Below are positions 1-33,929 of a stretch of 33,929 nt of DNA, one piece after another. The stretch covers positions 1-33,929 of the forward strand of contig NZ_PVTI01000032.1 of NCBI RefSeq assembly GCF_003002895.1, given 5' to 3'. The notes under the pieces were generated by a model. The model did not search any database, was not told the origin of the DNA, and worked only from the letters and a program-made list of their open reading frames with translations. A program made the position numbers and the translations under genes. The DNA comes from Knoellia remsis (GTDB lineage: Bacteria > Actinomycetota > Actinomycetes > Actinomycetales > Dermatophilaceae). Position 1 is the first letter of the stretch. Each line of letters starts with the position of its first letter.

Positions 1-2
1 CC

Positions 3-83
3 ATCTATGACCGGCAGCTCCTTGGCCGGGCGACCGGCACCGACCACCCGATCCCCGCACCCGATCCCGGAGGACAACCATGA
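3..83 (+). CDS. istA: IstA transposase, C-terminal 26 residues only (partial)
   Basis: Frame 3 is open from the window edge to a TGA at 81-83 that overlaps the istB ATG at 80 (ATGA). The residues read like the polar, Pro/Asp-rich tail of actinobacterial IstA proteins, and position directly before istB with translational coupling is the main argument. The catalytic integrase core would lie upstream of the window, so nothing can be said about whether the transposase is intact. Confidence 0.55.
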   Translation: MYDRQLLGRATGTDHPIPAPDPGGQP

Positions 84-880
84 CCGCTTCCGTATCCACG
101 ACGACCACGCTGCGCCGACGCCGTGGCCTGACCGAGGAAGCCGCCACTGCCGCCGTCGACACCGCCTGCCGACGCCTTCGGCTACCGACAATCCGCGCGG
201 TGGTCGAGGAGGCCGTCGCGGCCGCGACCAAGGACCAGCTCACCTACTCCGGATTCCTCGCCGAACTCCTGTTGGCCGAGGTCGACGACCGCGACCGCCG
301 CTCCACCGCCCGCCGCGTCAAGATCGCCGGGTTCCCTCGCGAGAAGTACCTCGAGGACTTCGACCACGACGCCAACCCCAACATCAACCCCGCCCTCGTG
401 CACACCCTCGCTGCCGGGGACTGGATCCGCCGCGGTGAGCCCCTCTGCCTGATCGGGGACTCCGGTACCGGCAAGAGCCACCTGCTCATCGCGCTCGGGA
501 CCGCCGCGGCGATGAAGGGATACCGGGTCAAGTACACCCTCGCCACGAGGCTGGTGAACGAGCTCGTCGAAGCCGCCGACGACAAGACCCTCACCAAGAC
601 GATCAACCGGTACGGCCGGGTCGACCTGCTCATCATCGACGAACTCGGCTACATGAGCCTGGACACCCGCGGCGCCGAGCTCCTCTTCCAGGTCCTGACT
701 GAACGCGAAGAGAAGAACAGCATCGCGATCGCCTCCAACGAGTCGTTCGCCGGGTGGACCAAGACCTTCACCGACCCCCGCCTGTGCGCCGCGATCGTCG
801 ACCGCCTCACCTACGGCGGCACCATCATCGAAACCGGCACCAGCAGCTACCGCCTCAACCACACGCGCGCTGCTCGCTGA
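80..880 (+). CDS. istB: IS21-like element helper ATPase IstB
   Basis: 266-residue AAA+ ATPase of the IstB/DnaC type, which cooperates with IstA in target capture during IS21 transposition. The Walker A loop GDSGTGKSH is at residues 126-134 and a Walker B strand LLIIDELGY at about 183-191, followed by the sensor I region with SNESF. The N-terminal 90 or so residues form the Arg-rich helical domain usual for IstB, and length matches the family (about 250-270). The ATG at 80 is chosen because it overlaps the istA stop. No frameshift is seen, so the helper looks functional. Confidence 0.93.
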   Translation: MTASVSTTTTLRRRRGLTEEAATAAVDTACRRLRLPTIRAVVEEAVAAATKDQLTYSGFLAELLLAEVDDRDRRSTARRVKIAGFPREKYLEDFDHDANPNINPALVHTLAAGDWIRRGEPLCLIGDSGTGKSHLLIALGTAAAMKGYRVKYTLATRLVNELVEAADDKTLTKTINRYGRVDLLIIDELGYMSLDTRGAELLFQVLTEREEKNSIAIASNESFAGWTKTFTDPRLCAAIVDRLTYGGTIIETGTSSYRLNHTRAAR

Positions 881-890
881 CCTCAAGGAT

Positions 891-913
891 CGGTCATTAT
901 CTGGGCATGACCG
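891..913. repeat. Perfect 7-bp inverted repeat around a start codon
   Basis: CGGTCAT (891-897) and ATGACCG (907-913) are perfect inverted copies separated by 9 nt. The right arm contains the ATG of the next gene. It could be an operator, a translation-blocking hairpin or part of an IS end; there is no poly-T run, so it is not a typical intrinsic terminator. Confidence 0.4.
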
Positions 914-1290
914 AACGAGCTGGCCCGACCGAGGCGCAGGTCGCCGCGCTCGACGGCGCTGTCGCCGAACTGCTCGACCAGGGCATTATCGCGGGCTGGG
1001 TGGCCATTCAGACCGAACACTTCCGCAACCTGTTCCTCAGCAAGCAGCTGGGCTGCTGGCTCCTGTTCACATGGGCCGACGGATCGATCGAGATCGAAGA
1101 GGACTACCCGCCCTACGCGCTCGTGCCCGAGCTCTTGGCAGGCACCTTCACCGACGAGGACCGAAGCGCCAACTATCAAGTCGTGTGGGTCGCCGACGAC
1201 CGCCGTGGCGACGCCTGGCAACGCTACGGAATCCACGAGTCACCAGGCCACTACATGGGTCTCGCTGCCAAGCAGCGCAAGCCGCGATAG
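907..1290 (+). CDS. Hypothetical protein, 127 aa
   Basis: Not recognised. A soluble, acidic protein of 127 residues: an N-terminal helix of about 30 residues, then alternating strand-like segments rich in Trp and aromatic residues (GWVAI, CWLLFTWADGSIEIEEDY, YQVVWVADD) suggesting a small beta-rich domain, and a basic C-terminus. The ATG at 907 is chosen over an in-frame start at 754 because the latter would overlap istB by 127 bp and the extra residues are compositionally like an istB shadow. It starts 26 bp after istB on the same strand and may be a passenger or a gene interrupted or flanked by the IS. Confidence 0.6.
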   Translation: MTERAGPTEAQVAALDGAVAELLDQGIIAGWVAIQTEHFRNLFLSKQLGCWLLFTWADGSIEIEEDYPPYALVPELLAGTFTDEDRSANYQVVWVADDRRGDAWQRYGIHESPGHYMGLAAKQRKPR

Positions 1291-1542
1291 CCGGCTCTCG
1301 ACTTTCCGCGGGGTGGGGCCGAATCAAGCCGTCACCCTGGGGCCGGCCCGGGTTGACATAGACACCCGGCATTGAGCTGGCTATGCGTGACCTCGGACCC
1401 AACTGGCTCCTCGCCGACTGCGGCTATGTCGAACTCTGGGCTTCCCCACCGACGAGACCTACCAGGACAAGGTCTGACTCCAGCGTGCGGTGGCACCTGC
1501 CACGGGTGCGGAGAGCAGCCCCGGCGACGGGTCCCAGGCGAG
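1291..1542. other. Intergenic stretch, no gene seen
   Basis: Between two convergent genes. A TTGACA hexamer near 1354 has no good -10 at 16-18 bp. A short plus-strand frame from 1384 begins like a protein (MRDLGPNWLLADCGY) but soon turns into Pro/Arg-rich shadow; inserting one base after codon 20 would give a 31-residue peptide ending in TGA, so it may be a decayed gene, but this is not supported further. Confidence 0.3.
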
Positions 1543-1662
1543 CTACGAGTAGACCTCGTCCTCGTCGTCTTCCCATTCGCATCCAAGCTCTTTGTGAATG
1601 TCGAGAGCCTGCAACGTTCCAAAGTCGAATCCGCACCTCGGGCACCTTGTGTACTCGCTCAA
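1543..1662 (-). CDS. Small C2HC-type zinc-finger-like protein, 39 aa
   Basis: A 39-residue frame with TTG start at 1662 and a strong Shine-Dalgarno sequence (GGGAGG, 8-9 nt upstream). The product carries CPRCGFDF followed by HKELGC, a C-x2-C...H-x4-C arrangement typical of small zinc knuckles, then a very acidic tail (EWEDDEDEVYS). It is the last of a minus-strand series of small genes. Function unknown; zinc binding is inferred from the cysteine/histidine spacing. Confidence 0.55.
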   Translation of the reverse strand: MSEYTRCPRCGFDFGTLQALDIHKELGCEWEDDEDEVYS

Positions 1663-1739
1663 GACCTGGGCCTCCCTCGTCTACATCGGATGCCTACTGC
1701 CGCCAGACAAGGCGTACAGCTCTGACTCTTATCCGCGTC

Positions 1740-1907
1740 TCAACCCCAGCACCCGGGCGAAGTAAAGGGGGAGCAGTAGTCGCCGTCGTGCCGCTCGAAG
1801 TAGTCGCTCATATTCGCAGTCGGCTTGCCGCAGTTTGGACACGGCTGATGAGAACCCGGACAGGTGCGACTGTTATGAGCGTCGAGCCCGCATGTTCCGC
1901 ATGCCAT
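1740..1907 (-). CDS. Small Cys-rich putative zinc-ribbon protein, 55 aa
   Basis: A 55-residue frame opening with MACGTCG, then a second pair CPNCGKP, plus further cysteines near the C-terminus (six in addition to one Cys-Pro). Paired CxxC motifs are the signature of a zinc ribbon. An in-frame stop lies only three codons upstream of the ATG, so this start is the only ATG possible. The gene overlaps the end of its upstream neighbour by 35 bp on the same strand, and lacks an obvious ribosome-binding site, so coupling to that neighbour is likely. Function unknown. Confidence 0.5.
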   Translation of the reverse strand: MACGTCGLDAHNSRTCPGSHQPCPNCGKPTANMSDYFERHDGDYCSPFTSPGCWG

Positions 1908-2199
1908 GCACAGATCCTAGGCCGCAACCAAGGGTGGCAGGCAAAGTCCTGGCATCGGAATCGAAATCGTTGAAGATCATCGCAGCGACTTCGCTCGGCG
2001 TTGGCTCATCGACACCAGCAAGGCCGAGGTCGGATCTGGCCTCGCGCACGAGCTCGCCGACCAGCTGCTGAGTCTCAGCTCGCTCGGCAGGCGGAACGAC
2101 TCCTCCGCGGGTGACCATGATTCGATGGCTCGCCGCATGCCACTGGGACAACCGCCCGAGAAGTTGGCGGGATCCCCACACCGCGATGGATGCTCGCAC
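1873..2199 (-). CDS. Hypothetical protein, 108 aa
   Basis: Not recognised. The GTG at 2199 lies 6 nt after the stop of the membrane-protein gene on the same strand, which favours it over an internal ATG at 2118 (81 residues). The middle (AERAETQQLVGELVREARSDLG) is a predicted amphipathic helix, and the C-terminus is Gly/Met/Arg-rich and overlaps the next small gene in another frame. No membrane segment or known motif is visible. Confidence 0.45.
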   Translation of the reverse strand: MRASIAVWGSRQLLGRLSQWHAASHRIMVTRGGVVPPAERAETQQLVGELVREARSDLGLAGVDEPTPSEVAAMIFNDFDSDARTLPATLGCGLGSVHGMRNMRARRS

Positions 2200-2205
2200 C
2201 GGGGC

Positions 2206-2529
2206 CTAACTGACCGATTCTTGGGTCCCGTCGAAGGCCCGGACGGTGTGCTCGATCATCGAGGTGTACGCGTCCTCGCGGCGCGCGCGCACGGCTTCTT
2301 GCTGGGCTCGGACCGCTTCGGCCGCCTCACGTACGCGGCGCTGGTCGATCGACTCGTTGACGGTGAGTGCCACGAGGCCTGCCAGACTTGCCGCCGCGAG
2401 CGTCCCGATAGCGCCGAAAGGCACATCCGTCCACTTGGCCTGCGGAACCGTCCAGACCCAGTGAATGCCGACGGCGATGCTGCCGACCGCGACGACCCAG
2501 AGCACGATCCGCAGCACCTTGGTGACCAT
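2206..2529 (-). CDS. Small membrane protein with cytoplasmic coiled coil, 107 aa
   Basis: Two hydrophobic segments are visible: about residues 5-27 (VLRIVLWVVAVGSIAVGIHWVW) and 38-57 (PFGAIGTLAAASLAGLVALTV), followed by a 45-residue charged helix with heptad-like character (RRVREAAEAVRAQQEAVRARRED). This is a two-pass membrane protein with a cytoplasmic tail. It precedes the 108-aa gene by 6 bp, indicating an operon. Similar small membrane/coiled-coil proteins occur in phage and plasmid modules, but no family is recognised. Confidence 0.55.
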   Translation of the reverse strand: MVTKVLRIVLWVVAVGSIAVGIHWVWTVPQAKWTDVPFGAIGTLAAASLAGLVALTVNESIDQRRVREAAEAVRAQQEAVRARREDAYTSMIEHTVRAFDGTQESVS

Positions 2530-2582
2530 GCAGTGATGCTACGGACCACTGATCGCGCACCACGGGTGGGCCCAGGGCGAAG

Positions 2583-2705
2583 CTACTTCTTCTGGCCCTT
2601 GAGCTTCTGGATCTTCTCTAGAAGGCTGGCCTTCTCGTTCAGACGTTTGGCCTCTGCGCGAAGCTCTCGGGGCGTCTTGTTCTTGGCGCCGGGTGTACGT
2701 GGCAC
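2583..2705 (-). CDS. Basic helical peptide, 40 aa
   Basis: GTG start at 2705 with a near-perfect Shine-Dalgarno AAAGGAG 6 nt upstream. The product (MPRTPGAKNKTPRELRAEAK... to LKGQKK) is strongly basic with an uninterrupted amphipathic helix from about residue 12 to the end. Such peptides may bind nucleic acid; function unknown. A palindromic operator-like sequence lies just upstream, so it is probably the regulated first gene of the small-gene run. Confidence 0.55.
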   Translation of the reverse strand: MPRTPGAKNKTPRELRAEAKRLNEKASLLEKIQKLKGQKK

Positions 2706-2721
2706 GCTCCACTCCTTTAAC

Positions 2722-2748
2722 GATAGATTGTGGATAGATCTATCTTAT
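2722..2748. promoter_or_regulatory. Operator-like palindrome with direct repeat
   Basis: GATAGATCTATC at 2733-2744 is a perfect 12-bp palindrome; a further GATAGAT stands at 2722-2728. On the minus strand a -10-like TAAGAT (2747-2742) overlaps the palindrome about 40 nt before the GTG of the 40-aa gene. An AT-rich palindrome over a -10 in otherwise GC-rich DNA suggests a repressor site. No convincing -35 is seen. Confidence 0.4.
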
Positions 2749-2863
2749 CCGACCCTGGGCGAGTCGTCCGAGGAACGGAGGAACTCGCCCATCAGGGCTG
2801 ACGAGGCGCCCGATGCCGCCCGTCATCTACGCAGCCATCCCCACGCGGGTCGACGACCTCGAA

Positions 2864-5800
2864 CTACTCGACGGCGTCCTCTTCCACGGTAAGTGCCATC
2901 TGTGCTTTCGCCAGCAACAGCCGGCCCCTGCCTTCCTTGATCAGTGCGAGAGGGTCCGCCCAGCGCGTGATCAGCGGCGCTGCGTCGTCAACGTCGGTGA
3001 CCCGGTAGATGTAGTACCGGCTGCGGCGGTACGTGGCTTCGATGAGTTCGGCGTGGGAGATGTAGAACGGCTCCGCTGGATCTGACGCTCGCGTGGCTTT
3101 GACCTCGATGTAGATGAGTTGGTCGTCCTCATCGACGCTCATCAGGTCGTACGGAGACAGTTCGTCGGTCTTGGAGATCCAGTGCACGGATGCCGGATTC
3201 TTGCCGATTTCTGTGAGCCGCCGCCGCTCTGCGTTGTACGCAACTTCCTCGCCGCGCTTGCCGACCCGGCGGTTCTGCTCCTCCGTCTGGACCGATGGCG
3301 CCGTGCTCGTGCCGCCGGTGCCAATCCGCGCCGATGGTCTTCTGCTCGGTGCATCCGGAGCGTGCCGGCCGGGGCGAGCGTCCACGATTTCGACCCTTGA
3401 GTAGTCAACGGCTGGAGGTCCCGCCGGTCCTGCCGCTTGCTTGACCGCGGCGACGTCGGCGCTTTGCTCGGCCTCGGCTGGTTCGCCATTGTCGTCAGCT
3501 GGCGGTTCTACTGTCACTGATGCGGCAGCAGCCTGGTTGAGTACAGCTACTTCGTCCGGCTCACGCTGGTCCTCGTCCCCAGGCTCGGGGACCAGGCTGT
3601 CGAGGACGTTGCTCAGTTCTTCGTCATCCTCGGCGGAGATCCGCAGGAGTTGTCGGGCTTCTCGGACGTCGGAGTCGTGGATCTGCCGATCGTCCATCAT
3701 GCGTTTGCGGTCACCGGACGTCGCGGTAAGCAGCATGGTGAAGGCATCTGAGAGTGTGGGCACGTTGAGGAACTGGGCGAGTTGTCGGCCAAGTGGGAAC
3801 CAGTGGGGCTGGCGCGTTGTCGGGTCGAGTTCCAGATATGCCGTTCCCACGTTGACCGATCGACCTCTTCGCCTTTCTGCGCGGCTGGCGATGTAGCAAA
3901 CGGCGTCTTGGCGGGTCACTTCGGTCTCGTCGTACTGGTACCTGAGTGCGAGCTCGTCGCAGACGATCAACTCCAAACTCCTCAGTGCGGGCCGAACGCG
4001 GTTCTCGGCGCTGGAGTTCTCAGCGCGCACCAGCGCGAAGAGGTAGGGCTTGATGCGGTTCACCCGCGTTGCCGTGTCGTCGTAGAGCGCATCGTGGTGC
4101 TCCCCAAACGGCAACGGTGATGTCTTCACGGCATCGTCGAGCTTGGTCAGGGACAGGTAGCGGGTGAGCCTGGTGAGACCGGCTTCCGCCGAGAGCAGGG
4201 GCCGTTGCTTCTCGAAGGTGTCGCGAAGCAGTGGATCCTCGGCATAGGGAGGCTGGGCCACGAAGCTGCTCTTGCCGTTCTGGGTGGCAAGGAGCCGGAC
4301 CGTTTCGGGAGCCGGATGCGGCTCTAAGTCTTCGCGGAGAACGTCGTGCAAGGTGCGCTGAACCCACCGGGCCGCCTGCACGGTTTCCCGGTTCGGGCCT
4401 CCTGCGGCATCGGCTTCATCAGCGATGCTGCCGAGCAGGGTTAGAAGGTCCTCAACGCGGGGACGCCCAGCGTCAGTCAGGTGAAGTGCCGCGGCCAAGC
4501 CCGGCCCCCCATGTGCTTGATACATCGCCTCGCTGATGCGAGGGATCCGCTCTTGGATGCGTCGGGGTGTCTGGGCGGCGCTGATCCAAGCATTCATCGG
4601 CAGCACGAGCTCGGCGACGTTCCCCCGGTCGACGGGGACCCAGGAACGCGCGCGCAGGGTGTGCGCGAAGAGTGATGGTGCTAACCGGCCTCTTTCGCCC
4701 GCATGGACGGTGTTGACGCACCAGAACTGCGCGTTCATGCCGTCCTCGTAGGTCGCGCCCCAGCGTCGGGCGAGTTGCTTCCACAGCGCCATGAGGCGGA
4801 GCGGGTCCTTGGACTCAACGAGTTGCTCGTGGCGATCCAGCTGGTAGGACCTGCGAAGTTGTTGGCTCGCTGGGTGCCCTTGGGGGCATCTGGCCGCAGC
4901 GTCTACCTCCGGGAGTGCCATCCACTCGTTGAACAGCCCTCCGCGGTGCGGATGCCGTCCGCTGCCCACCATGTACCCCCACTGCTCGGTCGGCTTTGCT
5001 TCGTCGAGTCGCGGATGGTCGGTCACACCGAGCATCCGGAAGAAGTCCAACTCGTCCCCCCGCTGCTCGGAGTCTTCCGGCACTGCGACGTCGAGGAACT
5101 CGGGCTCGTTGAAGGCGCCGTAGATGAGTTCCAGGTCGTCGGAACCGCTCCACGGGGCGCTGAAGTACATAAGGGCGGCCGGCCGAAGCTCACGCATGTT
5201 TGCGTCGGCGGTGCGCCCAGGTAGGAGCACTCGCCCGAGGACTGGCTCAAGATCCTCGCTCCCCGACAGTCGGGCTAGCCGGTACGCCCGTAGTGCAGCC
5301 ATCCCACGGGAGCGGGTTGTTTCATCGGTCTCGGGGCTCGCCAGGAGGGTGATAAGGAAGTCACGGATGAGTTCGCGCCATTCGAAGGGCTTGACACCCA
5401 GGTCGCGTAGCAGCGACTGGGCTTCGTCGGTGGCAGGCGAGTAAGCAACGGGTATGGGAAGGTCCTCGGGAAGTGCCGCCACGCCACGTTCGCGGGGAAA
5501 GAAGATCGTGCCGTCCCCGGGGATGAAGTTCTGTCCGTTGACCCCCAGGACGCTCGGGACCTTCCTGAGTTCCGCAACGAGGGGAGACCCAGCGCGCTCT
5601 CGCCAAGCGACGAGGAAGTCGTAGTAGTCGTGAACGGTGTCCCTCGTCGGGGGCGGGAGCGACGACAGGAACTCGGGAACCCCGATCTCGTCGATGCCGG
5701 GCACATGACTGAGGAAGGTCCGTACCGCGTTTCGTTCCTCGATATCGGGGCGCAGTGTGTGGCCGGGGTCGAGCTCTGCCACCTGATGGGCACGTTCTGG

Positions 5801-7129
5801 GCTCGGAAGACTTTGTGTGAGCGGGCGAATCTGCACCGGTGTGCGCAGTTGGCCGTCCGCCGCTGGCATGAAGGACGCGGCAAGCAGAGCCTCTATCCAC
5901 CTGGCGCGCATGTCGGCTCCCCCCGCCCCGACTGACGCGACGGTCGCCGGTACCAGTGCCTCAACGGCGGCAGCATTCGCACCCGTTCGGTTAACGAGAT
6001 CAGGTGCCACGCTTGCCGTGAGGAAGTCACCGACGGCGTTGACAAGCATGCGGTTGAAGCCCAAGGACTCCGGAGTGGCCGCGACCTGCCGGCGGTCCAT
6101 GGTGAGCACCCACTCCGCGTGAACGGCTACGTGGAGTCCGGGCCGCTCGTCCGTGGGAAAGAAGACGTGCAGAGGAAACGTCTCGCTGACCAGAGGCAGA
6201 CCCGCGTCGTCAACAGGCACGGCTACGGCGAACCTGGCCTCCGTGATGCTGTTCCAGGCGTCGCCTAGCGGCGCGAGCAAGGCGGCGTCCGGGACGACAG
6301 AGCCTCTGTAGATGAACCACTCCTCGCCAGTCTCATCAGGCTCGTCGTCGCTGTCCGACGTGGTGGCAAGTAGCACGTGCTCGACGCCATCCTCCGGCTC
6401 CCGTGACACCTCGGCCGAGAAGTTGCTCCCGGTCCCGCGAAGCTGCAGATGGTCAACATTCGGGAGGAACAGGAGAAGTCGAGGATGCAGGTTGTCGACG
6501 AGATGTTGCTCGACGATCTCGCGGCCGACACCCTCACTGAACGGAAGGCGAATGACGGTCGTGAAGCCATCGCCGCGTAGTTCCGCCACGCGCCCGGCGT
6601 CAGGGCCAAAGTCTCCTGCCTCAACTGGAAACGGGAAGGCGTAGACGGGAAGCTTCTGCCCGGCGGGCAGCGCCCCGAGAATGGCGGACACGTCGGTCCA
6701 AACGCGCTCACTGCTGAACTGGAAGGAGGCGCGAGCCGAGGTGATCTGCGGGTGGTCGGTGATCTCGCCAACCGACTTGAAGCCGAGCCCCTTGTGGCCT
6801 ACGGCCTCACCTGGTCCCTTGGATGAACGTCCAAGCGAGCAAATCGCGTTGACCTGCTCGTCTCCGAAACCGAAGCCGTTGTCGGCCACGATGAGCGCCG
6901 TCTCGGTGAGCAGGAAGTGCACCCGACCGCGTGACCCGGCGTCCCAGGCGGCATCGTTGGCATTCTGCAGCAGTTCGAACGGATAGCGCCCGGTGTACTG
7001 CTGGCGAACCAGTTCCTGCCCCTCGCCGCGTTCGTGCAGGCTCTTGAAGGCACTGTCGTGCAGACCGTCAGCCGCCAGAAGTCGCAGCGGACGCAGCTCG
7101 CCTTCACACAATCTGGCTACAACGTCCAT
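2864..7129 (-). CDS. Sacsin-like GHKL ATPase with C-terminal DUF3883 (NOV) nuclease-like domain, 1421 aa
   Basis: Very large cytoplasmic protein. The N-terminus has a Hsp90/sacsin-type ATP-binding fold: N-box ELLQNANDA (residues 52-60), DNGFGF (83-88) and glycine-rich lid GHKGLGFKS (111-119). The long middle has no motif I can name. The C-terminus from about residue 1287 matches the DUF3883/protein NO VEIN C-terminal domain, with RGEE, SPYD (D1328) and IEVK (E1342, K1344) forming a PD-(D/E)xK-like active site, then FYIS. A Pro/Ala-rich linker at about 1200-1285 joins them. Proteins of this architecture are frequent in bacterial defence islands, which fits the Type III system nearby, but the role is inferred. 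The ATG at 7129 has a GAGGTAGG ribosome-binding site. Confidence 0.85.
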   Translation of the reverse strand: MDVVARLCEGELRPLRLLAADGLHDSAFKSLHERGEGQELVRQQYTGRYPFELLQNANDAAWDAGSRGRVHFLLTETALIVADNGFGFGDEQVNAICSLGRSSKGPGEAVGHKGLGFKSVGEITDHPQITSARASFQFSSERVWTDVSAILGALPAGQKLPVYAFPFPVEAGDFGPDAGRVAELRGDGFTTVIRLPFSEGVGREIVEQHLVDNLHPRLLLFLPNVDHLQLRGTGSNFSAEVSREPEDGVEHVLLATTSDSDDEPDETGEEWFIYRGSVVPDAALLAPLGDAWNSITEARFAVAVPVDDAGLPLVSETFPLHVFFPTDERPGLHVAVHAEWVLTMDRRQVAATPESLGFNRMLVNAVGDFLTASVAPDLVNRTGANAAAVEALVPATVASVGAGGADMRARWIEALLAASFMPAADGQLRTPVQIRPLTQSLPSPERAHQVAELDPGHTLRPDIEERNAVRTFLSHVPGIDEIGVPEFLSSLPPPTRDTVHDYYDFLVAWRERAGSPLVAELRKVPSVLGVNGQNFIPGDGTIFFPRERGVAALPEDLPIPVAYSPATDEAQSLLRDLGVKPFEWRELIRDFLITLLASPETDETTRSRGMAALRAYRLARLSGSEDLEPVLGRVLLPGRTADANMRELRPAALMYFSAPWSGSDDLELIYGAFNEPEFLDVAVPEDSEQRGDELDFFRMLGVTDHPRLDEAKPTEQWGYMVGSGRHPHRGGLFNEWMALPEVDAAARCPQGHPASQQLRRSYQLDRHEQLVESKDPLRLMALWKQLARRWGATYEDGMNAQFWCVNTVHAGERGRLAPSLFAHTLRARSWVPVDRGNVAELVLPMNAWISAAQTPRRIQERIPRISEAMYQAHGGPGLAAALHLTDAGRPRVEDLLTLLGSIADEADAAGGPNRETVQAARWVQRTLHDVLREDLEPHPAPETVRLLATQNGKSSFVAQPPYAEDPLLRDTFEKQRPLLSAEAGLTRLTRYLSLTKLDDAVKTSPLPFGEHHDALYDDTATRVNRIKPYLFALVRAENSSAENRVRPALRSLELIVCDELALRYQYDETEVTRQDAVCYIASRAERRRGRSVNVGTAYLELDPTTRQPHWFPLGRQLAQFLNVPTLSDAFTMLLTATSGDRKRMMDDRQIHDSDVREARQLLRISAEDDEELSNVLDSLVPEPGDEDQREPDEVAVLNQAAAASVTVEPPADDNGEPAEAEQSADVAAVKQAAGPAGPPAVDYSRVEIVDARPGRHAPDAPSRRPSARIGTGGTSTAPSVQTEEQNRRVGKRGEEVAYNAERRRLTEIGKNPASVHWISKTDELSPYDLMSVDEDDQLIYIEVKATRASDPAEPFYISHAELIEATYRRSRYYIYRVTDVDDAAPLITRWADPLALIKEGRGRLLLAKAQMALTVEEDAVE

Positions 7130-7291
7130 GGCGACCTACCTCGAGAGGGCATGGCATAAGGATGTCCTGCGAACCCGGAATGTGTGAGTGGAAGAGTACT
7201 TTCGCGGCTCATCAGCAGCCCAAGTGAACGCTTTCCGGGACGATCTGGCGACGGGCGTCCCTTCGGACTCCGCGGGTTCTTCGGGCCATCA
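7130..7291. other. Intergenic region between tniQ2 and the sacsin-like gene
   Basis: 162 bp. It should carry the promoter of the sacsin-like gene (minus strand) and is one possible place for the left end of the Tn7-like element. A TGTCCTGCGAAC at 7163 resembles but does not match the right-end candidate; no 5-bp target duplication was found. Nothing firm can be assigned. Confidence 0.3.
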
Positions 7292-8941
7292 TCAGGCCCG
7301 CTTGTGGAGGGCGTAGGCGAGCTCGAACTGCTGGTCCTCGTCGAGGGAGTCGGCGAACTGGCGGTAGTGGGCGCGGTCTTTGGCGGTGGGCTTCTTCCCG
7401 CGCCAGGCGGGTGAGAGGTCGAGGTGGGCGTGGGCGACGTTGACCCATTGCCAGGTCAGGCCGTAGCCGACGCTGCTGTAGTGGGTGCCGGGGCGGAACT
7501 GTCGGGCCCACTCGTTGAACCAGCGGCTCATGTAGAGCCTGTGCTCGATCTTGGCTTCGGTGGCCCGATAGTCCCGCCGACGCGTCTCCTCGCCGGCCCG
7601 CCAGATCCGGGCTTGCCACTCGTCCGGGCTGACGAGCATCGTGGCCGAGCAGGCGCGGGCCAGGCGAACACCCATCGGCCCGGGCATGTTGAGGGCTTCG
7701 GCGGCGGCCTTCCACGACGTGACATCGGGGTGTAGCCGCGCCAGGGACAGGGACGCGAAGGCCCGGACGGTGTCCTCGCTGGAGTCGAACGCGCCTTGCA
7801 GGTGCTCGAGGTATTGGGCGTGCGGGATGACCTGGGGGATGACGAGCAGGTTGATCGGCATACGCGCTCCTGGGTGGGTGTCGAGGTGGTGGGACAGGCG
7901 GCGGTGCGGGGCGCGGGCCGCCATGACGAGCCGGGTCAGGGTGGGGGTCATGACCGTGTGGTCGGCGAGCCAGCCGAGGGGCCCGTCCGGGGTGGTCGGG
8001 GGGAGCTCGGACCACGGCGTCAACGCGGCCGCGGCGGCGTCGACGTCGGGGGCGGCCAGGATCGCGTCGGCGGTGGCCAGGGCGGCACCGCGGACACCGG
8101 GGTCGTCGGGTGGTCGGAGGCCCCACCGTGGGCCGCGGTCGCCGGTCCGCTGTTCTGCCTCGTGGGCGAGGGTTGCGGGCCAGTGGGCGAGGTCGGTGGC
8201 GGCGGGTTGGCCGGCGAGGTGGAGCATCAGGGTGGTCAGGTGCCGTAGGTCGGTCAGGTAGGCCGCGGGGCAGGCGGGCTGTCCGAGGACCTCGATGTCG
8301 TGGCCGTCGAGGGCTGCGTCGACCCGCCGCTGCGTCAACATGACAGCCTCGTCTGCCGGGGCGGTCGCGGTAGTGGTGAGGTCGTGTTGGCACTGGCGGG
8401 TGGGTCCGTCGCCGAGCGGGTTCCCGCACACCAGGCTCCCCCCGACGCGGCGGAGGTGCGAATGCCGTTGGTCGCGGAATGGTCGTTGGCAGGCGGGGCA
8501 TTCGGCGACGAGCAGGTCACCGTGGCGGGTGCAGGCGGTGACCGTCAGGAGCCGCCACGCGGTCTGCCATGCGCCGGTCTCCGCGAGACAGGTCGGGCAG
8601 ATCTGGGTGCCATGGGCGGGGACCCAGCCGCGGGCGGCGACCTGCCGGTAGGAGTGCCGGTCGGTTGGGTCGAGCCCGGTGAGGTCGAGGGCGGTGCCGT
8701 CGAACGAGGCGAGGGTCGCGGCATACACGGCCTGCTCGCCGACGCGGGCGAGGGCAGCGAGTCGGGCGACGGTGTCCGGGGAGGGGGCGAGGGTGAGGTA
8801 GCGGGTGCCGGCTCGGCCCCGGCCGGTAGCGGTGAGGAGTTGGGCGGTGGTCAGGCCGTTGGCGTCGGCGAGGTGCTCCAGCCAGGACTCGATCGACTCC
8901 CCGTCCTGAGGGGCGATCGACACCGGCAGCGCGACGGTCAT
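7292..8941 (-). CDS. tniQ: TniQ family protein, second copy (TnsD-like target selector), 549 aa
   Basis: TniQ/TnsD proteins bind a target site or a guide complex and recruit TnsC. The N-terminus (SIAPQDGESIESWLEHLADANGLT) is the conserved TniQ start, with a helix-turn-helix-like segment. Zinc-finger pairs CPTC (115-118), CTRH (137-140) and CPAC (148-151) are all intact. A large helical C-terminal part from about 200 to 549 is longer than minimal TniQ and fits TnsD-like DNA recognition. The ATG at 8941 overlaps the stop of the HAD gene (ATGA). It is the last gene of the operon. A second TniQ usually means a second targeting route. Confidence 0.88.
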   Translation of the reverse strand: MTVALPVSIAPQDGESIESWLEHLADANGLTTAQLLTATGRGRAGTRYLTLAPSPDTVARLAALARVGEQAVYAATLASFDGTALDLTGLDPTDRHSYRQVAARGWVPAHGTQICPTCLAETGAWQTAWRLLTVTACTRHGDLLVAECPACQRPFRDQRHSHLRRVGGSLVCGNPLGDGPTRQCQHDLTTTATAPADEAVMLTQRRVDAALDGHDIEVLGQPACPAAYLTDLRHLTTLMLHLAGQPAATDLAHWPATLAHEAEQRTGDRGPRWGLRPPDDPGVRGAALATADAILAAPDVDAAAAALTPWSELPPTTPDGPLGWLADHTVMTPTLTRLVMAARAPHRRLSHHLDTHPGARMPINLLVIPQVIPHAQYLEHLQGAFDSSEDTVRAFASLSLARLHPDVTSWKAAAEALNMPGPMGVRLARACSATMLVSPDEWQARIWRAGEETRRRDYRATEAKIEHRLYMSRWFNEWARQFRPGTHYSSVGYGLTWQWVNVAHAHLDLSPAWRGKKPTAKDRAHYRQFADSLDEDQQFELAYALHKRA

Positions 8942-9579
8942 GACGAGCCGGCTGGTGGTGTGCGCGACCTCGGGGCCTGGGCGTCGCGGAGGAAGTCGTG
9001 GAGGTGACTTTGCAGTTCCTCGCTGGGGTGGTCGCCATAGATCAGGTGAGGGCGCGGGGGCTCCGCCGCGCGCCGTCGTGATGCGTTGCTGGCTGTCGCG
9101 GTGTGGGTCGCGATCCAGTCAGCCAGGCTGGACAGGTCGTCGGAGGTCAGGCCGGCGCGCATGTCGGGCGCCACGAGCAGCACGTTCGTGCAGTTGGCGA
9201 GCCGGCCGGTGCCGGTCCACATCGCGCACGGCTCCAGGACGCCTACAGCGGGTGAGGCGTGGTCAGGGCGGAGCCTGGCGTCGATCCACACGACGTGTCG
9301 GATCTCGGGGTGCCGTCGTAGAAAGTCGTCAAGGGCTCGCTGCTTCCACCAAGGGGCGGGGTTCCACCGGTCCTCGGGCCGAACCGGGCGCGCCGAGGTG
9401 TCGGCGGGGGACGCGATCTCGGCCCAGGACCGGCCGGGCAGCAGGTCGAGGTGGTGGCGCATTGTGTGGGTCCAGTCGGTGAGCCAGTAGCAGCCGACCT
9501 GGCCCGGGCGGTGCAGATCGTCCAGAGCGGCACACATCAACGGCGACAGGTGCACACCGCCCTCATCATCGCCGATCAT
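8938..9579 (-). CDS. HAD-like phosphatase, C-terminal part (motif I lies in the upstream gene)
   Basis: Resembles the HAD domain found in Swiss Army Knife RNA-repair proteins: a segment LSPLMCAALDDL, motif II region CYWLTDW, a motif III lysine in WWKQRALDDFL and motif IV-like VVWIDARLRPD. The nucleophile motif DxDG is absent here but is present at the end of the preceding gene (DIDGVI). The ATG at 9579 makes an ATGA overlap with the upstream stop; an in-frame GTG at 9594 gives 218 residues. A one-base insertion in the TGGG run near the junction would fuse both into a normal HAD domain. Either it is a split enzyme, a frameshifted gene, or a sequencing error. Confidence 0.65.
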   Translation of the reverse strand: MIGDDEGGVHLSPLMCAALDDLHRPGQVGCYWLTDWTHTMRHHLDLLPGRSWAEIASPADTSARPVRPEDRWNPAPWWKQRALDDFLRRHPEIRHVVWIDARLRPDHASPAVGVLEPCAMWTGTGRLANCTNVLLVAPDMRAGLTSDDLSSLADWIATHTATASNASRRRAAEPPRPHLIYGDHPSEELQSHLHDFLRDAQAPRSRTPPAGSS

Positions 9580-10139
9580 CGTGTGTCGACCCACTGGGTC
9601 GAGGCGCCGATCGTTGCGATCACCCCGTCAATGTCAAGGACGACCGCGACCGGCGGCAGCCCGGCCGCTGCTTCCTTCATCGGGCCCGCCCCGGCGTCAA
9701 GCCTCCGGATGGCCACGACGGTTTCGTGCGTTTGTGCGAAGCTGGTCAACAGTCCGCGAAGGGCGTGGGTGATGTGAATCGCGGACGCGGGACGGGCGGC
9801 ATTGATAGCGGCAATGGAGCGGCGGCCTTCGTCGATGACCCACACGAGATCGTTGACGTGGGGTTGAAGCTCGGTGCCGAGCTGGTAACCCCTATGGGCG
9901 AGGCCGACGGTGATGGCGTCGGTCAGGCCGGGGAAGCTCGAGCCGTCGACGTGGATCACCTCCTCCGGCACACCATGCGCTGCCGTGAGATCTCGAATCC
10001 AAGAGGACACCTTCTCGTGGGTGTCGGCGACGGTGCCGCCGACCAGCTCCCGGGTGTCGGTTTGGAACATCAGGACGAGCGGGATGTGGGAGCCGTCGAC
10101 CAGGCGGATATACGTGGGGTAGACGTGCCAGATGCTCAT
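9576..10139 (-). CDS. Putative RNase H/integrase-core-like protein ending in a HAD motif I, 187 aa
   Basis: No family recognised with certainty. By eye the first 110 residues follow the order of a retroviral-integrase core: VDGSHIP (D15), a strand and TRELVGGTVAD resembling SRKIVGWAVSD, a helix ending GVPEEVIHVDGSSF (D65) resembling GVPPEVIHSDNGSQF, then LAHRGYQLG and an acidic VIDEG (D103/E104). Spacing D65 to E104 leaves 38 residues, near the DDx35E pattern. The C-terminus, after a linker, reads VAVVLDIDGVI (D169, D171), a HAD nucleophile motif whose domain continues in the next gene. It starts on an ATGA overlap with the whiB-like gene. Confidence 0.6.
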   Translation of the reverse strand: MSIWHVYPTYIRLVDGSHIPLVLMFQTDTRELVGGTVADTHEKVSSWIRDLTAAHGVPEEVIHVDGSSFPGLTDAITVGLAHRGYQLGTELQPHVNDLVWVIDEGRRSIAAINAARPASAIHITHALRGLLTSFAQTHETVVAIRRLDAGAGPMKEAAAGLPPVAVVLDIDGVIATIGASTQWVDTR

Positions 10140-10444
10140 GCGGTCCTCCGCTGTCTTGGGTGTCGTTGGCGGGCGAGGTCGAGGCGGCCATTGCGGTAGC
10201 CCTCACCGGCGGCGATGCCGGTATAACCGGACAGTTCGGCGAGGTCGGCGCACTCTGCGGTGATGGGGCAGGCGGAGCAGACAGCGGCCGGTGCGGCCAG
10301 GGCGGCGAGACGACCCGCCTGGGTGAGGGCGGCGGCAAACGTGTTCTCCCAGCGGCTCCACTCGATGGTGAGGTCTTTGCAGGCGCCGTCGGCCAGGGAC
10401 CAGGCGGCGTCGCGGGCGAGGACCTCGCGGCTGAACCCCCTCAT
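10136..10444 (-). CDS. WhiB-like iron-sulfur protein, about 102 aa
   Basis: Counting from an in-frame GTG at 10447, cysteines are at 23, 57, 60 and 66, i.e. C-x33-C-x2-C-x5-C, the WhiB pattern for a [4Fe-4S] cluster, followed by a GIAAGE turn in the place of the usual G[IVL]WGG motif and a basic tail (RNGRLDLARQRHPRQRRT). WhiB proteins act with sigma A or alone as redox- or NO-responsive transcription factors in Actinobacteria. Its tail is typical for DNA binding. The ATG at 10444 overlaps the previous stop (TGATG), and the gene is embedded in a transposition operon, which is unusual. Confidence 0.85.
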   Translation of the reverse strand: MRGFSREVLARDAAWSLADGACKDLTIEWSRWENTFAAALTQAGRLAALAAPAAVCSACPITAECADLAELSGYTGIAAGEGYRNGRLDLARQRHPRQRRTA

Positions 10445-10821
10445 CACCGCTCCCGTGCCCTGCGCGCTGGCGGCGGGTCGTTGGACCAGCGGGCGCGCAG
10501 GTCCTCGATCGCCGACGAGCAGGGAGTGATCGGTGTGACGGTGAGATCAGGGATCCCAGCGGTCAGGGCCGTCACGGTGTCGGTTGTGCACACGCCCACC
10601 ACGACCCCATGCCGGGTGATGACCCAGGTCCGTCTCGGCAGGGCTAAAGGTTTGGCGCTGGTGGCAGTGATCCATTCCTCGACCAGGTGTCGGAGCTCTT
10701 CGTAGTAGTGCTGGTAGTGGCCGTGGTCGATGCGCTCGAGCGGAGCGTCGTCGATCGCTGTGAGCATCGCCCTGGTGCGCTGGTGCAGGTTCTCCAGGGC
10801 GGGGTTGGCTATCGGTCTCAT
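10444..10821 (-). CDS. Hypothetical protein in the Tn7-like operon, 125 aa
   Basis: Not recognised. The ATG at 10821 overlaps the tniQ stop (ATGA) and has a GAGGAGAT ribosome-binding site, so the longer upstream reading is rejected as a tniQ shadow. The first 60 residues are helical with a His/Tyr-rich stretch (HGHYQHYYEELRHLVEEW); residues 70-110 form strand-like segments (RTWVITRHGVVVGVCTTDTVTALTAGIPDLTVTPITP), suggesting a small alpha/beta domain. Its fixed place before the WhiB-like gene suggests a joint function. Confidence 0.6.
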   Translation of the reverse strand: MRPIANPALENLHQRTRAMLTAIDDAPLERIDHGHYQHYYEELRHLVEEWITATSAKPLALPRRTWVITRHGVVVGVCTTDTVTALTAGIPDLTVTPITPCSSAIEDLRARWSNDPPPARRARER

Positions 10822-12341
10822 CCGTATCTCCTCGTGACGGGGGCCCAGGTCGCGTGGGTGGTGGGGATGGTGGTGACGTCGGCGTCGGCGAGCAGCTGCT
10901 GCCCGGTCTCGGCGAGGGTCAGGCGGGTCTCGGGGTCGATGGCGGCGTCGAAGGCTCGCACGTGTCGGTCGGCGATGAAGGGGCGCGGGCTGGTGAACGC
11001 CGGCCCGTGCGTGAGCCGCGTCCAGATCCACGTCAACGCGAGATCGTGCCCGGGGTGGCCGTCGATCTCCGGTAGCCGACCGGCGGCGAGAGGCAGCCGC
11101 GGGAGGCGGGTGACCGGTCGCAGGGTGTCGCGGCGCCGCTGGTAGTCCACCAGCCCGCCGTCGACGAGAGCGTCCACGGCGTCAGTCAGGCGAGCGGCAT
11201 CGAGGTCGTGGATGCCGCGGCCGAGGCGTATGCCGTCCAGCAGCAGGCTGGCGTCGTCGTCGGTGGTGCCGAAGGCGTGGCACGCGCGGGCTGAGGACGT
11301 CGCGCCGTCATGGACGTGGGTGAGCAGCATGTGCAGCGCGATCGCGAAGTGCCAGCGGGTCCGCCATACCGCCGGGTCGGGAAGGCCGTCCTCGCCGGGC
11401 GCGGGCAGCAGCGCGGGGACGTGGTCTGGCCGGATGCCGTGCCGCTTCACCTGGTGGGCCAGATGGGTGGTGAGCCACAGGAGGCGGCGGGCGTCGTCGC
11501 GGTTGAAGCCGGCGAGGATCGGCGCTGTCTTCGGTGGCGAGGGTGGCCGTTTGGGTAGATAGCGGCCAGCGTTGGGGACGTGCTGCGGCGGGACCGTCAG
11601 GGTGTGCCCGCGGCGGCGACGTTGTGCACTTTCGCGCAGCAGGCGGTCCCGGTGGTAGCCCGAGTGCAGGGCGGGTGCGGCCGCCGACAGGATGACGGCC
11701 ACTGTCCCTGGGTCGGGGCTGGGGAAGACGCCCCACCGGCGAGCCGCGGCCACGTCGAGCGCCGGCAGGCCGCTGGGCCGGTCGGGCCACTGGTCGTCGA
11801 TGGTCGGAGCCACGACGGCGCACACCCGCCGGAACGACCCGAGCCGGAGACGGGCCGACTGGTGGAAGACCGACGCCTCAGCCAGCGACGTGAGCTCGCC
11901 GACCAGGTCCACCAGCCGCGGCGACGGCACAGTCACCGACTCGGCCAGAGACCGGGCCTGGACCAACAGCAGGCGGCAGTCACGGCATACCGGAGACAGG
12001 GCGGACTGCCAGAACAGCTCGCGCCGACCGGTCAGGGGGGTGCAGCACAGGCACACCCACTCCACGCTGAAATGCAGAAGCCAACCGCCCCGATGCGTCT
12101 TGCCGCGCCCGCGGACGGTCGGCGGATAGCGGTCCATCGTCAGACGCGCCGCTGTACCGGCGTCGAGGCCGGCGAGGGCAGCAACAGTCTCTAGTTCATC
12201 TTCAGGAACGCCGACGTCGTGCCGGTGTGCTGGGAGGACCCGGCGGCGGGTCACGCCGTTGGCCTCGGCGAGGCGCCCGGCATATGCAGTGAGTGGCTCG
12301 CCGGGCTGGGGCGTCGGTCGGACGGGAAGTAGCGCTGTCAT
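10818..12341 (-). CDS. tniQ: TniQ family protein, first copy, 507 aa
   Basis: Follows tnsC directly (ATGA overlap at 12338-12341), the usual location of tniQ. N-terminal motif LPVRPTPQPGEPLTAYAGRLAEANGVT matches the TniQ start. Cysteine pairs are present at about 97-100 (CLCC) and 119-122 (CRDC), a reduced version of the TniQ zinc fingers seen intact in the second copy. The C-terminal half is Arg/His-rich and helical. It probably bridges TnsC to a target-recognition factor; which of the two TniQ proteins binds DNA directly cannot be told. Confidence 0.88.
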   Translation of the reverse strand: MTALLPVRPTPQPGEPLTAYAGRLAEANGVTRRRVLPAHRHDVGVPEDELETVAALAGLDAGTAARLTMDRYPPTVRGRGKTHRGGWLLHFSVEWVCLCCTPLTGRRELFWQSALSPVCRDCRLLLVQARSLAESVTVPSPRLVDLVGELTSLAEASVFHQSARLRLGSFRRVCAVVAPTIDDQWPDRPSGLPALDVAAARRWGVFPSPDPGTVAVILSAAAPALHSGYHRDRLLRESAQRRRRGHTLTVPPQHVPNAGRYLPKRPPSPPKTAPILAGFNRDDARRLLWLTTHLAHQVKRHGIRPDHVPALLPAPGEDGLPDPAVWRTRWHFAIALHMLLTHVHDGATSSARACHAFGTTDDDASLLLDGIRLGRGIHDLDAARLTDAVDALVDGGLVDYQRRRDTLRPVTRLPRLPLAAGRLPEIDGHPGHDLALTWIWTRLTHGPAFTSPRPFIADRHVRAFDAAIDPETRLTLAETGQQLLADADVTTIPTTHATWAPVTRRYG

Positions 12342-13384
12342 CGCCGTGTTTTCCCTGCCGCGGTGGCTGCGTCGATCTGTCCGTCGAGCGAGCGATCGCT
12401 GAGGTCGACCGCGTCGAGGTCGTCGTGGGTAATGACGCTGCGCCGTTCGTGGATGGCGTCTAGGACCGACCCGGTGACGAGCTTGGCCACCTCCCCGACG
12501 AAGCCTTGGGTGCGTCGCCAGACGTGCTGCGCGAGTTTGGTGACGAACAGGTCCGGAGCAGCGTCGGGCAGATGCTCCAGAGGCCGGTTGGCCGCGGTCG
12601 CGAGCAGGTCCTGCCAGGCAGCCTTCTTCTCGACCGTGCTGATCTGGAAGGCGTCGATGGTCATCGTCGTCAGCCGTGCTCGGATCTGCGGGTCATCAAG
12701 GATGGCGGTGCTTTCGAGATGCGCGCCGACCAGGATGACGGTGCCCCTGTTGACCTCTCCGAGTTCGGTGTTGAGGAACTTGATGTAGTCCAGCACTGCT
12801 CGGCCTTGCGCGCTGGTGGTGCGGAGCATGTGAGCGTCGTCCAGGATCACGACCTGCACCCCGTGCATCCGTAGCGCATGGAGCACCCGGGTGGTTGTGG
12901 TTCGGGCGAGACCCTCTGGCGGATACCCCAGGTAGAGCAAGATCAGTGCGTTGATCTCCTTGATCGAGCTCGACGCCATGAGTGTCACGTAGACGACCGG
13001 CACCCAATCCGCGGTCACGCCAGGCTGGGGGGACCAGGTGGGGCGCTCCTCGTTCGCTTGTCCGCCGAGGACTCCGCGGTACACGCCGAAACCCCAGTGC
13101 TTGAGCAGTGTGGACTTGCCCGCTGAGAAGGGCGCGGTGACCGCGACCATTGGCATCGCTCCCGGCGGTCGAAGTCGGTTCGTCGCGACGATGTCGTCGA
13201 GGTGAGCCGCGACCGCCTCCATGGGCCTGGAGACGACAACCGTCGCGTTCATCGCCCCTGCCAGACGACGGAAGTAGTCGTCCCTGCACTCTCGTGACAG
13301 GCTGTCGAAGTCGGTGATGGAGACCGGATCAGGCCAAGTGGGGGCCGGAGTGGTTGCCTGTCGATGCCAGTCTCGAACGTCCAC
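12338..13384 (-). CDS. tnsC: TnsC/TniB-like AAA+ ATPase, 348 aa
   Basis: AAA+ regulator that forms filaments on DNA and links target selection to the TnsAB transposase. Walker A APFSAGKST is at residues 84-92 (the first glycine is replaced by alanine), Walker B VVILDDAHML with D182/D183, and a sensor-type strand TVILVGAH about 40 residues later. The GTG at 13384 starts 1 nt after the tnsB stop; an earlier in-frame start would overlap tnsB by 77 bp. The stop overlaps the tniQ start. Length is near that of TnsC from compact Tn7-like elements. Confidence 0.9.
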   Translation of the reverse strand: MDVRDWHRQATTPAPTWPDPVSITDFDSLSRECRDDYFRRLAGAMNATVVVSRPMEAVAAHLDDIVATNRLRPPGAMPMVAVTAPFSAGKSTLLKHWGFGVYRGVLGGQANEERPTWSPQPGVTADWVPVVYVTLMASSSIKEINALILLYLGYPPEGLARTTTTRVLHALRMHGVQVVILDDAHMLRTTSAQGRAVLDYIKFLNTELGEVNRGTVILVGAHLESTAILDDPQIRARLTTMTIDAFQISTVEKKAAWQDLLATAANRPLEHLPDAAPDLFVTKLAQHVWRRTQGFVGEVAKLVTGSVLDAIHERRSVITHDDLDAVDLSDRSLDGQIDAATAAGKTRR

Positions 13385-13385
13385 G

Positions 13386-15599
13386 TCACACCATCTCTCG
13401 GTAGTCGGGCCAGGGCTCTTCGTCGGTCTCCTGAGCCGGCTCGGACACGGCCGTTTCCGCACTGTTGTTCGCGCGGACAGCGGTAGGGAGGCGGACGACG
13501 TTGCCCTGTTGTGCGAGTTCCACAGCGCGATGGGCCTCAGCGACTTCGTCGTGGTCGCGTTGGGCCTGTCCCCAGCGGATGTAGGCGGCCGAGAGCTGGG
13601 CTCGTGACTCGTCCTTGCCCTTGGGAGTAGTCAGATCGCCGATCTCGTCGATGATCTGGAGCATGATCGTGCGCTTCTTGAGCGCGCGGTTGCCTCCGCG
13701 TTCCTGGATGCGTTCGTTGACGCGGTCGACGAGGACGTCGACCAGGGGGGCGTCGATGAGATGGCGTCCTCGCCAGCCGATCTCGTGGATGCGGTCGGTG
13801 TCGGGGTGACGGAACCAAATGCGGGTCATGTCGCGCGGGTCGTGGTGGAACGGGATCGCGCTGTCCTGCTCCCGGAAGGTTCCCTTCCGCACGTCGCGGA
13901 AGTCCTCGAGGACCTCGTCGTCGTAGGTCAGGTTCTTGAACTCGACCCCGGCGTGGCCGGGCGCGAGCCAGATGATGGGGAGGAACTGGTAGATCAGGTC
14001 GGGGTGCACCGGGATCGTGATGCGACCGGTGATCGCGAAGAGTGCGTCCCAGTACTCCAGCGGTGTGACGCGCCTGCCAGGTTCACCCGGGAGGTGCAGT
14101 CCGTCGTGTGGTTGCCTGCTGTAATCCAGGGTGAGAAAGCGCTGCATGTCGGTCAAGTACTTCTCGGCGGTACACATCGGCTCATCGGCAACAACCCCGA
14201 CCCACGACCCCCTCTCATAGATCCCGCGGCCCTTGAACGCGTCGGACTGCTGGTAGAATCGCTGGTAGGTCTCGTGGAGCCTCTCAATATGGGGGTTGTC
14301 ACTGGGCTTCTTCCCGCGGCTGAGTTGCAGGGTGATGCCGAACTGGTCGAGCAGCGACCGGAAGTGCTTACCGACGTAGATGGAGCCATGATCGGACCTC
14401 ACCGAGGTCGGCGTCACGCCAGGGACTTGGTGCTCTCCCCAAATCGCCAAGTCCGGCTTAGCGGCGCCCCGTCTCCCGGTCCGCACCGGGTTTCCGTTGA
14501 AGTCCAGGGACTCAGGCACGCCGATCCATCGCCAGTCGTCGATCGTCGGACCGTCGGGGCCCTGCTCGACGAGCATCGACTGCTGCCGCATGGAGTCGTA
14601 GAGCAGTAGGCCGACGTCGACACCGTTGGCGGAGCGGGGGAACAGGCGCATCGCCGTGACAACCCGCGATGGCGTGCTCATCATCGAGCCGATCTCGACG
14701 CTGACGGGCCGGTCCTGGATCGGGTCCCAGATGAGGTTGTCGCCGCGGCAGATGTCGGTGCAGCACTGGGTGCTGTGCTGCGCCGGGTAGCTTTCATGCC
14801 CTGAGACCTTGCGCAGACTGCGGGACTTCTGCTGCTTGGTCGTCCTCCCGATGGCCCGCCAGTGATGGCTGAGGTACTCCTCCATCAGCCGCTCGGGCAG
14901 GTTCTCGATAACCAGCCCTTCCTGCTTCATCTGCAGGCGGATCCGTCGTTCGATCTCGTTGCGGCTGATCGCGCTCCGGCGACCGTCGAACTGGCGGAAG
15001 TGCTCCTCGGCGATCCGTCGGAAGTTGGCATCGAGGGCGTCGAAGCCTTGCTTGTCCCGGATGCTGCGTCCGTCGACGACGCCGCCGAGACCGAGGGTCA
15101 TCCAGTTCTTGTCCCAGGTCATCATGGCTCGGCCGGAGATGCTCGGCTTCTGGATCTCCCCGTCGTAGACGCGCTGCATGATCGTCCGGTCGACGGTCCG
15201 TTCGAACGACACCAATCGACTCATGTGCTCGTAGCGCTTAGTGATGCTCACGCCGTAGGTCTCGCCAAACGGCCAGAAAGGCTCGCCTGGTTGCGCGAGT
15301 TCGGCTACGCCTTCGCGATAGCCGGTACGCACCTCCAGGATGCATTGCTGCCGGAACAGCGCGCTCGCCTGAACGTCCGCAGGGAGCTTAATGAACCAAG
15401 GTAGGAGCGAGGAGTGGAGCACCTGGACGCCGGACTCGCTGACCTCTCGAGCATCCAGCTCGGTGTAGGCGGTGAAGTACGTGTGTCCCGTGGAGTCCCT
15501 CAGATGTGCCCCGTGGCGGTCGATCTCAACCACGATGGCAACTCCTCGGTTGGTGAGGATGCGCATCCCGGTGGAGATCTCGACGGTGGCTCTACTCAT
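13386..15599 (-). CDS. tnsB: TnsB-like DDE transposase (Mu transposase/integrase core), 737 aa
   Basis: Catalyses 3'-end strand transfer. The catalytic triad reads D282 (CTDICRGD), D403 (VRSDHGSIY) and E439 (NPHIERLHETY), giving exactly D-x35-E, so the enzyme looks active. N-terminal residues 1-250 hold the end-binding helix-turn-helix domains (RRSAISRNEIERRI), and the C-terminus has a Mu-transposase beta-barrel (LIYQFLPIIWLAPGHAGVEFKNLTYDDE) followed by an acidic tail that would contact TnsC. The ATG at 15599 overlaps tnsA by 8 bp; the upstream in-frame extension lies inside tnsA. Confidence 0.93.
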   Translation of the reverse strand: MSRATVEISTGMRILTNRGVAIVVEIDRHGAHLRDSTGHTYFTAYTELDAREVSESGVQVLHSSLLPWFIKLPADVQASALFRQQCILEVRTGYREGVAELAQPGEPFWPFGETYGVSITKRYEHMSRLVSFERTVDRTIMQRVYDGEIQKPSISGRAMMTWDKNWMTLGLGGVVDGRSIRDKQGFDALDANFRRIAEEHFRQFDGRRSAISRNEIERRIRLQMKQEGLVIENLPERLMEEYLSHHWRAIGRTTKQQKSRSLRKVSGHESYPAQHSTQCCTDICRGDNLIWDPIQDRPVSVEIGSMMSTPSRVVTAMRLFPRSANGVDVGLLLYDSMRQQSMLVEQGPDGPTIDDWRWIGVPESLDFNGNPVRTGRRGAAKPDLAIWGEHQVPGVTPTSVRSDHGSIYVGKHFRSLLDQFGITLQLSRGKKPSDNPHIERLHETYQRFYQQSDAFKGRGIYERGSWVGVVADEPMCTAEKYLTDMQRFLTLDYSRQPHDGLHLPGEPGRRVTPLEYWDALFAITGRITIPVHPDLIYQFLPIIWLAPGHAGVEFKNLTYDDEVLEDFRDVRKGTFREQDSAIPFHHDPRDMTRIWFRHPDTDRIHEIGWRGRHLIDAPLVDVLVDRVNERIQERGGNRALKKRTIMLQIIDEIGDLTTPKGKDESRAQLSAAYIRWGQAQRDHDEVAEAHRAVELAQQGNVVRLPTAVRANNSAETAVSEPAQETDEEPWPDYREMV

Positions 15600-16422
15600 C
15601 AGAGGCTCCGTGGGCCCAGGCGATGGGCGCCGTGCGTCCGATCCAGTGGTCGATGTCGATGATGAGGTGGCCTCGCCACGCGTAGTGCCACATGGCAGAG
15701 ACCAGGTGTCCGGACCCACGGTCTGCCTCGATGACATCGTTCGTGGTCGCGCCTTCGGCACACATCTCGACGAGCTCCGGTCGTGCCGCCTCGTACCAAG
15801 GTCGGTCATGGCGGTATGCCGCGAGCCATCTCAGGTTGAACTTCTGGGCGCGCGAGTGTCCGGGGAAGACCTTGTAGTCCCAGCCGACCTCCCGGCACGC
15901 CGCGGCGGTCGCGTCGCTCTGGATCCGGAACTTCTCATCCTGGCGATCGGCCGAACGGACATTCCAGATGGTGACGCGGCCGGCCGTGTCGAGCATGAGC
16001 AGGTCGGGTGTGTGGATCGTGCGTCGACGGTTCGGCAGCCGCACGCCGAGACGGGTGGGCTGCGGCACGAACCACGCAGCGGTCGGGTCGCGCTCCAGCA
16101 TCAGGAGCAGGTCGTACTCCAGGCCCGACTCCAGTTTCAACGTGGTGCCCGTGACGAAGCAGTGCGCCTGCACCGGGATGTGTCTCGACTTCTCCGTCGA
16201 CCGCGGGTTCCGGATCGGCACTAACCCGTGGACGTCTGGCGGTCCGAGGGACCAGTCCCATCGGATCGGATCCGACCCTTGCGGACGGAAGGTCCAGTCG
16301 GTCACCCGACCCACGGGGGCTGGCCGCACCTGCACGGCACCAATAGAATGACCCAACGGAGGATCCTCGCTTTGTCCGAAACTTTGCATCGGATCCACCA
16401 CGAGGGCGCGCCTTGCTACCAA
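15592..16422 (-). CDS. tnsA: TnsA-like endonuclease subunit, 276 aa
   Basis: Cuts the 5' ends of the transposon so that it moves by cut and paste together with TnsB. Residues typical of the TnsA nuclease fold are KLESGLEYDLLLMLE (E98, E102), HTPDLLML (D140) and, in place of the usual Q/E-x-K, WNVR (R156). A VR in this position is common among actinobacterial TnsA-like proteins as I recall them, so it need not mean loss of activity. The start is unsure: TTG at 16422 or ATG at 16389, the latter removing 11 residues; neither has a strong ribosome-binding site. Confidence 0.85.
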   Translation of the reverse strand: MVARRALVVDPMQSFGQSEDPPLGHSIGAVQVRPAPVGRVTDWTFRPQGSDPIRWDWSLGPPDVHGLVPIRNPRSTEKSRHIPVQAHCFVTGTTLKLESGLEYDLLLMLERDPTAAWFVPQPTRLGVRLPNRRRTIHTPDLLMLDTAGRVTIWNVRSADRQDEKFRIQSDATAAACREVGWDYKVFPGHSRAQKFNLRWLAAYRHDRPWYEAARPELVEMCAEGATTNDVIEADRGSGHLVSAMWHYAWRGHLIIDIDHWIGRTAPIAWAHGASDE

Positions 16423-16660
16423 CAGGGCGTGCCCTCACTTGCTGTGGAGCCACTTCGCACCTTAGTCCCACACGGGTGACCGCGCAATGGTTTGCCCGCA
16501 CAGTGTCTTGCGACACGCCAGGGAAGGCACTCTGATCGGACTGCATAACCATGCAACGACGCCATCGAGAACCTTGGCGGTTTCCCGCGGTCGAGGCCGC
16601 GACTTATGCGCTTCTCCACCATCAGCGCAGGTCAGCACTATACGGGCTATCCTCCACATC
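16423..16660. promoter_or_regulatory. Divergent intergenic region tnsA / Type III operon
   Basis: 238 bp between divergent operons. It must hold both promoters. A TATACG at about 16640 and TTATGC at 16605 are possible plus-strand elements but spacing is poor. The region also holds the candidate transposon end at 16503-16514. Confidence 0.3.
16503..16514. other. Candidate right end of the Tn7-like element
   Basis: TGTCTTGCGACA (16503-16514) reads inward on the minus strand as TGTCGCAAGACA, similar in layout to the Tn7 end TGTNNNNNGACA, about 80 bp upstream of tnsA. Inward of it GCAA-type hexads recur (GCAAAC, GCGAAG, GCAAGT, GCAAGG) between 16400 and 16500, possibly TnsB sites. No matching left end was found in the window, so this is only a candidate. 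Confidence 0.3.
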
Positions 16661-17194
16661 ATGAGCCGACAGCGCACCAGAAACCTACGAGGATCGTATG
16701 CTGGGGAGCGCAAGCAAGCCACACGGGGTCTGACCAGCCCCACCCGAAACGGCCTGACCAGCCGTGCGACCTCGGAGGATGGTTCACCCTCCACGAGGAA
16801 GACCGTGCGACCTTCATTGCAAGTCCTCCGCGGACGACGTGCGACTTCCGCGCGCCCGGACAACCTCATCGAGGACTTGGAGAGCTGCATCCAGCCAGTG
16901 GACGAAACAGGCTGCTTGGCTCCCGCGTGTCACGAGGTCGTCGCATGGCCGAAGGCGGGCGGGCGCCCGAGCCGGTTCTGCTCCCGCAGCTGTCAGGAGC
17001 GCTTCGAGCGCGAACGTGCCCGCCTACTCGCCGAGGTGGCCGAGATCGAAGCAGCCCTACCCGTGACCGACGCCCCGGCAGAGCGCAGATACTTGTCCAA
17101 CCAACTGAGCCGCCGCACGTGGCTTTTGGAGCGCTATCCCTTGCCCTACAAGGAACAGGCGCGACTCCTCAAGGCGGAGAGGCATCCCAAGTGA
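16661..17194 (+). CDS. Zinc-finger/coiled-coil protein heading the Type III RM operon, 177 aa
   Basis: Unrecognised. The first 75 residues are Arg/Ser/Thr-rich and probably disordered. Then comes CLAPACHEVVAWPKAGGRPSRFCSRSCQERFERERARL, a C-x4-C...C-x3-C arrangement resembling a treble-clef zinc finger, followed by a coiled coil of about 70 residues. Its stop TGA at 17192 overlaps the mod GTG at 17191, so the two are co-translated. The ATG at 16661 is preferred over a start at 16487, which has shadow-like residues; no clear ribosome-binding site is seen. It may guide or regulate the methyltransferase. Confidence 0.6.
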   Translation: MSRQRTRNLRGSYAGERKQATRGLTSPTRNGLTSRATSEDGSPSTRKTVRPSLQVLRGRRATSARPDNLIEDLESCIQPVDETGCLAPACHEVVAWPKAGGRPSRFCSRSCQERFERERARLLAEVAEIEAALPVTDAPAERRYLSNQLSRRTWLLERYPLPYKEQARLLKAERHPK

Positions 17195-18861
17195 CTGAGG
17201 CCCGACTCGAGCTCGTCTGGCCGGGCAAGGACAAGTTCCTCCTGGTCCCGAAGGACACCGATGGCAAGCCCGTCTGGGTCGAGCGGGATCACCCGGCGGC
17301 GTCCGAGGTGCGCCTAGCGGACTTCACGGGTGTCGTGGGGGACGTGCCCGAGGACCCGTATGCCGCGAACCTGCTCTTCACCGGCGACTCGCTCGACGTG
17401 CTGCGCATCCTCTGCGAAGTGCCCGAGTACCGGTCGATCTACCGCGGCAAGGTCAAGCTCGTCTACATCGATCCGCCGTTCAACACTGGCCAGGCGTTCG
17501 AGCACTACGACGACTGGATGGAGCACTCAACCTGGCTGTCCTTCATGCGGGAGCGGCTGCTGCTGATCCGTGACCTGCTCGCGCCGGACGGGTCAGTCTG
17601 GGTGCACCTCGACGACGCCGAGCAGCACCGGATGCGGCTCCTCATGGATGAAGTCTTCGGGTCTCAGAACTTCATTGCGTCGTTCGCGTGGGAGAAGGAC
17701 AAGGGTCGTCGCAATGACACCGATGTGTCGACAGTCCACGATCACATCCACGTATACGCGACAAGCCCCTCTGCCTGGGCCAGAGTGCGGAACCCTCTGA
17801 CGCGGACCGCCGAACAAGTGGCGCGCTACCGAAATCCGGATTCTGACCCCCGTGGACCCTGGCTCCAAGGAGACAACGGCACGGCGAAGAGCGGAAGCGA
17901 TGCAGCTCGGTTCGAGGTGACGTTGCCCTCGGGGCGAGTTGTGACGCCACCGGCTGGAAACTTCTGGAGGTTCAGTCGTACCAACTTCGAACAAGCGCGA
18001 TCCGAAGGCCGCGTGTGGTTTGGCCGCAAGGGCGACAGCATGCCGGTCATCAAGCGGTACCTCACCGAGGTGAAGGATGGTGTGGTCCCGCGCTCGTGGT
18101 GGCCCGCTGACGAAGTTGGACACAACCAAGAGGCGAAGCGCGACCACCTCCGCAAGATGTTCCCAAACGGAGCCCCCTTCGCGACGCCGAAGCCCGAACG
18201 GCTGTTGGAGCGCGTCATCCACATCGGGTCCAACCCTGGCGACCTCGTGCTGGACTGTTTCGCCGGGTCAGGCACGACCGCGGCCGTGGCACATAAGATG
18301 GGTCGTCGTTGGGTGACCTCGGAGATCTTGGCGTCGACGGTGGAGCAGTTCACCCTCCCTCGCCTCACCATGGTGGTCGCTGGCGAAGACCCCGGCGGGA
18401 TTACGAAGGCAGTCGGCTGGAATGGCGGCGGCGGCTTCCGGACGGTGACGGTCGGCCCTCCGATGTACGAGGACACTCCGTTCGGGGTGCTGCTTGCCGG
18501 GTGGGCAACGAACGGTCGGTTCGCACGCGCTGTGGCTGGCCAGCTCGGATTCGAGTTCCAGCCCGACGCGGCGCCGTTGTGCGGAATCCGTGGCCGGATG
18601 CGTCTCGCAGTGGTTGACGGTGCCGTGGGCGCTGAGGAGGTGCGCCAGATCGTCGGGTCCCTCGGCGAGAAGGAGCGAGTCACCCTCATCGCGAAATCCG
18701 TTCTTCCCGAGGCTGAGTCGCTGCTTGCTCAGGTGAGCCCCGGTTCTCGGATTCGCAAGGCGCCTCGTGATCTCCTGACCAGCGGGGCACAACGGATGCG
18801 GCGGCGCACCGAGGCGAGCACACGGCATACGCGGGAATCAACGGAAGGATCGGGGACGTGA
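17191..18861 (+). CDS. mod: Type III restriction-modification methyltransferase Mod, 556 aa
   Basis: N6-adenine methyltransferase of the beta class: the catalytic DPPFNTG is at residues 94-100 and precedes the SAM-binding FAGSGTTA at 357-364, the order known for Type III Mod and related enzymes. The region between, about 130-330, is the target-recognition domain (it contains RRNDTDVSTVHDHIHVYATSP after the second conserved helix). The GTG at 17191 overlaps the upstream stop; the apparent long upstream extension is in the frame of the preceding gene. Its stop overlaps the res GTG at 18858. Confidence 0.93.
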   Translation: MTEARLELVWPGKDKFLLVPKDTDGKPVWVERDHPAASEVRLADFTGVVGDVPEDPYAANLLFTGDSLDVLRILCEVPEYRSIYRGKVKLVYIDPPFNTGQAFEHYDDWMEHSTWLSFMRERLLLIRDLLAPDGSVWVHLDDAEQHRMRLLMDEVFGSQNFIASFAWEKDKGRRNDTDVSTVHDHIHVYATSPSAWARVRNPLTRTAEQVARYRNPDSDPRGPWLQGDNGTAKSGSDAARFEVTLPSGRVVTPPAGNFWRFSRTNFEQARSEGRVWFGRKGDSMPVIKRYLTEVKDGVVPRSWWPADEVGHNQEAKRDHLRKMFPNGAPFATPKPERLLERVIHIGSNPGDLVLDCFAGSGTTAAVAHKMGRRWVTSEILASTVEQFTLPRLTMVVAGEDPGGITKAVGWNGGGGFRTVTVGPPMYEDTPFGVLLAGWATNGRFARAVAGQLGFEFQPDAAPLCGIRGRMRLAVVDGAVGAEEVRQIVGSLGEKERVTLIAKSVLPEAESLLAQVSPGSRIRKAPRDLLTSGAQRMRRRTEASTRHTRESTEGSGT

Positions 18862-21404
18862 GCATCGACTACGACCCGGCCCTGGTCGAGCAGGTGAGCT
18901 ACAACCTCGACCTTCGCGAACCGAACCAGCAGGCTCTCGATGCCCTCGCCCAGGCGCTGGACACGGCCGAGCCAGGTGCGGAGTTCATCGCCGACCTGGC
19001 CACCGGTGTGGGCAAGACGTACATCGCGGGCGGTCTGCTCGACTACCTCTACGAGTCGGGGGTGCGGAACGTCCTGATTGTGACGCCGGGGTCGACGATC
19101 CAGCGCAAGACGATCGACAACCTGACACCGGGGCATCCGAAGTACCTGCGCGGCCTGCAGTCACGGCCGATGGTCATCACCCTCGACACCGTCGAGCGCG
19201 GCGAGGTCGGTGCGGCACTGGCGGACCCGGACCGGTTCAAGGTGTTCGTGTTCACGGTGCAGTCGCTGCTGCGGCCGAACAAGGAGGACCGGCGGCGGGC
19301 ATTTCAGCCGCACGAGACGCTCGGGACTGCGGTGCGCACCTACTTGGAGTCGGCTGATGACCTTGTCGTCATCGCGGACGAGCATCACGTCTACTACTCG
19401 GGCTCGGCGAAGAAGTTCGAGGCCGCGATCACCGAGTTGCACCCGTTGGCGACGATCGGGCTGACCGCGACCCCGCACGCGGCGTCCGAGTCGATGGTGG
19501 TCTACCGGTACCCGTTGTCGGACGCGATCGCCGACGGGTGGGTGAAGATCCCGGTCCTCGTGACCCGACAGGACGGCATCCACGACGTCCGCACCCAACT
19601 CGCGGACGGGCTCACGCTGCTCGACGCGAAGCGGGAGGCGATGCGGGCCTACTGCGCACAGGTGCAGGGGCGGAAGGTCGCCGAGCCGGTGATGTTCCTC
19701 GTCGCCTCGACCATTGACGAGGCAACGGAGTATCGCGACCTGTTGATCGGTTCGGACATGTTGGGGTCGGCAGAGCAGGTGCTCCTCGTGACGTCCGAGG
19801 AGCCGGACGCCACATTGGCTCAGCTCGATCGACTCGAGGACCCGGGGTCGCCGGTGAGGGCCGTCGTGTCGGTGTCGATGCTGAAGGAGGGTTGGGACGT
19901 CAAGAACATCTACGTCATCGCCTCTGTCCGGTCGATGGAGTCCAACCTGTTGACCGAGCAGATCCTCGGCCGTGGACTGCGGCTGCCGTTCGGACAGCGG
20001 ACCGGCAACCCGATGCTCGATACGGTCGAGGTCCTCTCGCACCGATCCTTCGCGTCGCTGTTGAAGCAGGCCAAATCGCTGCTTGAACAAACCCTTGGTG
20101 ACCGGGTGGACGAGGCATCCGTCGTCGTCAATCCCCGTCTCGGCCAACACGCAGCTGGTGCTGCCGTCGGGGAGCAGGGCGAGCTTCCGACAGACTTCGC
20201 GTTCCCCACGTCGGGGACAGTCGAGTTCGAGCTGCCGGGCGCGGCGGCCACAGATCCGAATCAGGACGCTCTGTTCGACGTCGAGGACATTGACGACGGG
20301 GGGGAGTCCTCACGGCATACGGGACTGATGGTCTCCACACTCGATGACCGCGTCGGCGCGGGCGCGGCATCGGTGGAGACGCTGCGGCGGGTGCTGAGGC
20401 CGCGGACGCCTGGTGGCGTGACGATCCCCTTGTTCCTGCCGTCGGTGGTGACGCGGTGGGAGCGAGACCCGTTCACACTGGCCTCGATCAACCTCGACTC
20501 GGTCGAAGCGCTCGGCCAGACCTTCGCCAAGGACAACGCTCCGACGTTGACGCGCAAAGCCATCGACGCTGAGCGTGATTCATCGGGTGAGGCGCATGTC
20601 GTTATCCGCGATCAGGTCGAGCAGGTGATCGCGACTCAGATGGCGATGCCGTTCGACACGATCGAGAACGACCTCGTCGGCCGTCTCATCCGGACGAACG
20701 CCGTCGAGGCGTCGGTGACCGAGCTCAACGCCGCGGTCGCTGTAGCCCGGGCGTTCCTGGCCGGCGCTGCGGTCACCGAGGCGACACCGTGGCGGCCCGA
20801 GCATGGCCGGCTCGCGACCGCGCGTCTGACCGAGTGGATCGCGGCCAAGCAGACCTCCTCGCCGGCGAGGGAGGTCCGCGAGGTTCGGCCTGTGCGCTGG
20901 CCCGAGCCGTCGGAGCGGTTCGAGACCCGGCCTGCGGCGGACCGGCAGGTCGTCACGTCATCACGAGAGTTCGTCCGCGGCTACCCGTACGCCGGGTACG
21001 CGAAGTCGGTTTACGAGGTCAACACCTTCGACGCGTTCTCAACCGAGTTCGTCCTGGCGGACCTTTTCGAGAAGTCCAGCGCGGTGCGAGCGTGGGTACG
21101 GATCGACGAGACCGTGCCTCTGCGGATCACCTACCTCGCTGGCGCGGTGCAGCGGCAGTACGAACCCGACTTCATCGTCATCGACGACGCGGGCGTGAAC
21201 TGGATCGTCGAGGGCAAACGCGACGGCGAGATGACCTCGCCCCTGGTCATCGCCAAGCGCGACGCTGCTGCGGCTTGGATGAGGACCGTCAACGGCTCCG
21301 ACGAAGTCCACGAGACCTGGGCCTACCTCCTAGCCTCCGAGTCTGTTTGCAGCGCCGCTACCTCGTGGGAGGCACTCAAGTCCGGCGGTCAGGTGCATCG
21401 CTGA
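18858..21404 (+). CDS. res: Type III restriction endonuclease subunit Res, 848 aa
   Basis: ATP-dependent SF2 translocase with nuclease. Walker A ATGVGKT (residues 48-54), DEHH motif II (174-177), TATP motif III (203-206) and GRGLRLPFG motif VI (371-379) are intact. The C-terminal nuclease has YEPDF (D771) and VEGK (E785, K787), a PD-(D/E)xK site. GTG start at 18858 overlaps the mod stop. All catalytic motifs are present, so the system should be active if expressed. It forms a heterocomplex with Mod. Confidence 0.93.
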   Translation: MSIDYDPALVEQVSYNLDLREPNQQALDALAQALDTAEPGAEFIADLATGVGKTYIAGGLLDYLYESGVRNVLIVTPGSTIQRKTIDNLTPGHPKYLRGLQSRPMVITLDTVERGEVGAALADPDRFKVFVFTVQSLLRPNKEDRRRAFQPHETLGTAVRTYLESADDLVVIADEHHVYYSGSAKKFEAAITELHPLATIGLTATPHAASESMVVYRYPLSDAIADGWVKIPVLVTRQDGIHDVRTQLADGLTLLDAKREAMRAYCAQVQGRKVAEPVMFLVASTIDEATEYRDLLIGSDMLGSAEQVLLVTSEEPDATLAQLDRLEDPGSPVRAVVSVSMLKEGWDVKNIYVIASVRSMESNLLTEQILGRGLRLPFGQRTGNPMLDTVEVLSHRSFASLLKQAKSLLEQTLGDRVDEASVVVNPRLGQHAAGAAVGEQGELPTDFAFPTSGTVEFELPGAAATDPNQDALFDVEDIDDGGESSRHTGLMVSTLDDRVGAGAASVETLRRVLRPRTPGGVTIPLFLPSVVTRWERDPFTLASINLDSVEALGQTFAKDNAPTLTRKAIDAERDSSGEAHVVIRDQVEQVIATQMAMPFDTIENDLVGRLIRTNAVEASVTELNAAVAVARAFLAGAAVTEATPWRPEHGRLATARLTEWIAAKQTSSPAREVREVRPVRWPEPSERFETRPAADRQVVTSSREFVRGYPYAGYAKSVYEVNTFDAFSTEFVLADLFEKSSAVRAWVRIDETVPLRITYLAGAVQRQYEPDFIVIDDAGVNWIVEGKRDGEMTSPLVIAKRDAAAAWMRTVNGSDEVHETWAYLLASESVCSAATSWEALKSGGQVHR

Positions 21405-21406
21405 CC

Positions 21407-22129
21407 ATGATCCCGTCTACCAATCTTGTTGAGCTATCCGCATCGTCGCGACCGGGGCTTCGTTTTCAGGCGAAGCGGGAACGCGAGTTGGACCAAGCGC
21501 TCTTCGCCCTCGCAGCGAAACTGCCATTCGCTAAGGACGGCGTCGCCGTGTGCCGTGAGTTCAACGGTCCTCGAGGAATTCCTGATCTCTTGGCCACGAC
21601 CCGTTACCAACACCAGCTCAGGGCCAGGGAGAACGCAACAGTTCCGCCTGTAACCAACAAGTCCGACGCAGCTGTGCTCGCCGTTCTGCCCTCGAAGGTC
21701 GCGCGTACACCCCTGTGGATCGCTGATACATGTGGCGTCAGTCTGGCCCTTGCGCTGGACAGGCTGCGCTCACTGAGGGGCAGAGGGGCTGTACTGGAAA
21801 GCGAAGGGACCTACCGGCGTCACCCGGCGCTCGAACCCCTTGGCCACACCTATGCCTTCGAAGCGAAGGTCGCAGACTGGGGCAAAGGCCTTACGCAGGC
21901 CTTGCGATACCTCGCGTGGGCCGACAGCGCATCGATCGTGCTGCTTGAGCCGCCCAAAATCCTCACGCGCGTGACTGATCAGTGCCGTTCGCTCGGGGTC
22001 GGCCTGGCCGTCGAAGACACTTGGAAGGTGCGCCCCCGTATAGGAAGGCCCAATCAGGCACTTCGCCTGGCTGCTTCGGAGTCATGGTTCCAGGACTTTG
22101 CGCCTCACAGGCCTTCTCCGGAGGCGTAG
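21407..22129 (+). CDS. PD-(D/E)xK-like nuclease with inserted winged helix, accessory of the Type III operon, 240 aa
   Basis: Starts 2 nt after the res stop, so it belongs to the operon. An N-terminal helix carries E27, then GVAVCREFNGPRGIPDLL gives the PD (D60). Residues about 86-140 look like a winged helix (VLPSKVARTPLWIADTCGVSLALALDRLRSL), and then YAFEAKVADW gives E152 and K154, with Q164 in the helix after it. The E...PD...ExK...Q order is a full nuclease signature interrupted by an HTH insertion. I know no standard Type III component of this kind. It ends 25 bp inside the convergent gene. Confidence 0.6.
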   Translation: MIPSTNLVELSASSRPGLRFQAKRERELDQALFALAAKLPFAKDGVAVCREFNGPRGIPDLLATTRYQHQLRARENATVPPVTNKSDAAVLAVLPSKVARTPLWIADTCGVSLALALDRLRSLRGRGAVLESEGTYRRHPALEPLGHTYAFEAKVADWGKGLTQALRYLAWADSASIVLLEPPKILTRVTDQCRSLGVGLAVEDTWKVRPRIGRPNQALRLAASESWFQDFAPHRPSPEA

Positions 22130-23268
22130 GCCTCCAGCACCGTCAGAGGCTGCGATGCCCAGTTCGACTTCTCAGCCGGAGGCACAGTTCGACCCAGAGC
22201 GCCCGTGAGAACATCGAAGTCGTTCTCGGCCGCCCGGTACCGCTGTCGAAGTTCCTGCACTCTGGCACGACGGGTGGCTTGCCCAGAGACGGCGGCTACA
22301 GCGGCACGCAGCTGTCCTAGGTGGTGCATTCGCTGCGCAGTGTCGCTGGGCGGCATTGGTCCACCGCGAAGCCTGTACGCCGCTCGCGAGTCCCATCGAT
22401 CGATCGCCTCCGCAACATCCCTCCTCATCACGGCTAGCAGCCCGCCCTGAGTGACGTACGAAGCCGGGATCCGAATTCCCGGATCTGAATCCGTGCGATA
22501 CGAGTTCGGATCAAACGTTCTCTGGCCGCGGTCCCATCCACTACCGACTGTGTCGGCGCCTGCGGCCACGGCCGGCAAGCCGGACAGATCTGCGTGCGCG
22601 ACGATTACTCGGGACCTCTCGGAGAGAGAGTGAACTGTCCGCGCGAAGCCCGCCCAGGCAGCTACATCCACCATGTCCGGCTTGTGGTCAAAGACGACCT
22701 CGTTGGCGAGAGTTACCACCCAAACCGGCGAGCGAAGGGCAGCAAGCGTGCCCACAAAAGCGTCCAGTCTGGTACCCGAACTCCAGAAGGACCTCGTGCC
22801 GACGAGAGACTGCCACGCCCCTGACTCCAGACCGCGCGCGGTCCTCGCTATCTCTAGAACTCTCATGGAGTCGCCGTCTACCGGGGATGAAAGTTGAAGG
22901 GTCGGCGCCAGAAACGGCGCCCCCAATCTGTCTTGACGCTGAAAGACGCGTTCAACGTGGTCCAGTCTCGATGCCGCGCTCCGCAGATCGGGACCACCGG
23001 CTCCCCACAACTCCCATCCGTCGTAGAAGTCAAGCTTGTTGACTCCAGGCAGGAGGAGAGCATGGGTCATCGCGTCGAATATGACCTCTCCTCCGGCACT
23101 TCGTACAGCGGATGCCATTTCGGCCCCGCTTGGATACCGCGGCTCAGCGACCCGCGGCGTTGCAAATGGACTCAAAACGGCGCCGTCGGCCAAGCCGCCG
23201 GAAATGGCGTCAACAGTCCACTTCCTGTGCCCGATGCGCCGTCCATCGTGAATGAGAACTCCCGCCAT
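22105..23268 (-). CDS. Barrel-like protein of unknown function paired with a kinase, 387 aa
   Basis: Not recognised. Repeating strand-helix units (DGAVLSPFATPR, GEVIFDAMTHALLL, APFLAPTLQLSSP, SPVWVVTLANEVVFDHKPD, RVIVAHADLSGLPAVAAGADTVGSGWDRGQR) suggest a TIM-barrel, with the last segments reminiscent of barrel enzymes that bind a sugar or nucleobase; that is only a fold guess. The C-terminal 100 residues are helical. The ATG at 23268 overlaps the kinase stop by 1 nt (TGATG), so both are co-translated. Its 3' end overlaps the plus-strand nuclease gene by 25 bp. Confidence 0.55.
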   Translation of the reverse strand: MAGVLIHDGRRIGHRKWTVDAISGGLADGAVLSPFATPRVAEPRYPSGAEMASAVRSAGGEVIFDAMTHALLLPGVNKLDFYDGWELWGAGGPDLRSAASRLDHVERVFQRQDRLGAPFLAPTLQLSSPVDGDSMRVLEIARTARGLESGAWQSLVGTRSFWSSGTRLDAFVGTLAALRSPVWVVTLANEVVFDHKPDMVDVAAWAGFARTVHSLSERSRVIVAHADLSGLPAVAAGADTVGSGWDRGQRTFDPNSYRTDSDPGIRIPASYVTQGGLLAVMRRDVAEAIDRWDSRAAYRLRGGPMPPSDTAQRMHHLGQLRAAVAAVSGQATRRARVQELRQRYRAAENDFDVLTGALGRTVPPAEKSNWASQPLTVLEAYASGEGL

Positions 23269-24101
23269 CAGTCAGTCCACCCCTCAAGGTCGGAGAGGAG
23301 TTCGGGACCGTCAAGGTAGCGTCGGGCCGGTTGCAGCTGGAGGCAGCGATCCACGACCCTCGCCAAGGGTTGTGAGACATCCAGTCGCTTGGTACGAACG
23401 CTGGGGGCCTGAACGCTGGTGAGCTTCACTTGGTAATCGGGCGCGCCAGCGTCGACCGGGAGTTCGCCCGTGAGTGCATAGAAGGCAAGAATCCCCAGCG
23501 CGAAGATGTCACTCGCCGGAACACACTCTCCACCGGGAACGTGCTCCGGAGACCGGAACCCATCCGTGCCAGGCTGGTAGTTCCCAGTCAGAGCGGTCTT
23601 CTCAAGGTGCCGCGCCAAGCCAGGGTCCATCAGGACGAAGCGACCCAAGTTGGTGCGCCGAACGTTTCCAGGCGACAAGTCGCGATGGACGACACCAAGA
23701 TCATGGCAAGCGGCCAGGCCTTCGGCGAGGTCGCTGACCAGAGATCGAACGTCAGAGTCGCTCCACGCCGGCCGCAGTATGGCTCCAAGGTCTTGCCCGT
23801 CGAGTCGCTCCTCCACCCACGCGACCGCTTCCAGCGGAGTTGTCAGTTCGACGGCATCGGTAAGGACTTTGACGACGTGAGGGGAATCGACCGCAGCGAG
23901 CAGTTCGACCTCGCGGTGGGCGCGAGTCCTCGTGATGTCACCCTGAGGGCCAGCTGGAACAGATACAACCTTGACCACTACCTCTTGCCCACTCATCACC
24001 GCAGTGAAGACGAACTTCTGGCCCCCCTGAATCAGGGGGACGAGCGAGCGCACACCCAGGGCAGACTCCAGCGCATCGGTCAGCTCTTGAACGACTACCA
24101 C
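23268..24101 (-). CDS. Serine/threonine protein kinase-like protein, 277 aa
   Basis: Single kinase domain without membrane segment. Gly-loop IQGGQKFVF, catalytic-lysine strand VVVKVV (K44), helix-C E64, HRDLSPGN (H139-N146) and an APE-like SPEH (184-187) are all present. The Mg-binding DFG is replaced by DPG (159-161), keeping the Asp. The domain is small and cytosolic. GTG start at 24101. It is followed by a barrel-like protein with 1-nt overlap, a two-gene cassette between the Type III operon and dnaB; a role in defence is inference. It lies on the same strand as dnaB, 100 bp downstream. Confidence 0.85.
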   Translation of the reverse strand: MVVVQELTDALESALGVRSLVPLIQGGQKFVFTAVMSGQEVVVKVVSVPAGPQGDITRTRAHREVELLAAVDSPHVVKVLTDAVELTTPLEAVAWVEERLDGQDLGAILRPAWSDSDVRSLVSDLAEGLAACHDLGVVHRDLSPGNVRRTNLGRFVLMDPGLARHLEKTALTGNYQPGTDGFRSPEHVPGGECVPASDIFALGILAFYALTGELPVDAGAPDYQVKLTSVQAPSVRTKRLDVSQPLARVVDRCLQLQPARRYLDGPELLSDLEGWTD

Positions 24102-24201
24102 GTGGCTCCATAACGTCTCGGATGGATCTCGCAGAGACCCATAACTCTCAGTTTATGATTCATAGCTTCGACGTTTGTGAAGTCTTCCCTGCATCTCGAC
24201 A
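24102..24201 (-). promoter_or_regulatory. AT-rich spacer downstream of dnaB, probable kinase promoter and island edge
   Basis: The only clearly AT-rich stretch of this part (around 24130-24180). On the minus strand it holds CATAAACT and TATGAATCAT, candidates for a -10, and a GTTATGG repeated at about 24138 and 24111. A GGTCTC...GAGATCC imperfect inverted repeat lies at about 24126. It may include the dnaB terminator; no uridine run is seen. Confidence 0.35.
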
Positions 24202-27009
24202 CTAGAACCCGCCGTCCCGGGCCATGTTGCTGAACCGGCTGTAGTGGCCCTGGAAGGCGAGCACGATGTCGGCCGTCGGACCGTTGCGGTGCTTGGCCAC
24301 GATCACGTCGGCCTCCCCGTCTCGCTCCGGGTCGGACCGGTCGCGGTGCAGCAGGATCACGACGTCAGCGTCCTGCTCGATGGAGTTGTGGACGGCGATG
24401 CCGTTCGCGATGAAGTTGTGGCAGTCGAGAACCGTCGCGTCGAAGACTTCTTCGACCCCGTCCGCGCGAACGACAAGCACCTCATCCCATGCGACATCAT
24501 TCGTCGCAGCGAGATCGAGCTCGCCACCATCGAGGGAAGCCCTGACTCGATCCAGCAGCGCCACCTCGCCGCGATCCCCCGAGTCGCCGTGATCACTCAG
24601 TGTCGACTTGAGCTCCCCCCAGAGTCCTGCATCAATCTCGGCGGCTAGGGCCTGCGACTCCCGCATCTCCTCCTGGATCGCCGCGAGGACATGAGCACCG
24701 GCTTCCGCATGCTTGTCCGGCGCGCCGATCTCCTGAAGGAACCGCCGGGTCGAGTCGACCCCGTCGACGAGGAGGATGTGGTCGTCACCGCACTCAGGGC
24801 GCTCGTGTCGCGTCTGGATGCCGAACCGCAAGAGCAACCGCGCGACACCCTCCAGCGCCTCTCGCGAGTCGTGCCACGCGAGAACCCGTCCGTGGCCGCC
24901 GTCCTCATCGACCTGACCTGAGAACTCCCAGACCAGATTGAGGTACTGCGCGATCTGCTCCTTCGGGAGGCAGAAGATCTCGTCCGGCACCCGCTGGGAG
25001 GCGTCCCGGCTCGGGAAGGCGAGCGCGGCGGCATACACGTCCGAATCGGTCCACCCCGGCGCGATCATGGCCGGCGAGGGAACGTGTCGGGGCACCGCAA
25101 TCCGGTCACCGGCCCTGAGCTCCTCGAGCGACCGCCACCCCGACGGCGTGAGGAACGGGTGGTTGCCTGTCGCGCGCACATCCTTGCCCGACGACGTCAC
25201 CAGCCGAAAGACCGGCTTGACCCCCGTCGAGAAGGCGTGGGCCATGGTCCGCTTGGTGTAGCGGAGACCGTCATCCAGGGCCCACACCGTGAGGTCCTTC
25301 TCCCCCGACCTGGCGATCTCACCGATGGTCGTCTCGGCGCCCGTGTCGGCACGCAGAATCCGCGTCTCCGCCGGGAGGCAACCGGACTCGCGAAGGTCTG
25401 ACATCTGGGGGCGCTTGTCGGTGCGCTGCTCGGGACCACGGTTCAGCTGCGAGATCGCGATGACCGGAACCTCGAGCTCCTTGGCCAACAGCTTCAGGGC
25501 ACGCGAGAACTCCGCGACCTCCTGCTGACGCGACTCGACCTTCTTGCCCGAGGACATGAGCTGGAGGTAGTCGATGATGACCATCTTGAGGTTGTGCTGC
25601 TGCTTGAGCCGGCGGCACTTCGCCCGGATCTCCATGAGCGACATGTTCGGCGAATCATCAATGAACAGAGGGGCATCGGAGATCTTGCCCATGATCCGCG
25701 CGAGCTTGTTCCACTGCTCCTGACCCTTGAGGCCCTTGCGCAGGTCCTGCAGCTGGATCGTCGCCTCCGCGGAGAGGATGCGCATCGTGATCTCGGTCCG
25801 GCTCATCTCGAGCGAGAACACCGCGGTCGCCATGTTGTGCTTGATCGACGCCGCCCGGGCGATGTCGATGCCCAGGGTCGAGTTGTGCGTCGGGATCCGC
25901 GTCGGTCCCGCGAGGTAGAGGTGGTCGGCGTTGTCGACCTCGACACAGCGAACCGGCACGGACGGCATACGGCGCACGTCCTGCACATACCTCGTGTCGT
26001 GGGCGATCTTCGGCCGAAGACCAAGGTCCACGATGCGTTGCGTGGTGACGACCTCGCCCGCCTCGATCGCCCACTGGTGCTGAGCGTCGGCGACGATCAC
26101 CGAGCCGTCGGAGAACTCGACCTCGTAACAGGGCCGCCCCGTCAACACCTCGGTCGCCGCCACGACCCGCGTCGGACGACCGCTCGCGTCGATGAGCTCG
26201 TCGCCCACGGCGACCTCGCCCATCGTCGTCCATCCCGTCGGCGTCGGCAGCGGGGTGTCGAGCGCGAGCGCCTTGCCCACGGCAGGTCTCGCCGCGACGA
26301 CGATCATCTGGCCGGGGTGCAGCCCGTGCGTCAGGTTGTCGAGGTCGGTGAACCCCGTCGGCACCCCGATCATCTCGTCGGTGCGGCCGGCCGCGGCCTC
26401 GATCTCCTCCATCGTCGCGTTGAGGATCTCGCCGAGCTGGTGGTAGTCCTCGCCACCGCGCTTCTCCGCGACGGCATACACCTCGCCCTGCGCCCGGTTG
26501 ACGATGTCGTCGACATCGCCCTCACCCTGCGCGTAGCCCATCTGCACGATCCGGGTGCCCGCCTCGACGAGCCGGCGCAGCACCGCCCGCTCGTGGACGA
26601 TCTCCGCGTAGTAGCCCGCGTTCGCCGCCGTCGGCACCGCCTGGACGAGCTCGTGCAGCGCCGCCTGCCCCCCGACGCGGGTGAGGTCTCCGCGCTTGGA
26701 CAGCTCGTCGGCGACGGTGATCGCATCGGCCGGCTCACCGCGCCCGTAGAGGTCGAGGATCGCGTCATAGATCAGCTCGTGCGCCGGCCGGTAGAAGTCC
26801 ACCGACCGCACGACCTCGAGGCAGTCGGCGATCGCGTCCTTGTTGATGAGCATCGAGCCGAGGACGGACCGCTCGGCGCCGAGGTCCTGGGGCGGGAGCC
26901 GGTCGTCGGGAGCATCGCTCGCCCCCGTGTAGCCGTTGCTCAGCTCCGCGATCGACACGCGCCCACCCTTCCCGAAACCGTCCTGTATGCCGTGGCTCCC
27001 GCAGTCCAC
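24202..27009 (-). CDS. dnaB: Replicative DNA helicase DnaB with two inteins, 935-residue precursor (473 after splicing)
   Basis: Extein residues read through as an ordinary DnaB: N-domain PPQDLGAERSVLGSMLINKDAI, Walker A ARPAVGK-ST (split by intein 1), VFSLEMS, VIIDYLQLM Walker B, RESG-SIEQDAD (split by intein 2) and the C-terminal VAKHRNGPT and FSNMA. Intein 1 covers residues 247-376 and intein 2 covers 544-875; both are followed by Ser. Mature length 473 is usual. Start: GTG at 27009 has an AGAGG site, but a GTG at 26958 (product beginning with SIAELSNGYTG) also has one and may be the true start. Confidence 0.97.
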   Translation of the reverse strand: MDCGSHGIQDGFGKGGRVSIAELSNGYTGASDAPDDRLPPQDLGAERSVLGSMLINKDAIADCLEVVRSVDFYRPAHELIYDAILDLYGRGEPADAITVADELSKRGDLTRVGGQAALHELVQAVPTAANAGYYAEIVHERAVLRRLVEAGTRIVQMGYAQGEGDVDDIVNRAQGEVYAVAEKRGGEDYHQLGEILNATMEEIEAAAGRTDEMIGVPTGFTDLDNLTHGLHPGQMIVVAARPAVGKALALDTPLPTPTGWTTMGEVAVGDELIDASGRPTRVVAATEVLTGRPCYEVEFSDGSVIVADAQHQWAIEAGEVVTTQRIVDLGLRPKIAHDTRYVQDVRRMPSVPVRCVEVDNADHLYLAGPTRIPTHNSTLGIDIARAASIKHNMATAVFSLEMSRTEITMRILSAEATIQLQDLRKGLKGQEQWNKLARIMGKISDAPLFIDDSPNMSLMEIRAKCRRLKQQHNLKMVIIDYLQLMSSGKKVESRQQEVAEFSRALKLLAKELEVPVIAISQLNRGPEQRTDKRPQMSDLRESGCLPAETRILRADTGAETTIGEIARSGEKDLTVWALDDGLRYTKRTMAHAFSTGVKPVFRLVTSSGKDVRATGNHPFLTPSGWRSLEELRAGDRIAVPRHVPSPAMIAPGWTDSDVYAAALAFPSRDASQRVPDEIFCLPKEQIAQYLNLVWEFSGQVDEDGGHGRVLAWHDSREALEGVARLLLRFGIQTRHERPECGDDHILLVDGVDSTRRFLQEIGAPDKHAEAGAHVLAAIQEEMRESQALAAEIDAGLWGELKSTLSDHGDSGDRGEVALLDRVRASLDGGELDLAATNDVAWDEVLVVRADGVEEVFDATVLDCHNFIANGIAVHNSIEQDADVVILLHRDRSDPERDGEADVIVAKHRNGPTADIVLAFQGHYSRFSNMARDGGF
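24385..25380 (-). other. Intein 2 of DnaB, class 1, 332 aa
   Basis: Inserted at SDLRESG / SIEQDAD, the same site as the Mycobacterium tuberculosis DnaB intein. Starts with Cys1 (CLPAETRIL), has block B TGNHPFLT (H74), ends with block F VLDCHNFIANG and HN, then Ser+1, so all splicing residues are present. The middle (about 100-300) is a homing-endonuclease remnant: the segment around YLNLVWEFSGQVDEDG resembles the second LAGLIDADG helix but the first is not recognisable. Confidence 0.9.
25882..26271 (-). other. Intein 1 of DnaB, class 3 mini-intein, 130 aa
   Basis: Inserted between Lys and Ser of the Walker A loop. It begins with Ala, not Cys or Ser, and carries the W-C-T triplet that defines class 3: W67 in block B (HQW), C109 in block F (VRCVEV) and T128 in PTHN; the 19-residue distance from C to T equals that in the mycobacteriophage Bethlehem DnaB intein. 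There is no endonuclease domain. At 130 residues it is among the shorter inteins. Confidence 0.88.
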
Positions 27010-27450
27010 CAGTCACCTCTGACAGTGGCTGCGTGAGAGCGGATCGGCCCAACCTAGGACGACCTCACCGCGCCCCGCCAATCCTCCGAGCCACGTCCTC
27101 GCCAGCCCTGTTGACAACGTGTGGACAGACGGTGGAACACGCCCGGCCTCGTTGTGCACAGTCCGTGGACAACCCTGTGGACACCCGTACGACCAGCGCC
27201 GTCATAGCCCGCTGACCTGCACAAACGCCATCCCCTGCATGTGCACCGAAGAAAGTTTCGGGCGTGTCTCGTCCACATGAGCCATGTCACCGCTGGCCCA
27301 TGTGACGAGCGCCGAAGGCCCTGTGGAGAACGTCGGCGCCGGATCCGCGATCTGCGCCAGACTGTCCGCCATGGCTCACGCACTCCGCTCCGGTGGCGAC
27401 CTCCTCTCGCCCGCACTACCCTCGGGGAACCACGAAGGGGGAAGCGTTCG
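27010..27450. other. 441-bp divergent intergenic region, dnaB / lipoprotein
   Basis: No gene is seen. It contains a cluster of DnaA-box-like nonamers (listed separately) and should hold the dnaB promoter on the minus strand and the lipoprotein promoter on the plus strand; a GGGGGAAG ribosome-binding site precedes the lipoprotein ATG. A short 13-codon frame from 27239 is not convincing. Confidence 0.5.
27111..27184. promoter_or_regulatory. Cluster of DnaA-box-like sequences upstream of dnaB
   Basis: Five related nonamers: TTGACAACG (27111), TGTGGACAG (27120), TTGTGCACA (27152), CGTGGACAA (27164) and TGTGGACAC (27176); compare the actinobacterial DnaA box TTGTCCACA and its complement TGTGGACAA. 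One or two mismatches each. The arrangement suggests DnaA binding, possibly controlling dnaB; a full origin is not claimed. Confidence 0.45.
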
Positions 27451-28047
27451 ATGACGTCACGATTCCGGTATGCCGTCCTTGGGGCCGGCGTTGCCCTCGC
27501 CGTCGCCGGGTGCAACGGCAGCAAGGACACTCCGACCACGTCGACGTCACCGACGTCGATGACCAGCAGCCCGACCGGCTCGGCCACCGGCTCGGCCTCG
27601 GCCAGCCCAACGCCGTCTCCGACCGGCACGTTCACCGTTCCGCGCGCGGCCACCCAGAACACCGACGAGGGCGCCAAGGCCTTCGCCAAGTGGGTCGTGG
27701 AGGAAGCCGACCGCGCCTACGTGAACGTGGACAGCTCCGTCTTCCAAGCCCTGGGTGAGCCGGGTTGCAAGGGCTGTGAAGTCACGATCAAGGCCATCGA
27801 GAAGAACCGCGCGGCAGGCCATCGTCAAGTCGCCCCATCCATCACCGTCGACGATGTCGGCATCAATCCGAGCCAAGGGGGCGACGAGGTCCGCGCAACC
27901 GCGTACGTGAGCCAAAAGGCCGTCGACAGCGTTGACGCGACCGGCAAAGTCGTCGGACGTACGCCAGTGGACAAGTTCAAGGTCGAGGCATCACTCATCT
28001 GGAAGGAGGGGACATGGCGCATCGCAAACTTGCTCATCGGGTCGTAG
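27451..28047 (+). CDS. DUF6318-like lipoprotein, 198 aa
   Basis: Signal peptide MTSRFRYAVLGAGVALAVAGC with lipobox VAGC (C21), so it should be lipidated and membrane-anchored outside. A Ser/Thr/Pro-rich linker to about residue 60 precedes a domain of about 135 residues with EGAKAFAKWVVEEADRAYVNVD and a conserved CKGC pair, then FKVEASLIWKEGTWRIANLLIG, the pattern of DUF6318 lipoproteins in Micrococcales. Function unknown. It overlaps the following gene by 34 bp. The ATG at 27451 is chosen for its ribosome-binding site and signal peptide. Confidence 0.75.
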   Translation: MTSRFRYAVLGAGVALAVAGCNGSKDTPTTSTSPTSMTSSPTGSATGSASASPTPSPTGTFTVPRAATQNTDEGAKAFAKWVVEEADRAYVNVDSSVFQALGEPGCKGCEVTIKAIEKNRAAGHRQVAPSITVDDVGINPSQGGDEVRATAYVSQKAVDSVDATGKVVGRTPVDKFKVEASLIWKEGTWRIANLLIGS

Positions 28048-28982
28048 TCGCTGTGGCGTTGTCACTCTGTCTTCCATCTTGGGCGGCGGCTGACCCAACC
28101 CCCTCCCCCTCTGAGCCTCCACCCCCCACGACGGGCTTCAACACTGACTGGTCCAAGAACGGAGCCTCGGCAGGAGCTTGGCAGCAGGGACAGGAGCAGA
28201 ACCCACGCGGCAACGCAGGCCAAGCCTCGAACCCGGGGACGACCACCGGCGCCCCGGCGAAGCCGACGCACGAGTTCAAGGTCTCCACTGCGTGTGATCC
28301 GACCCCGTCCGGCCCGGACGAGGGCACCGGGTACGGCGACGGCAACTGTGACTTCGCCCAGCGAGGCTGTTCGTACGAGAACCCGCCCAGTGACCGCTAC
28401 ATGCAGCGCTACTGGTCCCGCCCGATCGGGAGCACCGGGCCCTGGACTCTCGTCGGCAACAACTGCAACCCGAGCCAGGCCCCCGAGGGCGCTCCTGCAC
28501 CGCCACCAGTGCCCACCGTCGGGCAGATCAACGCCGCCTTCGCCGCACTCCCCTTCGCCAAGCCGACCGTCGCCATCCAGCCCGTCGGCAACGTCACCCT
28601 CGTCAACCTCCCCACGTACTACGAAGCCACGTGGCCCGGGTCCGGTCTCAAACCCGGCGACATCAGCAAAAAGGTCCAGCTGCTGTCCTGGTCGATCGAG
28701 TTCAGGATCGACCCCGCGACCTATCGCTACGACTTCGGTGACGGCGAGTTCTCCAAGGTGACCAAGGACCTCGGCGGCCCCTACCCCGACGGGAAGATCC
28801 GGCACACTTACACCAAGGCCGCCGCAAGCGTCCCCGTCAAGGTCGACGCCGCCATGACCGGCGCGTTCCGCGTCAACGGCGGCCCATGGCAGGACCTCGA
28901 CACCGTCGCCGAGCTCGAGAACGAACCCGTCACCACCCTCCAGGTCCGCACGGCCAAGGCCCGCCTCTACAACAACGGCTGA
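28014..28982 (+). CDS. Secreted PKD-like protein, 322 aa
   Basis: Sec signal peptide MAHRKLAHRVVVAVALSLCLPSWAAADP, cleaved after AAA. A Pro/Ser/Gly-rich spacer to about residue 80, then two cysteine pairs, and a C-terminal domain with YRYDFGDGEFSKVTK...IRHTYTKAA, the FGDG...HxY pattern of a PKD fold. It overlaps the lipoprotein gene by 34 bp and has a GGAAGGAGGGGAC ribosome-binding site. Probably an extracytoplasmic partner of the lipoprotein; function unknown. Confidence 0.7.
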   Translation: MAHRKLAHRVVVAVALSLCLPSWAAADPTPSPSEPPPPTTGFNTDWSKNGASAGAWQQGQEQNPRGNAGQASNPGTTTGAPAKPTHEFKVSTACDPTPSGPDEGTGYGDGNCDFAQRGCSYENPPSDRYMQRYWSRPIGSTGPWTLVGNNCNPSQAPEGAPAPPPVPTVGQINAAFAALPFAKPTVAIQPVGNVTLVNLPTYYEATWPGSGLKPGDISKKVQLLSWSIEFRIDPATYRYDFGDGEFSKVTKDLGGPYPDGKIRHTYTKAAASVPVKVDAAMTGAFRVNGGPWQDLDTVAELENEPVTTLQVRTAKARLYNNG

Positions 28983-29015
28983 CCAGACCCGCAACCACCA
29001 GCGCAGCGAACGGGC

Positions 29016-29294
29016 TCAGCCGGCGGCGCGGCCATACCTCTCGGCGGAACGGGCCCGCGCCTTCGCGGCCTCGACCTCGCGGTCCTTCGGCGGCGCCGAC
29101 GTCACGAGCGCATCGAGCAGCCGCTGCGTCGCCGCGGCCACCTCGCGCACCGCCTCGTCGAACGCCGCCTGGTTCGCCTGCGACGGCTTGGTCGACCCGC
29201 TCACCTTGCGCACGTACTGCAGCGCGGCGGCCTCGACCTCCGACGTCGTCGCCGGCGGCTCGAAGTTGTGCAGCTGACGAATGTTCCGACACAT
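29016..29294 (-). CDS. DUF2277 domain-containing protein, 92 aa
   Basis: The sequence begins with CRNIRQLHNFEPPATTSEVEAAALQYVRKVSGSTKPSQAN, which is the conserved core of DUF2277, and length fits the family (about 90). No function is known for DUF2277. Converges with the secreted protein gene, 33 bp apart. Confidence 0.9.
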   Translation of the reverse strand: MCRNIRQLHNFEPPATTSEVEAAALQYVRKVSGSTKPSQANQAAFDEAVREVAAATQRLLDALVTSAPPKDREVEAAKARARSAERYGRAAG

Positions 29295-29340
29295 ACCTGC
29301 ACCGTATGCCGCCCGCCTCCGCGGCCGCTAGCGTCACCTC

Positions 29341-30726
29341 GTGCGCGACGAGCCACCGCAGGGAGCCACAGAACCCGCAGAGACCCCGAGCCAGCACCGT
29401 GAGGTGCTCCGCCTTGCCCTGCCCGCGTTCCTCGCCCTCGTCGCCGAACCACTCTTTCTGCTCGCCGACTCCGCCATCGTCGGCCACCTCGGCACCCCCC
29501 AGCTCGCCGGCCTCGGCGTCGCGAGCGCGATGCTCCTCACCGCGGCGAACATCTTCGTCTTCCTCGCCTACGGCACGACGAGCGTCGTCGCCCGCCAGCT
29601 CGGCGCCGGCAACAAGGGCGGTGCGATCGCCGCGGGTGTCGACGGGGTGTGGCTCGCCGTCGGGCTCGGCGCCGTCACCGCGGTCCTCGTCGCCGTCCTC
29701 GCCGAACCGTTGTGCCGGCTCTTCGGCGCCTCACCCGAGGCGCTCGGCCACGCCGTCACCTACCTGCGCATCTCGGCGATCTCCATCCCGGCGATGCTCG
29801 TCGTCCTCGCGACCACCGGCGTCCTGCGCGGCCTCCAGGACACCAAGACCCCACTGGCCGCGAGCGCTCTCGGGTTCACGAGCAACATCGCCCTCAACCT
29901 CCTCTTCGTCTACGGGTTCGGCTGGGGTATCGGCGGATCCGCGCTCGGCACCGTCATCGCCCAGACCGGGATGGCGGCCGCGCTCGTCGCGGTCCTCATG
30001 CGCCAGGCGCGCGTCCACGACGTCACCCTCCGAGCACATCCGGGACGGATTCTCGGTGCCGCGCGCACCGGCATACCCCTCCTGGTGCGCACCCTCGCGC
30101 TGCGTGCAGTCCTCCTCGTGACCACGTGGGTGGCGGCCAGACTCGGTGACGTGCCGCTCGCGGCATACCAGGTGTTGGCGACGATCTGGAGCTTCCTCGT
30201 CTTCGCCCTCGACGCGATCGCGATCGCCGCGCAGGCCATCACCGGCAAGGCTCTCGGCGCCGATGACCTCGCCCGAACCCGTTCTGCCACAACGGTGATG
30301 ATCCGCTGGGGCGTCCTCGGCGGCATCGTTCTCGGCGTCGTCGTGCTGCTGCTGCGCACCGTCCTCCCGCCGCTCTTCACGCCCGACCCGGATGTCCAGG
30401 CCGGCATCGCCGCTGCCCTCGTCATCGTCGCGCTGTCGCAGCCACTCTCCGGCTACGTCTTCGTCATCGACGGCGTCCTCATCGGCGCCGGCGACGGGCG
30501 CTGGCTCGCGTTCGCGATGCTCGCCAACCTCGTGGCCTACCTCCCGGTCATCCTCGGCGTCGCGCTCATGGGCGACTGGCTGCTCGAGGGCGGCAGCCGT
30601 CAGGGCATGACCAACGCGGTCATGTGGCTCTGGTTCGCGTTCACCGTCTTCATGGGGATCCGGGCCATGCTCATGTGGGCGCGGGTGCGCACCGACCGGT
30701 GGATGGTCACCGGCGCGACCCGCTGA
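29341..30726 (+). CDS. dinF: MATE family efflux transporter (DinF type), 461 aa
   Basis: Twelve hydrophobic segments are visible in two halves, beginning LALPAFLALVAEPLFLLADSAIVGHLG, the conserved first helix of DinF-like MATE proteins (contains the Pro and Asp residues used for ion coupling). Drug/metabolite:cation antiport is expected. GTG start at 29341. In many actinobacteria this gene neighbours rplI and dnaB, which supports the core nature of this side. It ends 5 bp before the convergent ggt stop. Confidence 0.9.
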   Translation: MRDEPPQGATEPAETPSQHREVLRLALPAFLALVAEPLFLLADSAIVGHLGTPQLAGLGVASAMLLTAANIFVFLAYGTTSVVARQLGAGNKGGAIAAGVDGVWLAVGLGAVTAVLVAVLAEPLCRLFGASPEALGHAVTYLRISAISIPAMLVVLATTGVLRGLQDTKTPLAASALGFTSNIALNLLFVYGFGWGIGGSALGTVIAQTGMAAALVAVLMRQARVHDVTLRAHPGRILGAARTGIPLLVRTLALRAVLLVTTWVAARLGDVPLAAYQVLATIWSFLVFALDAIAIAAQAITGKALGADDLARTRSATTVMIRWGVLGGIVLGVVVLLLRTVLPPLFTPDPDVQAGIAAALVIVALSQPLSGYVFVIDGVLIGAGDGRWLAFAMLANLVAYLPVILGVALMGDWLLEGGSRQGMTNAVMWLWFAFTVFMGIRAMLMWARVRTDRWMVTGATR

Positions 30727-30731
30727 CCGGG

Positions 30732-32408
30732 CTAGGGGACACCGGCCGAGGAGACACCGACCGCCGCCTCACGTCGCGGGTCACCCGCCGCGCGCAGCAC
30801 ACCCGGCCCGTATGCCGTGTGCTCGCCGTCCCGGGTCGGTGCGCCGCCCCCGGTCGGTGCGCCGTCGCCCTCGCGCAGGGCAGCACCGACACCGCCGAAG
30901 TACATTGACAGCTCGCCATGGTCGTGCCCTCGCCAGCCGAGCTTCTCAACGGCCGCGGTGATCGCCGGGTCGGCCTCGTGCTCGACCACCGGCTCCCCCG
31001 CGTCGTCGAACCGGACGTGCGCTCGCGGCGCCGCGATCGCCGTGTCGAGGTCGACCCCATGGCAGCACAGCTGGGCCAGCACCTGCATGAGCGCGGTCGT
31101 GATCCGATCTGCGCCGGGTGAGCCGATCGCGAGGACACCGCCGTCGCCCGAGCGCGCAACCGTCGGCGCCATGTTCGACGCGAGCCGCGTGCCGGGGGTC
31201 AGCGAGTGCAGGCCGAGCCGGTTGAGCTCGGGCTCACCGAGGGCGTTGTTGAGCAGCAGCCCGGTCCCGGGGATCGTCACGCCCGCGCCATAGCCGGCCG
31301 ACATCGTCACCGCACACGCCAGGCCGTCGGAGTCGACCGCCGAGACGTGCGCCGTCGACGATGACGTCGGCAGTCCGGCGAGGCCGTGCCGGTCGACCGC
31401 CTCCAGGACGGCCCAGCCGTCACGGTCGAGGTCGCGGGACAGGTCGTGCACGTCGCGCCGGTATCCCAGCACCGCCCGCTGGATCCGCAGGATGTCGTCC
31501 CACGTCGGGCTGTCACCGGCTGCGCGGTCACCGGCGTATCCCGTCCCTTTCCCACCAATTGGGTGAGATCGGGACGCGCGCTCGAGCTCGGTGAGCATCA
31601 CCGCGAGCATCGGCCCTCCGACCGACGGCGGCGGGTTGACCGCGACGTCCCAGCCGCCCAGGGTGCGCCGCACCGGTTCTCGGACGACGACCTCGTATGC
31701 CGTGAGGTCGGCTTCCGTGACCAGCCCACCATGGGCGCGCATGTCGTCGACGAGCGCGCGGCCGATCTCGCCGGTCGTGAGCACCTCCGCGCCGTCCCGG
31801 GCGACCCGGTCGAGCACGTCGGCGAGCAACGGGTTGCGCGCGAGATCGCCTGCGACATAAGGGGTTCCGTCCTCGTGCCGGGTCACCGCTCGCGCCCCGG
31901 CGTCGACCCCGAAGAGCGAGTCCCCGACGAACCCGAGGTAGCGCGCCGCCGCCCCGCCGACTGGGTACCCGTCCCGGCACACCGCCGCGGCCGGCTCGAC
32001 GACCGACGCCCACGGCCGCGACCCGTACCGCTGCATCGCGACCTCGCACGCCGCGAGGGCGCCGGGCACCGCGACCGAGCCGTGACCGGCATACAGGGTC
32101 ACCCCACCGCCGTAGTCGGTGACGACCTCACGCACGCCTCCACCGAACGCCTCGCGCCCCAGCCCGCGCCCCGGCATGACGACGTTGCCGTCGACGACGA
32201 CCGGCTCCCCCGACACCGGCCAGATCGCGACGAACGCCGCCCCGCCCGCGCTGACGATCCCGGGCTCGCTGCTCATCGTCGTGATCGCGGCGGCGATGGC
32301 GGCGTCGACGGCGTTCCCGCCCTCGGCGACGACCTGCTGCCCGGCGCCGAGCGAGGCCGGTCCGGTCGCCGCGAGCGCCACCTGTCGAGAGCCGTTCATG
32401 TGTCGCAT
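30732..32408 (-). CDS. ggt: Gamma-glutamyltransferase family protein, 558 aa
   Basis: N-terminal nucleophile hydrolase that transfers or hydrolyses gamma-glutamyl groups. Recognised by GGNAVDAAIAAAITTMSSEPGIVSAGGAAFV near the N-terminus and the processing site with the nucleophile Thr in STAHVSAVDSDGLACAVT, then NMAPTVAR and IGSPGADRI. No signal peptide is seen, so it is probably cytosolic. Starts: ATG 32408 or 32399. A 37-bp palindromic repeat is inserted in frame at 31540-31576 (residues HPIGGKGTG), in a loop before WDDILRIQRAV, leaving the gene open. Confidence 0.9.
   Translation of the reverse strand: MRHMNGSRQVALAATGPASLGAGQQVVAEGGNAVDAAIAAAITTMSSEPGIVSAGGAAFVAIWPVSGEPVVVDGNVVMPGRGLGREAFGGGVREVVTDYGGGVTLYAGHGSVAVPGALAACEVAMQRYGSRPWASVVEPAAAVCRDGYPVGGAAARYLGFVGDSLFGVDAGARAVTRHEDGTPYVAGDLARNPLLADVLDRVARDGAEVLTTGEIGRALVDDMRAHGGLVTEADLTAYEVVVREPVRRTLGGWDVAVNPPPSVGGPMLAVMLTELERASRSHPIGGKGTGYAGDRAAGDSPTWDDILRIQRAVLGYRRDVHDLSRDLDRDGWAVLEAVDRHGLAGLPTSSSTAHVSAVDSDGLACAVTMSAGYGAGVTIPGTGLLLNNALGEPELNRLGLHSLTPGTRLASNMAPTVARSGDGGVLAIGSPGADRITTALMQVLAQLCCHGVDLDTAIAAPRAHVRFDDAGEPVVEHEADPAITAAVEKLGWRGHDHGELSMYFGGVGAALREGDGAPTGGGAPTRDGEHTAYGPGVLRAAGDPRREAAVGVSSAGVP
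31540..31576. repeat. Palindromic repeat, copy A, inside ggt
   Basis: CCCGTCCC...CCACCAATTGGGTGAGATCGGGACG. Shares CCAATTGGGTGAGATCGGGACG with the other two copies (CCACTTGGG in copy C), ends CGTCCC/GGGACG are inverted, and the centre CCAATTGG is palindromic. It is in frame within ggt and adds about 12 residues. Confidence 0.75.
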
Positions 32409-32445
32409 CCTCGCACCAGCCGCGCGCGCCGGTAGCGTGACAGTC

Positions 32446-33204
32446 GTGACTCTCCAGCCGCTGGGAATCATCGCCGGAACCGGTTTCGCCGACCTCGACG
32501 CCCTCGGTGACGCGACCACGAAGGGCGTCGACACGGCATACGGAACGACGCCGGTGACCACGGGCACCTGGCACGGGCTCCCGGTCGCGTTCGTCCCGCG
32601 GCACGGCGCCGGGCACGTGGTGCCGCCGCACCGCATCAACTACCTCGCGATCGTGCGCGCGCTCGCCGACAGCGGGGTGCGCGACGTCGTCGCCGTCAAC
32701 GTCGTCGGCGGCATCGACCCAGACCTCGAGGCCGGCGAGCTCGTCTGCGTCGACGACTTCCTCGACCTCACCCACGGGCGCATCGGGACGTTCCACGACG
32801 GCGAGGGCGCCGGTGGCGTGGTGCACACGGACATGACGGAGGCCTACGACCCCGAGCTGCGACGTGAGCTGATCGACGCGGCGAGCTCGGCGGGGGTGCC
32901 GGTCGTCGACGGTGGGGTGTATGCCTGCTTCGACGGGCCGCGGTTCGAGTCGCCGGCCGAGATCCGGCTCGCGGCGCTCGCCGGTGGGACCGTCGCCGGG
33001 ATGACCGGCGTCCCCGAGGTGACCCTCGCCGTGGAGGCCGGGCTGCGGTATGCCGCACTCAGCCTCGTCGTGAACCCGGCGGCGGGCGTGCGTCCGGGTG
33101 AGCCGATCACGACCGAGGAGATCGACGCGGTGCTGGCGACGGGGCGGCCCAAGGTGCTGTCGGTGCTCGACGAGCTCGTGCACACCCGCTCCGTCTTCGC
33201 CTGA
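32446..33204 (+). CDS. S-methyl-5'-thioadenosine/thioinosine phosphorylase family protein, 252 aa
   Basis: Cleaves the glycosidic bond of methylthioadenosine, methylthioinosine or a purine nucleoside with phosphate, in methionine salvage. Motifs: GIIAGTGF at the start, FVPRHGAGHVVPPHRIN (phosphate/ribose region), FDGPRFESPAEI and MTGVPE before the C-terminal helix. The GTG at 32446 is one of two closely spaced GTGs (32437 alternative). Divergent from ggt with a 37-bp gap, so they share a promoter region. Which substrate is used cannot be told. Confidence 0.85.
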   Translation: MTLQPLGIIAGTGFADLDALGDATTKGVDTAYGTTPVTTGTWHGLPVAFVPRHGAGHVVPPHRINYLAIVRALADSGVRDVVAVNVVGGIDPDLEAGELVCVDDFLDLTHGRIGTFHDGEGAGGVVHTDMTEAYDPELRRELIDAASSAGVPVVDGGVYACFDGPRFESPAEIRLAALAGGTVAGMTGVPEVTLAVEAGLRYAALSLVVNPAAGVRPGEPITTEEIDAVLATGRPKVLSVLDELVHTRSVFA

Positions 33205-33223
33205 CGCCCGGCACCCGACGACG

Positions 33224-33331
33224 ACTGATTGCCGATTTCGTTCGCCCCCGACCCACTGATTGCCGATTCCGTTCACCCAGCACCGAACGGAAACAGCAAT
33301 GAGTCGGACTGGTTGCCGGTTCCGTTCACCG
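33224..33331. repeat. Three direct and one inverted 24-bp repeats upstream of the cupin gene
   Basis: Units start with ACTG(A/G)TTGCC(G)(A/G)TT: copies at 33224-33247, 33255-33278 and 33308-33331, each ending in TTCGTTCGCCC, TTCCGTTCACCC or TTCCGTTCACCG. A 16-bp piece at 33285-33300 (GAACGGAAACAGCAAT) is their inverted form. Spacing is uneven. Confidence 0.65.
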
Positions 33332-33384
33332 CGGGCGCCGGACTCCTCATGCGGCTTTCAAGGTTGCGTGAGATTGTGACCTCC

Positions 33385-33852
33385 ATGCGCAGCGCGGACG
33401 ACCTCATCGCCGGCCTCGGTATGCGACCGATCCCCGAGGAGGGGGCGTTCTTCGTCGAAGGGCCGCGCACCCAGGAGTTGTCCTCGATCCTCGTCCTGCT
33501 CACGTCGGCGGCCGACGGGTTCTCGGCGATGCACCGGCTCGAGGTCGACGAGGGGTGGACCTGGCTCGACGGCGCTCCGGCCGCACTGTTGCGGCTGCGC
33601 GAGTCGAGCAAGGGCAACCACCGCGGCAGCCTCGGCCTGCTCGACGACAAGCGTCGCAACCTGCTCGTGCGCCGCGGGGTGTGGCAGGGCGCGGCGACGA
33701 TGGGCGAGTGGACGCTGCTGTCGTGCTGGTGCACGCCGGCGTTCCGGCCGAAGCACTTCACCCTCGGGGAGCGGGCGACGCTCACCGAGACCTTCCCGGA
33801 CTTCGCCAACGAGATCGCCACCCTCACCCGTCCTAACCGTCCAATTGGGTGA
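33385..33852 (+). CDS. Cupin, DUF985 family, 155 aa
   Basis: Small single-domain cupin. Conserved features: GMRPIPEEGAFFVEG near the N-terminus, MHRLEVDEGWTWLDGAPAALL, LVRRGVWQGAATMGEWTLLSCWCTPAF and FTLGERATLTETFPD. Function of the family is unsettled (some members bind nucleotides or sugars). The ATG at 33385 is chosen because the upstream reading crosses a repeat array. The last seven codons and the TGA are provided by the palindromic repeat copy at 33827-33863. Confidence 0.85.
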   Translation: MRSADDLIAGLGMRPIPEEGAFFVEGPRTQELSSILVLLTSAADGFSAMHRLEVDEGWTWLDGAPAALLRLRESSKGNHRGSLGLLDDKRRNLLVRRGVWQGAATMGEWTLLSCWCTPAFRPKHFTLGERATLTETFPDFANEIATLTRPNRPIG

Positions 33853-33863
33853 GATCGGGACGA
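33827..33863. repeat. Palindromic repeat, copy B, spanning the cupin stop codon
   Basis: CCCGTCCTAACCGTCCAATTGG, continuing GGTGAGATCGGGACGA; the TGA of the cupin gene lies in the GGTGAGATC part. Same family as copies at 31540 and 33892. Confidence 0.75.
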
Positions 33864-33891
33864 GAAGGTGAGCGGACGGCATACCGGCGGT

Positions 33892-33929
33892 CCCGTCCCT
33901 AACCGTCCACTTGGGTGAGATCGGGACGA
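33892..33929. repeat. Palindromic repeat, copy C, at the right window edge
   Basis: CCCGTCCCTAACCGTCCACTTG, continuing GGTGAGATCGGGACGA; 29 bp after copy B and nearly identical. It may extend past the window. Confidence 0.7.

Follow-up and report, generated by a model that had tools for sequence, protein, structure and literature searches.

A Tn7-like element behind dnaB in Knoellia remsis with two TniQ proteins and a WhiB-like protein that accompanies one TniQ type

Tn7, as generally described, combines TnsA, TnsB and TnsC with a TniQ-domain selector, duplicates 5 bp of its target and follows a two-pathway logic in which TnsD directs insertion behind the conserved essential gene glmS and TnsE directs it to plasmids. 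The element described here is alike in its proteins, its 5-bp duplication and its insertion behind a conserved essential gene, and may share the two-pathway logic; it differs from Tn7 in that its site is dnaB and in that the second selector would be a TniQ protein (TniQ1) accompanied by a WhiB-like protein and a 125-aa protein (p125). Tandem dual tniQ-tnsD genes are described for 1,048 Tn7-like loci by Faure et al. 2023 (PMC10293859), whose main text contains neither 'dnaB' nor 'WhiB'. The present operon likewise holds two tandem TniQ/TnsD genes; here, however, both encode long proteins of about 470-550 aa, and the pair is interrupted or followed by a WhiB-like gene and p125. According to the same article, the target selector of Tn6022 is TnsF, an inactivated tyrosine recombinase, and thus a non-TniQ accessory gene in an operon with tniQ is common to both elements; sequence searches found no tyrosine recombinase match of the TnsF type for the WhiB-like protein or p125. 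An Actinobacteria-dominated Tn7-like clade, in which defence cargo is common and no member is described as experimentally characterised (Benler et al. 2021, PMC8649781; 'dnaB' is absent from the main text), resembles our element by description, both being actinobacterial, Tn7-like and loaded with defence genes. In the literature searched, neither dnaB nor WhiB was found described for Tn7-like elements.

The window, a stretch of 33,929 nucleotides of K. remsis (contig NZ_PVTI01000032.1), holds nine co-directional ORFs on the minus strand between 7292 and 16422, confirming the nine-gene operon proposed in the initial annotation. The operon and the hairpin preceding it are composed as follows:

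16402..16436, minus strand, conserved hairpin just upstream of tnsA (z -3.17)
15592..16389, minus strand, tnsA (NCBIfam NF033179, 121.7 bits, cut-off 110)
13386..15599, minus strand, tnsB, with presumed DDE residues and a C-terminal tail (WPDYREMV) inherited with tnsC
12338..13384, minus strand, tnsC (Pfam TniB, 54.4 bits, E 1.4e-14), GTG start 1 nt past the tnsB stop (by eye)
10818..12341, minus strand, tniQ1 (TniQ match, E 2.6e-6), the more variable of the two TniQ genes, its type co-occurring with WhiB
10444..10821, minus strand, p125, adjoining tniQ1 and WhiB, with relatives in other loci
10136..10447, minus strand, WhiB-like protein with four invariant Cys
9576..10139, minus strand, p187, with a C-terminal HAD-type motif I (DIDGV)
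8938..9579, minus strand, remainder of the HAD-like domain, in a different frame from motif I, which homologues hold within the ORF
7292..8941, minus strand, tniQ2 (TniQ match, E 1.1e-21), conserved, the proposed TnsD-like dnaB reader

TnsA, TnsB, TnsC and TniQ within a single operon mark the element as Tn7-like. Reading the joins by eye bore out the earlier statement that six of eight are ATGA (tnsC/tniQ1, tniQ1/p125, WhiB/p187, p187/HAD, HAD/tniQ2) or TGATG (p125/WhiB) overlaps, while tnsA and tnsB overlap by 8 nt and tnsB and tnsC are separated by 1 nt. Since the conserved hairpin spans 16402-16436, the ATG at 16389 is a likelier tnsA start than the previously assigned TTG at 16422. The window's TnsB scores under the Pfam cut-offs but is nonetheless conserved with its relatives; D292, D403 and E439, which we take to be the DDE triad, occur in every one of the 24 aligned rows (window counted), the conserved Asp at the first position lying within NLIWDP. 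A TnsC search of the genome contigs confirmed three loci. No cas gene was matched by the nine operon ORFs in Pfam or NCBIfam, nor is one among the PADLOC matches listed, which concern six cargo ORFs.

The transposon ends place the element directly behind dnaB:

24202..27009, minus strand, dnaB with intein (Pfam DnaB_C, DnaB N and intein splicing domain)
24172..24201, minus strand, right transposon end TGTCGAGATGCAGGGAAGACTTCACAAACG, resembling the ends at dnaB in G009 and other loci
24202..24206, no strand, target-site copy CTAGA (5 bp) next to the right end, second copy at 85037-85041 of contig C17 of G000

The attachment site is the dnaB 3' end, of which the FQGHY codon through the stop occupies 24202-24255. 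The right end (5'-TGTCGAGATGCAG...) adjoins the dnaB stop codon at 24201, placing the insertion point 0 bp past the stop, with 54 bp between it and the FQGHY codon. The left end sits at 85042 on contig C17, flanked by the identical CTAGA, and the C17 flank matches dnaB-downstream DNA of G074 and G073. Mapping of ends and target by comparison with a relative had been suggested in the initial annotation, which did not notice the dnaB 3' end as target site.

Of 186 family genomes searched, 30 were matched, and the neighbourhoods of G000, G009, G034, G102, G079 and 18 more were examined; seven weaker or fragmentary matches (G007, G017, G052, G054, G063, G090, G147) were left out, and two matches of a separate search (G305, G536) lie outside the examined set. 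In all 19 dnaB-holding loci fetched via transposon genes (window included), a TGT[CA]GAGA end lies at most 120 bp from the dnaB stop; three more loci with an end near dnaB (N, O and G079) were located through the site itself and not through transposon genes. In 13 of 20 loci, 53-55 bp separate the end from the dnaB FQGHY codon, and the length of the dnaB tail correlates with the distance from the stop at -0.77, a value as low being reached in none of 20,000 permutations. This ruler takes the first end past dnaB, and in G094 and G106 the end that takes part in the target-site duplication is a second one, at 40 bp and 14 bp, respectively. Of ten loci for which there is a candidate left end, seven show exact 5-bp duplications, against an expectation of 0.04, none being found in G116, G109 and G102; the window's own CTAGA, found across two contigs, comes in addition. 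The 5'-TGT ends, the 5-bp duplication and the site-specific insertion behind a conserved gene are likewise Tn7-like, and comparison of the loci shows a family that inserts just behind dnaB, with a spacing set mostly by the conserved dnaB coding end. Relatives lacking WhiB also home to dnaB. In G102, whose assembly carries 100-N gaps, a second, identical 11.7-kb copy has no dnaB end within its 60-kb stretch and comprises an intact WhiB-less operon adjoining a broken WhiB module; one relative resides on plasmid pGKT2. Both cases speak for insertion of this family into targets other than dnaB.

All ten loci whose TniQ1 is of the window's type carry the WhiB-like protein, and none of 16 with another type does; the 16 exclude G005, G102d, K (truncated) and M (begins inside tnsC), and they are not all independent because G059/G104b and G069/G070/G101/G102 are near copies. 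The motif scan demanded a glycine turn and was complemented by an additional scan without that demand. In ordinary WhiB proteins this turn reads GVWGG; the transposon homologues carry GIAAG (as in the window), GIAGG or GLSAG instead. Their cysteines C23, C57, C60 and C66 are invariant in nine of nine homologues, with identities to the window of 31% (G109), 62% (G009) and 65% (G116). The resulting C-x33-C-x2-C-x5-C plan is a four-cysteine [Fe-S] motif like that of WhiB/Wbl proteins, from which cluster binding is predicted. Unlike those proteins, the window's WhiB misses the PF02467 cut-off (15.5 versus 23.6 bits, E 0.027), whereas the six ordinary WhiB proteins of the host reach 55-96 bits; seven of nine transposon members match the model under the cut-off, with a best E of 0.0093. 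In a PDB profile search, four of four matches were WhiB/Wbl proteins (WhiB1, WhiB4, WhiB7; E 0.18-0.75). In G106 and G109 the gene has moved to a position after tniQ2, its TniQ1 partner being kept.

Among 396 genomes of the order, the WhiB search returned six matches, two of them strong and within tns operons, one weak and corresponding to an ordinary host WhiB, and three spurious-looking by eye; a plasmid collection yielded no match to WhiB, HAD or p187. Thus homologues lying mostly outside tns operons, named at the outset as evidence against the link, were not encountered for WhiB, whereas the second such observation, related tnsABC elements lacking the accessory genes, was made in the 16 operons without WhiB. 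On the TnsB tree seven of eight WhiB-containing rows fall in one clade, and on the TniQ2 tree G164, sister of the main WhiB clade, lacks WhiB; since the WhiB label needs two changes on either tree, a link between WhiB and the TniQ block does not follow from the trees by themselves.

Among loci sharing the TniQ1 type of the window, co-conservation of the accessory genes holds for WhiB and for p125, which a model detects in eight of the ten WhiB loci (the two without a match, G106 and G109, carry a short and an uncertain relative, respectively), and fails for p187 (four of ten, one partial) and HAD (one of ten, the window, where it is split). WhiB and p125, recurring in loci of the same transposon family, are accordingly part of the operon and not ordinary cargo, as had been claimed. 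The predicted structure of p125 (pLDDT 64.8, pTM 0.35) is too weak for interpretation. The N-terminal 137 aa of p187 are common to G034 and G102, with a partial C-terminal match in G104; its search matched 11 of 186 genomes, eight of them weakly, seven at glutamine-synthetase-like ORFs and the eighth in G087. The former label of p187 as RNase H-like is unsupported by every sequence search run: Pfam gave no rve/RNase H family, the PDB nothing credible and hhalign no match to the element's own TnsB. The HAD label comes from motifs recognizable by eye, DIDGV at the end of p187 and the remaining ones in the next ORF, and two homologues elsewhere hold DIDGV and the later motifs in a single ORF; in the window, however, the motifs are spread over two ORFs, and Pfam gives no HAD match. 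Being so poorly conserved, p187 and HAD are not general target or timing factors, contrary to what had been considered for the extra genes.

Identities between relatives reveal exchanges of gene blocks. Window and G034 share 89% of TnsC, 85% of TniQ1 and 77% of TniQ2 but only 46% of TnsA and TnsB, the switch falling within the C-terminal 15-20 aa of TnsB, while G109 and G116 share 92% of TnsB versus 44% of TnsC, 53% of TniQ1 and 47% of TniQ2; such natural exchanges separate TnsAB, TnsC and the selectors. The TniQ1 profile matched three of the 396 order genomes (G000, G009, G294) and only G000 among 356 genomes of the phylum; for G294 the window-type model gives 80 bits, and a WhiB motif is absent there. 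In G164, G049, G032 and G185 the TniQ1 model found no match; an ORF of 481-542 codons lies there between tnsC and tniQ2 and is TniQ-like by eye only.

Based on these sequence comparisons, we lean slightly towards two target pathways for this Tn7-like element, one leading from TniQ2 to dnaB and the other from TniQ1, the WhiB-like protein and p125 to a second target class. TniQ2 would read the 3' coding sequence of dnaB as TnsD reads glmS and would recruit TnsC and TnsAB. Less surely, TniQ1 with the WhiB-like protein and p125 would form a second selector that directs insertion to other targets, e.g. plasmids, or gates insertion in response to contact with the transcription machinery or to redox/NO state; p187 and the split HAD would be optional additions. 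TniQ2 is conserved throughout, with at least 95% coverage in 23 of 26 rows (about 80% in G032 and G185, 26% in K, a truncated contig), and is therefore likely the dnaB reader. That TniQ1 instead reads dnaB, leaving the second target to TniQ2, is conceivable since both are long, but appears unlikely, as elements with very different or model-unmatched TniQ1 still sit at dnaB with similar spacing, TniQ2 being their common part; likewise, TniQ2 of window and G009 is 72% identical, compared to 50% for TniQ1 and 45% for TnsC.

The pairing of WhiB with a single TniQ1 type suggests a possible new way of choosing a second kind of target. No intact WhiB-containing operon away from dnaB occurs among the loci examined, and the proposed second target is thus unobserved. 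TniQ1, with about 470-507 aa, has moreover a length that would let it bind DNA unaided. Also counting against the two-pathway reading are the dnaB homing of WhiB-less relatives, the absence of WhiB from G164, the two WhiB loci in which the model misses p125 and the three loci in which no duplication was found. WhiB proteins are transcription factors, and it is possible, if short of probable, that WhiB, with or without p125, regulates the tns operon and fires transposition under stress or upon entry into a new cell, with no role in targeting. Such a role would agree with the single clade on the TnsB tree, with a 40-bp upstream element common to window and G034 (87.5%) and with the use of Xre- or MerR-type regulators by other Tn7-like elements, CAST elements being described as having co-opted Xre-family regulators (PMC11406308) and a MerR-type repressor (PMC9938897). 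Against it, WhiB lies inside the operon and tracks the TniQ1 type, the upstream DNA of G009, G116 and G109 is 75-79% alike although the G109 WhiB is far more diverged, and matching tnsA-proximal hairpins are found in elements with and without WhiB. It is very unlikely that WhiB, p125 and the rest are selfish or neutral hitch-hikers trapped between two tniQ genes and kept via linkage; p187 and HAD, present in few loci, would fit this description, but the WhiB cysteines stay invariant down to 31% identity and the protein retains its TniQ1 partner despite its changed position. Within the two-pathway reading, we regard it as rather doubtful that the WhiB-like iron-sulphur protein and p125 were recruited as target-selection partners of TniQ1, with redox/nitric-oxide state or contact with the transcription machinery steering or licensing insertion alongside TniQ2-driven homing to dnaB. 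If WhiB and p125 do select targets, they would constitute a new selector class beside TnsE, TnsF and CRISPR effectors. With dnaB, a site with a measurable ruler joins the safe sites into which Tn7-like elements insert, and its pathway could be developed into a tool for protein-guided insertion in actinobacteria, with no damage to the essential gene.

The remainder of the element carries defence cargo and, at its left, a repeat:

16606-18861 and 18858-21404, plus strand, type III methyltransferase and restriction subunit (PADLOC, Pfam)
23268..24101, minus strand, Ser/Thr kinase, PD-T4-6-like (PADLOC, 127.5 bits)
2864..7129, minus strand, TmtA-like defence gene (PADLOC TmtA, 1823 bits)
1..1364, plus strand, IS21-type-looking repeat in the left part of the transposon, at the assembly break, with an istB-like ORF at 80-880 (by eye)

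The repeat is identical to C12 (L024 17054-18417), and the start of an istA-like ORF was recognized by eye on C17.

The transposon of the window and its relatives home to dnaB, and the position of their right end relative to the gene follows a distance ruler. A terminus of the pattern TGT[CA]GAGA is found no more than 120 bp from the dnaB stop codon in 19 of the 19 loci, the window included, that were retrieved via transposon genes and contain dnaB; no dnaB is present on the retrieved stretches of the loci L046, M, K, G101, G060, G104a, G005, G102d and G294. Three further dnaB-site loci, in the comparison genomes G078, G001 and G079, were recovered via the site itself. The end is found at most 20 bp from the stop in 20 of the resulting 22 loci and farther away in G133 (65 bp) and G079 (67 bp). 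Taking the first base of the FQGHY codon, a conserved spot near the 3' end of dnaB, as the reference point, the distance to the end is 53-55 bp in 13 of these 20 loci, and a longer dnaB tail goes along with a shorter distance between stop and end (r = -0.77; 0 of 20,000 permutations were as low). Such near-fixed spacing is the pattern expected of a selector that reads DNA, and selection against disruption of dnaB may contribute.

The TniQ2 profile matches 30 of 186 genomes of the family. Within the genus, an end is located at most 70 bp from the dnaB stop in four of nine genomes, with none there in the other five. A search of 396 genomes of the order with the end pattern found six, of which the four inspected are all dnaB junctions; the reversed control pattern gave none among the matches listed. 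As far as covered, the open-licence literature searched, including Faure et al. 2023 (PMC10293859), Benler et al. 2021 (PMC8649781) and a 2024 review, does not name dnaB as a Tn7-like site, although a supplementary table might list it, and a search for TniQ together with dnaB matches a genomic language model paper.

An exact 5-bp target-site duplication (TSD) links right and left ends in seven of the ten loci that have a candidate left end, against a chance expectation of 0.04 matches, the remaining three, G116, G109 and G102, showing no exact 5-bp TSD.

Sizes of the TSD-bounded elements
G034: 44.5 kb
G009: 40.1 kb
G094: 26.2 kb
G133: 23.9 kb
G106: 19.1 kb
G078: 6.6 kb
G079: 6.0 kb

In G102 an 11,726-bp stretch is present twice in identical form, and one of the two ends at dnaB. 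Not at dnaB within the retrieved sequence are the second G102 copy, in an assembly with 100-N gaps, and a relative on plasmid pGKT2, for which the right end is the only one found. The 6.55-kb element at dnaB in G078 (C1:3984989-3991541) ends in the same way as the others and is bounded by a TSD; no tns operon turned up in it by BLAST with the proteins of the window, and the element is non-autonomous or decayed. In G009 a 494-bp end pair with ACGGA flanks (C1:1235498-1235991), next to the 40-kb element, forms a mini-element that stands in tandem with it at dnaB.

Features of the window
7292-16422, minus strand: operon of tnsA, tnsB, tnsC, tniQ1, p125, WhiB-like gene, p187, HAD, tniQ2
16402-16436: GC-rich hairpin immediately before tnsA
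16709-16748: 40-bp element upstream of tnsA
24201: right end, TGTCGAGATGCAG..., immediately past the dnaB stop
24202-27009: dnaB, containing an intein with a LAGLIDADG domain
2864-7129, 16606-22129 and 22105-24101: cargo resembling a defence island

The window's right end is of the same kind as that of G102. The left end is located on another contig of the same genome, C17, at 85042, where the flank CTAGA equals the 5 bp adjoining the right end. Because the C17 DNA left of this end resembles DNA downstream of dnaB in two genomes of the genus (G074, 77% over 657 bp; G073, 79% over 129 bp), C17 and the window's contig, C32, flank a single insertion of at least 25.3 kb. A putative IS21-type insertion near the left end marks the point at which the assembly breaks.

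The nine-gene minus-strand operon of the initial annotation is borne out, with ATGA or TGATG at six of the eight joins, and family models agree with its naming of TnsA, TnsC, TniQ1 and TniQ2. TnsB stays under the Pfam cut-offs; its presumed DDE triad residues are kept in 24 of 24 aligned rows. For the WhiB-like protein the four-cysteine pattern is sound, but the Pfam match is weak (E = 0.027, under the cut-off). C23, C57, C60 and C66 are invariant across nine homologues with identities down to 31%, and the four PDB sequences found with its profile are all WhiB proteins (E = 0.18-0.75). Since the six ordinary WhiB genes of the same genome score 55-96 bits, the protein appears to belong to an old branch of its own. 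The proposed HAD motifs are present, but they are split, the first lying in the frame of p187 and the remainder in the next. In G032 and G191, the HAD homologues keep the two parts within a single ORF, and no tns gene was seen in these 3.4-3.6-kb loci. Among the loci compared, the HAD gene occurs in the window alone; p187 is present in the window, G034 and G102 and partial in G104.

TniQ2 would be the reader of the dnaB site, as it is covered in 23 of 26 rows while TniQ1 varies; the exceptions are G032 and G185 (approximately 80%) and K, whose contig is broken off. Dual TniQ-TnsD loci are already described in Faure et al. 2023, and WhiB as a Tn7-like partner did not appear in the portions covered of the same open-licence literature, supplements lying outside; the CvkR paper names WhiB in a reference title only. 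WhiB and p125 would be partners of TniQ1, as suggested by their co-occurrence. The WhiB gene sits between the two tniQ genes in the window, G034, G009, G094, G116, G133 and G104, as well as in the broken module of G102, and after tniQ2 in G106 and G109. All ten loci share one TniQ1 type (nine at 430-1037 bits; the G102 module retains the C-terminal part only). Motif scans give no WhiB in the 16 operons with an unmatched TniQ1 or one of no more than 81 bits (14 scanned, the intact G102 operon under the same scan, and G294). The p125 model matches in the window, G034, G009, G094, G116, G133, G104 and G102, the gene being split in two in G133 and G102; outside the model matches, G106 has a short relative and G109 is uncertain.

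Alternatively, WhiB could regulate the operon. This reading, which draws on the 40-bp upstream element common to the window and G034 (87.5%), is still alive, but it is weakened by the likeness of the upstream regions of G009, G116 and G109 (75-79%) despite far diverged WhiB proteins. Beyond the 40-bp element, no more similarity between the window and G034 was found in the 400 bp compared. Variants of the hairpin before tnsA occur in relatives with and without WhiB (e.g. G009, G116, G106, G065, G060), and it is possibly a control element common to the family.

Parts of the transposition machinery are swapped as blocks, with the TnsB tail travelling with TnsC, as two identity contrasts show. Between the window and G034, TnsA and TnsB are 46% identical each, whereas TnsC (89%), TniQ1 (85%) and TniQ2 (77%) are far closer, the switch point lying in the last 15-20 TnsB residues, a tail ending in WPDYREMV. 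G009 and G116 share TnsA (82%) and TnsB (87%), in contrast to the TnsB tail, at 27%, and TnsC, at 44%; their TniQ1 is 78% and their TniQ2 77% identical. A tail moving with TnsC agrees with the TnsB C-terminal extension reported, in the part of PMC11406308 covered, to attach TnsC. Trees agree with block exchange for G034 and G109. The WhiB label has to change twice on either tree, that of TniQ2 and that of TnsB, and thus the trees alone do not tie WhiB to the TniQ block.

The defence-like cargo comprises a TmtA-like gene, type III restriction-modification and a PD-T4-6-like kinase adjoining a 387-aa protein that matched no family. The same genome carries a second, distant Tn7-like operon of tnsA, tnsB, tnsC and a tniQ on contig C12 (88004-93542, in locus L024). 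In L045, on a 3.9-kb MAG contig (label: uncultured Marmoricola), TnsB and TnsC are 97% and 91% identical to those of the window.
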